Origin: Diacronema lutheri
Lineage: Eukaryota > Haptophyta > Pavlovophyceae > Pavlovales > Pavlovaceae
Assembly: GCA_019448385.1 (NCBI GenBank)
Contig: JAGTXO010000025.1
Location: 124,001-188,000 of the forward strand
Reading direction: 5' to 3'
DNA: 64,000 nucleotides
The notes under the pieces are model-generated. The model was given only the letters and a program-made list of their open reading frames with translations, was not told the origin of the DNA and ran no database searches. Made by a program: the position numbers and the translations under genes. Shown here piece by piece: positions 1-64,000 of the stretch (position 1 is its first letter; each line of letters begins with the position of its first letter).

Positions 1-2744
1 GCGACGGCGGCGGCGGCGGCGGCGGACCGCAGGGCGCGCGGGCGTTGGCGCGCGTGGCGGAGGTGGCCGTGGAGGTGCGGTTGGGCAGCGCGCAGCTGGA
101 CAACCAGATGCGGCGTGCAGCTTTCCCAACCGTGCTCGCGCTTCGTGCGCCGGTTGCGAAAGCGGCTGAAGTCGGGCCAACGAGCGGAGCGGCAGGCGCA
201 GCCGGCGCGCAAGTGCCGTCGGCTCTTGCGGACGGCGAGGAGGGTGGGTCCGCTCCCACTGCAGTCGAGATGTCGCTAATCCTGCGGCTGCCGAAAGACG
301 CGCGCGGTGCCACACCCGGAGCGCGCGACGCGGGCCCCGGCGACGAATTTGGCGGAGGGCACGCCGCGCGCGTGCGCGCGGGCCGATCCGATAGCGGCGT
401 GCGCTGGTGGCGTTGCGCGCGCGTGCTCGTCCGCGCCGTGCACGTGCAGCTCGAGCCGGCGCTCGTCGAGGCGCTGCTTCTTCACGCGCACGTCGCGCAG
501 CTGCGCCAGCTCAGCGAGCGCGTCGCCGCGCTCTCGCGCGCGAGTGCCGCTGCCGGGGGCGGCGGTGCCGGCCGCCTTCCCCTCGCGACGCGCACAGGCC
601 GCCATTTTTTGGAGCGCGCTGAGATGTCGCCCGTGCTCATCTCGCTCGCATTCCGCCCGTCGCGCGGCGGTAGTCGCCTCGACACGAGCTCGTTGCGCGC
701 GAGCGCTTTGCGCGACGCTGCGGGCCTCCTGCGGCTGCTGCCGGAGATTCAGCCGACAACGCTGCGGATCGACGGCTTGAGCGCGAGCAGGCTGCTCGAG
801 ACGGCGCCCGGCCTGCTCGGACGGGTGGGCGCGCACGCCAAGGCCGAGCTCAGTCGCCAGGCTCACCGCGTGCTGCTGCAGGCAAGTCCGCCCCCCCCCC
901 CCTTTACTACCACCTCCCCCCCCCCAACACACGCACACACACACACACACACACAACGCGCTGCACATGGCGCGCGGACGCGCCGCAGCCCCGGCGAGCG
1001 CCGTGCACCCAGCCGCCCACCCTCCTCCCCCCGCCTCCCTACCTCCCGCCCACCCTCCTCCCCCCGCCTCCCTACCTCCCGCCCACCCTCCTCCCCCCGA
1101 CTCCCTACCTCCCGCCCACCCTCCTCCCCCCGCCTCCCTACCTCCCGCCCACCCTCCTCCCCCCGACTCCCTACCTCCCGCCCACCGCGCCCTTCGAACC
1201 GTCGCTCTGCGCTGCCGAGCTGAACGGTCCGCTGCGCCGCGCCCGCTCCGCACCCGCCGCGCCACGTGCGTCAGGTTGACCTCCTCGGCGGGCTGAACGA
1301 GCAGCGGGCTGCCGCAGCGCGCGCTCTTCTCCCCTCCTCGTGGCGGCAGGCCTTTGCAGCTATGGCGAATGGATCGGCTGAGGGCGGAGGCGAACGCGCC
1401 GGCGGAGCCGCAAGTGCAGATGCGATCCATGGCGGCGTGCCAGACTGTGCCAATGCGGACTATGCGGCTGCGGCTGCGGCCGCGCTCCCAGCTCACGGCG
1501 CGCCCGACCCGCGCGCCGGGCTCACAGCGGCGGGACGTGTGCGGGCGGCTGCGCTCGGCGCAGCGTGCGCGCACCGAGACGCAGCGCCAGAGATCAGCAT
1601 GGGCACGCGCGGCGGCACGACTGGGGTCGGAGGCATCGTCTCGAGCGTCGGCAGGGGCTTGCTCGGTGCCGCCGCGGGCGCAGCGGGCGCGGCCATGCGC
1701 CCGGCAATCGGTGCATGCGGTCTCGTCAACTCGCTTCTTGCGGGTACCACCGCCGCAGCCGCAGTCGGCGGTGGTGGCGCTGCTCCCGGCGGCGCGACTC
1801 GCGACGAGCCGCCGAGCGCCATGCTGCCGCGTGCGTGCGTCGCGAGCGCAGCTGTGGCCGCGCGCATTCCGGCGTGGGCAGGGCGCGTGCGCCCGCCGCG
1901 CGCCGTGTGTGGGCAAGATTGGGGTGGTTGGTGGCCGCGCTACGACCTCGAGCAGTCGGCTGTTACGAGTGCGCTCGCACTTGCCGAGAATGGGCGCTTT
2001 GTGCACGAAGTGGTCGTCGGCGCGTGGCTGCTGCTCCCGCTTGCACGCACGAGCATGGCTGCGGGTGACTCGTGCGGCAGCGCCCACGCCGCCGATCCGC
2101 GCGCGCAGGGCAGCAGCGCGGATGGCGACGGCGATGGCGGTGGCAGCTTTGGTATCGGACGCGTCGACGCACGGCCGCACGCGATGGCTTATTCGACGGT
2201 CGCGACGGCGGCACGCATGGCCGTCGCGCGCGCGCACGGCGCCGCTCCCGTGTGCGTGCTGACCGCCCAGAGGCTCCTCGTCGTCGATGCGTTCACGGCG
2301 GCGGTGAGCGCACACGCCCCGCTGCAGCACATCCGCGCCGTGGCGCTTGTGCAGCATGCGCCTGCTCACCACCCCGGCACCGGCAGCGTCGCGAGACTTC
2401 GCATCGAGCTCGAGCACGTCGCTGCCGGGGGCACCCTGAGCGCGCTCGCGCGCCCACTCCTCGCGCCTCGACCGGCGCCGCTCGGCGCAAGCAGCAGCGG
2501 AGCGCGCGGCGGTGGTGTGGGCGAAGCCGATGCTCACGGCGGTGACGGCGGCGGCGGCGCATCGCAGGTGTCGCGCGGCGAATCTCGCCGGCGTTCGAGC
2601 GCAGAGCCGGTGGGCGTGTCTCACGCGCCACCTTTTGAAGTCGTGCTCGCGCTCGACGGCGAAGCGCTCCGCGCAGTGCGCGTGCAGTTGGTGTACGCGC
2701 TCCGCGCTTACCGCGCCCGTCAGCAGCTCACTCCGCCTGCGTAG
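1..2744 (+). CDS. VPS13: VPS13-like lipid-transfer protein, C-terminal part (5' end outside window)
   Basis: Two exons are visible: open from the left edge to 881, then 1275-2744. They are joined in phase 0 across an intron that starts GCAAGT and ends CAG. The first exon reads VRLGSAQLDNQMRRAAFPTV, which matches the 'QxDNQ...FPVVL' block that opens the VPS13 C-terminal region. The second exon opens VDLLGG, like the 'DLLGNP' block, then a Gly/Ala-rich stretch (GVGGIVSSVGRGLLGAAAG, about 1630-1680) like 'GVTGxVxxPxxG', and a block RPPRAV...WWPRYDLEQS (about 1890-1960) like the 'RPPR...LRPY' segment. VPS13 proteins bridge membranes at contact sites and move phospholipids in bulk. The usual protein exceeds 3000 residues, so most of it lies to the left. 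No in-frame ATG start is needed here. The gene is convergent with the glycosyltransferase at 2849, 104 bp away. Family assignment is by recognised sequence blocks. Confidence 0.8.
882..1274 (+). other. GC-AG intron of the VPS13-like gene with tandem repeats
   Basis: The donor is CAG|GCAAGT, a strong match to the GC-type consensus, and the acceptor is GCGTCAG|GTT. The intron holds two C-runs, a (CA)n microsatellite at about 927-955 and five copies of a 33-bp C-rich unit at 1015-1179. Reading phase is 0 on both sides. Confidence 0.75.
1015..1179 (+). repeat. 33-bp minisatellite, five copies
   Basis: Five tandem copies of a CCCACCCTCCTCC-type unit lie inside the VPS13 intron. The copies differ mainly at one position (CGC versus CGA). 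They are adjacent with no spacers, and the array is very pyrimidine-rich on the sense strand. Confidence 0.9.
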
Positions 2745-2848
2745 CCGCAGCTCAGCGTTGGCGCTGCCGGCGAGGGGCTGGCCTACGCTCCGCTCGAGGA
2801 CAGTGATGTGGACTTGTGAGTGCAAAGAAGACCCCCAACAGAACAACG

Positions 2849-4054
2849 TTACACAATCGACTGGCATCCGCGGTCGAGACGATTGGGCGCTTTGCCGCTC
2901 AACTCCTCGCGCTCGGTCGCAGAGCTTTCGTTGGATGCCAGGCGGCTGCGCGAGTGAGCGCCGAAGAAACGCGCAGCGTGTACGCGAGGGCACATGCACG
3001 CGCGCAGGCGACTGATCGAACTGCGCAGGTAGCGCCGCATGTCACGCTTGCACAGGGCAGCCTCCGGCTTGGTGAGCTGACTGTGGTACAGATGGATCTG
3101 GAAGGCGCCTTGCGCGCGAGCGACGAGCCGCGTGTTCTCGCACATTGGCCTCGGCAGGTTGTCCGCAGCAGCACTGTACGTGCCGTCATCCGGCGCGAGG
3201 AATGCCGCCTTGTTCCCCCAGTGGATGGGCGCAAAGTCCTTCTGCGTGAAAACGTGCAGATCCTGGCACCATGGCTCGTCGTCGACGCGCGCCGAGCCGA
3301 CGCTCGCAAGGAAGTGGGTGATGTTGCACCCGGACGCGCGCGCAAATGTGACGGGGCAAACTTGCATCACCTTGCGCGAAAACAGGCGAGGGCCCTGGGC
3401 GCCCCACGTGCTCCCTCGATATCTCTCCACAAACTTGTCCATCAGCCGCTTCAGGAAGGGGGAGCCTCGCGCCGCGAACTGGAAGGGGGAGTTGTTGAGC
3501 TGGCACCCCGACTCGAGCGCGACGAAGTTTGCCTTTTGCAGATGCGCTGTGTCGCGCAGGAAGACAATGTCGTTGTCCACGTAGAGCCCACCGTGCTTTG
3601 ACACCAGCGCGAGCCGCGCAGCGTTCGCCCGGTTCTGATTGCCAAACGTGCCGAGCGACGCGCGCGTCCGCGTTGCGTAGAATGTGCCGAGCGAGGTGCC
3701 GGCGAATATGTGCTCGTACGACGTCTCGGCAATCGTGAGCTGGAACCACGACGCATCGCCACGCTGCGCGTTGGCTTTGGCAACATCCACCGCCAAGCCA
3801 GCGAGGACCTGGTGGTGGTCTTTGAGCACCTGCGTCCGGTTGAGCACCCACAACACCACGTTGTGGCCTCCGCCACCGGCCTGACGGGGATGCGCGGCCG
3901 TCGCCATGCGCGCGTAGCTCTCGATCGCGCACAGCGAGCCAATCCTTACGCCCGCTGGATAGAGCGCGACAAAGTGGACGAGACTTGAGGCGGATCTGGT
4001 GAGCTCGCTCCCAACGCCGTCACGCACCGCGGCCAGCACGAGCACCGCCAGCAT
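2849..4054 (-). CDS. GT32-like glycosyltransferase (DXD, alpha-1,4-galactosyltransferase type)
   Basis: Single exon of about 401 residues from the ATG at 4054. The frame is open slightly further upstream, but there is no earlier ATG before an in-frame stop at 4078. The protein begins MLAVLVLAAVRDGV, a short hydrophobic stretch that may be a signal or anchor. The core motif KHGGLYVDNDIVFLRD (about 3540-3600) is the nucleotide-sugar and metal-binding DXD signature of the Gly_transf_sug family. NSPFQFAARGSPFLKRLMD and TWGAQGPRLFSRKVMQVC follow it, as in A4GALT/Gb3 synthase-like enzymes. Such enzymes add a sugar to glycolipids or glycoproteins in the Golgi. The C-terminal 60 residues are basic and match no family I know. 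A short upstream exon carrying the membrane anchor cannot be excluded. Acceptor and sugar specificity cannot be read from sequence. Confidence 0.78.
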   Translation of the reverse strand: MLAVLVLAAVRDGVGSELTRSASSLVHFVALYPAGVRIGSLCAIESYARMATAAHPRQAGGGGHNVVLWVLNRTQVLKDHHQVLAGLAVDVAKANAQRGDASWFQLTIAETSYEHIFAGTSLGTFYATRTRASLGTFGNQNRANAARLALVSKHGGLYVDNDIVFLRDTAHLQKANFVALESGCQLNNSPFQFAARGSPFLKRLMDKFVERYRGSTWGAQGPRLFSRKVMQVCPVTFARASGCNITHFLASVGSARVDDEPWCQDLHVFTQKDFAPIHWGNKAAFLAPDDGTYSAAADNLPRPMCENTRLVARAQGAFQIHLYHSQLTKPEAALCKRDMRRYLRSSISRLRACMCPRVHAARFFGAHSRSRLASNESSATEREELSGKAPNRLDRGCQSIV

Positions 4055-4075
4055 CGCCGCCCAGCCCGCTGTCAA

Positions 4076-4201
4076 CTAGACGGTTTGCCTTTTGCGTGGG
4101 TCTGCGTGAATAAGTTCCCATGAGTAAGGAACAGTAACTGAGTATCATCATGAGTGCTAACCCGTGTAATAAAAGAAGGTTGCCCCATCTCTCCCGGATG
4201 G
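4076..4201. other. AT-rich spacer between two minus-strand genes
   Basis: This 126-bp gap separates the stop of the orphan gene (4202) from the glycosyltransferase start. It is much poorer in GC than its surroundings and contains TTTTATTACACG on the minus strand. It should hold the 3' end of the upstream gene and the promoter of the downstream one. No classical TATA box stands out. Confidence 0.4.
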
Positions 4202-6358
4202 TCACGCGGTCGGCATCCACGCGACGCCGATCGCCGAGCCGAGCAGCATCGCCGCGCCGACGAGGCCCTCGCCGCCGCGCCGTGCCTGCGCCCACGCCGC
4301 GACGAAGAGCGGCCAATCCCTACGCAGCAGCGCGAGCGTGAGCGCGAGGAGCGGCTCGCGTAGCGCGCTCGAGCGCACGGCCGGCGCATCGCGCGCCCAG
4401 CCGCTGTCAACGAGCACGCGCGCGACCGCGACGCTAAGGCGTGCGTCGCGCTCCGCGGCGAGCGGCTCGAGCAGCCACGGCGCGAGCGCCTCGCATCGGC
4501 GTCCGCGCGCACCTGCGGCCGCGCGCAGCGCCACGAGCCGCGCGCGCGCGTGCACGAGGTCTGCCCAGATGAGGCGGCCGGCAGTCGCGCGGTCGAGCTC
4601 GTCGGCCGACAAGGCGCGCGCGGGCACGGGCGCGCGCGTTGGGAGGAGCAGCTCTCCCGAGGCAAGGGCGGGCAGCGCCCAGCTCCACTCCGCGCACGCG
4701 GCGGGCGCGGAGGCCGCGCCAACGGGCAGCTGCTCGTCCACCGCACGCAGCAGCGCGTCGCGGAGCGCGCGAAGCGGCGCGGAAAGCGGGATGGGCGGGC
4801 GGCGCGCGAACGCGTGGTTTGAATTTGGGCGCAGCGCGATCACAAGCGTCGAGCCAACCGACGCGTCCTCCACCTCCGCCTCGCCGCGCGGCGCGGCGCG
4901 CTCGTCGTCGGCGCTGTCCGGGGCCACGTCGGTCCGGGGCCACGTCTGTCCGGGGCCACGTCTGTCCGGCGCCACGTCCATCGCTCGCGGCGCGGCTGGC
5001 GCGAGGAGCTCAAACCACGCGACCTCCTGCACGACAAAGGACGAGACGGTTGCCCAACCGCGCAGTCGCGGCCCGCACGGCGAAAGCGCGTTCCACCGCG
5101 CGGCAAGCTCCTCAACCGTTTCGCAACCGCCGCCGAGGCCGAGCAGCGCCGCGCTGATCGCCGTCAGTGTGGGCAGCGATGGCGCCAGCTCGTAACGGTC
5201 GCGCCCCGCGCCGGCGAGGTAGCTGACGCCCGGCCGCGCCGAGCACAGGTCGAACCACGCCTGCCCGCCGCCGTCTGCCGCCGCATATTGCCGGGTCGTC
5301 ACGAACCGCAGGAGCGAGGCGTCCGCGGACGGCGGCAGCCGCGCAGCGTCGAGCGCGGCGGTCGCCGGATCGTAGAGGAGCACCTCAATGAGCTCGCGCG
5401 CGCACGCCTCGACGCAATCGGGCCGCGCCGGCTGGCCCCGGAAGCCGTAGCGCCCCTGCTGCACGAGTGGCTTGTACGTGACGCGCGCGAGCAGCTGCGC
5501 GACGAGCGCCTCGGTGGCGTCGGCGGTGGGCGCGGCGAGCGCGCTTGGCGCGGCGGCGGCGGTGGCGGGAACGTCACTGCGCATGGCGCTCGGCGTGAAC
5601 ATCGCGCTTGGCGCCGCGCGCACCCACTCGTCCCGCGCCGCATCGTCGCCGAGCGCCGAGCGTGCGCCCTCTGCAGATAAGGCGTCCGGCACATGGCAGG
5701 CGAGAGCGCGCACATAGTCGAGGAGGCAGGATCGCGTCTTGGCGCGCTCCCAGAGCAGGCGGAGGAGCACCGCAGCACCCGGCACCGCGCCGAGCGCCGA
5801 CGCCATCCCGTACTCGTCGCCCTCGTCGCATGCGTCGCGCACGAGCTCAGCAAGGCGAACGAAGCGAGCGACGGTGACGCCGCTCTCGCGAGCGAGCTCA
5901 GCGATTGAGCAGTGCGCGCGCAATGCGTCGTGGATCTGGTGCTCGGTCGCGCGCCGCGCGGCGAGGCCGGCCACGTGCCCGATCAGCCGCGCGTCCAGGT
6001 AGGCGGCGGGCAGCGAACGGAGCTGCGTCGCGCGCGGCGGCTCGTCGGGCGCGTGCCTGTGGAAAAGACTCGACGCGAGCTGCGCGGTGGGCGAGGCGGA
6101 GACGAGGCGGCGCCAGTTGGCGCCGTCGAGCACCGAGGCGCACGCGTGCAGGTTGGCCAGCGCGCACGGCGCCGCGACGAGCAGAGCGCCGCGCGCCGGC
6201 GACAGGTGCCGGTAGCGCGGGGCAAACAGCCGCACGCAGCCGCGCACGTCGTGCGCCGCCAAGCCGACAAGGCCGCCCGCTGCCGCCCGCCGCTGCTCGG
6301 CGAGCTCGACGGCGTGCAGCGCGGCGTGGCCGACGCCCGCGTTCGGGATCGGCAGCAT
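4202..6358 (-). CDS. Orphan protein with a DCVE-containing conserved block, unknown function
   Basis: Single exon, 718 residues from the ATG at 6358. Another in-frame ATG lies at 6412, and the frame stays open to 6742, but that stretch would overlap the divergent gene. No transmembrane segment or signal peptide is evident. The middle part contains YKPLVQQGRYGFRGQ followed by PDCVEACARELIEVLLYD and a 'LPPSADASLLRFV' segment. This resembles the 'DCxExxxRxLxxxL...LP...L..F' pattern seen in uncharacterised protist and bacterial proteins, and I cannot name the family. A second ordered-looking block is WATVSSFVVQEVAWFELL. A 16-bp tandem repeat (4916-4979) encodes a low-complexity Asp/Pro/Arg insert. 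The gene shares 114 bp with the divergent SET-domain gene. It is translated confidently, but its function is unknown. Confidence 0.6.
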   Translation of the reverse strand: MLPIPNAGVGHAALHAVELAEQRRAAAGGLVGLAAHDVRGCVRLFAPRYRHLSPARGALLVAAPCALANLHACASVLDGANWRRLVSASPTAQLASSLFHRHAPDEPPRATQLRSLPAAYLDARLIGHVAGLAARRATEHQIHDALRAHCSIAELARESGVTVARFVRLAELVRDACDEGDEYGMASALGAVPGAAVLLRLLWERAKTRSCLLDYVRALACHVPDALSAEGARSALGDDAARDEWVRAAPSAMFTPSAMRSDVPATAAAAPSALAAPTADATEALVAQLLARVTYKPLVQQGRYGFRGQPARPDCVEACARELIEVLLYDPATAALDAARLPPSADASLLRFVTTRQYAAADGGGQAWFDLCSARPGVSYLAGAGRDRYELAPSLPTLTAISAALLGLGGGCETVEELAARWNALSPCGPRLRGWATVSSFVVQEVAWFELLAPAAPRAMDVAPDRRGPGQTWPRTDVAPDSADDERAAPRGEAEVEDASVGSTLVIALRPNSNHAFARRPPIPLSAPLRALRDALLRAVDEQLPVGAASAPAACAEWSWALPALASGELLLPTRAPVPARALSADELDRATAGRLIWADLVHARARLVALRAAAGARGRRCEALAPWLLEPLAAERDARLSVAVARVLVDSGWARDAPAVRSSALREPLLALTLALLRRDWPLFVAAWAQARRGGEGLVGAAMLLGSAIGVAWMPTA
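4916..4979. repeat. 16-bp tandem repeat, four copies, inside a coding region
   Basis: Four copies of GTCCGGGGCCACGTCT (plus-strand sense) with few mismatches lie inside the orphan gene. A 16-bp period is not a multiple of three, so successive copies are read in different frames. Confidence 0.9.
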
Positions 6359-6472
6359 GCTCGTCGCGGCCGGCGCGTGCCGCTGGGGCGGGAGCGTATG
6401 GGTGCCGCGCATCTCACGTGTGAGTACTGCGCGCCATCGCTCGTGCAGCGTGTCAAGGGCGCAATCTCGATC
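6359..6472. promoter_or_regulatory. Shared divergent promoter, orphan gene / SET gene
   Basis: 114 bp separate the chosen ATGs of two head-to-head genes, so both core promoters must lie here or inside the 5' ends. I see no TATA box. If the orphan gene starts at 6412 instead, the gap shrinks to 60 bp. Confidence 0.45.
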
Positions 6473-9400
6473 ATGGGCGAGGCGAACGAGAGGGGGTCGC
6501 GGCTCCGCACGCCGAAGCCGATTGAGCGCTTCGTCTCGCGGGGCTCGGTGTTCTCCGACATGCGCGCGCTCGACGCGTGCAAAGCCGGGCCGAGCCGCTC
6601 TTCCGCCGGCAAAAAGGCCGAGGACGGCGAGGCCAAGCGGCTGGTTTGCGCGCAGCCAGCGGCCCACCGCGCGAAAGATGCGAGCGGCGGGTGCACGGCG
6701 CCCAAGTGCAAGGGTGGGGCGGACTGCCTCTCCCGTGCACACGGCGAGCGCGCGATCGGCTGGCAGCTCGACGTCTACTGGGCGCCAGGTGAGGCTACGC
6801 GACGCCCGTTGCGTCGTTTGGTGGGGTTACTGCAGGGCGCGGCGCTCGCACCGGCCCTCCGCGCCGCTCCCGCTCGCGCTCGCGCTCCCTCCTCGCAGCG
6901 CTGACCACCGCTCGTGCGCGCTGCGCTGTGCGCCCCTGCGCGCCCACGCCGCGCACCACGCGCCTCGCGCTCATCGGGCGCAGACCGTCGGTGGTACTCG
7001 GCAGAAGTCATTTCGTACGTGCCGCGCCCTCGTTGCGCGCGCGGCGCCGCGCGACGCCACGTGGCGCCGAGCGCGCCTTGCCCTCCCCGCGGCGCGCGTG
7101 TCGCAGGTACGACGCGCGCCACGGTGCGCACGAACTGCTCTACTACGTTGGTAGCCATGGCGGTGCTGAGGTCGAGCTCGCGTGCATCGGTTCCGAGCGC
7201 GTACGCGTCGTGAGCAAGAGCCCGGTGCAGCTCACGTGGCAGTTTGACTGCGTCTGCGGCGTTCGTTTTGACGAGCAGTCAGGGTGCGTGCTCTGGGCTT
7301 TCCGGCATTTTCGCCTGCCCACCCCCCCCCCCCCCCCGCCCCTTTTTAATTCGCGTACACCTATCATCTCCCCTCCCCACCACCCGCAGCTTTGAGCTCG
7401 ACGCGGACGGCTCGTGCGTGCAGTGCTACGAATGCTCCGTCTGGTGCCACGCGCACTGCGTCGGCACGCACGGCCGCCTCGACCACCTCGCCGCGTACGC
7501 CGACGAGCGTGCGAAGGTCGACGAGGTGGTGCGGGCGCGTGAGAAGGCATTACGGTCGGGCGGCAGAGGCAGGGCACGCGCGTCGCCAGCGGGCGAGCGC
7601 GACGAGCGCGGCGGCGGCGCACCGCCCGAGCTCGTCGAGCCCTTCTCGCTCGCGCGCGCGGCGGGCAAGCTTCGCTTCCGCTGCGCGCGGTGCATCTGCC
7701 CGTCGCCCATCTTGCCGCCATCCGTGCCGCGCGGCGCTCTCGCCAGCGATGTCTCAACCGACGAGTCGGCTGACGATCGGGACGAGGACGCGCCGCTGCA
7801 CGAAGCGCCGGACGAGCGCACGGCCGGCTCGCGCACCGGCGCACCGCGCTCGCGCGCTTCGCTCGCGCGGGCGCTCGTCGCTCTGCCGCCGCGCGCACAG
7901 GGCCAGGGCTCGTCCGCGCCTGCGGGTGACGCGCGCGCGCTGCCGCCGGCGTCGCAGGCCGGCGAGCGTGGCGCACGGCGGCGCGCGGCGTTGTCCAACG
8001 GCGCAGAGTCGGACATGTCCGACGAGGACGTGCGCGCGAAGAACTACGGCGAGCCGCTCGCGCGCGGCGAGGCGTGGCCCAAGCGGCTCTCATGCCGGTG
8101 CGTGGCGCGCACATGCCTCCTCGCCTACAGCCGGTGGGGGCGGCAGAACGGAGAGCGCGCGGTCGTGTGCGCGGGCTGCGGCTCGCGCATGCACTCGCGC
8201 TGCGCGGCCGCCGAGGCGCGCGCGCGGCTCGAGCGGCAGGGCGCGCGCGACGCGGACGCTGGCGGTGGCGGTAGCGGCAGCGGAGGGCACACACTGGCAG
8301 CGGCGGTCGCGGCGGCTGCTGTGGGCACAATGCCCGCTGAGCCGCCCATCCCGCCGATCGTCTGCCCCACGTGCGACGCCTCGAGCGAGTCCGCGCGCGC
8401 CTCCGACTCGCTGTCGCGCGAGGGCGATGGCGATGCGGCATCGAACAGCGGCTCCGCCGACGCCGTGGACGACGACGGCGACGGCGGCAGCGCCGGGTGC
8501 GACGACGACGACAAGGACAATGATGACGACGACGAGGGGGCCGGACCGAACGGCGGCGCAGCCGCGGCGGACGCGGCGCGGCACCCGCCACGCCCCCAGC
8601 CCAGCGCGCGCGTCACACCCTCACACCGCGCGTGCGGCTTGTGCTGGCAGTGCGCGCACGCGGGCACGTACGGCGAATGCGCGCGCAATGAGAGCGGCGA
8701 TTATCGCGGGGCGGTGCTGCTCGTGCCGATCGACGAGCTGCGGCCGGGCGGGCTCGCGCGCGCGCTGTGGGGCGCCGAGGCGGCCGAGCTGCTGCTCGCG
8801 TCTATTGCGCCGTCGCACCCTTCGCACCCGAATCCGCCCGTAGCGCTCGCCGAGCGATCGCGCCCGTACGCCGAGCGCGTCGGTGATATGCGCGAGCGTT
8901 ACCCGCCAGCGCTGCTCCCGTCGGTCTGCCCCGCGGCCGTGCTGCGCGCCATCGTACACGGCGAGGGTGGCGCGCAGGCGGGCGGCGCAGTCGCTCGCGT
9001 CACGCGGGGCAGCGCGCGGCACCACCCAGCGTCGATCGGGCGCGGCTCGACGCGCGCGGCGAACAGCCTGCCGCGCTCCGAGACCGTGTCTCGGCCGATT
9101 GACCGCCGTCAGATCCTGTGGGCCTTCTTCGACTCGGGCGCGATGCTGCAGCTCTCGGAGGCCGAGTTGCTGCCGTTCACGCGCAGCCGCATTAGCGACG
9201 TGCTCTGCCCGTCGCCCGCCGTGCGCCATTTGAACGTGCTCACGGCCGACGAGCGGCGGACCTACTGCCCGCCGCCGCCGCAGCTCCTCGCTCGGCTGGT
9301 ACGCAGGGAGCAGTACTTTGCGCGCATCGTCGTTCGGCCCGTCACCAAGTGGCAGGGTGCGCGCACGCGCGCACGCGCGCACGCGCGCACGCGCGCGCGC

Positions 9401-11811
9401 TCGCGGCGCCGAGCGCGCGCCTCGCCCTACCACCGCGCCCCGTGGCGCGACGCCCACGCGCCAACCGTGTCGGCCGTGGCTTCGCGAGCGCACGGCGTGT
9501 GCCCGCCCTCGTTGGCGTCCTTCGGCCGGCAACGCTCACGTCATGCCTCTCGTGCCGGCGCGGCGCGCGCCGTGCCACTGCCTTCTCCCGCGCGCGCGCG
9601 AGGGCAGGCAACTCGACGGTCAAAATGCTCGGCGCCTTCTGGACGGGCAGGTGGCACGCCGCCGAAAATGGCCCGCGCGGCACGGCGCGGCGCAAGGGCA
9701 AGCGCAACTCTGATTGGCTCGCTGTCGGCACGCTGCTCGGCACGTACGGGGGCACAGCGATGCGGCGCGAGGAGACACTCGGCGAGGCGTCCGTCAGCAC
9801 GTGCCTCTTCGACGTGTCGCCTGACGTGACCGTAGACGGCGCGCTCGGCGGCAACGTGACGCGCTACATCAACCACGCGAACAGCGAGGCGGAAGCGAAC
9901 CTGAGCGCGCACAAGTTCGAAGTGGACGGCGAGATCATTGTCGCGCTCATCGCCTCGCGCGCCGTCCGCCCTGGCGCCGAGCTCATGTACCGTTACGGAA
10001 ACTTCTCCTTCCTCGAGAAGAGGTTTGAGCCAACGGGCGCGCTGCCAAACGCCGACGCGAGCGAGCCGGCGGTGCACGCTGGCGCGCAGGCCGAGGCGGA
10101 CGACGCGAACGAGCCAGCGGCGCACAGCGCGCCTCCCGCCACGGACGGCGCGACGCGCGTGCAGCCGGCGCGCGTGGCGGCGGCCAGCACGGCGCTTGCG
10201 GCAGAGCCGTCGGAGACTGTCACCTTCTTTGGCGTACATCGCGACGTATGCGGGACCGAGCTCGCCGCCGCCGCCGCCGCTGCCGCCGCTGCCGCCGCCG
10301 CCGCCGGATGCACGAGAACGGTCGTTGTGAGCGGGCACAGGGACGATAGCGTGAATCGTCTCGCCGATGGGCATGCGTGCGTCCCAGAGGGCGTCGTGCC
10401 TGGCAGGCTGCCGCGCGGGCTGGCTGCGCCGTTTCGCGCGTGCGTGCAGGTTCGCGACCGGTGCGTCTGGCTCGGCCGGCACGAGACGGCGATCGCGGCG
10501 GCCAGGGCGTACGACAAGTACGTGTGCTCTCGAACGCTGCCGCTGCCATCAAACTCGCCTCTCATCGCCGCCGCCGAGCGCAACGCGGCAGCGGAGCGGG
10601 CAGCGGACGGGCTCGCGGCGGCGGCCAAGCTGCGCAGGTTGGCGGGCGTGGGCGCTGTCGTCGCGGCGGTCGTCGCTCCCGGCCAGGCGGGCGCCGAACC
10701 CAGCGGCTCAGCCGCTCCGCCGGAGCACGCGCTCGTCGCCACGCGGCCCGTAGAGCGCGCGGTCGCAGACGGCAGGGTCGACGCCTTCCTCCCGACGGTG
10801 CGCGTGCTGTCCGGCCGCGGCATAGGGCGCGAGGGGACCGCCTACCCCGCACCGCACGGCTTCTTCGACGTGCAACTCGCGGACGTGGACACGTTCGCTC
10901 TCACGCGCGAGGAGGGCAAGCGCGAGGCGGCGTGCGTCGAGCGCGTGCGCAAGCGAGCCGACCAGATTGTCGTCGTCGACGCAGCTCCGCGGGTAGAGCG
11001 AGGGCGTGACGATCGGCTCGACGGCAATGCGGGCGCAAGAGCGGCGGCGGGCGAACGCGAGCCCGTGGTCGTGACGGCCGTAATGCGCGCGGCAGGCAAG
11101 CAGCCTCGCGAGGACACGGCCGGGGACATCATCAAGCTCGACGTGCCGCAGCCCACGCAGCCGCACGGCCACGTGCCAAGCGATGTGGCTGTGGTGGCCA
11201 AAGCCATGGCCGCGCCATTCGCCACGGCCGCGCCTGCGCCCGCCGTCGCGTCACTCTCCATTGATCGCGCGCCGCCCGCCAAGCGCGCCAGGCACACACC
11301 GAGCCACGCGGCGTTGCGCGAGCAGCTTGTCGCCCTGCGCGCCAGCGAGCGCGCGCTCCGGCACTCGTTGACGGTCTTCGTCGGCTCGCCAGGCCTCGCC
11401 GGCGCGCCCGCGCCGCCAGCGCCCGTGGACGTGGACGCTGCGATGGGCGACGCATGCGACGAGGCCCGCTTCTTGCATGGACTGGCGCGCCTGCTGCCAG
11501 CTGACGCAGGCGCCGACGCGGCGCGCGCGTGCGTGCACGCGCGGCAGGCACACCTTGCGGCGGTCCGCGCGAATTGCGCGAGCCTCGGCGCGCTCGGCGG
11601 GTTTGCGCTCGGCGTCGGCGGCGCGGCGGCGGCGAGCGACGGCTTTGCCGAGGCGCTCGTCGTTGCGCGTGGCCAGCCCCTCGGGGCGGGCCGCGAACTG
11701 CCTACCATCGCGGCGCGGCGCGTCGGCGCCGACGGCGCGGCTGCGAGCGTGGAGCTGCGCTCTCATCCGCCCGCGGCCGGCCGGCTCGTCGACACAAAGC
11801 ACGCCCAGTGA
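6473..11811 (+). CDS. Trithorax-like protein: Tudor-like, PHD, zinc-finger, SET and AP2-like domains
   Basis: Exons 6473-6788, 6984-7014, 7107-7283, 7390-9356 and 9608-11811 give 1564 residues with all phases matching. The N-terminal exons join to GWQLDVYWAPDRRWYSAEVI and YDARHGAHELLYYVGSHGG, the 'VYWPxDxxWYxGxVxxYD' Tudor-like fold of plant ATX proteins. Next comes a PHD finger (CVCGVRFDEQSGFELDADG, then CVQCYECSVWCHAHCVG). A second Cys/His cluster lies at about 8090-8380 and another at about 8630-8710. The SET domain (about 9650-10030) has GTLLGTYGG, GNVTRYINHANSE (NH kept, the usual NHSC changed) and ELMYRYGNFSF. Downstream a poly-Ala run precedes an AP2-like DNA-binding domain ending CVWLGRHETAIAAARAYDKY (10465-10520). 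Expected role: nuclear histone lysine methyltransferase. The start at 6473 is the first ATG of the open frame. The 31-nt second exon is supported by phase and homology. Confidence 0.8.
9357..9607 (+). other. Intron in the SET gene between the zinc-finger region and the SET domain
   Basis: The donor GTGCGC follows TGGCAGG and the acceptor is GGGCAG. Phase 1 is kept and restores a Gly codon. It interrupts the reading frame immediately before the SET domain. Confidence 0.75.
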
Positions 11812-11870
11812 TGGCGTGCGACCCCGCGGCTTGCCACAGAGCTGCGAGGCCAGTCAGTGACTGTCACCCA

Positions 11871-11882
11871 CCAGTTTTCAAA
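11871..11882 (+). promoter_or_regulatory. Candidate core promoter element CCAGTTTTCAAA
   Basis: The 12-mer lies 51 bp before the GH127 ATG and is repeated exactly at 15750, 102 bp before the MYB ATG. AT-rich words of this kind are rare outside promoters in this sequence. Its role is inferred from position only. Confidence 0.35.
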
Positions 11883-11921
11883 ACGTGAGCTTCACGCCGA
11901 GCGGACGGGGGGACGGATCCG

Positions 11922-14900
11922 ATGGGGTCCGACCTCGGGCATGGCAAATCGCCGTACCCCGGCTGGCGGCTGCGCAAGCGGCTGCTCGCGCTCGCGTGCG
12001 CGCTCTCCCTCGCCGGCGTGCTTGCCGTGCTCACTACCGGCGCGCCCGCCGCGGGCGGCGCGCCGCGTGCGCGCCGCGAGCTCGCGCGCGTGGGCGGCGG
12101 CGGGCACGACGGCCGCGAGGGCGACGTGAGCTCGCTGCTCGCAGCAATGGTGGGCGCGGCGGGGCTCGCGCGCGCGGGCGCGCCCTCCGACAACGACGGC
12201 GCCGGCGCGTTGGCGCGCGTGTGGGGCTTTGCGGGCGCGGCGTTCGCGGACGATGGCGACGGCGGCGCGGACGTGCCGACCGTGCGCGGGTCGTGCCCCG
12301 ACTACTCGGGCCCGAACTGGCGGAAGGAGCGCAACCCGTCCAAGGAGCGCGAGCTGATCAAGCTCGAGATCCCCTTCGTTGGCCCCGCCGCCGGCGAGAC
12401 CGGCACGCGCGCGGACGGGCGGAGCGCGCCGCCCCCGCCCGCTCGCGCGCTGCGCGCGCTGCCGCTCGCGTCCGTCCGGCTGCTGCCCGGCACGCGTTGG
12501 GCGGCGCTGCAGGAGGCAAACCTCCAGTATTTGCTCGCGCTCGACCACGACGCGCTCCTCTGGTCGTGGCGCACGCTCGCAAAGCTGCCGACCCGCGGCG
12601 CGCAACCGCTGACGGGCTGGGAGCATCCGGGCAGTGAACTGCGCGGCCATTTCCTTGGCCATTGGCTTTCGGCGGCTGCGGCGCTCTCGGCGGCGCTCGG
12701 CGGCGGCGGCGGCGCTGTGACCCACAGCGGCGGCGCCGCCGCCACGCGCGTCGACGCGCGCGCGCACGCGCTGCGCGCCAAGGTGGGTGCCGTCGTCGCC
12801 GCGCTCGCGCAGTGCCAGGACGCGCTTGCGCGCGAGTCGGGCGCGCTCGGCGACGGGTACGTCTCGGCATTCCCGTCATCGCTGCTCGATCGCTTCGAGG
12901 CGTCGGAGCCCGTGTGGGCGCCGCTGTACACGCTGCATAAGGTGCTTGCCGGCCTGCTCGACGTGCACGAGTTGCTGCCCGATCTCGATGGCAATCTCGA
13001 TGGCAATCTCGATGGCAATCTCGATGGCGATCTCAATGGCAAACTCGATGGCGCGCCCTCGGCACCCGACGGCGCGCCGGCGGGAGCGGACAGCCAGCCG
13101 GGGACGAGGACGTCCACGTCAGTCGCGGACGAGGACGACGAGGAGGGCGACGAGGACGGCGCGCGCGCGGGAAGCGCGGCGCTGCGCATCGCCTTGCGCT
13201 TCGCCGCGTACGCCGAGCTGCGCGCCGAGCGCTCGATTGCTGCGCGCGGGCTTGACGGCCATTTCGGATCTCTGAACATGGAGTACGGCGGCTGGAATGA
13301 TTTCGTGTGGCGGCTCGCGCAGCTCACGGGCGACGCGCGGTGGAGGCGGCTCGGCTCGCTGTACGACAAGCCGTGCTTCCTCGCCGACCGCGCCGCGCCC
13401 GACCCGGCGGCGATCGACGCGCCCGCACTCCACCCGCTCGCCGGCCTCCACGCCAACGCACACCTGCCTATTGTCCTTGGCGCGCTCCGACGGCACGGCG
13501 TGACGGGCGAGGCGCACTTCGAGCGGCTCGGCCGTCGGCTGTTCCGCACGCTGAACAGCGCGCACGCGTACGCGACCGGCGGCACGTCCCACGCCGAGGT
13601 GTGGGGCCGGCCGCACGCGCAGGCCGAGACGGTCGAGCGCACCGCGCCGGTCGGCGTCGAGCACCAGGAGACGTGCAGCACGTACAACCACCTCAAGCTC
13701 GCGGACGCGCTGCTCCACTCGCACGCGCACGCGCCCGTCGCCGACGTGGCCGAGCGCGCGCTGCTCAACGGCGTGCTCGGCACGATGCGCGCTCTCGAAC
13801 CTGGCGCGCTTTTGTACTTTTTGCCACTTGGCGCGAATGTCTCCAAAGCGGCGGCGCAAGCATGGCGGCTCTCGGGCTGGGCGGCGCCGCACGGTGACTT
13901 TTGGTGCTGCTCGGGCACGGGCGTGGAGAACTTTGCGCGCCTTGCCGACCGCGTCTGGCTCGAGGCCACGTCGACGCCGCCCGCGCCGTCCGTCCACGGC
14001 ACGCCCGCCCCGCTGACGCGGCGCGCGCTGCTCGTCTCGCAGTTCGTGCCGTCGGCCGTGCGCTGGCTGCCCGGTGCGAGCGAGGCCGAGGTGGCGGCAG
14101 CGCAGGCCGCGCCGACCGCGCCAACGGAGCTGCTGCGCGCGCGTTTGGACGAGGCCGCACCGCTCGGCGCAGAGCGCACGCACCGCGTGACAGTCACGGT
14201 CGAGTACGCGAGCGAAAGCGGGCAGCGGTGCAGTGGGGATGGGCGGCGCGGCGCGGCGGATGCGGGCGATGTTGAGCTCGCGATCCGCGTGCCCGGCTGG
14301 GCGCACGCGGCCGCGCTCGGCGCGGAGCCCCGCAGGCCTGCGCTGCGTTTGAACGGTGCTCTTGTCGACATCGACTGGCGCGCGCTCGCCGCGCAGGACG
14401 GCGCGCACGGCGGCGCGCACGGCGGCGCGCACGGCGGCGCGCACGGCGGCGCGCACGGCGGCGCACACGGCGGCGCGGCGGCCGAAAGCGCGGCGCGCGC
14501 GCGCTTCGTCGGCGTCGCGCGCCGCTGCTGGCGCGCGGGCGACGCGCTCGAGCTCAGCATGCCGCTCGCGCTCACGTCCGAGCCCGCCGCCGGCGGCGGG
14601 CGCGCGCGCGGCGCGCGCGACGAGCTGCGCGCGCTGCTGTGGGGCCCGCTCGTGCTCGCGGCCCTCTCGTCGAGCGCGCGCGCCGGCAGCGTCGGCGCAG
14701 GCGGCGTGCCTCTGCTGCCCTTCCCGCCGTCGCAGCTGGGTGCGCGCTCGCTGCTGGTGCCCGCGTGCGCGCGCGAGCGGCTGCGCGCGCTCGTCGCGCC
14801 CGGCGGCGGCCTGCTCGCGCATGCGGGCGGGCGCGTGGGCGTGCGGCGCGGCCCGCCGCTCGGCGCGCCCTTCCGCCCGCCGCACGCGCGGCCGGGCGGC

Positions 14901-15605
14901 TCGGACGAGCTGAGCGCGGCCACATTTGGCGAGGTGGCGCCTGCGGATGGCCGGCCGAGCGGCGGCCCGCCATCGGTTGCGCTCGCCGCCTTCGACCGGC
15001 CCGGCTGCTTTGTCGCGCTGCCGAGCAGTGCGATGGCCGTGCGCGCCGACGGCGCGGGCGAGCGCGGCGCCGCGCGCGAATGGCCTGTGCTGCTCCGGTG
15101 CGACGTGACGCCCGACGCTGTCGAGGCCCGGTGGAGGCGGCGTGACGGCTTTGTGCCGGGGCTCGCGAGCTACGCGTACGAGTCCGTCGCGCTCCCCGGC
15201 TTCTTCCTCTCCGCGCTCTCGCTCGGCGAGGAGGCGGCGCTCGCGGCCGCGCCTGCGGGCGCCGACGCCGAAGGCGCCGCGCGCGACGCCGCGCCCGGCG
15301 CCGCTGGCGCGTTCGCGCCGGCGGTTGCGCGGCTGCCGCCCGCGCGGGTGGGCAAGTTTCACCCACCGCGCTTCGCCGCGCTCTCGACGTTCGCACTCGG
15401 CGCGCCGCTCGCGCAGTACCCGCCCGGTGCGTTCTGGGTGCACGCGGACGCGGCCGCCGCCGCGGCGGGCGTGGCGGCCGCGCGCGCGCCCGGGTGTGCG
15501 CGCGCGCACGCGCAGCCGGCGGGCGCTCTGCTGCTTGTGCCGCTCAACGAAATTGTGGATGAGCGGTACTCGGCGCACGTGCGCATGGCGCTCGAGGAAG
15601 GTTGA
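11922..15605 (+). CDS. GH127 family glycoside hydrolase (beta-L-arabinofuranosidase-like), membrane anchored
   Basis: Single exon, 1227 residues, ATG at 11922. A hydrophobic stretch KRLLALACALSLAGVLAVLT near the N-terminus predicts a type II anchor or signal peptide. The GH127 (former DUF1680) core is clear: GWEHPGSELRGHFLGHWLSA, GYVSAFPSSLLDRF, WAPLYTLHKVLAGLLD, GLHANAHLPIVLGA, VEHQETCSTYNHLKLADALL and FWCCSGTGVENFARL. In bacterial GH127 the ETC motif and the CC pair bind zinc, and one of those cysteines is the nucleophile; all are present here. The last residues LLLVPLNEIVDERYSAH match the end of plant homologues, so this is a plant/algal-type enzyme. It should trim L-arabinofuranose from hydroxyproline-rich glycoproteins or wall polymers in the secretory pathway. 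Two 12-bp repeat arrays encode Leu-Asp-Gly-Asn and Gly-Gly-Ala-His inserts. It is intronless among intron-rich neighbours. Confidence 0.85.
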   Translation: MGSDLGHGKSPYPGWRLRKRLLALACALSLAGVLAVLTTGAPAAGGAPRARRELARVGGGGHDGREGDVSSLLAAMVGAAGLARAGAPSDNDGAGALARVWGFAGAAFADDGDGGADVPTVRGSCPDYSGPNWRKERNPSKERELIKLEIPFVGPAAGETGTRADGRSAPPPPARALRALPLASVRLLPGTRWAALQEANLQYLLALDHDALLWSWRTLAKLPTRGAQPLTGWEHPGSELRGHFLGHWLSAAAALSAALGGGGGAVTHSGGAAATRVDARAHALRAKVGAVVAALAQCQDALARESGALGDGYVSAFPSSLLDRFEASEPVWAPLYTLHKVLAGLLDVHELLPDLDGNLDGNLDGNLDGDLNGKLDGAPSAPDGAPAGADSQPGTRTSTSVADEDDEEGDEDGARAGSAALRIALRFAAYAELRAERSIAARGLDGHFGSLNMEYGGWNDFVWRLAQLTGDARWRRLGSLYDKPCFLADRAAPDPAAIDAPALHPLAGLHANAHLPIVLGALRRHGVTGEAHFERLGRRLFRTLNSAHAYATGGTSHAEVWGRPHAQAETVERTAPVGVEHQETCSTYNHLKLADALLHSHAHAPVADVAERALLNGVLGTMRALEPGALLYFLPLGANVSKAAAQAWRLSGWAAPHGDFWCCSGTGVENFARLADRVWLEATSTPPAPSVHGTPAPLTRRALLVSQFVPSAVRWLPGASEAEVAAAQAAPTAPTELLRARLDEAAPLGAERTHRVTVTVEYASESGQRCSGDGRRGAADAGDVELAIRVPGWAHAAALGAEPRRPALRLNGALVDIDWRALAAQDGAHGGAHGGAHGGAHGGAHGGAHGGAAAESAARARFVGVARRCWRAGDALELSMPLALTSEPAAGGGRARGARDELRALLWGPLVLAALSSSARAGSVGAGGVPLLPFPPSQLGARSLLVPACARERLRALVAPGGGLLAHAGGRVGVRRGPPLGAPFRPPHARPGGSDELSAATFGEVAPADGRPSGGPPSVALAAFDRPGCFVALPSSAMAVRADGAGERGAAREWPVLLRCDVTPDAVEARWRRRDGFVPGLASYAYESVALPGFFLSALSLGEEAALAAAPAGADAEGAARDAAPGAAGAFAPAVARLPPARVGKFHPPRFAALSTFALGAPLAQYPPGAFWVHADAAAAAAGVAAARAPGCARAHAQPAGALLLVPLNEIVDERYSAHVRMALEEG
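12981..13052 (+). repeat. 12-bp coding repeat (six copies)
   Basis: Tandem GATCTCGATGGC-type units in the GH127 gene encode a (Asn/Asp)-Leu-Asp-Gly series. They lie in an Asp/Glu-rich insert between conserved blocks. Confidence 0.9.
14400..14472 (+). repeat. 12-bp coding repeat (about six copies)
   Basis: Tandem GGCGCGCACGGC units in the GH127 gene encode Gly-Gly-Ala-His repeats. They keep the frame and lie in a loop region of the C-terminal beta domains. Confidence 0.9.
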
Positions 15606-15622
15606 GCGAAGGCGCGGACAGG

Positions 15623-15670
15623 TCGGCTCACAAAGCGCGAGCCAATGCGGGCAGGCTCGCTGTGAGCCGG
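15623..15670 (+). other. Hairpin just after the GH127 stop codon
   Basis: The left arm starts CGGCTCACA (15624-15632) and pairs with TGTGAGCCG (15661-15669). The inner part GCG..GAGCC pairs with GGCTCGC after two small bulges. It lies 19 bp after the stop and probably in the 3' untranslated region. Confidence 0.5.
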
Positions 15671-15749
15671 TTTCGTCACGACCACCACCCGCGTCACAAC
15701 CACCCTTTTGGCCTTTTTGATGGTCTCGACTGGGCAACCGTTTGAGGCG

Positions 15750-15761
15750 CCAGTTTTCAAA
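15750..15761 (+). promoter_or_regulatory. Candidate core promoter element CCAGTTTTCAAA
   Basis: Exact 12-bp copy of the word at 11871, here 102 bp before the MYB ATG. Confidence 0.35.
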
Positions 15762-15851
15762 TGCGTATTCCGCCCACCCGCAACCGTTGCGGGCGCCTGC
15801 CGTTTGCCAGCGCGGCGCCTGACCGCGAGAGAGAGCGAGGAGGACATCACG

Positions 15852-18363
15852 ATGGCGAGCGACGCGGTCGCGCCGCTCGCAGCTCGCATGCCTTCCGGTG
15901 TGGCGCCCGCCTCCGCGGCAGCGCCAGGGACAGCGCTAGCGGGCACGCACCACTCGCCCATTGCGCCCACAGCGGCCGCGGATCCCGCGCAAGCCGCACC
16001 GCAGCCCGCCGGCGCGGCGGCGCCTCTTGCGCCGGCGGCGCCCGCCGCGCCAGCCGAGGCGGTGAGCACGCCAGGCCGTGCGGCGCCGCCGCCGCCCGCC
16101 GCCGGCGTCGCGGGCGCGCCCGCTGCTGCCGACGAGGAGGACGAGGACGGGTCGGGAAAAAAGGGCTGCTCGGGCTCCAACGTGAAGCGCGCGTGGTCGA
16201 GCGAGGAGGACGCGACGCTGCTCCGAATGATCGAGACGCACGGCGCGCAGAATTGGTCGACAATCGCGTCGCACCTTGACGGCCGCGTCGGCAAGCAGTG
16301 CCGCGAGCGCTGGTTCAACCACCTCTGCCCCGAGGCGCGCGCGCCCTCCCTCCGCTCGCATTTCGCTCGCCCTCCTGCCCACCTCGCTGACGCGCGCGCG
16401 CGCGCGCGCGCGCGCGCGCCTGCTCTGTCGCCTTGACCGCGCGCCACGGCTCGGCTGCCCGCCCACCCACGCCCGCTCCCCGCCCGCTCCCCTCCCCTTT
16501 CGGCCTCAGGTGAAGAAGGGCGACTGGACGGTGCAAGAGGACCAGATCATCATGGAGTCCGTCAAGGAGCTTGGCACGTGTTGGTCCAAGATTGTGAAGC
16601 TGCTGCCCGGCAGGACCGACAACGCGATCAAGAACCGGTACAACTCGACGATGCGCAAGAACCTGCGCGCGCAGCTCAAGCCCAAGCCGCCGCCCCCGCC
16701 CGAGCCGCCGCCGCGCCAGCCGGCCGCCGACGGCGGCGACGGCGGCACAGGAGCGCACGACGCCAAGACGCCCGCGAGCAAGAGCCGCAAGAAGCGCACA
16801 GCCGCGGAGCGCGCCGCCGCCGACGCCGATGGCACCGACGGCGCTGACGACGATGCGAGCGGTGCAGGCAATGGCGGCAAGCCGGGCGCAGCGGCTAAGC
16901 GCGCGCGCGCGCCGCCCGCCAACGCGTCGCACCCGGCGGCGGCGGCCGTTGGCCTCGCAATCCGTGTGGGCGGCGCGGGCGGTGGCGACGACGATGACGA
17001 TGACGACTCGCGCGCGCTCTTCGGCGCGCCCGAGCTACGTGTCGGCTTCCTCTCGCCGTTCTCGGAGGCGGGCCCGTCGCCCGAGGGCGAGCGCGAGAAA
17101 TTGCGCGCACTCTTGGACTGCTCGACGCCCAACCTCGACCTCCTTGCGACGGTCGGCGCGTCGGACCGCGCGCACGCGGGCGGGTACAACAGCGCGTATG
17201 CGTTCGCGCAGCTCGTCGGGTCGGCCGGCCGCGCCGGCTGCGGCCGCGCGGGCGGCACCTCCGCAGCAAGCGGCGCGCTCGCACACCGCGGCGGCGGCGG
17301 CACGCCCGTCCTTGGCCTGGGCGGTCTCGAACTGCCCGACGCAACGGACGTTTCGATGGCCGACGGCGCCGACCACCCGGCGCGCCGACTGTACGCCGGC
17401 CGCGCGCCCGGTGGCGCTGAGGGCGCCATGCTGCGCATGTACTCGTGTGCGCGCACTGGCGGCCATGGCATGGCGAGCGACGTGCACGCGGGGATGGCGC
17501 GCTCACCGCGCGCGGCACTCTCGCTCTCGCTCTCGCCGTCCGATTCGCCCACGCTTGTGCCCGCCGGCGCCGTCCGACGGCCGACGGGCGCGCCAGGGTC
17601 GGAGGCGCTTTTTGCCCTACCCTTGCTCTCCGCACCGCCCTCGCCGAGTACGCGCCCGCCCGCTGCCGCCTCGGGCGCGCCCTCGCCCACCGCCGCATTC
17701 GCCGACGCGCGCGCGCGCGCGCGCGACACGCCGCCGTATCCCGGCTCGCGTGCGCACTTGTTGCTCGACGGGATGCTCAACATTCACGATGGCGACGGCT
17801 TGCCCACGCGGGGCGCGGGCGAGTTGGCGGGCGGCGCGGCGCTCGAGCCGTGGGGCGGCCCAGCCGGCCACGCGCGCGCGCGGAGCGGCGTGTCCACCAG
17901 CGCGAGAGGCGGCGCGCGCGAGGCGCAGGGCGAGCACGCCTTCGCGCTCGCGCGCCTCTCCGCCGCGAGCACCGACGGAGCGGACGACAACGGGCGCGGA
18001 GGGCAAGCGGAGATCAGGCGAGCGCTCGAGCAGGCGCTGCAGCGGCGCGACGGCGCGGGCGCCGACACGCCGCGCGCGTCGCCGCGTCCGGGCAAGATCG
18101 ACCTCGTAGCGACGCGTCCGGGCAAGATCGACCTCGTTGCCGCCGCGTCGGTCGGCGATGCGCTCGGCCGCGCGCTCGGCAGCGCAGGTACGCGCGCGAT
18201 CGCGGTCGCGGCGGCCGCGAAGGGCGGCACGCCGCTGCCCGACGACTGGCGTGACCTTGACTCGGCCGCGCTGCTCGACAATCTGCTCCTCTCGCCCGGC
18301 AACACGCCCGGTGCGCTGCAGGCCCTTGAGCGCCAGCTGGTGGTGAGTGGCTTCTTGCAGTAG
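15852..18363 (+). CDS. R2R3-MYB transcription factor
   Basis: Exons 15852-16334 and 16510-18363 give 778 residues. R2 is [20 protein letters not shown]...NWSTIASHL...[15 protein letters not shown], and R3 is [18 protein letters not shown]...[21 protein letters not shown]; the tryptophans that build each helix-turn-helix are present. The junction falls exactly between the repeats (CPE/VKKGDW) in phase 0, which forces a GC-AG intron with donor GAG|GCGCGC. Such proteins bind YAACNG-like sites as monomers in the nucleus. The remaining 600 residues are Ala/Gly/Ser-rich and disordered. They include an exact duplication of RPGKIDLVA (about 18087-18138) and a C-terminal [17 protein letters not shown] segment that looks like a short amphipathic, possibly activating, helix. 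The ATG at 15852 is chosen; an in-frame ATG upstream at 15720 is possible. Confidence 0.85.
16335..16509 (+). other. GC-AG intron of the MYB gene
   Basis: The junction is fixed by the MYB R2/R3 boundary and by phase 0 on both sides. The donor is GCGCGC and the acceptor CCTCAG. It contains a (GC)n run at about 16395-16421. Confidence 0.65.
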
Positions 18364-18408
18364 CATACTTCTGGCATGGTTGACCATTGATCTACCCTAC
18401 ACTGGCAT

Positions 18409-21400
18409 TCATCTCCTCTGCACGGCCTTGAGCGTCGCGAGCTTTGAGCCGATCATCTCCATCGTGTCGGTGAGCGAGCTGATCTTCAACATGACGGCCT
18501 TCTGGCTTGAGTGGATCGAGTCAAAGAGGTTCTTCTGGTTGAGCTCGATCTGCTCGATCTTGTCGCGCGCGGCCTTTGCAGCGGACACGCGTAGCGCAAA
18601 CGCCGGGTCCTTCGCCTCGATCTCCTCGGGCAGCTGCCGCGTCAGGTCAACCGCCTGCTGCTGCCGCATCTCGCGCTCGAGCTTCTCGCGCGACTCGACA
18701 ATCCGAGACATCAGCGTCGCGAGCTCGTCCTGCGGGATGCTGCCGCCGAGCTCGTCCTCCTGCGCGATCTTGAGCATGATCGCGTCCGCCTCCGCATCGC
18801 CCAGGATCTCTCGCAGCTCGACCTCGATCTCGCGGATGTCACGCGCCGTCACAACCTGCCGTCCAGGGAAGAGGCGCGGGGGGGGGGGGGGGGTTGAAGG
18901 CGTGCGCGCAGGCGAGAGGGGAGGGTCCCCCAGCCCGTGCAGCCCCTTGTGCCTGCCATGCCGCGGCTGCGCAGCGTCCGCCGCGTGTGCGGCGCGCACC
19001 CTGTCGCCCTCGCCAGCCGCATCGCCAATCGCCTTTTCGAGTTTGCGTAACCGCCGCTGCTTGCGCGAACTGAGGCCCGCGCGGATGTTGCGGATGAAGG
19101 GGTCCTCGAAGGCGCTCGTCTTCTCCTTGACGCGCACGTACCTGCGCGCGCAAGAAGCGCGCGCGTGCCGCGAGCAGCGCGCCACACAGCGCACAGCTGA
19201 GCGGCGGTCCGGGTCGCGGCGGTCCGGGTCGGGGAAGCGCGTGCATGCTAGAGGGGCAAAGGGGGAGGAGAAGGGAGAGAAGAAGGGGGGACAGGATGGC
19301 GCGCGTACGCCTCTCCGATGATGGCGAGGAACATGTTGAAGAGGATGAGGTAGACGATGACGATATACGAGATGAAGAGCAGCGGGCCAAGCAAATCGTT
19401 TGCAAGCCTGAGCTGCTCGAAATTGAAATCGCCAAGGATGATGAGGAAGAGGGTGAAGAAGGAATTCGTAAAGTCCTGGAAACTGGACACGTCCATTCCA
19501 AAGGCCATGTGGAAGGAGAAGGCATACCTGCAGCACAAGCGCAGCCGGAAGGCACACACATGGCGCCCGCATGCACCGGCGCCTCGAGCCGGTGCCGCGC
19601 GCACGCCCCCCCCCCCCCCTCTCCTCCTCTCCCCGGCGCGCGCGGCGCGTGGCGTGCGCATGCGCGCCTCACGCCATGAAGACGAGCAGGAACATGAAGA
19701 TGAAGCCTGCCAGGTCCTCGGACGCCTCAGTGAGTGTGTGCGTCAGCTGTGACAGGCGTGTTGAGAACTGCAGGTACCTGCATGCACACACACGGGCAGG
19801 GGGGGGGGGGGGGGGGGGGGGGCGGGGGCGGGAGCAGAGGGGGCACGGGGGCAGCGGCAGGAAAAGGCGCCGACACGCGGGCATACCGCGTTGCGTCGAC
19901 CGTGAGCCGAGGCGCGCAGCGCGCCCGCGCCATGCGCGCCGCATGGCCGCTCGATGCGGCGCACTTGAACATTTTGATGTAGGTGAGTACGCAGTTGAAG
20001 GCAGTCAGATTCTGCGACTGGTAGACGAGCCCGGCCATGTACCGGAACTCGGAGTACGTCGAGGGCGAGGGGCGGAAGTCGAGCAGCGACGTGAGCGCTG
20101 CGCACGCGAGGGCACGGGAAGGAAGGACGAGGAAGGTGGAGGGTGGAAGGGGGGGGGGGGGGGGGGGGGAGGCAGGGTCAGGGGCGGGGCGGGACGAGAA
20201 GGTGCGAGAATGTGACGTGCAGGCGGCGAAGTGAGGCGGGACTTTGCCTGGCACAAGCCGAGCTGAGCGCGGCCAATGTGCGCGCGTACCGACGAAGAAG
20301 AAGCGGAAGAAGAAGAAGATGATGAAGAGCGACAAGTTGAAGAGGTCAATCACGTTCCACACCGAGGAGATGTACCTGCGCGAGGGCATGGGAAGGGGGT
20401 AGGGGGTGTGGGGGGGGGGGGGGGGGGGGGGCGGGTGGGGGGGGGGGGGGGGGGGTTGAGATGAACCCGCGCGCCAACGAGACGGCGGGGCGCGCTCAAC
20501 TCCAAATGCGCGCAAGACGCGACGCGCGGCGCAGCCAAGCGCGATGCGCGCTCACGCGAACCAGCCGAGCCTCGCGAGCTGCCTGACCTCCGCGACGACC
20601 ATCGCGAGCACCATGAGCAAGAAGGAGAGCTCGAGCGCAAAGAGCAGCTGGTGCCTCAGCTCCGGCGGGAAGAAGGTGCGTGTGGGTGTGAGCAGAAGCC
20701 ACTGGCGCAGCATCGAGATGGTGCGGAAGGACGCCTCGACGCGGATCCCGCCCGTGTGCGCAAAGTGGAAGAAGAGTTGCACGTTGCAGAACAGGTCCGC
20801 CGCCGGGTTGTACACGGTGAAGATGACGCGCACCTCGCGCGTCTGCGCGTCGATCCACGAGTCCTTGCGCAGCGAGCGCAGCGTCGCGATCACGTCGTCC
20901 ACGCTCGCGTCGTTTGGCAAATCCTGCACAAAGCGCTGCCCGCCAAAGTCAGCGAAGAAGCCAGTCGCAGTTGACGTGAAACGGTCCTCCGGGCCATACC
21001 TGCGCGCGCGCGCGGGGGCGCGTGGCCGAGCGGCGCGGGCGCTCGCCACCGCCTGAGCCCTCGGCGGGCGCGGCGGCCTCAGCGCGCGGCGGAGCCGCGC
21101 TGCGCGCCGACCGCGCGACGTGGCGCGGCGCGGCTGGCAATCGGCGCCTCGGAATGCCCCTCTCACACTTCAGCCGACACGTCCAGTTCGGAGCGTATGC
21201 GCGGGTAGCACGTGTCGATCAGGCTGGCGTAGACGGGCGGTATCGGGCAGAGCGTGCGGTCGTCCTTGACGCGCTTCTGCTCGAGGCGCACTGATCCGAT
21301 GATCTTGTCAACGTCAAGCACCTGCGCGCACAAGCGGGAGGCGCGACGCCGCGCGGCGCGGCGGACGGGCGGCGGGCGGCAGCGGTCGGTGTGTATGTGC

Positions 21401-22142
21401 GCGCGCCACGAGCCCTATGGCACACGGCTCGCGTTGGCCGGCGCGAGGGCGGCGCACATAGCCGAGCCTGGACGGGTCGAGCGGACTGTCGTTATAATCG
21501 GTCGTTACAAAGACGTTGGGCACGAATGTGTCCTCGAGGTAGGCCCAGAATTGGGACTGCGCGCGCGCAGGGGAAAATGCGACGCGCACGCGCGTGCGCG
21601 GCGCGCCGCTGGCACGGGTGAGAGCGAGCGGCGCGCGCGCGCCTAGCCGGGCGCGACGTGATGCGCGCAGCCACTTGATCGGCCGCGCGGTTGGCTCGCG
21701 CGTGCCTCCTGGTAAACGTCCCGGAGCGACGCGGGCGGGTCGCCGCTGATCACGCCGTCAATCTTGCTCGCGTACGGGTAGGCCACGTCGATGGCTGAGA
21801 GCTGCGGCGGCGCAGCGCCGGGCGGCGGCGGGCCCACACCGTGGTCGGCGCGCCGCGCTGGGCGCGCGTCGCGCGGCGCGGCGCGGGAGCGAGGTGCACC
21901 CAGGTGACAATACCAAAGATGACCACGAAGAAGACATAGAGCGCGATTTCGAGAAGCGCCGCGCGAAAGCCTGCCTCGACCTCATCCGCCTCCTCGAGCT
22001 GGCCCGCTGCGCGCTCGGCGCGAAGCTTGAGCTCGAGCAGCTTGTCCGTCGACGCGGACCGCGCGAGGTTGAACGAGGCCGCTAGATTGCCGCGCGTGCC
22101 CGTGCGCTCGGCTGCGCTAGGGCGCGTGTCGCTGCGCTTCAT
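18409..22142 (-). CDS. PKD2: Polycystin-2-like TRP channel
   Basis: Eleven exons (22142-21900, 21801-21718, 21556-21458, 21321-21167, 20999-20556, 20375-20290, 20097-19965, 19777-19673, 19527-19309, 19141-19000, 18855-18409) give 718 residues with every phase matching. Helix S1 is ALLEIALYVFFVVIFGIVTW (about 62-81). The extracellular polycystin/TOP domain follows, with FWAYLEDTFVPNVF and WIDAQTREVRVIFTVYNP. S2 is LLFALELSFLLMVLAMVVAE, S3 is VIDLFNLSLFIIFFFFRFFF, S4 ends VLTYIKMFK, and S5 is LAGFIFMFLLVFMA. The pore is FLIILGDFNFEQL with the LGD selectivity filter, and S6 is LFNMFLAIIGEAYA. The C-terminal tail is a long coiled coil rich in Glu/Lys. PKD2 channels are non-selective Ca2+-permeable cation channels of ciliary and other membranes. 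The gene is tail-to-tail with MYB (45 bp) and head-to-head with the GMC gene (122 bp). Confidence 0.92.
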
Positions 22143-22264
22143 CGCGCGCCACCGCCCCCCCCCCACCCTCACGCGCGCGCGCTCGCGCTTCCGGGTTGGC
22201 CGGCAAGGCCCGCCTTTGTTCCTCCCCAAAGGATGGCGGTTTCGGCCGCGTTCCGTGGCCGGCC
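22143..22264. promoter_or_regulatory. Shared divergent promoter, PKD2-like / GMC
   Basis: 122 bp lie between two opposed ATGs. It contains a C-run at about 22156-22164 and GATGGCGG at 22232-22239. The same 8-mer lies in the TRAPPC6/RPL3 divergent promoter. Confidence 0.5.
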
Positions 22265-25200
22265 ATGGAACCAATTGTCCTCGGGTCGGTGGCCGAACCT
22301 CTGCTGCTCGACGGCGGGGCGAGGCGCCGCGCCGAGCTGCGCAGGGCATGGCGCGTGGCTCGTGCGCTCGCGGCCGTCGTCATTGCCTTCGTGCTCTGCT
22401 CCGTGGCCGTCATTGCGACGCGGAGAAGGGCCGGCGGCGGCGGCACTGCGGCCTTGCGGCCGCGCGTGCCGACCGTCGGCGCATCGCGCGCGCCAGCAGA
22501 GAGGGCTGGCGAGAGCGCGGGCGTGCCCGGCGCAGCCGCTCGGCCAGTGAGGCGAGCGCGAGCTCAACAGGCGCGAGCACCGGGTGCGGGCGGCGGCGCG
22601 GGCGTAGAGCGCGAGTCGCCGCCGAGCCCGCCGCCACGAGAGCGCGCGGGCGAGTACTCCGACCTGCCGCTCTCTGAGGCGTACGACTTTGTGATCGTCG
22701 GCGCGGGCTCGACCGGCTCGATTGTGGGCGCGCGCCTCGCATCCGCCGGCTTCTCCGTGCTGCTGCTCGAGGCCGGTGGGCCGACGCAGGCATCGCTCAA
22801 CGGGTCGGATTTTCTGCCCGGCGCGAGACAGCTCACCATCTTCGACGTGCCACTCGCCTGGGCGGAGATTGGCTGGAGCGAGCGATTGCGGCGCGAGTGC
22901 GCGCGCGCGTGTCGAGAACCATCCGTCCGAGAGTCATCCGCCTGCCCGCCTCTCGCCCGCCCGCATCGCCGCGCGCCGACCCCGCCCTCCCCTTCCCCCC
23001 CCCTGCGTGATCGCAGATACCGCTGGCCCTTCTCCGGCGACATCCCGGTCAACGTTGCGCGCGGCGTGGGCGGTGGTGGCGCGCAAAACGCGATGATCTC
23101 CATTCGGGGGCTGCCAGCGGACTTTGAGGACTGGGGCGAGGGCTGGCAGTGGCCTGACGTGGTGAGGTGAGGCAAGCGAGGCTGCGTGTGCGCCCCTTCC
23201 CCCACTCCTCCCGTCGAGCAGAGCGTCTGGAGGAGAAGGGGAGGAGGCGGGAAGAGGTGGCTGGCGCATGGTGGCTGCAACGTGGAGCGTGCAACCGCGG
23301 TGCACCACCCGCCCGCGTGCCGCTGGCCTGCTCGAATGCCTCGTGCTGGCGCGCCCATCGCGCACCCTTTCGGGGCGGCGGAGACAGCCCGCGCCTCTGC
23401 GCGCGCTACGCATGCCGCCGCTAGTTACTACTTGAGATGGGAGGGCAACACCGACTTCACCGACTACGCCGCCTACCCGTACCACAACGCGTCCGGCCCG
23501 ATCGCAGTCGCGGCGCCCGCGCACGTCGACCATTTGAGCGCCGACTTTGTGACCACCGCGCTCGCGGCTGGGATTCGCTTCAACAAAGACTTCAACGGGC
23601 CGGAGCGAAGGGGTGCGAGCGGCACGCGCGGCACGCGCCGCACGCGCGCACCTTGCCGCGCGGCGGAGCTGAGCGCGCGCGGGCGCACGCGGGCACACGT
23701 GCCCACACGCCCTGTCCGCATGGCCGCCATTCACCGGCTGCGGCGCTCGCCGCCTGTGCGTCGTGCGACCTGTCTCGCCCTCCCCGCCGCCCCGCCCCCT
23801 CAATTTCTCCGCCGCCCCGCCCCCTCTCCCTCCCTTTGTCCCCCCCCCCCACCCCCCCCCCGCCCCCCCGCCCCCCCCAGGCGTAGGGTACTACCAATTT
23901 ATCGTGCGCAAGGGCGTGCGCGACTCGCCCGCGGCAGCGTACGCGGGCAATGGCCGCCGACCCGCCGGACTCACAGTCCGGCCGTACGCGCACGTGACGC
24001 GCGTGCTCTTCGCTGACGAGGGCGTGGCGGGTGGGACCGGTGGCGGGAGCGGCGGCGCGGCCGAGGGGACGGCGGGCGCCGTGGCGCAGCCGCGCGCCGT
24101 CGGCGTGGAGTGGGTGGAGGTAGGGCGCGACGGCTCGCCCGTGGCAAACTCGACGCGCAGGGAGGCGATCGCGCGGCTTGAGACGGTGGGCAGCCGCGGC
24201 CGCATCGCCGCGATTGCCGCGCGATCGCCATGCGCGCTGCTTGCCGATTCTGCCTCAGCCTCGCACCGCCGCGCCTCGCGCGCTTCAGCCCGCACCGTCG
24301 TCCCTCCGCCCTCCGCTCGCGCCCTCCTCCCCCCCCCCCCCCCTCTCCCCTCCCCCCCCCCCCCCCCCTCCTCTTCACCCCCACCCCACCCCCCTCACCC
24401 CCCACGCCACGCCACACCTGCGCGCGCCTCGCGATCCGTGACACCCGTGGGCCCGGACTCGAAACCGCTCGCCTCTCCCCGTCCGGTGCGGCGCAGGTGT
24501 TGAGTGCGGGTGCGCTGCATACGCCAAAGCTTCTCCTCCTCTCCGGCATAGGCCCCAAGCAGCAGCTCGCACGACACGGCATCCACGTGCGCGCGGACAG
24601 GCCCGCCGTCGGCCGTTCGCTGCAGGACGGTGTGTACGCCATCGCGCAGTACCAAGTTGGGCCAAGCGCGGCGGCGGCAGGCGACGACGACGACGATGAC
24701 GACGAGCACGGCGAGCGGCCGCCAGTCCTCGCGCAGGAGGGCGCGCCGACGCGCCGGCGCGGCGAGGCGTGCTGGTGCCGCCCTCTACCCCATCTCGAGC
24801 AGGCGTTCGAGACGCTCAACGCCGCCGCCGCCACCGCCGGCTCGGCCGCGGGTGGCGCGTGGTGCGCGCAGCAGCTGGCGCTGTACGTGAGCGAGGCGAC
24901 GCGCGGCGAGGGCATCTTTGGAACGGCCGGTCTCTCAGCCGGACTCTTCCTCCGCTCGCCGTGGGCCGGGCGCTTCGGCGACGACATCCAGGTGACAGCG
25001 CACCCGTACGACAAGTGGCAGGCGGCGGGGCCCGACGCGCAGCTCGACGGCGTCGTTGGCAGGCAGCCGCGCGCGGGCGTGCCGGCGACGCGCGGCGGCG
25101 GTGACACGCTCTCCTTTGAGATTGCAAACAACCAGCCTGTCTCACGGGGCGCCGTTACCCTCGCATCGGCGGACCCTTTCGAGCCGCCTCTCATTGACCA

Positions 25201-25843
25201 TCCATATCTCAAGGCCGGCGCAGACGTGCCGTACGCCGCGCGCTCACGCGCTTGCTCGCCGCTCCCCCCCCCCCCCCCCCCCCCCCCCCCGCGCGCGCCG
25301 CGTTGCACGCCGCCCCCCCCCCCTCCTCCTCCCCACCCCCCCCCCCCCCTCCCCCCTTGCGTGCGCAGCGCAGCACTGAGCGCACCGCGCGCGCTGTTGC
25401 CGCCCCGCCCCGGCTCTTGCCGCGCGCAGGCCGCTCGTGTGGGCCGTGCAAGAACTGCGCCGCATCCTCAGCTTCCCGCCGCTCGCCGCGCACGGGCTGC
25501 GCGAGCTACTGCCAGGTGCGCACGTCCAATCCGTCGAGGACCTCGCCGAGTACGTGCGCTGCGGCGCGCGCCGAGGGCCGCCGACGCTGCCTGCCGATGG
25601 CGGCGGAAGCAGGGACGCGCACGCGGCGCGCGCAAAGGCGCCGCGAGCGGACGGAGCCGCCGCGCGCGGCGGTGCGACGTGCGACCGCACGCAGCTGCCG
25701 GCCAACCATCTTGGCGGCACCTGCAGGATGGGCGACGCCACCGATCCCGCCAGTGAGCGCGAGCCGCGCGACGCGCCGGACGCTGGCGCGAGCGGCGCGC
25801 GCCCGCACACGTCGGCCGATGGCGCCCATGCGTTGCGTTACCA

Positions 25844-25874
<31 letters not shown>

Positions 25875-26103
25875 TTTCCGCGCCACAGGTGTCGTCGACC
25901 GCGAGCTGCGCGTGATCGGCGTCCGCTCGCTCCGCCTCGCCGACGCGTCGGTGATGCCGTCGCTGCCGAGCGGCAACACGCACGCAACATGCATGATGAT
26001 CGGTGAGCGCGCTGCCGAGCTGCTCATCAACGAGCATCGCGCAGACTTGCCGCAACATGAACGTCGCCGACGGAGCGGCTCTGCGCGGGGCGGCGGCCGT
26101 TGA
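22265..26103 (+). CDS. GMC-family flavin oxidoreductase, N-terminally membrane anchored
   Basis: Seven exons (22265-22896, 23017-23166, 23425-23612, 23881-24185, 24497-25230, 25430-25752, 25889-26103) give 848 residues. A hydrophobic helix ALAAVVIAFVLCSVAVIA near residue 35 predicts a signal anchor. The FAD-binding beta-alpha-beta motif is YDFVIVGAGSTGSIVGARL with downstream LLLEAGG. GMC signature blocks follow: GGGGAQNAMISIRG, VLSAGALHTPKLLLLSGIGP, the late NHLGGTCRMG and SLRLADASVMP...GNTHATCMMIGERAAELL, which carry the catalytic His/Asn region. Such enzymes oxidise alcohols, for example choline, fatty alcohols or glucose; the substrate cannot be told. The exon 4 end is ambiguous: a GT donor at 24186 or a GC donor at 24165 both keep phase, giving LET/VLSAGAL or STRRE/VLSAGAL. 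A poly-Asp insert lies near 24690. Confidence 0.88.
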
Positions 26104-26387
26104 ATCGGCCGATGTGGGGTGCGCACGCCGTGCTGCACGAACGGAACGGGTCACACCGCATCGGCCGCTTATCGAAATTATTTTACCGGCTCGCTGAGAG
26201 CGAGCCGGTAAATTGTCGTGATGGGGGTATTGATATCAAGGGGAAACATAAACAGACGACAGACCCCCTTGTTGATATTGGTGATGGAAGCAGAAAGGTG
26301 CCGTTGCTTGTTTCAGCGCCTTTGTGTGCTTAAGCTCCGCCCTCAACTGCTGTGTGCCGAGTGCTCGGCACACCCAAGCGTGCGTCC
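26104..26387. other. AT-rich intergenic island with two inverted repeats
   Basis: 284 bp between two same-strand genes. From about 26170 to 26340 the GC content falls well below the flanks. It contains a perfect hairpin (26182-26212) and a second bulged one (about 26234-26275). No ORF of note. It should hold the GMC 3' end and the kinase promoter. Confidence 0.5.
26182..26212. other. Perfect 14-bp inverted repeat with 3-nt loop
   Basis: TTTACCGGCTCGCT, GAG, AGCGAGCCGGTAAA: 14 of 14 pairs with a 3-nt loop, 78 bp after the GMC stop. It could be a 3'-end processing or stability hairpin, or the mark of a small element. The fold is certain on paper; the function is not. Confidence 0.75.
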
Positions 26388-29120
26388 ATGATGATGAATG
26401 TTCGCGCCAGTTTGGCGGAGAGCTGTGGCGCGCCGCGCGGCGCGCGCCGCATAGACCGCGCGCTCTGCCTGCCCACTGCCAGCTCCCTTCGCCGCGCCCA
26501 GCTGGTGTCCCTCGGCGCCGAGTTCGCGACGCTGGCTGCGCTCGCGGCCGATGACCTCGCCGCAGTGCTGTACGCGGGGCTCGTCGTGAGCAAGCGGCTC
26601 GGCCGCGCGGCGGCAATGTGGCCGGTCGGCGTGCTCGAGCGCGCTCTCGCGGCCGCGGCTTGTTGCTCCGCGCCCGCCGACCTCTCCGCGCTCCGCGCCG
26701 CGCTCGGCTCGGCGGAGGAGGAGGCGCGGTGGGCGGCGGGCGGGCGCGCCGCCTTTTTGCATTCGGCCGCGTTCGTGCGCGTGGCGCGCGCGCGGGCGGC
26801 GGAGGGCGTGGCGCCCTTGCTCGGCGAGTTTGACGCGGACTGGTCCCGCCCGCTCGGCAATGGCGGCCACGCGGTTGTCTACCTCGCGACGCGCCGCGCG
26901 TCCGGCGTGCGGTACGCGCTCAAGTTTCCGCTCGGCGCCGAGCAGGGCAACGAGGATGCGGACGTGGGTGCAGACGCGGGGGCGCGAGCTGACAGAGGGC
27001 GCCATCCGCTCCAGCAGCGCCGTTTTTCGCTGCGCGCATCGGCGCAGCCGGGCGCGGGGGGCACGGCCGAGAGCGGCGGCGCGCGCGGCGAGCGGCGGTC
27101 GGCGCGCTTCTCGCTGCGCGGCTCAGCGCAGCACGGTGGCTGGGCGTGGGGTGGCGGGCTGGGCGAGTGGGGCGCCGAGCGCGGCTCGGGCGGCGCCGAG
27201 CGCGCGTACGGCTCCGCGCGCCTGTCGGTGCGCGCGTCCGGCGAGCATGCGCCCGCCGCGGCGCCGAGCGCAGCGCGCGCCGCGGCGCCGGGCGTGCGGC
27301 CTGCGCTCGCGCACGCCGCGCAGCTCTTCGCGGCGGAGGCCGCCGCGCTTCGCCTCGTTGTGGGCTGCGTCGCCGTCGTGCGCCTCGCGTACGCCATTCC
27401 TTTCGCGCCGGACGCGCCGCCCGCGCTTGCCCTCGAGCTGTGCGCGGCAGGATCCGTCGAGGCGCTCCTCCGCTCGGGTTTGCGTCTCGGCGGAGGCGGC
27501 GGCGGCGTGGATCCCGGCGGCGACGGCGGCTGGCTCTTTGCCCACGCCGACGTCGCCGGTGGCGCCGCTTCCGGCCATGCGCGACTGACGCACCCGGCAG
27601 CTGCCTACGTGGCCGCCCGGACGATCGTCGCGCTGCGCGCGCTGCACTCAGCGGGTGTCGTGTGGCGCGACTGCAAGCCGGCGAACATCTTGCTCACGCA
27701 GGCTGGGCACGTGCGCATCTGCGACCTCGCCCTCGCCGCCAAGCTGCTCCCCGCGGGTGACGCTTCCGGCGGCGCGCGGCGCGTGCGCGCGCCGCTCGGC
27801 GGCGCACGTGGCGCGACGGGCGAGGCGGACGCGGACGCAGAGGCGCTGCGGCGGCAGCTGCCGGCTGCGCTGCACGGCGGCACCATCGGCTTCCTCGCGC
27901 CAGAGCTCCTCGTGCCGCGCGCGGGCTCTCTCGATGCCGACGGCGCCGCGGGCGAAGGGCCGATTGTGAGTGGCGCGGCAGATTATTGGGCACTCGGCGT
28001 CACGCTGTACGTGATGCTGACGGGCAAGCACCCGCACGCACGGCTCATCCCGCCATCAGAGCGCGAGGCCCTGCGCGCGGCCGCCGGCGTGGGCCACTCG
28101 CCCCCTGTGCCGCCGCACGCGACCGCCCGCGCCGAGAGCGCCCGCGCCGGCATGCCCCTGAGCGCGCGCGCGCGCGATCGCGCATCCGGTGCGAATGTGG
28201 GCTCGGCGAGCATTAACGCAGACGGCTGGGGGCGGCGCCTCGCGGCACTTGTTCTCGAGTGCCCCATCGCTCCGCCTTCGCAGCCGCTGCCTGGTCCTGA
28301 GGGGCCGACCCCCTCAGCGCACATGCTTGCGCCAGCTCCGTCGAGCGAGGCGGCTAACCGGCCAGAGCGGCGCGGCGCGGGCGCAGAGCTGAGCGGCATG
28401 GACCTTCGCCCCTCGCCGCACGACGGCGCGCCCGCCGACTGCTGGCACCCGCTCGGCTCGGCGCTTGGCGGCGGCGCGTGGCCGTGGCGCACATACCCGC
28501 GCGGCGGCCTCTTCACTACGCTCTACTCAGACAGTGAAGATGGGGCGCACAGCGAGCGGGCGGATGGCGGCGATGGCGGCGGGGTGCCAGCATTCAGCAA
28601 GCCGGCGCGTGCAAAGGTCGGCGCTCGCGCGCGCGAGGCGAGCGCGGGCAGTGGCGTGCCCTTCTTGCGGAGCGAGTTGTCGCCGGCGGCTGCGCATGTA
28701 CTGCGCGCACTCCTCGCATCGGACCCACGCGCTCGGCTCGGCTCGGCCGATGGCGCGATGGCGCACCCGTTCTTTGCGCAGCCCGGTCGCCCTTTCCACG
28801 CCGCGCCCGCGCCGGACGCGGACGCAGCGGAGTCGAGCGCCCTCCCGCCGTGCGTGGTGCTCTTCGACCCAGCAGCTGACCCGCCACCACCTCCCGAGCT
28901 TGCGCGCGCCGCGCGCGAGCACGCGGCCTTTGTGCGCGCGCGCACAAATCGGCCGCTCATCTCGCTTTCGCCGCCTGTGGCCACCTCGGCGAGGGACGGG
29001 TCGCTCGCGCACGCCGCCGCCGACGCGGTGCGGCGCGAGCTGGCGTTTGCTGAGCTGCAGCTCGCGCCGCGACAGGTCCACGGTGAGCACTTGCCCGCGC
29101 GGCCAACACGGGGCGTATGA
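26388..29120 (+). CDS. AGC/GRK-like serine/threonine protein kinase with large inserts
   Basis: Single exon, 910 residues from the first ATG of an ATGATGATG cluster. Kinase landmarks: Gly loop LGNGGHAVVYLA, Lys179 in YALKFPL, alpha-C Glu in LFAAEAAALRL, the catalytic loop VVWRDCKPANILL (Asp428; His of HRD is Trp), ICDLALAAKL (DFG is DLA), GTIGFLAPELL in place of APE, and DYWALGVTLYVMLTGKHP. 'RDxKPANILL' and 'DLxLA' are typical of G-protein-coupled receptor kinases, which favours a GRK-like AGC kinase. The N-terminal 140 residues are helical and could be a diverged RGS-like region, but I cannot prove it. A 130-residue insert between the Lys and alpha-C carries three RFSLR(A/G)S-type repeats. 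Another long insert splits the C-lobe. Catalytic Lys, Asp and Asn are kept, so activity is plausible. Confidence 0.75.
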   Translation: MMMNVRASLAESCGAPRGARRIDRALCLPTASSLRRAQLVSLGAEFATLAALAADDLAAVLYAGLVVSKRLGRAAAMWPVGVLERALAAAACCSAPADLSALRAALGSAEEEARWAAGGRAAFLHSAAFVRVARARAAEGVAPLLGEFDADWSRPLGNGGHAVVYLATRRASGVRYALKFPLGAEQGNEDADVGADAGARADRGRHPLQQRRFSLRASAQPGAGGTAESGGARGERRSARFSLRGSAQHGGWAWGGGLGEWGAERGSGGAERAYGSARLSVRASGEHAPAAAPSAARAAAPGVRPALAHAAQLFAAEAAALRLVVGCVAVVRLAYAIPFAPDAPPALALELCAAGSVEALLRSGLRLGGGGGGVDPGGDGGWLFAHADVAGGAASGHARLTHPAAAYVAARTIVALRALHSAGVVWRDCKPANILLTQAGHVRICDLALAAKLLPAGDASGGARRVRAPLGGARGATGEADADAEALRRQLPAALHGGTIGFLAPELLVPRAGSLDADGAAGEGPIVSGAADYWALGVTLYVMLTGKHPHARLIPPSEREALRAAAGVGHSPPVPPHATARAESARAGMPLSARARDRASGANVGSASINADGWGRRLAALVLECPIAPPSQPLPGPEGPTPSAHMLAPAPSSEAANRPERRGAGAELSGMDLRPSPHDGAPADCWHPLGSALGGGAWPWRTYPRGGLFTTLYSDSEDGAHSERADGGDGGGVPAFSKPARAKVGARAREASAGSGVPFLRSELSPAAAHVLRALLASDPRARLGSADGAMAHPFFAQPGRPFHAAPAPDADAAESSALPPCVVLFDPAADPPPPPELARAAREHAAFVRARTNRPLISLSPPVATSARDGSLAHAAADAVRRELAFAELQLAPRQVHGEHLPARPTRGV

Positions 29121-29185
29121 GCTGAGATGTTATAACGCTTGGCCGAGAATCGAAGCCAGGACGCCGATTGGGAGCAGCTCACGCC

Positions 29186-29758
29186 TCACGGGGGCGCTCC
29201 TGCCCTGCCGTGCGCTACTCCAGCGGCGGCGACCGTCGATGCGCCCGCGGCGGGCTGCACAACCTTCACGGTGAATTGGCAGGCAGGCAGCGCGCTCACC
29301 TCAGCCGAGACGGAGGCTTCGATGCCAAACGCGGCGAGGGCGCCGCGGATCAGGCCGCAGGGGAAGTGGGCGAAGACAAGCGCCTCTGATCTGGCGTGCG
29401 CGCCATCTCGCGCGGCGCGCGCCGACGGCGAGAGCGTCGCGAGCCAGCGCACGCGGTTGTCCGTGAGGACAAACACGCCGCGGTGGTTGGTGCGCAGGTT
29501 GTCGACCTGCTTGAGGAACGTGTCCATCCAAAACTCCTTGCACACGTATTTGATCGCGTCGAGCGTGTCTGCAAAGGGCGTGCGCGCGGTCGTTTGCCGC
29601 TCGGCGAGCTTCTGCCCGACCGAGAAACCGATCGCCTCGAGCTTGAGCTGGCTCGTCGATGCGGTGGAGTGCGCGGCGGCGAGCTGGGCGACGAGCTCGA
29701 TCAGCAAGAAGTCGAGCGTCGTCGCCGCCACCTCGCGCTGCACCGCCGGCGAGGCCAT
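29186..29758 (-). CDS. TRAPPC6: TRAPP complex subunit 6 (Bet3 family)
   Basis: Single exon, 190 residues. ATG at 29758 chosen because family homology starts right after it (VAATTLDFLLIELVAQL); the frame is open further upstream but would cross the RPL3 start. Diagnostic blocks: LKLEAIGFSVGQKLAERQ, ADTLDAIKYVCKEFWMDTF, KQVDNLRTNHRGVFVLTDN and HFPCGLIRGALAAFGIEA. TRAPPC6 heterodimerises with TRAPPC3 in the TRAPP tethering complex, the Rab1 GEF for ER-Golgi and Golgi traffic. The length is slightly above the usual 160-175 residues because of an Ala-rich C-terminal tail. It is convergent with the kinase gene (65 bp) and divergent from RPL3 (74 bp). Confidence 0.93.
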   Translation of the reverse strand: MASPAVQREVAATTLDFLLIELVAQLAAAHSTASTSQLKLEAIGFSVGQKLAERQTTARTPFADTLDAIKYVCKEFWMDTFLKQVDNLRTNHRGVFVLTDNRVRWLATLSPSARAARDGAHARSEALVFAHFPCGLIRGALAAFGIEASVSAEVSALPACQFTVKVVQPAAGASTVAAAGVAHGRAGAPP

Positions 29759-29832
29759 CGGCCCACGATGGCGGCCGCTCTGCGCCCGTCCGGACAGTCC
29801 GGATTGCCAAAGCCGCGTGGCAACTCGGGACC
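29759..29832. promoter_or_regulatory. Shared divergent promoter, TRAPPC6 / RPL3
   Basis: Only 74 bp lie between the two ATGs. It contains GATGGCGGCCG (29767-29777), which resembles the animal YY1 site found in many ribosomal protein promoters, and an inverted word GTCCGGACAGTCCGGA. A role as a regulatory site is inference. Confidence 0.5.
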
Positions 29833-31134
29833 ATGTCGCACCGGCAAGCGCGAGGCGCGCGGGCGCGAGAGCCGCGAGCCGTCGGCTCGAGGGTAGCCGG
29901 GACGCGTGGTCGCGCGGCCATCTGACACGCGTTGCCATGCGCTTTGGCGTCCGTGCGCTCGCCCCGCCCGCTGCGCAGCAAGTTTGAGCACCCGCGCTGC
30001 GGCTCGCTCGGCTTCTTGCCAAAGAAGCGCGCGCGCCGCCACCGCGGCCGCGTCAAGACGTTCCCGAAGGACGACGCGTCCAAGCCGCCGCACCTGACGG
30101 CGTTTCTCGGCTACAAGGCCGGCATGACGCACATCATGCGCGAGGTCGACAAGCCAGGCTCCAAGCTGCACAAGAAGGAGGTCGTCGAGGCCGTCACGAT
30201 CATCGAGACGCCGCCCGTCGTCGTCGTCGGCATCGTCGGCTACGTGCGCACGGCCAACGGGCTGCGCTGCCTGACGACGGTGTGGGCAGAGCACCTCTCC
30301 GAGGAGTGCAAGCGCCGCTTCTACAAGAACTGGTACAAGTCGAAGAAGAAGGCCTTCACCAAGTACGCGAAGAAGCACGCGGACGGCGCCAAGGACATCG
30401 CGCTCGAGCTGCAGCGTATCCGCGATTATTGCGAGGTGGTGCGCGTGCTCGTGCACACGCAGATCCGCAAGATCAAGATTGGCCAGAAGAAGGCGCACAT
30501 TGCCGAGATTCAGGTCAACGGCGGTTCCATCGCGGACAAGGTCGACTTCGGGCACAAGATGCTCGAGAAGCAGGTGCCCGTCGACGCCGTCTTCGCCGCG
30601 AACGAGATGATCGACGTGATCGGCGTGACTAAGGGCCACGGCTACGCGGGCGTGATCTCGCGCTGGGGCGTCACGCGCCTCCCGCGCAAGACGCACCGCG
30701 GCCTGCGCAAGGTTGCGTGCATCGGCTCGTGGCACCCGTCCAAGGTGCAGTGGTCGGTCGCGCGCGCCGGCCAGATGGGCTTCCACCACCGCACGGAGAA
30801 CAACAAGAAGGTGTACAAGGTGGGCAAGGGTGAGGACAAGTTCAACGCCTCCACCGACTTTGACCTCACCGAGAAGCAGATCACGCCGGTCGGCGGCTTC
30901 GTCCACTACGGCCGTGTGAACGAGGACTTTTTGATGCTCAAGGGCTGCGTCCTCGGCACGCGCAAGCGCATCATCACGCTGCGCAAGTCGCTCTTCGAGC
31001 AGACGAGCCGCTCGGCGCTCGAGGAGATCAAGCTCAAGTTCATCGACACGTCGTCCAAGTTTGGCCACGGCCGCTTCCAGACCATCGACGAGAAGACCAA
31101 GTTCATGGGGCTGCGCAAGCGCAAGATTGCTTGA
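29833..31134 (+). CDS. RPL3: 60S ribosomal protein L3 (uL3)
   Basis: An 11-nt first exon, 29833-29843, encodes MSHR (last codon split). It joins exon 2 (29979-31134) to give [20 protein letters not shown], the near-universal uL3 N-terminus. The protein is 388 residues, normal for the family. Other landmarks: [36 protein letters not shown] and [20 protein letters not shown], which contains the conserved W-finger region near the peptidyl transferase centre. The intron is GC-AG (donor CG|GCAAGC), the only way to recover the canonical N-terminus. Codon use is strongly biased to C/G-ending codons, as expected of a highly expressed gene. An alternative non-spliced start at 29932 gives a wrong N-terminus. 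Confidence 0.97.
29844..29978 (+). other. GC-AG intron of RPL3
   Basis: 135 nt, phase 2, donor GCAAGC, acceptor CTGCGCAG. It splits the codon for Arg4 of the canonical MSHRKFEHPR sequence, which makes this the best-supported GC donor in the window. Confidence 0.88.
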
Positions 31135-31278
31135 GTGCCGTCTCGACGGACGGGCGTCGGAGGCTCAAATCCTTAGCGCCATGCTCGCAGCGCCCTCCAC
31201 AGACAACGTAGAGAGGGGCGGGAGAGCTGCTGATCGACCTCCGAGAAAAACGGCGTTGGCAGTCGCCCTCGACGTGTG

Positions 31279-32665
31279 TCACGCGTACGCCTGGCGCGGC
31301 GCGGGCGGCGTGTCCTTCATCATCCGCTTCATCTTGAGCGCGTCGACACGCGCGCAGCACATGCGCACGGGGCAGCACGTCATGCCGAGGCAGCCGCACA
31401 CCGCTGGCAGGAGACGGTCTGGCGGGCATGCGTGCGCCTGCGCGTGTCGCGCGCGGCCGGGTCGCGCGGCCAAAGGGGCAGGCGCCGAGCCGAGTTCGGG
31501 CGCAAGCGGTGAGCGCGACGCAGGCTCGGCGCACACGCGGAGCGGTGGGCGAGTGGGGCGCGGCACGGCGCGTGGCGCGAGGGCAGCGCGCGTGGCCTCA
31601 CCTGCGCGCAGAAGAAGAAGTGCGACGCGCCGCGGCAGCGCAGGCCGCAGCGGGCGCACGAGATGTCGCAGCATCCGCATCTGCGCCGAGGGGAGCGGAT
31701 GGGCGGGAAATCTCGAGTGACGCGAGCGGCGGTGCAGCAGTGTCACGCCCATGTGGCGCGCAGTCACGCAGCTCGCGCCTCACCGCAAAAACCACGAGTC
31801 ATCATCATCCTTCTTGGCGTTGCAGCAGCAGGCAAAGTGCACGCAGCAGCACTCCTGCCATGAGCCACAGACCACGTTGTCATCGCAGTACCAGCTGCAC
31901 GCGCACGCATGCGCCGCTTGGGAGTGCGCGTGTGCTTAGCGGCGCGGGCTCGCCCCGCCCCGTGCGTCCTGTTCGCGCGCGCGCCATCCAGCCTGCGTGC
32001 TCCCGGTCGCGAGCCTGCCGCGCGGCGGGCTGCTTACCCGTGCAGGCAACAGTAGCACGCGTTGACTGGGCGCATCTGATTCACCTTGGCGCATCGCCGC
32101 TCCTTAGCCGCGAGCAGCCGCTCCGTCTCCGAGGCGTACGGCTCGTCGACGTCAAAGATGGCCGCCGTCGGCAGGTTGGCGAAGTCGGGGCCCTGTCAAC
32201 GAGGCGCCGGCGGGCGTCAGAGACGCGCGGCTTGGCAAGGGGCAAACCGCCCGCACGCACGTGCGCGCACGTTGTACGTGGCCGCGTGGGCGATGGGGTA
32301 TGGGCTCTCGTACGCCGGCGGCTGCGGTGGCGGCGCGTATGGCGGCACGAACACGGCGCCCGGCGCTGCGGCTGGCTGTGCGACTGCGATGGGTGGCAGC
32401 GGTTGCGCAGCGCCCGGCGTGGCGATCTGTGCCGGGCGTGCGCGTCGATCCGGGCGCGCGCGCGCAGCGTGAGCGCGTGTGCGCCGGCGGCGACGCGCGC
32501 GCGACGCGGTGCGCGCACCGCGATGAGCGTGCCTGCCTGGGCGCCGACTGGACAGGTGACGAGGACAAGCCCGTTGCCCACCTGCGCGTAGAAGGGCATG
32601 CCCGGGCCGATGCCCTCGGGCACCTGCACGTGGTACTGCTGCGGCGGGGCGGACGGTGCGTCCAT
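31279..32665 (-). CDS. Cysteine-rich protein with Pro-rich N-terminal half, unknown function
   Basis: Six exons (32665-32519, 32426-32271, 32192-32038, 31894-31784, 31680-31602, 31437-31279) give 268 residues with all phases matching. The first 50 residues, PEGIGPGMPFYAQVGNGLVL then VTCPVGAQAGTLIA, look like the 'PxGxxPGxxF...VxxPxG' repeat found in various algal proteins. Then comes a Pro/Ala/Tyr-rich stretch (VFVPPYAPPPQPPAYESPY). The C-terminal half has about 30 cysteines in pairs and triplets: ACYCCLHGWYCDD, ECCCVHFACCCNAKK, CGCCDISCARCGLRC and CGCLGMTCCPVRMCC. No signal peptide is visible, so the cysteines may be palmitoylated or bind metal rather than form disulfides. I do not recognise the family. 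It is divergent from the histone-fold gene (65 bp). Confidence 0.7.
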
Positions 32666-32730
32666 TTTGCCCGCGCCGTTGACGCACAACCTGATCACGG
32701 CAGCTTTTCCCTTGGGCGCAAGGGGCGTGC
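32666..32730. promoter_or_regulatory. Very short shared divergent promoter (65 bp)
   Basis: 65 bp lie between opposed ATGs of the Cys-rich and histone-fold genes. It includes the relatively AT-rich GCAGCTTTTCCCTTGGG. Transcription start sites may lie within the opposite gene's leader. Confidence 0.45.
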
Positions 32731-35700
32731 ATGGCGGGCCTCGAGCTGGGGGGCGAGCTCGCCGGCTTCCTGAGGCTGCACGACGGCTCGGAGGCGGAGC
32801 CTTTCGCGCTGCTCGACGAGGCGGGTGGGATCGCACGCGAGGCTGACTCCGATCAATCGGCGACGCCGCGCGGCGCGTGCGGCCGAGCGCACGGCCTGGC
32901 GGCCGTCTTGCCCACGGCTGAGCAGGGCGGCGCACAGCACGGCGAGCACGTGCGCGCGCCGTCGGGCGGCGGCGCACGGGGCTGGCCCGCGCTGCCGTTC
33001 GCGCTACCTGATAATGCGGGCCCGCGCGACATTCCGGAGAGCGCGCTGCTCTCCGCCTCGCCCCAATCTTCGCGGGCTATGCGCGCCGCGGGCGTTAACA
33101 GAGCGCTGCCGGCAGCCAGCGACCAGAGCGCGCCGAGCGACCGCGATGGCGACGGCGCACCCGCGCGCAGCGACCATGCGGCGACGCCGGAGCGCTTTCT
33201 GGGCACGGCGCTCGCCGAGCGCGCGCTCAAGGAATCGCTTCTTCTGATCGCATCGGAGGCGGGGTGCGTTGCCCCCCGCCCCCCGCATCGCGCTGCGTGG
33301 CTGCCTCGCCCCTATGCGCGCGCACGGCCTGTGCGCGAGTCTGCCACGGCCTGGCCGATGGGCGGGGCGGCGCGTATCCACCACGTCGCTCGCGCCTCGC
33401 GCGTGGCGCCGACAACGCACTGCGCACGCGCCGCCCCGCCCATCGGCCCCGGCTCTCGCCCGCGCACACGCCTTCATACTGTGAACCCCCCCCCCCCCCC
33501 CCCTCTCCTTCAGATTTGACTGCGCGTCTGAGCAGGCCATGTCGCTACTCGCTGGCGTCGTCTCCCACTTTGTCGCCGCGCTCGCCCACGCACTCAGCCG
33601 AACCGATACGAACGCGACCGTTACGGCGGCGGCGGTCGCGGCGGCCACCGCCGCGCCGACGAGCACGCCGACGTCCGCCGACGAGGCCGTGGCGTCGGCG
33701 CCGGCTGCACCAGCGCAGTCGCCCCCGGGCGTGCGCGCGAATGAGCCGCTGCCGCACGAGGCCGCGGCCGCCTCGGCCGCCGCGCGCGCCAGGCTGCGCG
33801 CCGCCGCGTCCGCGCGCGCGTTTGGTGTGAGCGTGCTTACCGGTGCGAGTGCCACGCCTGCCGCCATGCTGCGAGCGGCCGCAGTCGGCGCGCTGCCCGT
33901 CGAAGCCTTGGGTGCGCTCACGGCGTCGGCGAAGGGGTCGACGGGCGTGCTGCCGCCTGGCGTCCTCAGGCTGCGTGCGCGGCTGCGGCACGCGGCGTGG
34001 GTCGGCACGGCGGCAGCAACGGCGGCAGCGGCGGGCGGCGGCGGGGACGCGGCGGCGCCACGCCACGCCGCCGTTGACGTGCCGGTCACCTGCGGCCCGA
34101 CGCCGGGTGGTGCGCACGGCGTCGGCTGCGCGCGCGGCTCCAGTGCCCACCAGTCCGCCGCCACCCTCGCCGCGACCGACGCCCTCGCCTCAGGCTCGGA
34201 GCTCGCAGCCCTCGCGCGCAATGCCCTCCTCCTACGCCCAGCACAGCGCGCGGCTGCGACGGACTGGCTGCAGGGCGGTGCTCTCGTGCGGCTGCCCGTC
34301 GGCGCGCGCGTGGTGGCGAACGGTGCGCACGCCGGCTCTCACACCGGCAGCCATGCTGCGCCCGATTTAAAAGAGCCGCGTGCTGCGCTGGGTGGCGGCG
34401 TCGCGACCGTCGAGCCGCTGGCGCGCGCGGGCGGCAAGGCGGTCGGCGGAGGCAAGGGCGCGAGGAACGGGCGCGGACGGCACGCGGGCGGCGCGATCAG
34501 CGGCGGGGTCGCGGGCAGCCAACGCCCGCCGCCCCTTTTGGAACTCAAGCCGCTCGCAGTGGCCAGCGCTGATGCGGAGCGGGATGATGACATCGCCATG
34601 GCCACCGACGCGGACGGGGCCGCTGCGGCCGCGGCGGCCGCGGCGGCCGGCGGCGGCGCGCGCGGCGGTGGCGGCGTCGGCGTGCGCGGCGGTGGTGGCG
34701 GCGCGCGCGGCGGCACGGGTGGCGCGCGCGGCGGGGGCGGTGTGCGTGGCGGCAAAGCAGCTGGCGCGCGTGGGCGCGGCAGGCGGGGCGCCGGGCGCGG
34801 CGCGGCGGCCACGGCGGCGGGCGCAGCACGCGGCGCCGCGGGCCTCGAGCCGCGCATGCCGGGCTGCGGCGCGGATGGCGGCGGCGATCTTTCCCGCCTC
34901 TTCGCAGAGTACGGCGGCATCCAGGACGACGGCGATGGCGACGGCGACGGCGCGCCGTGCGGCGCGCGCGCGCGCGCCGGCGCTGCGCCTGTAAATTGTC
35001 TCGCGGGCGGGCTCACATTGACGTCCACCCTCTTCGACTCCATCCTCGACAACGACGACGACGACGACGAGATCGATCACGCGGCCGTTGGCGCGGGCAG
35101 CGGCACGCGCGGGGGAAAAGACGACGCCGGCCGCGCGTCGGCCGCGCACGCGTGGGCGAACGGCGTGGACGCGCTCGGCTGCGCCTGCGCAGTTGGCGGT
35201 GGCTCTGGGCTGGGCCCTGGGCTGGGCGCTGGATTGGGCGCTGGATTGGGCGCTGGGCGGGGCGCGGCCTCCGGCCAGCTGACGGCCCACGCGGCCCTGT
35301 GCGGCGGTTCGCTAGGCGGCAATGCGTTGGGCCGGGCGCATGCTGGCGTCGCTGCTTTGCTCGCACCGCTGCCGGCCGGAGCGCACGCGCACATGCAGCG
35401 GCAGCAGCCGCACCAGCAGCCGCACCAGCAGCCGCACAGCTGCTTGGCGGCGCATGGGGGCGCATCCTCCGATGTGGCCACGCTCGCCGCCGCGTGTGCG
35501 GCGGGGAGCGGCGGCAGATGTGCCGGCAGCGCGCATCATCAGGGCGAGGTGCGGCGCGCATGCGGCGAGCCCTCCGCGCACGCCGCCGCGCGCGCCCGTG
35601 CCCGGCCGCTGGCTCGGCCCGCCGTGCACCGCCACGTTGCGCGCTCACCCTCGCCCGCGCGATTCCCGTTTTGTCTCGCCTGCTATGCCGTGATTCACCA

Positions 35701-36538
35701 ATCGCGCTTTCCTCGTGCCCTCCTCCCCTTTGCAGCCCATACTGCACCGTGCGCCGCTTCTCGATGCTTCCGCCCCGGTCCTCGTGGGCGGGCAACGCGC
35801 GGCCGTCGCGAGCGCGCACGCGCACGGCGCGCTCGCTGGGCGCGGCGCGCCAACGTGTAACGGCGTAACAGCATGGCTCCCGTCACAGCCGGGCTTGGCA
35901 CCGATGCCGCCCCTCAGCGCCGACGCGGACGAGCAGCGTCTCCTCGTCGGTGCGCGCCGCCGCCAAGCCACGCCGTGCGGCGGCCACGGCGCATGCGGCG
36001 ATGGCACGCGCCCGTCCGTACACCGCGCGCGAGGGTTTCGCCGCCGCGCCGCCGCGCCGCCGCCGAGCGCGCGCGACGCTGCGCGCTCTGCCACGCGGCG
36101 CGCGCCTCCGTCCGTCCTGCGGTCCGCTTTGTTTCCGGTCCGGTCCGGTGTCCACGTGAATTTGGGCCGCCCTCTCACGCGTACCCGTGCGCCGCCCTGT
36201 TTCTCGCTGCTTCCGCGACAGCGGGCGTTTCGGCCGCGGCGAACGCAACGGCCAAGCGCAAACGGCCGCCGCCCGTCGTGCCGCCGCACCTCGGCGGCGT
36301 GGTGGGCTATGGCGCGCACGGCGGCGCGCACGGCGGCGCGATCGGGCTTGGCGCCGCTGACAGATGTGCTGGGCACCACGGGCTGCGGATGAGCGAGCTC
36401 TACCACATGCCGCCACACGGCGCTGTGCTCGCCAACGGCGGCGCGCTTGGCGTCGTCGACTTCACTGCAGCGCTCGGGCCCGTCGGCGCTGAGGCAAGCG
36501 CGGTGGGCGGCCCGAGCGACGTGGTTGTGCAGCGTTAG
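32731..36538 (+). CDS. Histone-fold (BTP) protein, SPT7/TAF-like
   Basis: Exons 32731-33263, 33514-35548, 35736-35949 and 36222-36538 give 1032 residues. The only recognisable domain spans the first intron: ERALKESLLLIASEAGFDCA followed by SEQAMSLLAGVVSHFVAALA, the bromodomain-associated (BTP) histone fold with its 'AGFDxA' signature, as in SPT7/SUPT7L of SAGA and TAF3/TAF8 of TFIID. These pair with a partner histone-fold subunit (TAF10 for SPT7). The rest is low complexity: an Ala-rich helix region, a Gly/Arg RGG-like tract (about 34660-34790), an acidic DDDDDE run (35050), a Gly-Leu-Gly-Ala repeat (35205-35265) and a His/Gln-Pro repeat (35400-35440). The C-terminal exon has KRKRPPP, a likely nuclear signal. 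There is no bromodomain. It ends 22 bp from the convergent 2OG gene. Confidence 0.65.
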
Positions 36539-36560
36539 GACAGTCAATTTGTTTCCGATC

Positions 36561-37772
36561 TCATACAGGATCCAGGGCCACGCCCGAGCACGCCGCCGCG
36601 CGCGCGCGCGCGAGGAGCGCGGAGGCGCTCTCGCTGCGCGGCGCCAGGCGCAGCGCCTCGCGCAGCGCCGCCTCGGCGCGCGGCACGTTCTCTGGTCGGC
36701 CGAGCTCGAGCAGCGCGTGCGCGAGGCCGACGTGTGCGCTCTCGCTCAGCTCGGCCGCACCCATCCGGAGCGCCTCGGCGTACCCGTCCGCGGCCGCGCC
36801 GAGCAGCTCCTGGCGATGCGCCGAGCTCGACGCGGGCGCGATGCGCAGCGCGGCGGCGAGGAAGCGTGCGGCGCGCTGCGTCGAGATATGCCCGTGCGGC
36901 ACGGCGGGCGCGGAGAAGAGCCACGCGACGAAAATGTACCGGCGACCGCGCGTGATCGGCGCGCCGCCGTGACGCACCGTTGCCGGGTGCATTATGACGT
37001 GGCCCGCCGGCCGCCGGAGCACGCCGTGCCGGTGGCCCGGCTGCGCACTCGGCTCAAGCGCCTCAATCAGAGTCCCCCCTCCATCGTACTCGTTCTCGGC
37101 GTTGAGAGCAATGGTCACGGCGACACCCGGCCCATCGCGGTGCACGCCGAGGTGCGTCTGCCCGGCCGTGGCCCTGTACCTCAGCACGCTCGCCGCGGAG
37201 CACCGGAGCAGCTCGGGCGAAAGCTCGTCGGCGGCAAACGCCGCGTGCACGGCGGGGAAGATGGTGTCGCGCAGCCGGTCGTTGAACCAGCGATGCGCGT
37301 GCGGCAGCTCGCGCACGGGCCGGAAGCTCGGCGCGTTGCTCGCGTATGACGCCAGCGGCTGCGCACCGCGCCACGCCGGGTCCGCCTCCGCCTCGGCGAT
37401 CACCGCCGCGCACTCTTCGGCGGAGAACAGCGGCTCGCGCGACGCGCGCGCCAGGTCCGCCGTGCCAAACGGTGCGTACGGTGCGCCATCCAAGCCGTCG
37501 TCCGCACGGCCGCTGAAGCTGAACACGTCCCACGCGTGCGGCGCTGCGCGCGCGTTCTCGCGAGCCGGCGGCGTGCCTGCGCCGCGGGCCGCGTGCGAGA
37601 AGAAGAGCTCCTCGCTTCGCCGTGTCTCCTCGGCGTGGAAGCGCGCGTTGTCCACGCGCGCTGCCACGTCATCACGCGCAGCGGCCCCGAGCGGGTTGGT
37701 CCGCCCCACCGCCGGCGCGAGCGGGTTGCGAGCGACCGCGCCCGTCGCTATCCAGATCAAAACGGACGCCAT
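36561..37772 (-). CDS. 2-oxoglutarate/Fe(II) dioxygenase (prolyl 4-hydroxylase-like) with C-terminal helical repeats
   Basis: Single exon, 403 residues, ATG at 37772. The N-terminus MASVLIWIATGAVA is weakly hydrophobic. The double-stranded beta-helix has the HxD iron motif in LGVHRDGPGVAVTIALN, a GGGTLIEAL strand, the distal iron His in MHPATVRHGGAPITRGRRYI and the 2OG-binding Arg after it. This arrangement is that of P4Hc-type dioxygenases; the substrate is unknown. Upstream, FSAEECAAVIAEAEADPAW is the typical leading helix. The last 110 residues are alpha-helical, with TPR-like spacing (LLGAAADGYAEALRMG, AHVGLAHALLELGRPENV, AEAALREALRLAP). Confidence 0.82.
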   Translation of the reverse strand: MASVLIWIATGAVARNPLAPAVGRTNPLGAAARDDVAARVDNARFHAEETRRSEELFFSHAARGAGTPPARENARAAPHAWDVFSFSGRADDGLDGAPYAPFGTADLARASREPLFSAEECAAVIAEAEADPAWRGAQPLASYASNAPSFRPVRELPHAHRWFNDRLRDTIFPAVHAAFAADELSPELLRCSAASVLRYRATAGQTHLGVHRDGPGVAVTIALNAENEYDGGGTLIEALEPSAQPGHRHGVLRRPAGHVIMHPATVRHGGAPITRGRRYIFVAWLFSAPAVPHGHISTQRAARFLAAALRIAPASSSAHRQELLGAAADGYAEALRMGAAELSESAHVGLAHALLELGRPENVPRAEAALREALRLAPRSESASALLARARAAACSGVALDPV

Positions 37773-37851
37773 CGTCGCGTCCGCGGAAGTTTAAAGTTTT
37801 GGCGCGAAAAAAATCCACGCCGGGGAGAGGAATAACACCGTCCGCGGCGCG
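37773..37851. promoter_or_regulatory. Shared divergent promoter (79 bp) with AT-rich core
   Basis: Opposed ATGs of the 2OG gene and the repeat protein. It contains GAAGTTTAAAGTTTTGG and an A-run (CGCGAAAAAAATCC), a clear AT-rich island in GC-rich surroundings. Confidence 0.5.
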
Positions 37852-39004
37852 ATGGACTACTCTCGGCGCGCGGGTGACAATGCGCCGATTGATGTCGCGA
37901 TGGTCTCTCGGCTGATCATGGACCGCGCCACGATGCGTGCGCGCCGCGACTTTAAGGCCGCCGACGGCGTGCGCGACGTGCTCCAGGGCATAGGCGTCAC
38001 CGTGCACGATCAGTCGATGGAGGTTCGCGCCGCGCCGCGGGCGCCGCGCCGCGGGCGCGCAGCAGGGCGCCCATCATCGACGGCGCGTCGCGCCGGCCGC
38101 AGATGCGAACGGCAGCCGGCCACATGCGCGTGCTCATGGTGCCGCGTTCCTCCGCGTGCGCCGTCTCCGCGCCCGCCAGTGGTTTGTGGACAGCCAACGC
38201 GGCCATGCCGAGTGCGCCGGCGGCTGCGCGCACAGCGGCCACGCCAACGGCGGCGGCAGTGCGCCCCACGGCGCGCACGCGACCGCATACAGCTTGCCCA
38301 GTGCGCCGGTTGACGTTGCGCACGTCGAAGCCCTCGTTGCGCAGCGCGCGGAGCTGCGCAGCTTGCGCGTCTACGCGCGCGCCGACGCGGTGCTCGCCGA
38401 GCTTGAGACAATGGGCGTCACGGTCCACGACCGCGGCGGCCGCGGCGGCCGCGGCGCGGCCCGCGGCGCCGGCCGCGGCACCAGCCGCGGCTCACGCGAT
38501 GGCGACCGCGGCGCTCGCGGGTTTCCGCGCGAGTTGGCCGTGCCACGCGAGCCCGCCGACTTTGGCCCGCTCGGCCACGACTACGCGCGCGCGCCCGACG
38601 ACCTGGTCGGCCTCGCCTCCGAGACGCTCGACGAGATCAACCGGCTGCTCGCGCGGCGGCTCGCCGCCAAGATGGCTCGGCGCTTCGACGAAGCCGACCA
38701 GTGTCTTGCCGAGCTCCAAACGCTCGGCTGCGTCGTCAACGACAAGCCGCCGAGCTGGCGCGCAGATGGGTGCGCCTTCCCGTCGCACACGCGCGTCTCG
38801 AGCGGTGAGGACGACACGCACGTCGACGAGGCGTACGTGCACGCGCTCCTTGAGCAGCGCGCGAACGCGCGGTCGCAGAAGGACTATATAACCGCGGACG
38901 CGCTCGCCGCGCAGCTCAAGGCTGAGCTGAACATCTCGCTCGACGACAAGCGCGGCACGTGGTGCGTGGGCCGCATGCCGCACGCCATCGGCCGGCGCGC
39001 GTGA
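37852..39004 (+). CDS. Protein of four helical repeats resembling the CysRS C-terminal motif
   Basis: Exons 37852-38022 and 38180-39004 give 331 residues. Four copies of a motif 'I..L...R...R..kdf..AD.ir..L...Gv.v.D' are visible: LIMDRATMRARRDFKAADGV with GIGVTVHD; LVAQRAELRSLRVYARADAV with TMGVTVHD; LLARRLAAKMARRFDEADQC with TLGCVVND; LLEQRANARSQKDYITADAL with NISLDD followed by TWCVG. The motif is well known at the C-terminus of cysteinyl-tRNA synthetases ('R..AR..KDF..AD.IRDEL...Gi.l.D...GT.W'). Here it stands alone without a synthetase domain. The intron lies right after repeat 1 and joins MSME to WFVDSQRG. A Gly/Arg linker (RGG type) separates repeats 2 and 3. Possible RNA binding is inference. 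Confidence 0.72.
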
Positions 39005-39347
39005 GCCTCGGGTCGCGCGTGCGAGACCAGGGCGGGGGATGGGGAGGGTCGGTGCAGCGCGATGCGTTGGCACGTGCGCCGTGGCCGTAGGCTGCGCGCA
39101 GTGCGTCGCGCGCTGCTACCTTGGCTGCGCATTGTGCGCGTGGCTGCATGGCACCCTTGGTTGGCGTGCGCGCGCGCGCGCGCACGCGCGGCACCGCGCT
39201 CCGCCGTCCGGACGCAGCAGGCGCGCAAATCAGCCCAGCGTCCGTACCGTGCATGCACGGCACGTACGATTCGTGCACGCAAGGCACGCAGATTAATGGG
39301 AAAGTGAGTGTCCGGCAATAGGGCAGCAATGGCTCGTTTCATGGGCG
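39005..39347. other. Intergenic, tail-to-tail
   Basis: 343 bp between two convergent genes. It holds a (GC)n tract at about 39170-39190 and a perfect 14-bp palindrome CCGTGCATGCACGG (39247-39260) flanked by CGTA...TACG. No gene is seen. Confidence 0.5.
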
Positions 39348-42300
39348 TCACACGTGCCAGCTGGCGGCTGCGAGCGCGCCGCGCACGGCCCTGCGCACGC
39401 CCGCATTGAAGTCGTCAAAGGCGCGCTCGTCCGCGTTCACCGACTGGGCGCTGCGCGCGGCCGCGCTGCGGGTTGTGGTCCGAGCACCATCACGCCCACG
39501 CTGCGGGTCGTCGTCGTCGTCGCGCTCGCGCGCCATCCGAGACTCGCCGTCGCCGCCGTACGGGCCTGCGCGCTGAGCAATGGCGTCTGCGCTCTGGCTG
39601 CGCCGGAAAGGCGCCGCGCGGCCAAACGAGATGGTGGTGACGAGGGCCCTGCCGAGCTCTGCAGCGCCAGCGCCCACCGCGCACGCGCCGCTCGGCGTCG
39701 CGCCGCCGCGCTCGCTCTCGCTCGCGCGGTCGCGCGCCGGCGACGTCCACCTGCTGTTGCCGCTCGAGCGGCGCCCCGCCGATGCGCTGCACTCGGCGGG
39801 CTCGTCGGCGCGCTCGGCTCTGCCAAACGACGCGCTGATCAGCTTGAGGATCATGATCCGGTCGCTCTCGAGCGTCGCCTCCGCCGAGCGCGCGTCGAAG
39901 AGGGGATCGGCGTAGAGCTGCCGGTGCTGCCCGGCCGCCCTGCGACGCACCGTGAGCGCCCGGCGGAAGGCATCGCGCTCCGACGGAGGCACGGCGAGGG
40001 CGAGCGGCAGCCGCGCGAGCTGGCAGTGCGCGATCTCGAAGCTGCGCACCGCGCGCGGGCGCAAACGAATCACGGATCGGGACGCCGCCGCCGCCGCGCG
40101 TGAGGGCACCGCCGCGCGCGCGGCCATCCCCGCGCGCGCGCATCGGGCCGCGCGGATCGCGAGGCGCGTGCGATCGACGCGACGCGCGCAGCCGGAACAT
40201 GGCGCGCATCAAATCCGCGAGAGCGCGCACAGGCACCTGCAAACGCGTGCGAGCGGCGAGCGTCGGTGCGAAGGGCGGAGGGGCGCGCGAATCGGGCGCG
40301 AGCGGGTACCTCGCGCGCATGCCCCCGCACGCGCGCAAGGCGCCTGCCGCAGTGGCGGCCGCACGCGGGAGCGTGCGCCGCACCAGACGCGCCGCAGGCA
40401 TGCGGGGCGGTCCCAGGGGTCGAGGACGACGAGCACACCGCCCAACTCGCGCACGACCGCGCCGATGTGCACCACAGCCGAGCCCACGTCGTGCTGCCGG
40501 ATGACGGCAAAGTCGACCCACACGTACGTCGTGAGCAGCGGCAGCGAGTAGAGTTTGAGGTGCGCCTCGACCGCGCCGAGCAGGTTTGCGAAGGAGCACG
40601 ACTGCGCGTGCGAGACGAAGATCGACGCCTCGCCGACCGCAGCCGCGCCGCTGCCGCCGTTGAGCGCGCACGCCCCGTCACCCGCGCGCGCGTGCGCGTG
40701 CGCCTCTGCGAGCGATACGCGCGCGTCAGCGGTGCGAGCGCGGACGAGCTCGGCAACGTGGCGAGTGCTTGCCGTCGCGACGCCGTCCTCGCCCAGCGCG
40801 GTCGTCGCCCACCTGTGCGCGGCGCGCGTGGCGGACGGCGGGGCGGGGCGCGCGACGCGGTTCGCGTCGGTGGCGGTGGCGATCGCACGCATCGTCGCGG
40901 CGCGCAGCAGCTCGCGGTGCAGCCAGCGCGGTGCGCGCACGTGCGCAGAAAGGAGAGCGATACGCCGAGCAGCAAGTGCGGCGGCATCTCTACGCCGCTC
41001 GTCGCGCCCTCGCGCAGCACACGATTCGCATCGCGCGCCGGCCTCGTGCGCTGCCTGCCTCCCCCCCAACCGCTCACGTGCGCCCTGCGCGCGGCAGCGT
41101 GGTGGCCGCCGCCGCCGCCGCTGCCAGAGGCGTTTGCCGCGAGGGGTAGTTCGGCACGCCAGGGCGATTCGCCGCGGCCGGCGGCGCAACTTGCGACGCG
41201 CGCGCCCACCGCGCGGACGCCGTCGCGCCCGTCGCCGCCAGCCGCTCCGCCGGCGCCGCGCGCGCCCGCCGCGGCCGCACCGTCCTTGTCGTGCGCGCGT
41301 GCCGCAAAGAAGGAGCCCGGCCGCGTGGGCACAGCCGAGCTGTGACCGTTGCTCATAAAGCTGTCCGAATCCGCGCGCGATGGCGAGCGAGCGCCATGCT
41401 CGCCGGACGGCAGCCATCGTGCACTTTCGTGCACCGGCGCTGCGAGCGGCGGCAGGTTGAGCGGCCGTGCGTCCGAGCGTACGGGCGTGACACGAGCGCC
41501 GATGCCATTGCTTGCCGCGCTTCCCCCAAAGGCCGCGCCGCCATGCACACCATCAGTGCCTGTCCGCGCGCACCGCACGGCAGGCGGCAGTTCGCAGCAG
41601 TGCGCGTAGCGGCCAGCTCCGGCGCGTTCACAGCTGGCCGCGCTGGCGCTGGCGCTGGCGCTGGTGCTGGCTCTGGCGCTGGCGCTGGCGCTGGCGCTGG
41701 CGCTGGCGCTGGCGCTGCCCGCTGCGCGCTCGGGCGAGGCAACCGAGCCGCAGCGGCGCAGCGGCGGCGCGGACGGCGCGTCGTCGCCGCGTGCGGCAAC
41801 CGCCGCGCGCGGGCGCGCGGCGCGCGCAATGGCAACGAGCGTGCGCGTCATGAGCATGCACGCGCGCAAGAGCGGGCCGCGCGCCACGGTCCCGCCGCGC
41901 GGTGTGAAGGCGGTGGTAATCACGACTGACTTGGCCGTGAGCGCCGCGAACAGCACGGCGAGGAAGGGCAGCTGCCGCGGAGCGCGCACGGCCGCCCACG
42001 GCGCGGATACCGACGCAAGCAGGGCGACGAGGCAGCAGCAGATCGTGCCCGCGAGCGAGCGGCGGAGGCGGCGAAGGAGCGGTCGCGGAAGCGACGAGCT
42101 GAGCTCCGTGCGCAGCCGCCATTCTGCAACGAGCGCGAGCAGCAGCATGGAGGCTGGGAGCAGCGCGCAGTGCAGCGCCACATGCCACAGGAGAGCGCAC
42201 ACGCCGCCGTCCGCGCCGGCCGGCGCGCCCGACGCGGCGATGGACGCGAGGTTGAGCGCGGCGAAGAGCGAGACGGCGGCGCGGTGGGAGGCGCGCGTGA

Positions 42301-43231
42301 GCCGCATCGACGCGACGCCCGCCGACGCGACCGCGTCCAGCACGTATGCCGCGTACAGCGCGACGCCAATGTTCCCAACGCCGAGCGGGAGCGCCCCAAG
42401 CACGAGCATCACCTCAAAGTCGACGGCACGGCGTGAACACATCGGACCGGCGGCGAGCCACGCAAGGCGGCTGGCGGCGGCGCACAGCTGCACGCACATG
42501 ATCCCGTGCGCGACCGTCACGCGCAGCCCGGCGTCCTCGCGCACAAGCGCGATGAGACGTGCGGCGGCAAGCTCGGCAGCGAGGAGCTGCGCCAGGCCGC
42601 ACAGCAGCACCGTCGCCGTCCACGCTCGGCTGGACCATACACGCAAGTAGGTAGGCTCGCTTGGCGTGAGGCGCGCGTGCACGACCGCGCCCTCGCGCAG
42701 CGCGCTGACGAGTGCGCGCGCGCGCCGCGACGTGAGGTCCGCTGCGGGCGGCGGCGCTCGGCGCGGCGCGCGCGCGTCCGCGCGGAGCCGGATGTTTGTC
42801 GCGGCTCCCGGCTGCGGATCGCCGAGCAGTTGGACGGCGGCCTCGTCGAAATGCATCCATGCGGCCGCGCCGTACGACGCCGTCGCGGCCGCGTGCGCCT
42901 CGAAAGAGCAGCGCAGCCATTCGGCGCTCGCGTGCAGCACGAGCGCGCCTCGCAGCCGCGACGGATCGCCAGCAAAGCGCGGCGGAGAGGCACAGCCGGC
43001 GAGCGCATAGAGCCAGTCCGTGCGTTCGGTGAGCACGACGCGCGCCTCGACGTCAAACTTGGCGCGCGAGAAGGCGAATGGCGCGGCAGGCACGCCGCCG
43101 CGCGCGAGCGCTCGCACAAGCGCGCCCGCGCCCTCGCCAACCGCCGACATGACGACCAGCTCGGCAACCGCGGCGCGCGGGACACACAGCGCGAACGCAA
43201 GGAGCGCACTACGCACGCTCCGGCGCGTCAT
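39348..43231 (-). CDS. Seven-transmembrane protein with C-terminal TIR-like domain
   Basis: Exons 43231-40964, 40910-40384 and 40041-39348 give 1162 residues. The N-terminus (MTRRSVRSALLAFALCVPRA) is a signal peptide, followed by an ectodomain of about 180 residues. Seven hydrophobic helices follow at about 202-225, 235-258, 272-298, 316-332, 342-370, 390-410 and 420-440. A Ser/Ala-repeat linker (41634-41718) and a 250-residue disordered region lead to a TIR-like domain (about 850-960): IFVSHAQSCSFANLLGAV, TYVWVDFAVIRQHD and VLVVLDPWDRPACLRR, then CFEIAHCQLARLPLAL. This is the 'SHaW...vWiD..avnQH...ldPW..P..L.RaWC.fEi' family common in algae and other protists. The first intron is only 53 nt and ends GCGAG, a weak acceptor. 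It is accepted because it alone joins the two frames in phase. The second intron, 40383-40042, is solid. Ligand and output are unknown. Confidence 0.72.
41634..41718. repeat. 6-bp repeat (GCTGGC) coding for Ser-Ala
   Basis: About 14 near-perfect hexamers. On the minus strand they encode alternating Ala and Ser in the linker of the 7TM-TIR protein. Confidence 0.9.
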
Positions 43232-43380
43232 GCGCCGGCCCTCGCCGCCGGCCTCGCGCGGCGAGGGCGTGCGTTGGAACCCTCGCCGTTACGAGGGAAA
43301 CATCTCCGGGGCTGCTCTTTTCCGTCCACCGTGCGTGCGGGGCACAGGTCGGGAGTTGTCGGGGGCATCGCCGCGCAAGT
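43232..43380. promoter_or_regulatory. Shared divergent promoter (149 bp), 7TM-TIR / GOLD
   Basis: Opposed ATGs. The sequence CCTCGCCGTTACGAGGG forms a short inverted repeat (CCTCG..CGAGG) near 43280. No TATA box. Confidence 0.45.
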
Positions 43381-45033
43381 ATGGCGAATGGCAAGCAGGA
43401 ATCGATGGGAGAAGTCGTGCTCGCGTCGAGCGGGATGGTGATCAAAGCGGGCGGCGTGTTTGAGCTGCCGATCAAGGTGGATCGACCGAGCGTTCTCCGC
43501 ATCCGCTTCGAGGTTGACGAGGGCTACGACGTCGACTTCTCCCTCAAGTTCCTCGAAGACACGGACAAAGCCTCGATCCAAACCGTGCGCGCCGGCGCGC
43601 GCGCGCGGCGCGTGCCGGCGCGGCAGGGCGCGCGCGATCTTGCGCGCGCGGCGCGCAATGGAAGGGTTGGTATGCGTCCTTTGTGGCTATGCATGCGCCC
43701 GAGCACCACCGCCCGCCGATCGTGCCCGAGTGCCGGGCGCTCACGTGCACGTGTGGCGGGCGCTCGCGCGCGCGCCGCGACCGCGCCGCGCAGCTCGTCG
43801 AGCCGGCGCGCTCGTTCGCACGCGAAGGGCAACTGGACATCCATACAACGGGCACGTGCTTCGTCGTCTGGGATAACGCCTTCTCGTGGATCAACCCCAA
43901 GTCGCTTACGTGCGGCGCGTGCTCCGCCTGCCGCCCGCCTCTTTTTCGCTTTCGCGCGTGCGCCCGCTCGGCGCGCACGCCCCGCGGCTCAGCGGCCATT
44001 CTGTCGCGCCTGGTTCGCCACCACGTCGATGTCTCCGCAGCACCGTGCCCGCAGCCGGCGCCATGCTCTCCTTCCGCTCGCCGCGTGGCGGGCGGTGCCT
44101 GCCACGCGCGTGTAAGGGGCCGCCTGAATGACAGGGCCCAACTTTGGGGCGCAAGCGGGCGGAGCCCCGCCTCGTCCTCACAGTGCCCTCGCGCCGGCCC
44201 TGCGCTCTGCCTCCCCTGCCCCTTCATCCCGGCACGCAGCTACCATCTCTCGCTCAAGTCGAAAGAGGACATTGAAAAGGCGCGACAGGCCGAGCTCGCG
44301 CGCCTTGCGGCTCTGCGCATGGTTGCCGCACGCGAGAGCAAGGCTGCGCTGCGCGCGCAGCGCGCAGCCGTCATCTTGGAGCTCGAGGGCAAGGTGCGCG
44401 CGCACGGTGGCTGGCAAATCGCTCTCGCGCGATGCCGCCCGCGCCCATTCTCTCCGCACCTTGCGCCTCCTCCCCCCCCCAGCTGACACCCCCCCCCCCC
44501 CCGCGCGCGCGGCGCGGCGCGGCTGTGCCTGTCGCGCTCGCGCATGCGCGCGCTGCGTTTCGCCTTGCAGGTGGCTGAGATGATGGGCAACGAACACACG
44601 GCGCGCGGCAAGCTGATGGCCAAGCAGGCCGAGCTCAAGCGGCTCGAGGCGGCGTACAACGCGGCCAAGGCGGGCATAATGGCTATCGCTGATGAGGTGC
44701 GCTCAGCGCACTTTCCACCCCCCCCCCCCCCCCCAACCCAACCCAAGCCCCTTCCCCGCCCCCTTGCCGAGCCGCGCACAGCGCTCTTGGCGTGGCGAGC
44801 GGCGCGCACTGCGCGTGGCCAACCACCCTCCTTGTTCAGCTTGCCGCGCGCACTGCGCGTGGCCAACGCCCAGCCTCTCGGCCTGACCGCCATCCTTCGG
44901 CGCCCACCCGCCCGCCCACGCGCAGGCGGACGTTGCGGAGCAGCTCGCGGCCGAGATGCAGGACAAGCTCACCGCGCTGCTCGACGCGGCCGCGGCCGAC
45001 GAAGAGGACAACGCGCTCTCCACCGTCGAATAG
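43381..45033 (+). CDS. GOLD-domain protein with coiled-coil tail
   Basis: Five exons (43381-43584, 43794-43909, 44240-44393, 44571-44696, 44926-45033) give 235 residues, all phases matching. The GOLD beta-sandwich spans exons 1-3: VIKAGGVFELPIKV, VLRIRFEVDEGYDVDFSLKF and TTGTCFVVWDNAFSWINPKS, where 'G.c...wDN.fSw...k.l.Y' is the typical closing strand, as in SEC14-like and TMED proteins. The remaining 120 residues are a charged coiled coil (DIEKARQAELARLAALR, KLMAKQAELKRLEAAY). There is no signal peptide or C-terminal membrane helix, so it is not a p24 cargo receptor. A cytosolic adaptor at Golgi or endosomal membranes is more likely, as inference. A G-run follows the stop codon directly. Confidence 0.78.
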
Positions 45034-45179
45034 GGGGGGGGGGGGGGTCTCACCACCGTGGAGGGTGGGCGCGGTGTGCGCGGGCGAGTGGCGCTGGATC
45101 GGACGGGTTCTCAATGGGAGGGTTTGAAGCTCCCTTCGACAGGTTCAAATTGTACTGAGGTTCGAGGCTTGCCGTGAGC

Positions 45180-47364
45180 CTAGTTCATCACGGCAGGTTT
45201 CCTGCCCAGCCGGAAGGGCTCCATCTCCGAGCGCGCTTTGCGCGACTCGTGGATCTCAAGTTGGCGCGCAGACACCTGCGCACGGACGCAGCGTACCGCG
45301 CGGCGAGTAGACGGGCGCCGTGAGCAAGCTGCGGCCGCACCCCCCCCCCCCCCAACCCCCTAACGCACGTCACGAACGAGGGCGTGCGCCAATCCCCCCC
45401 CCCCCCCCCCCCCCGCCGGCCACGGACGCTCACGGCAGCGCCGGGCGGAGGAGGGCGAGCAGAGCGGCCGCGTGGGCGCCCTCCTCCGCCCGGCGCTGAG
45501 CGGAGGAGACACGCCGTGCGCTGAGAGCAATCTCACCTTGGCCTCGATGACGCGCGCGGCCTCGAGGTTGAGCGGCGTGCGCTGCTCGGTGGCCGCGTGC
45601 TGACAGAGCGTCTGCACGTGGAAGTAGAGCGCAGCGTACCTGCAGCGCGTACCCCGGGTGCGGAGCGGGTCGTACGGGAGGGGTCGTAAGGGAGGGGTCG
45701 TAAGGGAGGGGTCGTAAGGGAGGGTGTACGCCGCCCGGTCCGCTCTCTGCGCGCGCGCATCGCGGCCGTGTGCGCGCGCGCGGCTCGGCGGCGCGCACGT
45801 GGAGGCTGAGACGGAGACGTTGTATTGCAGGAGTTCGAGGAAGCGGTTCTCGAGGTGGTTGATCTCGCGCAGCGAGAACATGGGGCAGAAGGCGGAGAAG
45901 TCAGCGTTGGTCAGGCAGTTATCGTCAAAGACCTTCTGCGCGACGATGATCGCCGCGAGCACGATCGGGCGCCACGTGGACGAGAGCACCTTCACCGCCG
46001 TGTTGTTGAGCAGCCGCTCGATGTAGATCAGCGCGATCACCACGCACTCGTCCGAGAAATGCGCAGAGTCGTAACTGCGCGCACACAGCCCGCCGTGTAT
46101 GCAGCATGGCAGATGCCACGAGCGCATGGCGGGCGGGCGGGCGGGCGGGCGGGCGGGCGGATGGGTGGATGGGAGGGCGGGCACGGTGAGAGCTGTGCGG
46201 CGCATACTATGGGCGCACGCGCCCTGCCGCGCCGTCGCCCGTGCCGCGCACGGAGGGAAGAGGCGTAGAAGGGAGGGAGAGGGAGAGGGGGGGGGGGGCG
46301 CGTACACGCTCTTGATCGTCTCGGAGATGAGCGCCTCCGAAGGACGCACGCGCTCACGCCTCAAGCGCGTGCGCCTGAGCTGCGATGGCGAGCCTGGCTC
46401 CGAGTAGAGCGGGTTGTTATCCTCCGAGAGGAAAGGGTATTCAACCTGCATCTCGATGTGGTGCGCCTCGAGGTCCGGGCCCACCTCGTCCGCGCAGATC
46501 CGGTCGTGCAGCACAATGGCGACGCAGAAGATCATCTCCGAGATCTGCGGCTTCGAGATCGTCGAGGTGATGTACATGGTCGACGTCGAGTTGTACTTGC
46601 TCGCCTCGGCGGGCCTGCGCTGCGCGAGGAAGATCTGCGCGCCGTCGGCAGGCGCGCGCGGCGCCGCGGACACGAGCGCGCGCGTGCGCGAGGCACGTCG
46701 GCGATTGGCGCGCACGCGTGCCGGGCGGCAAGCACATACACACAAGTGCGCGCGCGAGTGCGAGAGGTTGCTGAGCGCGTGCAGCGCGTGCCAATGGCGC
46801 CGCCTCGCGCTTGCCGCTGCAGCGACGCAGCGCGCACCTGCTGCTGCGCGCGCGCGGCGAGCGGGCCGCTGAGGTCGACGGAGCGGCCCTCGGCCAGACC
46901 GCGCGCGGCCAAGGTGGGCCGAGCCATTGGTGTTGTGCCGGCGCTCGCCGCCTTACCCACCGACCGCTCGTCGTCGCCGGCGTCGACGTCCATACGCGCG
47001 GCGCCGTCACCCGGCGAGAGCAGGTGGTTCGCGGCGAGCACGATGCGGTTGCGGTGGCCGGGCATGACAATGCCGAGCTCCGTACACCGCTCGGCTGTGA
47101 GTGACGGCAGGTCTGCCACGCCCACCCCGCTCAGCTGTTGCGCGTACCGCTCCATCCGGATCGCTGAGAGCCACGCCTCGACGGAGGTGGCCCTCGTCGG
47201 GAACTCTGCGCGCACGAGCGACGCGCGCGCGGTGCGCGACGCCGCACGGCGCACGCGCGTGCGCGTGGTGTCGGGACGGCGCCCCACGCGATCCCACGCG
47301 CCGCGCGTGCGCTCAATCACGCTCGCGACGGCGCGAACTGGCGCATACCAACACCCGCGGACAT
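45180..47364 (-). CDS. CCNY: Cyclin Y-like protein with N-terminal SAM domain
   Basis: Exons 47364-47349, 47205-46838, 46634-46306, 46074-45799, 45639-45537 and 45275-45180 give 395 residues with all phases matching. Exon 2 encodes a SAM domain: SVEAWLSAIRMERYAQQL, LPSLTAERCTELGIVMPGHR and NRIVLAANHLL. Exons 3-6 encode a cyclin box of the Cyclin Y/PHO80 type: YITSTISKPQISEMIFCVAI, DECVVIALIYIERLLNN, STWRPIVLAAIIVAQKVFDD, EINHLENRFLELLQYNVSVS and YAALYFHVQTL. Cyclin Y recruits and activates CDK14/16-type kinases at the plasma membrane. Animal CCNY has an N-myristoylated tail rather than a SAM domain. The 16-nt first exon encodes only MSAGV plus one base; it is chosen because its GTATGC donor gives the right phase. 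It should be checked with RNA. Confidence 0.82.
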
Positions 47365-48069
47365 GATGTCAGGTTACGATCGCATGATGGGCCCACCCTA
47401 CCCGCATACCCACCATCCGTAATTGCCCTCCCGCCGCTCTCTAGTTGATCGTAGACCGCCACCTTGAGACCGCTCATCACAATGGGTGCCGTGCGGGAGA
47501 GCACCGGCCAACAATTTGAGCGCGCGCGCTCCGTCGACATGCGCGCGCAAAGCCGCGCGCTGCGGATGCCTCCAAGCGCCGCTTGCACACCCCCGCGCGG
47601 TTCTGTGACTCCACCGGTACTTTGCGTCGGCCCCGCTAGCCACTCGACTGCTGGGGGGGAGCCCGGAGGGGGGCCGGGGGGGAGATCGACGCAGACATTT
47701 GTGTAAACTTCAGCGGATTGTCGACATGATCGTGTGCCGACAGCTGTTGGGCTTCCTGTTCGACCCTCGGACGCACAACGTCAACAAGAGCGGCGGTGCG
47801 TCCGCCGTCCGCGGCAACGATGCGCGATCGCCGCGCCACTTGCCGCAACTGCCGTGCAGCTTTGCCCCTGTTTTAAAAACGTTGACACTCACTCTCTGCG
47901 GCTGTTACACATCGCCATCGTGAGGGCCGTTCGCGCGACAGCCCCGCCGCGAGGCGCGCGCAAGCGGCGCTCACGCCGCACTCCCGTGCGGCTCGCGCGC
48001 GCTAATGCGCCCGTGCGCAGGTGTACATTGCCACGAGCGCGCCGCTCCCACCACCCCGCCGATCGCGCA
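47365..48069. promoter_or_regulatory. Long divergent intergenic region, SAM-Cyclin Y / EFHC1
   Basis: 705 bp, the only large head-to-head gap. Nothing in it reads as a convincing gene. A G-rich tract lies at 47649-47681. An AT-rich word CCTGTTTTAAAAACGTTGACAC lies at about 47866-47887, some 190 bp before the EFHC1 ATG, and resembles the TTTTCAAA element upstream of GH127 and MYB. A non-coding 5' exon of EFHC1 could lie here. Confidence 0.4.
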
Positions 48070-50683
48070 ATGGCCCCGTCGCGTCACATTGCCGGCCTGC
48101 CGATGATGCCGGGCAACTCCGTGCGTGACTTCTCGCTCACGGACTACCGCAGGCGCACGAGCCTCGGAATGCGCAGCGGCGTGATGCAGGTTGTCGACCC
48201 GAGCGAGGCTTCTAAGTCACGCGAAGACAGCCTGGCCAAGACGCTCTCGCGCAAGCTCGGCATCGCCGACGTACCCGAGCACGTCGCATTCGACGGCAAG
48301 GTGCTGCGGTACGAGTGCTTCTTCAAGGAGGCGGTCGTCGAGTCGAACGAGGAGAACTACCGCGTGCGCCGCTGCGTCCTGTTTTTCTATCTCCTCGACG
48401 GCTCGGTGCAGGTGCGCGCACCGCTGCGCAGCTGCCCCGCTGCGCGCCGCGCGTCTACTGGGCGCGCGCCGTTTTCGCGCCGGCGCGCGTCCGCTCGTGG
48501 CGCGCTGCTGCTGCCACCTCGCTCCGGGCCGTAGGGCAATCGTTGGCGCGCGACGTATCCTCTCACGTGCCCATACAATGAACGGCGGTGCGCGGCTCGG
48601 CAGGTGTCCGAGCCCAAGCTCGAGAACTCGGGCATCCCGCAAGGCGAGGGCAAGGGCGCGGTCTTCATCAAGCGCCACCGCATCCAAAAGCCCGACGGTC
48701 CGTGCGACGCGCCTCAGGCCGTCGGCCGGCGAATCGACGATGTGCCGCGAGCGCCCGACGTACGGCGCGAACGCTTCTCACGCCATCCCCCCCCCCCCTA
48801 CCCCTCTCCACCCTTCGTTCAGGCTCTTACATCGGCATCTCCGACCTCGCCGTCGGCGCGGACGTGACGCTCTACGGGCGCACGTTCCATCTGACTGACG
48901 CGGACGCGTTCACGCGCGACTTTGTGCTCAAGGCCGAGGGGCGCGTTGAGGAGCCGCCGCAGCCTACGCCCATCGACCCGTGCGCGCGGCGTGCGCGGAC
49001 GCGCGCTCGGCGCGGGCCTAGCCGTGCGGACCCGATCTCCGTGCGCAGCCGTGTGTGCGCCCTTCCGCCCTCAAATGGTGTCGCGCAAGCTGAAATCTCC
49101 TCACTTGATCCCATTTTTCAATCCCAACCCCATCCCATCTCATCGCGTCCGCCGTCAGGTACAATGCGAAGCGCGCTGCGCTCAAGGAGCAGGCCGTGCG
49201 CAACTCGAAGTACTTCCATCCGCGCCCGTCGGAGGACGACCTGATGCGCCACATGGAGGCGCGCCTCGGCGCATCGACCGCGCAGCTCGGCGGCGATAAG
49301 CTCGGAAAATTCCTCAGGCACGACAGGCAGGTTCGTCACGTGCAGTCGGCTGGCCGCGAGCGCAAGGCGCCGCGCGCGTTCGCCGCGATGTGCCACTCAT
49401 GGCTCGTGGCGCTGTGCACCCACGCGCCGGCCTCGCACAATGTGGCCGCATGCCGCCTCACCCCTTGACCCCTCCCTTCTTCCTGCGTCCTTTTTTGTGT
49501 GCGCTGCGCAGGTGTTGCGCTTCTTCCTTGCGTGGGATGACCGCGGCCGCATCTATGGCGAGCTGCGCCCATTTGTGCTCCACTACTACCTGCAGGACGA
49601 CGAGGTTGAAGTGCTCGAGGTGAAGCGCGCCAACTCTGGGCGCGACCCCTTCCCCGCCTTCCTCAAGAAGGGCAGACTCGCAAAGGACATCGACACGCTC
49701 ATCCGCACCGATGCGCCTACGACGCACACCCTGCAGCTCATCGATCGCTCGGGCAAGGTGCGCATGTGCGCAGAGCGCGCCAGCTGCCGCATAAATTGCA
49801 CGTCGCCACGACGGCGCCACATGTTGCTCGGCTTCAACCTTCCCATCGTGCGCGCACCTCACGATCCACCCCCCCCCCTCCCCCCCCCTCCACCCCTTTT
49901 CCTGCCCGCCGCGCCGCGTCAGGTGGACCCCGAGAGCATGCGCTACTACACCGAGACCGACTTTGCCGTCGGCAAGGAGATTCAGGTCAACGGGATCACC
50001 TTTCTCATCCACGGATGCGACAAGTTCACGCGCGAGTATTACGAGCGCGTGTACGGCGTCACGATGGGCGAGATCCCCATCTCTTTCGACTCGACGGTCG
50101 TGCGGCCGCAGGTCGAGATCCCGCCGCACTACGCTGGCCACCCTGGCACGGAGGAGGATTCGCTCGGCTCGTTTCTCTACCTGACGCCAAAAGTGCCCAA
50201 GAAGAACTTCACTCGAATGATGGACTACGGCAACAAGGTCTTCCGCTTTATGGCCAGGCTGCAGACTGACCGCGTTGAGGACGTGGACAGGGTCTTCGTC
50301 GTCAAGTACTTCCTCGCTGGTCAGCGCGCCAGTGCTTATGGCGCTTGCCTGAACGCCGCACCAGTCGCTGCCCTGCTCACGTGGCTCGCACCCGCCTCTG
50401 CGCCCCTCGCTCCGTCTTGACCGCGCAGACGACACGATCGGCGTCTTCGAGCCGCCGGCACGCAACTCTGGGATTGTGGGCGGCAAGTTCCTCGAGCGCG
50501 CGCGCCTCAAAAAGCCCGATGGCACGTGGTACCTTCAGTCCGACTTTTACGTGGGCGCAACGGTTCGGCGCAGCACCGCACTCGAGCCACAAGCGCGTGC
50601 GCGCGACAGCCGCGCGCGGCCGCTCGTCGGCGCCATTTTGACTCGGCTATGCTGCTGCCGCCTGCCATGCGGCTGCTGCGCGA

Positions 50684-50717
<34 letters not shown>

Positions 50718-51235
50718 CCGCGCGCGCGAACGCCCCCGACCTGTGCGTGTGTGCGCAGATCACGCTGCACACGCACTCTTTCGTGCTCTACCAGGCGGAC
50801 GAGTACACGCTCGCTCTGATGGAGGAGGAGGCCGCACTCCATCCTATGAGCGACATTGGTTACATCTTTCAGCAGCTGCGCGCCGCCCTCTCCGCCGAGC
50901 AGAAGGACAAGCTCGCAAAATCGTGCGCGCTTTCTTCCTCCCCCCCCCCCCCCCCCCCCCCCTCCCAGATGCCCCTCCTTAACCCCTTTCCGGCGCTCAT
51001 CCCGAACGTCCGCCCGCGCCGACGCGCGCCGGCACGCCGCCGTGCAACGCCCAGCTGCGCCGAGGCGGACAGTGCGGACGGCGGGTTCATTGGCTACGCT
51101 CCGTTCCAGGCAGCGCTTGCTGCCGCCTCGGTCGAGCTGCAAGATCAGGCGCTGATCACCATCATGCGCAGCTTCCACGCAAGCGATGGCAGCCACGAGG
51201 CGGTCGCGTATCGCGACTTCATCGCGCAGCTCTAA
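48070..51235 (+). CDS. EFHC1: EFHC1-like ciliary microtubule inner protein (three DM10 domains)
   Basis: Nine exons (48070-48411, 48604-48697, 48823-48979, 49159-49330, 49512-49757, 49923-50319, 50429-50562, 50759-50922, 51055-51235) give 628 residues, matching EFHC1 (about 640). DM10 domain 1 begins HVAFDGKVLRYECFFKEAV and ends DADAFTRDFV. Domain 2 begins VLRFFLAWDDRGRIYGELR and contains HYYLQDDEVEVLEVKRANSG. Domain 3 begins KVFRFMARLQTDRVEDVDRV with VKYFLADDTIGVFEPPARNS and KFLERARLKKPDG. The C-terminal part has EF-hand-like helices (IGYAPFQAALAAASVELQDQ). EFHC1/Rib72-type proteins sit inside axonemal doublet microtubules, so the organism builds motile flagella. Every junction is supported by phase and by family alignment. 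Long C-runs occupy five of the eight introns. Confidence 0.93.
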
Positions 51236-51584
51236 ATTGCAGCAGGCTGGGGGGTAGAAGACTAGGCTGAGGGTTGCCAGATCCGCCTGAGCACGCCCTT
51301 CGGCACCACGTGCAGGCTCGTGATCAGAAAAGTCGATTGTCCTCATGCATGCAGGTCCTCTCTCCCCCCCGCGGTTCCTTTACTGCACAGCCGCGCGCGC
51401 CACGGCGCGCGGCGCCAAGCCGAGCAAGACTGCCGTCATACGCAGACCAAAAAAGCGACGCGCGCCCTGCTCTGCCAAGATCGTCGGCGTGCAGCGGACG
51501 AGGCTGCGCAAACGCGCCGGCCGTGCGCACGCCCATACACTCAGCGCGGCGCGGGCTGTGTGCGCCTCACGCGTTGTCACGCAG
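51236..51584. other. Intergenic, tail-to-tail
   Basis: 349 bp between EFHC1 and EBP1 stop codons. I see no gene, hairpin or repeat beyond a short C-run near 51365. It should hold both 3' untranslated regions. Confidence 0.5.
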
Positions 51585-54150
51585 CTACTCGCCCTTGGCC
51601 TCGTCGCCATCCTCTGCGCCACCGCCGCCGCCCGCACCGCCCTTCTTCTTGCTCTTCTTCTTCTTCTTGACAATCTCCGTCGCGAGCAGCGCCTTGAGCG
51701 CCTGCGCACAGCGCATCCCGCGCAACGCACGCACGCACGCGGCCATGCTGAGCGAGCGCTCGCCAATGCGCGCGCACCACGCGACGCTCGGCAGCGCGCG
51801 CGCCGCGGCTCGCGCTCGGCGGGACGCGTCCGCGCGGGGCAATCCGCGCGGTGCGCACCTCGTCCTCGACGCTCTTCTCTGACTTGATCCAGTCCGGGAT
51901 GGGAGGGCCCTCCGTCGTCCGGATCGTCGAGCTGGGCAGGAGCATTGCGCTGAACTTGAAGTGCGCGACCTGCTCGCCCGCCTTCTCGAAGAGCACCTGA
52001 AGGGCAGGTGCGTGCGCGGGCGGGGCGGCAGCAAAAATGGCAGCCGCGGCAGTGGGTGGGCGCGGGCGACGGGCGGCGTCGCGCGGATGGCGTGAGCGCG
52101 AGCGCAGCGCGCGGCGCTCCGCCGGCGGCGGGACGGGCATCGTGCTGGCGTCCGCCCGTCCGCTCGGCGCGCGCTGTGCGCTGCGCTGCGCACCGGGTAC
52201 GAGGACATGAGCTCGTGGTTGGAGCACTCGACGACGCCCATCTTGGCCACCTTCTCGTCAGAGAGGGCGCGCAGCGAGAAGGGGAATGTGGAGAAGCGCC
52301 TGTTCACCTCGGAGAAGAAGGCACGCGACGTCTTCATCTTCAGGTGGTACGTCTGAGAGCACGCGGCGGCAGGGGGGCGGGGGAGGGGGGAAGGGTGGGC
52401 GGCAGGGGCGGTAGGGGCGGCAGCAGCAGCGGCAGTCAGAAGCAGCGGCAGGGGGGCGGGGGAGGGGGGAAGGGTGGGCGGCAGCAGCAGCGGCAGTCAG
52501 AAGCAGCGGCAGCGGCGCACGTGAGAAGCGCGCGCGCGGCATGAGGACCGGGGGTCCCAATGGGCGGCGCCCCTATCGCCAGCAGCCGGCAGCCGCGGGG
52601 AGCGAGCGCGCACCTGGTCGATAGCGCGCTTGAAGACGGTGGTGCGCGCGGCCTGCTCGATCGGCTTGCCCTCGCCGCTGCTCATCACAAAGTCGAGGGT
52701 GAAGACGTCGCTCGCCTCGAAGGTCACCTCGTCGACCTTGTGCTCGATCGTCGTCTTGTTCGCGATGCACCGGTTGCCGTCGATCACGTGCTTCTTGTTC
52801 TGGTGGGAGAGCACGCCCTGCATCGCCGAGACGCCGTAGGACGCCGCAACCTTTTCCACCATCGACGTGATCTCTGAGCCCTGCGCGCGGCGCGCGTCCG
52901 GCGCGCGCGGGCGCGGGCGGACGGTCAGGCGAGACGCACTGCAGGGCACGTGCGCGGGCCATGCAGCCGCCGCCGCCCGCGGGCATGCGCCTGGCTGGCG
53001 GCATGTCCCGCGCGGTGGCTGCACGCGCGACGCAACCGCCCAAGGCGCGCAGGCTCGTGCCCATCGCACGCAGACGCTCGCCAACCTGAGCACCCAATGT
53101 GCAAGGCCGTGATCGCGCGGCGCCGCGCTCATCCTGCCAGTCTACGCGCAGCCGGCGTGCCGTCGAGGGCGGCGCTGCGCGCCAGCCACGATGGCCAGCC
53201 CGCTCTGCGCGCGCGCCCGTGCCGCGCCGCGCCGCGCCGCTCGCCGCAAGGCGCGCACGCCGCGCCCCACTCCCACCTTTGCGCCAAGTTTAAACATTCG
53301 GTGGGCGAGCTCGGACGCGTCGTGCGCGGCGTGCATCACGTCCGCCACCTTCGGATCGACGGGGGGCGGCGCGCCGTCCGCCGTCGGCACGATCACCGTG
53401 TGCGCCACCTGCGTCGCGTAACTGCGCGGGCGGACCGGGCGCGCGAGCGCAGAGGCGCAGGTGGCGCGCACACGCGGGGCGCGCGTGCGAGCGGGCGGGC
53501 GCAGCATGCTCAGGGACAAGGCATGGCGAAAGGGCACGGGCACTGCACGCGCAGGCGGCCGCCGCGTCCCCGCGTGCGCGTGGGGGATGGGGCGCCCGGC
53601 TGCGCCGCGCCGCGCAACGGCCCGAGCCTTGCGGCCGGCGCGCGTGCGCATGCTGAGCGGCCTGCCTCGCCGTCTCGCACTGCCAGAGGCGCAAAGGCTG
53701 CCTCGAGGCAGCGCGCGGCACGCACACCCCGGCGGCTGGGCAGCGGCGGGAGCAGCGTGCGCGTGCGCGGCGCGGCACGCACGCGTCAATCTGCACGCCC
53801 AGGTCAACCTTCACCACGTCGCCAGGCGCGAGCGGCGGGCCGTCTTCGCCAGTGAGCGGTGAAAAGTGGCCGACGCAGTTGTTGACGGAGACGCAGGTGG
53901 GGAAGGCCACGCCCTTCTCCATCTTCTTCTTCTTCGAGTACAGCAGCGAGCACGCCTCGACAATCATCGTGTCGCCCGCCTCGCACAATGCGAGCGGCGT
54001 GGCGCCCGGCGTGGCGAGGCTCAGCACCTTCGCGAGCGCCTTGGAGGCGATGTCGCCAGCAAGGCGGTACTTCGTGACGATCTCGGGGTCAGACAGATCG
54101 TTCGCCTTCGTCTCGTCCTGCTCATCTTCGCTGCTGCTCGCGTCCGACAT
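51585..54150 (-). CDS. PA2G4: EBP1/PA2G4, methionine aminopeptidase-fold ribosome-associated protein
   Basis: Six exons (54150-53783, 53421-53277, 52880-52614, 52352-52194, 51996-51859, 51701-51585) give 397 residues; human PA2G4 has 394. Family blocks: [107 protein letters not shown] and [19 protein letters not shown]. The tail is the usual Lys-rich cluster ([12 protein letters not shown]) used for ribosome and nucleolar binding. The protein has the pita-bread fold of type II methionine aminopeptidases but no peptidase activity, and it binds near the ribosome exit tunnel. An acidic N-terminus (SSSEDEQDE) is normal. It is divergent from the CEP164-like gene (90 bp). Confidence 0.95.
52366..52510. 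repeat. Imperfect direct duplication in an EBP1 intron
   Basis: A G-rich block beginning CGGCAGGGGGGCGGGGGAG at 52366 is repeated from about 52446, each copy followed by CAGCAGCGGCAGTCAGAAG-type sequence. It lies in the intron 52613-52353. Confidence 0.8.
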
Positions 54151-54240
54151 TGTGCGACGCGTGGACGCGCCGGCAAAAAATGGAAATCAAAAAAGCTTCT
54201 TTTAACGTTTCGGCGGTTTCAGGCCAAATTCCGGGCGGAA
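54151..54240. promoter_or_regulatory. Shared divergent promoter (90 bp), EBP1 / CEP164-like
   Basis: Opposed ATGs. The centre is strikingly AT-rich (CAAAAAATGGAAATCAAAAA, then CTTCTTTTAACG), followed by TTCGGCGGTTTCAGG. It is the clearest AT island among the divergent promoters. Confidence 0.55.
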
Positions 54241-57200
54241 ATGTCGCAGCTCCTCTCGAGGCTGAGGCGCATAGGTACGCCTCCAAAGGAGGCATCGAGG
54301 CGCAGTCCGGCGGCCAAGCCGCGCTCGCAGACGGCGGGCACGCATTCAACCTCTGCCCCTGCGGCATCAGCGCCTCCGGCCGCCGTCGCCGCTACCGCTG
54401 CCGCCGCCGTGCCGCCCGTGCATCCTGCGCGCCGCTCGCCCGAGCGCGAGCGCACGACGAGCGCGCCTGAGCGTGCGGCGCCGCGCGCAGCGCCAGCTCG
54501 CCGGGGAACCGCGGCGAGCGAGCTGATGGTGCATGAGCCAGAGCTCGCGGCCGCGCGCGCGCCGCCAGTTCGCCGCGCGCTCACGGCGGACGAGCTGGCG
54601 GCGCACGCGGTGCTCGTGGGTCTCGAGCTGCCCGCCGACCGCGCCTTCTTGCCTTCGCTCATCAAGCTGCTTACCGCGCCGCTCCCCGCGGGCTGGTCGG
54701 AGGAGGTTGACCCGCGCACCGGTGAGCGCTACTACAGCTCGCTCGAGCTTGGCCTCTCGCAGTTTGAGCACCCGGCCGAGCGAGAGCACCGCGCGCTTCT
54801 TGCGGCCGCAAAATTTGGCGCCGATTCCTACCTCGCGCTCGCCATCTCGCAGGTCAAGTACAACGCCGACGCCGACGCACTCCGAGGGCTGCCGGCTGTT
54901 GCGCTCGAACGGCTCGCGTCGCAGTGCGCGCCCCCCCCCCCGCCCCCCCCCCCCCCCGCCTTCCCCCCCCCCCCCCCCCGCCTTCCCCCCTTGCACGGCG
55001 CACGCCCGCAGCGGTCGCGCATCGCATCGCGCTTGTCGCGAGCGCTCACGCGCGCGCGCCGCGGCCGCCGCGCGCCGTGTGCCGCAACCCGTGTGGGCGG
55101 GCAGGTTTGCCGCCTATGACCGGCGTACAGTCGGACTCGTCTCCTTTGACGATTTCGTCGCGACGCTTCGACGGCTGGGCCGGCGGGACGGCCGGCCCTA
55201 TTCACGCGAGGCGATCATCTCGATGTGGGAGGCGGCCGACATGGACGGCTCGGGCGACATCGACTTGAACGAGTTTGTCGCCAAGCTCCGCGTGGACGCA
55301 GACGCGGAAGCAGCGATGGACGGCACGCGCGGCAAGCGCGATTCGGACCTTGCTGCGAGCAGCGATGCAGGCTCGGTCGCAGGAGCGCGCGGCGGCGGTG
55401 GCGGCGCGCAGTCGCAGCGCGCGCGCCGTCCGCCGCCCGCGGAGGCAACGAGCGCCGCCGGTCGCGCGGCGGCCGCTGCGGCCGCCGCCGCGGCGGCGGG
55501 CGATGAGGCGGCGGCGGTTGCGGCGGCCGCGGCCGCCGTGCGCGCCGCGTCGCCGCGCGCCGCGCTCGGCCGGACCGGCAGCTGGAACGGGAGCCGGCGG
55601 AGCAGCGCCACGTCGACCATCAGCAGCCGTTCGCACGGCCGGCGCGGCAGCCTTTCCGACGCTACGACCGGCCGCATCAGATCGGGGTCCGCATCGAGCC
55701 TCGCCGGCTCAACGGGCTCGCGACGGTCCCATTCGATGGACGGCGCGCAGTGGCGTGAGTTGCAAGCGCTTGGCTTCCTGGAGCCAGCCGCCGACGGCAT
55801 CGCCGGCGGAGGCGCGGGCGCGATGCCCGCGCGTAACGAGCACGCGGTAACGGTAACGGGCGTGGCGACGCGCCTGCGCCGCTCGTCCGCGCTCGCGAGG
55901 CGCTCGTCACCCCTCGCCTCGGCCTCGCCGATGCCCGCGCGCAGCCCGCACGCGGCGCACATGTCCTCGAGCGTCACTGCCGGCGCGCACGAAGCGCAGT
56001 GCTTCCTTGAGGCGGCAGCGGCCCCCGCCAACGCGCGGACGCGGCCGCACGGTGCGGAGGCGCGGCGCTCAAGCGACGAGAGCCTTGGCGGGGCGAGCGA
56101 TGGTGGCGAGGGGAGCGTGTTCAGCGCCGCGCAGACGGGCGTTGCGCGCCGATCGTCGTCGCCGTCGAAGTGCGCACCGCGCCACATCGACCTGGCCTCG
56201 CTCGAGAGCGCGTCGTGCAGCGCGTACGCCGCCGCCGCCGCCGCCGACGCGCAGACGCTCGGCGTATCCGACCCGCTGCGCGACGCGCTCGAAGCGAGGC
56301 AGGCCGAGACGTTGGACAGCATGGCGGACGAGACGGCGCGTGGCGCGGCGCACCGAGCTCACGCGCCGAAGCGCGCGCCGTCGGCGCGCAGCTCGCGGGA
56401 ATGCTCGGACGAATGCGCCGCCGCCGCCGCCGCCGCCTCCGCCTCCGCCTCCGCCTCCGCCTGCGCCTTCGCCTCCTCGCCGACCGCGCCGTCCGGAGCG
56501 CAGCGCGGCTTTGCCGTTGCTCGCTTCGACGTGGCGGGTGCGCGCGCTGAGAGCGCGCCGCAGCCGCAGCCGCGCGCAGCTGCTCCCTCGTCTGTGGCCC
56601 CGCTGCTCGGCGAGCAGCCCGCGTCGTCGGCCTCGTCTCCCGAGCAGCGGGGGCCCGCAGGCGATGCGGCGCGACGCGGCAATGGCCTTGCAGAGGGCGG
56701 CAGCGCCAGCCATGCCGCCAGCAGCTGTCCAGCCGACGCGCAGCGCGCCATTCCAAACGATGGCGTCGGCGAGGCAGACAGTGAACGCAGCGCACGCGTG
56801 GGCGCGGCCCCGTTCGCCACGGCCGCTTATGCCTTTGCCGCGGCAGGCGCGGGCGCCCGTGCGCGCGCGGGCGGCGTGGCGGCTGCGCGCGCCGAGTGCG
56901 CCGAGAGCACCGTTGCGCCGGCCGCTTGCTCCCGCTGCGCACACGCACAGTGGGCGGGCGAGGCGCGCATTGCCGCATTGCCATCCGCACGCCCTGCCGG
57001 CTCTCACGGTTATGCCGATGACGATGGGGACTCAAGCGACTCTGATGCGGACGGCTCCGGATGGTTCGATCGGTACACGAGCGGCACCTTCCGCACGAGC
57101 CCGGCACGCGGCGTGCGCGCGCCCGCGACCATCGCCGACGCGCTCGCGCAGTCGGTGGAGCGGTCGAGGCACGCATCTGCAACTCCGCCCGAGTCGACCG

Positions 57201-60200
57201 TCGGCGCTGCCGCCGATGCACCGCGCCGCCGCCGCGCGGCTGACGCGCCTGGTGCGCCTCAGGCGGAAGGCGATGCGCCGGCCGCGGCCAACGCGCGCGC
57301 CCTCCGGTCAAGCGTCTCGCTCGCCGCGTTTGACGGCATGTGCTTCACTCCCACGCCGCCACGCGCCGCTCGCGCGCGCTCGGCGTTGGGCACCACGTCG
57401 TTGCCGCGCGCTGCGCAGCTTGCGCCGCTCGCGCCGCGCGCAGAGGCGGGCGCGCGAGCGAGCGCGGCAGAGGACGAGGACGAGAGCGCTGCGCTCAGCG
57501 GGCCAAAATTGGCGGAAGGGAGCTCAGCCCATTTTGGCGCGCCTTTCGATGGCTTCGCTGACGATGCCCCAGCGATGGCTGCCGCAATGGCAGCGGCCGC
57601 AGCCACGGCCGCGGCTGCGGCTGCGGCACTGGCCGCGCCTGGTGCAGCCGCCGCCGCGCAGCCGCCGTTTCGCGCTTCGGCGCAGCCGCCCGTGGGCGAG
57701 ACGAGCGCCCGTGCCTACGCCGCAAGGAGCATCGCGCAGCAACTCAGTCCGGTGATTGTCCGGGCCGCAGTGAGCCGCGCTGCGTGCAAGGCGAGCACAG
57801 TCGGCGCGGCGGCCTCGACGCTCTCGCCGTCCTCCTCCTCCGCGGCGTCCTTTGCGCCCACTGTGGCCGCGGCTGGCGTGGGCGGCGCGCACGGCACGGC
57901 TTCAGTGTGTCGCCCCGACACTTGCGTCAGCGCGCCCGGCGGCGTGCCGCATGCCCCACCGCGCGCGTCCGCTGGAGCGCCAGCCGGCGGTGCATTGCTG
58001 GCGGTCGAGTGGGCTGCGCGCGGCGAGCGCGAGCGCGTGATCGACCGGTTCAGCGACGTGACGAGCGAGGGCAGAGCGGAGGCGGACGCAGCGTCCGAGA
58101 GCACGCGGGTGGAGCGCGTTCGGTCTGAGGCCGCGGCGGCCGCCTCGCAGGCGCGCGCGATGGCGCAGGTGCAGGCGCGAGCGGACGCGGGGGCGAAAGC
58201 GGAGGTAAGCGAACGCGAGCCCAGCGAGGGCGAGGGCGAGGGCGAGGGCGAGGGCGAGGGCGAGGGCGAGGGCGAGGGCAATGGCGAGGGCGAGGATGTG
58301 TACTGGGAGGACGAGGAGGCGGTGTGGGCGCACGCCGAGGCCGACGCTCACAATGAAGCTCGCACGTGGGAACAGGCGGAAGCGGACGCCGCCGCATGGG
58401 GAGACGCGGCCACGGCCTACGCATCCTACCCGTTCCTCTCCGCGCTCTTTGCCCAGCAGCAGCAGCAGCAGCAGCAGCAGCACAGGGAGGGGCACAGGGA
58501 CAGGGAGGAGGAGGACGAGCGAGACGAGGGTCAGCGCGCGAGCCGCATTGCGAATCGCTTCTCCGAGGTCTCGAGCGATGGCGATGCGGGCGCGGCCATC
58601 GTGGGACCCGCGTGGGGACACGGCGCGGCGCACGCGCAGGCGCGCGCGCAAGCCGACGAGCGCGTCGAGCAGCTCGTGCTCGCCGCGCAGTTTGAGGCGG
58701 AGGCGCGCGAGCGCGCGGCGGCGCGCGCTTTTCACGAGCGCGTGCGCGCGCAGGCCGCGGCGCGCGAGCGCGCCAAGGCGATTGCGGCCGCCGTGGGTCG
58801 CGCGCTGCTGCAGCGCGCAAGGCAGACGCTCGGTGTGGCTGAGCGCGCCGTGTCGCCGCACGCGGCAACAGAAGCGTCGGATGCCGCCACGCGGCGAGAC
58901 GTGGCGGGCACGCGTGCGCCGCGCGCTACGCGCGCGCCTCCTGGGCTCGTCGCCATCGAATCGCACGTCGCGGCGCGCTTGGCGCGAGCGCGCGACGCGT
59001 GGCAACTGGCGCGCGCGCGCGCGCGCGACCAGAGCCGCGTGTCCTCCGATTGGGCGTACGACGCGGACGCGGAGGACGAGGCCGCGCTGCTGCTCGGCCT
59101 GCTCACGCTGCGCTTGCACTCGCTGCGGTGCGCGCTCGGCTCTGCGCGCGCCGGGCGGGCAGTTGGTGCGAGCGCCGCGCCGACGGCCAGCGAATCGTCG
59201 GCGCCGCCCGCCTCGCCGCGCCGCGCGGCGGCGCGGCCCGACAGCGGGCAGCCGGTCCCGACGCGCCGAACGCCCGTGGCCATCCCGCTCAACGACGCCG
59301 ACGCCAGGCCTGCCGCCGCCGTGACGAGCGATGCCGGGCGCACCGTCGGCACGGCCGACGGCGCCGCCGCCGCGGCCGTCGCCGCTGCCGCCGCCGCTGC
59401 TTTCGCCGCCGACGCCGACGCCGCCGACACCGTCAGCGAGGCCGCCGCTCTCCTTCACTTGTCGCGCCGAGCGCGAGCGTGCGCGCTGCTCGCTTGGCGC
59501 GCAGCTGCCGCTATAAGCGCCATGGCCGCTTCGCGCGCTCGTGCGGCGGGCACGGTTGCGCGCGCGCGCGCGCTCGCGGGCGGCCTGCGCGGCGCGCGCC
59601 GGCGGTCAACGGACTCGCATCTGCTGCGCATGGGCGAGGCGCGCGGCTGGGCAACGGTCGGCGCGGCCGCGCTCGCACGCTGGCGTCGCGGCGCGAGCGT
59701 CAGACGCGCCGGCGCGCAGCGAGCGTCCGACGCGCGCCGCGCCGCGCTGCGCGCCACGGCCCGCGCGTGGGCGCGGCGCGCGTCGCCGCCTCCGCCCACG
59801 CGCGCGCCCCAGACGCCGCCATCGGCCCAACTCCAGACGCCGCCCGCGCGCGGTCAGTCGCGCGCGCCGCCGAGCGCGCGCTCGTCTGTGCGCACGCCGC
59901 GCGAGTTGCAGCCGCTTGCTGGCGCATGGCGTGCCGTCACGCCCAACTCGGCCGACGCACGGCGGCGCGCGCTGTGGCATATCGCCGCGGCGACTCGCGT
60001 GCGCGCGTTCGCGCGCCTCGCGGCGCGGTTCGCACGGCGTGCGGCGCGAGCGCGCGCGGTGGGCGCGCTGCGCGCAGCGGTGGCCGTCGGCGCACTCTCC
60101 ACGCGCGCGCGCCCGCCGCGCGCCGCCCGTGCGGCGCGCGCGCTGCGGCGCTGGTGGCAGCGCGTCATCGCCGCCGAGCGCGCAGCCGAAGTCGCCGCGC

Positions 60201-61300
60201 GAGCCCACACGGGCGCGCGCGGCCGCGCTTGGCGAGGCTGGTCGGCGGTCAGCCGCGGCGCGCGCGCGCGCGACGCCGCGCGGCGCGCGGTCGAAGCGCG
60301 CGCTCTGTGGCTCGGCGCGCTGTCCGTGCGCGCGAGCGCGGTCGCGCCGCCCGCCGTCGCGTCGTGGAACAGCTGGCGGGCGCACGCGGAGCGCCGGCGG
60401 TTCGTGATTGCCCACGCGCAGGCCCACGCGTCGTCGCACCCATCGCGGGCATGGGAAGCACCCGCGTTGCCCGCCGGCGCATCGCCATTCTCCGCAGGCT
60501 CCGGCGCATACTGTGTGCACGCGGGCACGGTCCCGACGGCGTGCAGGCGCGCGGGCACGAACAGCGCCGATGCGCGCGCGCTGCACGCGCGCGCGCCGCG
60601 AGCGCTCGACGCGCGCGCGCAGCCGCGCCGCAGGCCACCGCCGCACCGGCGGCCACCGCCCCCGCCGCCTCCGCCCAAAGAACCCATCGTGCTGCCCTGC
60701 GTGCCGGCCTTCAACTCGAGCGCACAGGGCGCGCGCGCGTCTTCGCCCGCCGAGCGCGGCGCTGGCCGGCCGCCGCCGCATTTTGCGCTGCACCCGCCGC
60801 GGCGCGCGCAGACGAGCGCCGAAGCTGCCGCCGCAGCCATGGCCGCGATCGCCGCCGCCGCCGGCGCAGCCGCCGACGCGGCTGCGCTCGCCGAGGCGGA
60901 GGCGGCCAAGGCGTCGGACTCCGCCGCGCGCAACGCCGTCGGTGGCGACAGCTGCTCACCTTATTCGCGCAGCGGCGCGCGCGCGCACGCGCTCGCGCGC
61001 CGCCCGTCCACTTCGAGCGCCGGCAGCGCAGAGAGCGGCTCGGTGAAGGACTTCAACCTCTTCGAGCGGACGGGCGCGCGCGCGACGACCCTAGGCCGCG
61101 TGGTCGAGCCAGGCGGGCGCGCGCTCGCAGGCTGGCGCTCCGCCGGCTCATCGGTGGCCTTGTTCGGCGATGTGTCAGACGGCGATCGGGGCGGCGTGGT
61201 TGACGTCGGGCGGCACGTCTCGGAGGTCCGCCCCGTGGAGCTCGGCGGGCGCGGCAGCTCGCCGCGCGAGTACCGGCGGCCCTACGTCGATCGTCTCTAG
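54241..61300 (+). CDS. CEP164-like WW / EF-hand giant protein, probable centriole or basal body component
   Basis: Exons 54241-54923 and 55105-61300 give 2292 residues. The N-terminal WW domain is LPAGWSEEVDPRTGERYYSS followed by GLSQFEHPAE, the type found in CEP164 ('LP..W....D..G..YYfN...g.s.WehP'). The second exon opens with an EF-hand pair: FAAYDRRTVGLVSFDDFVAT and the canonical loop AADMDGSGDIDLNEFVAKL. About 1600 residues of Ala/Ser/Arg-rich disorder follow, with a (Glu-Gly)n run (58225-58294) and nine CAG codons (58454-58480). The last third carries tryptophan-spaced helical segments, such as RACALLAWRAAAAI, AALARWRRGASV, ALRRWWQRVIAAE, GRAWRGWSAVSRG and VASWNSWRAHAE. They recall Sfi1 centrin-binding repeats. 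Role at distal appendages or basal bodies is inferred. The 6.2-kb second exon is exceptional here. Confidence 0.68.
58225..58294 (+). repeat. 6-bp coding repeat (GAGGGC)
   Basis: About eleven hexamers encode Glu-Gly repeats in the CEP164-like protein. The array is interrupted once by AATGGC. Confidence 0.9.
58454..58480 (+). repeat. (CAG)9 trinucleotide repeat
   Basis: A pure CAG tract encodes nine glutamines in the CEP164-like protein. It is flanked by CCC and CACAGGG. Confidence 0.9.
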
Positions 61301-61342
61301 TGTGCGGCAACGCACGCGGACATAGCGCAGCCGCGAGCTCGG

Positions 61343-61362
61343 CAGCCCCTGCTTCGGGGCTG
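61343..61362. other. Hairpin between convergent genes
   Basis: CAGCCCC, loop TGCTTC, GGGGCTG: a perfect 7-bp stem in the 177-bp gap between the CEP164-like and DYRK stop codons. It may be part of the 3' end of either transcript. Confidence 0.45.
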
Positions 61363-61477
61363 GCTTTGTCACTTCCTGCCCTTTTTGTCCTCTCATCCTG
61401 ACGCTGACGGGAAGCGCGCCTTGCAAAGGCATCGGCGAGCAAATGCATCGGCGGGTGCCCGTTCAGCCTGCTCGTCC

Positions 61478-64000
<2,523 letters not shown>

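Follow-up and report, generated by a model that had tools for sequence, protein, structure and literature searches.

A gene on the minus strand of the Diacronema lutheri genome, found in a window of 64,000 nucleotides (the whole stretch of DNA that was analysed), probably encodes a membrane receptor of unusual architecture. We read this single gene as an ectodomain, a seven-helix membrane part (7TM) running from an outside N-terminus to an inside C-terminus, and a TIR-like domain at the C-terminal end that is joined on by a long, flexible linker in the cytosol; we give this reading a probability of about 0.57. The gene structure, the order of the motifs, and a glutamate in the TIR-like domain are seen directly. 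In terms of function, the protein may be an environmental or immune-like sensor, and its output may be the cleavage of NAD+.

Gene structure and coding scan

A product of 1,162 residues is predicted from three exons (Table 1). The two introns, of 53 and 342 nt, both have GT-AG ends, and the stop codon lies at 39348-39350. On the 5' side, the gene is bounded by an open frame on the plus strand that starts from the ATG at 43381, and on the other side by a stretch matching CysS_C with its end at 39001. The frame of exon 1 is open from the ATG at 43231 and does not meet a stop until 40070. Intron 1 is one among eight stop-free candidate introns listed, and the same acceptor occurs in three of these. 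Other boundaries of intron 2 that keep the Trp of a WC pair were rejected; there are only GC donors further in, and the Glu is pushed away. The exons, the GT-AG ends, and the translation placed the gene, its strand, its two introns, and its motifs where the first-pass annotation had put them.

Table 1. Features of the predicted gene, with positions in the window.
Feature	Position	Strand	Basis
Exon 1: signal peptide, ectodomain, 7TM part, most of the linker	40964..43231	-	Open frame, coding scan
Signal peptide, residues 1-23	43163..43231	-	Hydropathy only
Ectodomain, residues 24-202, cysteines 80 and 108, candidate PA-like segment CSFEAHAAATASYGAAAWMHFD	42626..43162	-	Translation, hhalign
Seven hydrophobic helices (likely), residues about 203-442	41906..42625	-	Hydropathy, charge-free stretches
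First part of the low-complexity cytosolic linker, residues 443-756	40964..41905	-	Translation; coding scan partly ambiguous
Intron 1, 53 nt, GT-AG	40911..40963	-	Coding-scan frame switch
Exon 2: remaining linker, TIR-like strands A-C	40384..40910	-	Splice sites, coding scan
TIR-like domain part 1, residues 851-932: IFVSHA, VWVDFAVIRQHD, GVLVVLDPWDRP	40384..40628	-	Patterns, hhalign, L014 fragment
Intron 2, 342 nt (3 x 114), GT-AG; single TGA at 40209-40211 (exon 2 frame)	40042..40383	-	Coding scan
Exon 3: remaining TIR-like domain, low-complexity tail, stop	39348..40041	-	Splice sites, coding scan
TIR-like domain part 2, residues 932-1000: CFEIAHC (E934), PLALAVP, SERDAFRRAL, DRIMILKLI	39837..40041	-	Translation

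The coding scan was trained on the other genes of the window and scored per 240-nt step. From 43360 to 40961, the exon 1 frame was the top one of the three minus-strand frames at every step except 41800-41561. Over the ectodomain and the helices, its scores per 240 nt ranged from -8.6 to +27.4, and those of the other two minus-strand frames did not exceed -36. Over the linker part 41920-41201 the scan was ambiguous, with a plus-strand frame outscoring the exon 1 frame, slightly or clearly, in five linker steps between these positions; in the linker steps 41320-41081 and 41200-40961, the exon 1 frame was again at the top. At the 53-nt intron, the 7TM frame gives way to the TIR frame, which scores up to +24.1. 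No frame was positive in the steps of intron 2, and in exon 3 the TIR frame appeared once more. For the single 7TM-TIR gene proposed in the first-pass annotation, the exons and the frame switch were thus borne out by the scan, and parts of the linker were not. On the DNA, the favoured reading is that the 7TM part and the TIR-like part belong to one gene.

We considered whether the region could hold two tandem genes on the same strand, one for a 7TM protein and one for a soluble TIR-like protein whose start would be either Met763 (ATG about 40892) or an ATG at 41417. On the one hand, joining the two parts depends on the frame switch across a short intron, the TIR frame stays open as far upstream as 41552 and includes the ATG at 41417, and the ambiguous part of the coding scan would also suit two genes. 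On the other hand, per 240 nt in the steps 41560-40961, the exon 1 frame scored -5 to -23 and the TIR frame about -55 to -57; with the TIR frame so far below, the ATG at 41417 is an unlikely coding start. Considering that the exon 1 frame is stop-free until 40070, a separate 7TM gene without more introns would overlap the TIR exons, and it needs another intron to end. Accordingly, we consider two genes improbable.

Ectodomain and probable seven-helix part

The region of the signal peptide shows a hydrophobic peak of 2.03 at residues 10-28. Together with this peak, the Ala-rich residues 1-480 contain eight hydrophobic peaks, a number matched by 242 of 500 shuffles of the same composition, and the hydropathy variance of residues 196-480 was reached by 1148 of 2000 shuffles. 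Charge-free stretches in residues 196-480 are enriched; there are six of them against a shuffle mean of 3.3 (reached by 53 of 2000 shuffles), and they contain 134 residues against 77 in the shuffles (reached by 22 of 2000). Accordingly, the seven membrane helices claimed in the first-pass annotation, predicted at residues about 203-442, are graded as likely, since the charge-free stretches speak for them and the number of peaks and the hydropathy variance stay at the level of the shuffles. Lys and Arg are mildly commoner in the inside loops and the tail (20/111) than in the outside loops (4/31). Cys265 and Cys345 are presumably positioned like the disulfide between TM3 and ECL2 of GPCRs.

A search of exon 1 and of the 7TM piece for a curated GPCR family returned no Pfam family, and the ectodomain likewise matched none, including the PA domain PF02225. 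In hhalign, the ectodomain aligned with PA domains over a segment of 22-23 residues, with a score reached by 5 of 300 and 4 of 400 shuffles. The structural model of the 7TM part was poor, with a pLDDT of 39. Four stretches were returned when relatives of the ectodomain and the 7TM part were sought in a collection of viral contigs, and none of them was confirmed. In rhodopsins, the last-helix lysine is preceded, four residues earlier, by an Asp. Here, that Asp is absent by eye and there is no Pfam match, and a rhodopsin reading of the last-helix lysine was rejected.

The TIR-like domain

The motifs of the C-terminal domain are SIFVSHA (residues 852-858), VWVDFAVIRQHD (886-897), LDPWDRP (919-925), and CFEI (932-935). 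Its start, ASIFVSH, is Box 1-like; the Box 1 strand A consensus of TIR domains is given as YDVFISY in the sections of PMC7075850 drawn on here. When the window was read in all six frames, each of three loose TIR-like patterns matched once; the three matches share one frame, lie within some 75 codons of each other, and follow the expected order. These patterns come partly from general knowledge of TIR domains and partly from this same sequence, and the matches are therefore not an independent test.

Profile and family searches gave a mixed result. With a Pfam limit of E <= 10, neither exon 2 nor exon 3 nor the joined domain matched a TIR family. Across Pfam, NCBIfam, and PADLOC, no family came above the cut-off, with DUF1633 alone below the threshold (best E 0.03), and a PDB sequence search with the domain returned no significant match. 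Scored by HMMER with a profile of 66 bacterial TIRs, the domain ranked 12th of 203 sequences, 200 of which were shuffles, and was not above chance. Local hhalign against the 66 bacterial TIR domains placed residues 4-74 of the domain on TIR columns 1-62, in the correct register over strands A to C. Its score was reached by 3 of 400 shuffles for the domain alone and by 1 of 500 when the query included the L014 fragment described below, and in absolute terms this match is weak, with a probability of 3-8%. In global mode, hhalign gave no sensible alignment to the TIR profile and no score above chance.

A TIR fold has five strands and five helices. A single-sequence model of the TIR piece of exon 2 (pLDDT 48.8) showed two leading elements followed by strand-helix-strand-helix, with strand C unformed. 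None of the 921 Foldseek matches listed for this model reached E <= 0.001. RuvC and an anti-sigma factor antagonist headed the list without significance, and the chain from a TIR-APAZ complex that came at rank 44 (E 1.0) is equally meaningless. For the TIR-like block of the first-pass annotation, the local profile register, the L014 fragment, the Box 1-like start, and the glutamate E934 speak in favour, and the curated families, HMMER, the global alignment, the PDB, and the poor models do not. The TIR assignment of the C-terminal domain is therefore a weak one.

These results bear on a different reading, in which the C-terminal block is another alpha/beta domain, HET-like or unrelated Rossmann-like, with a transporter or channel as the 7TM part; in this case, the receptor reading would be mistaken. 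The absence of a family above cut-off, of a significant fold match, and of a HMMER score above shuffles would agree with it, and we take the W-x-D and Q pattern of the domain to be reminiscent of HET domains also. However, the hhalign register runs from strand A to strand C, the domain combines the Box 1-like start with a glutamate between strands C and D, and the protein has a signal peptide followed by a large ectodomain, as well as Arg-rich cytosolic loops. We regard this reading as doubtful.

Relatives of the TIR-like domain

Among the loci scanned, the only family-like relative of the domain is an 80-residue fragment (L014:4267-4506), cut by the end of a contig of a Flavobacteriales MAG; the fragment itself appears eukaryote-like. 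In one frame, it shares FVS, LGA(V/L)E.H, and W(V/L)D...(R/N)QH with the domain, and BLASTP gave an E-value of 7e-5, reckoned for a single comparison. Because the fragment had been chosen by W-x-D, the part outside this discovery motif was tested apart, and its match was reached by none of 5000 shuffles. The fragment itself matched no Pfam family, gave no significant hit in the PDB and, unlike the D. lutheri protein, shows no visible membrane part. The second half of the TIR-like domain (residues 932-1000) is covered by no independent relative.

Protein searches with the domain returned 18 pattern stretches in the viral contigs and 43 stretches in the genome contigs, none of which was confirmed. 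There was no match in phages by tblastn at E <= 1, and none in five prokaryote genomes by a protein search that included no positive control. At the DNA level, motif scans of the viral contigs gave one stretch, then 26 with the first included again, and then four; the genome contigs gave 20. The first viral-contig stretch was rejected, as a stop breaks the motif frame. Among 46 scanned loci, 35 have the motif and 11 fail the amino-acid pattern, and L014 is the only one with a family-like context; the further four viral-contig stretches have none (0/4).

Glutamate 934 and the proposed mechanism

The first-pass annotation had left the presence of a catalytic Glu to be checked, and a candidate is present: E934 (codon 40035-40037) in CFEI lies between the strands GVLVVLD (C) and PLALAVP (D), a placement made by eye that depends on the boundary of intron 2. 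Counted by eye, strand C ends 14 residues before it; in one bacterial TIR, this distance is 12. The usual TIR motif around the catalytic Glu is WCxxE; the predicted splice junction reads R-V-C-F-E-I, and the Trp is lost. Neither the other residues of the NAD pocket nor the Box 2 pattern could be placed by eye in the domain. In the sections of PMC7075850 drawn on here, the corresponding glutamate, E75, lies between strands C and D and is needed in NADase TIRs; more than 70% of TIR domains conserve it, and activity does not always follow its frequency.

In the proposed mechanism, a ligand would bind the ectodomain or the helix bundle, and the receptors would then change conformation or cluster, so that the tethered TIR-like domains meet. 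TIR domains act through self-association, as is established for the family; clustering would therefore build a signalling scaffold or turn on NAD+ cleavage via E934. Sensing and output would be coupled in one polypeptide, bypassing both G protein and adaptor, in the style of the GPCR-bigrams.

Within the one-gene reading, the TIR-like domain may recruit partners as a non-enzymatic scaffold, a eukaryotic type not yet studied, in which E934 would play a structural part. The wide conservation of E75 and its imperfect link to activity, the disturbance of the WCxxE motif by the predicted splice, and the pocket residues that escape identification by eye all fit a scaffold, but the spacing of E934 is about as expected for TIR domains. 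We give the scaffold somewhat less than an even chance. A more specific proposal, which we hold to be unlikely, is a one-component haptophyte receptor in which the seven-helix sensor gates a TIR NADase; a surface ligand would cluster it and lead to an NAD-derived messenger or to death by NAD depletion, with no G protein or adaptor.

Significance and comparison with known systems

TIR is a module of immunity and cell death elsewhere, and on membrane receptors it is best known in single-span proteins. Viruses and bacteria drive the collapse of phytoplankton blooms, and we know of few phytoplankton surface receptors with a known output. No 7TM-TIR protein was found in the open-licence literature among the titles and abstract openings listed, and the D. 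lutheri genome paper does not mention TIR, receptor, or GPCR. The architecture was examined in this one gene copy. If the gated-NADase reading is true, the protein would be, as far as our searches reach, the first 7TM-TIR and a further kind of GPCR-bigram. A seven-helix receptor with a TIR-like tail would combine two major eukaryotic sensor plans in one chain, extend the list of accessory domains of 7TM receptors, and offer a way into the immune-like or death signalling of phytoplankton.

The GPCR-bigrams (van den Hoogen et al. 2018, PMC5784254) comprise, in the parts of that paper used here, GPCR-PIPK, GPCR-TKL, GPCR-INPP, GPCR-AC, GPCR-PDE, and AP-GPCR. As proposed for the D. lutheri protein, they join a 7TM part and a signalling accessory domain in one polypeptide, C-terminally in five of the six types. 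However, none of the six types carries a TIR domain, and no word beginning with 'TIR' occurs in the main text (PMC5784254). From its sequence, the D. lutheri protein is best read as a new variant on this plan, a 7TM receptor that acts as a single component and has a TIR-like output.

The domain may also resemble the eukaryote-only, uncharacterised TIR clades 3 and 9-13 of a preprint (PMC13142454), in that it is divergent and would lie outside the studied clades; the same preprint states that earlier Pfam models missed some TIR domains, and its main text does not mention haptophyte, GPCR, 7TM, or Haptista. The amoeba protein TirC described there also has a TIR domain with a possible membrane tether, but it is small, has one hydrophobic helix, is of bacterial descent, and has a reported NADase activity (PMC13142454), whereas the activity of the D. 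lutheri protein is putative. Toll-like receptors show the same order of an extracellular sensor, a membrane part, and a C-terminal cytosolic TIR, but they are single-span proteins with LRR ectodomains in the sections drawn on (PMC7075850), whereas the D. lutheri protein has about seven predicted helices and a different ectodomain.

Gene structure

The G+C content of the window is about 73% on average, in keeping with the 73.25% given for the haptophyte Diacronema lutheri (PMC8379373), the probable source. Our reading of the L3 gene is that it is of eukaryotic type. The first-pass annotation had proposed one phase-consistent gene joining a 7TM part to a TIR-like domain. All frames were scored in steps of 120 nt with a three-periodic Markov model trained on seven other window stretches, the gene itself excluded; six had a Pfam match above cut-off, and one (36564-37772) was below it. 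In the region of the ectodomain and helices, scores per 240 nt were -8.6 to +27.4 for the exon 1 frame, against -36 or less for the other minus-strand frames. The exon 1 frame regained the lead at 41320-40961, and the exon 2 frame was best from about 40960, with a peak of +24.1 at the TIR-like block. No frame was positive in intron 2, and exon 3 scored weakly positive down to about 39400. The exons and the frame switch near 40960 agree with a single gene, but the linker (41920-41201) remained ambiguous: the exon 1 frame fell to between -8.6 and -36.4, and a plus-strand frame outscored it, slightly or clearly, in five steps. At 41560-40961 the exon 2 frame scored about -55, so that the extended open frame preceding the TIR-like block probably does not code for protein. 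Given the scan and an exon 1 frame free of stops as far as 40070, one gene across both parts is the simplest reading, though unproven. Eight stop-free candidate introns in the stretch examined join the two frames, three of them using the acceptor at 40911, so that intron 1 (40911-40963) is one candidate for the exact junction.

Retention of intron 1 would extend the 7TM frame to 40070 (40070-40963, minus), giving a protein without the TIR-like domain. Intron 2 (40042-40383, minus) has a length divisible by three (342 nt) and contains a TGA at 40209-40211 in the exon 2 frame. A transcript keeping it would stop the domain ahead of E934, a possible switch between forms.

Features of the window
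Feature	Position	Strand	Evidence
Exons of the gene	43231-40964, 40910-40384, 40041-39348	minus	joined, 1,162 codons + stop
Gb3_synth, alpha-1,4-glycosyltransferase conserved region	2999-4072	minus	E 4.5e-12
SET-domain protein	9616-11808	plus	domain match
GH127 beta-L-arabinofuranosidase catalytic domain, large open frame	11949-15602	plus	E 1.2e-58
Myb-like DNA-binding protein	16276-18360	plus	domain match
Ribosomal protein L3 gene, cytosolic type	29926-31131		Pfam PF00297, E 6.8e-180
CysS_C (cysteinyl-tRNA ligase anticodon-binding domain), three matches	38174-39001	plus	E 2.6e-14
Cyclin-domain protein	45363-46745	minus	domain match

Membrane part

After a signal-peptide-like peak (residues 10-28), hydrophobic peaks start at residues 206, 243, 274, 318, 351, 397 and 421, and charge-free stretches are enriched (134 residues against a shuffle mean of 77; 22/2000 shuffles reach this). 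The peak number does not exceed that of shuffles of the same Ala/Leu/Val-rich residues (242/500 reach it). Hydropathy variance is not enriched either (1148/2000). Eight other window genes have 0-3 peaks each. Lys and Arg number 20 in the 111 residues of loops 1, 3, 5 and the tail, and 4 in the 31 of loops 2, 4 and 6. In the predicted topology, Cys265 lies ahead of TM3 and Cys345 within the second outer loop, a placement like that of the GPCR disulfide. The membrane part had no Pfam match. The ectodomain may contain a PA-like segment, but the signal is weak (5/300 and 4/400 shuffles reach the score).

Residue 434 (41930-41932, minus) is a lysine in an AKS context in the last hydrophobic helix, as in animal opsins. 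The opsin reading was rejected: an opsin match is absent, and the lysine is probably chance in an Ala-rich helix.

TIR-like domain

Aligned by eye to the bacterial TIR of locus L052, the domain runs through strand A (SIFVSHA), helix A (FANLLGAVEAHLKL), strand B (TYVWVDFAVIRQHD), helix B (AVVHIGAVVREL), strand C (GVLVVLDPWDRP), helix C (CLRRVCFEIAHC) and strand D (PLALAVP). A glutamate, E934, is present in helix C, between strands C and D.

Local profile alignment placed domain positions 4-74 on TIR 1-62 in the expected register (3/400 shuffles score as high), but the global mode failed. HMMER, using a profile built from 66 bacterial TIR domains, ranked the domain 12th of 203 sequences, 200 being shuffles. 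Curated libraries gave nothing above cut-off, with DUF1633 (E 0.03) far below that family's own, and PDB sequences gave no significant match. A motif scan of bacterial genomes found one fragment, L014 (4267-4506, where a Flavobacteriales MAG contig ends), sharing FVS, LGA-E-H and W-D-QH with the domain (BLASTP 7e-5); outside the search motif, 0/5000 shuffles reach its score. Since G+C is 0.47 in the final 500-base step, up from 0.31-0.38 before it, L014 is likely a chimeric scrap of a eukaryote, from a chimeric assembly. With this fragment in the query, 1/500 column shuffles reach the TIR score; the second half of the domain had no independent relative. Structure prediction gave poor single-sequence models of both parts: the exon 2 piece showed two leading elements and then strand-helix-strand-helix (pLDDT 49), but lacked strand C and had no significant PDB match. 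Taking library, HMMER, alignment, relative and model results together, we name the domain TIR-like rather than assigning it to the TIR family.

Proposed mechanism and known systems

The predicted splice loses the usual Trp ahead of the Cys. According to PMC7075850, NADase activity, where it exists, requires the glutamate located between strands C and D, but many TIRs for which no activity has been reported carry this residue too. The most economical mechanism would be that the ligand-bound 7TM part clusters the tethered TIR-like domains, and a scaffold output seems slightly more likely than NAD+ cleavage.

GPCR-bigrams of oomycetes and other eukaryotes likewise carry an accessory domain behind a 7TM part, but this is PIPK, TKL, INPP, AC or PDE instead of a TIR-like domain, and haptophytes have GPCR-PIPKs (PMC5784254, as far as available). 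Choanoflagellates have GPCR-TKL/K (PMC12716839), and the word TIR does not occur in that paper. A 2026 preprint atlas (PMC13142454) covers 7,432 eukaryotic TIR domains, with six uncharacterised eukaryote-only clades; its main text mentions neither 7TM nor Haptista. The combination looks new in the literature searched.

Neighbouring features

The CysS_C stretch holds no other family. An open frame at 43381-43600 (plus) starts about 150 bp from the ATG of the gene, head to head; its first 73 residues had no Pfam match, and the frame (MANGKQESMGEVVLASSG...RIRFEVDEGYDVDFSLKFLED) resembles GOLD-type domains.
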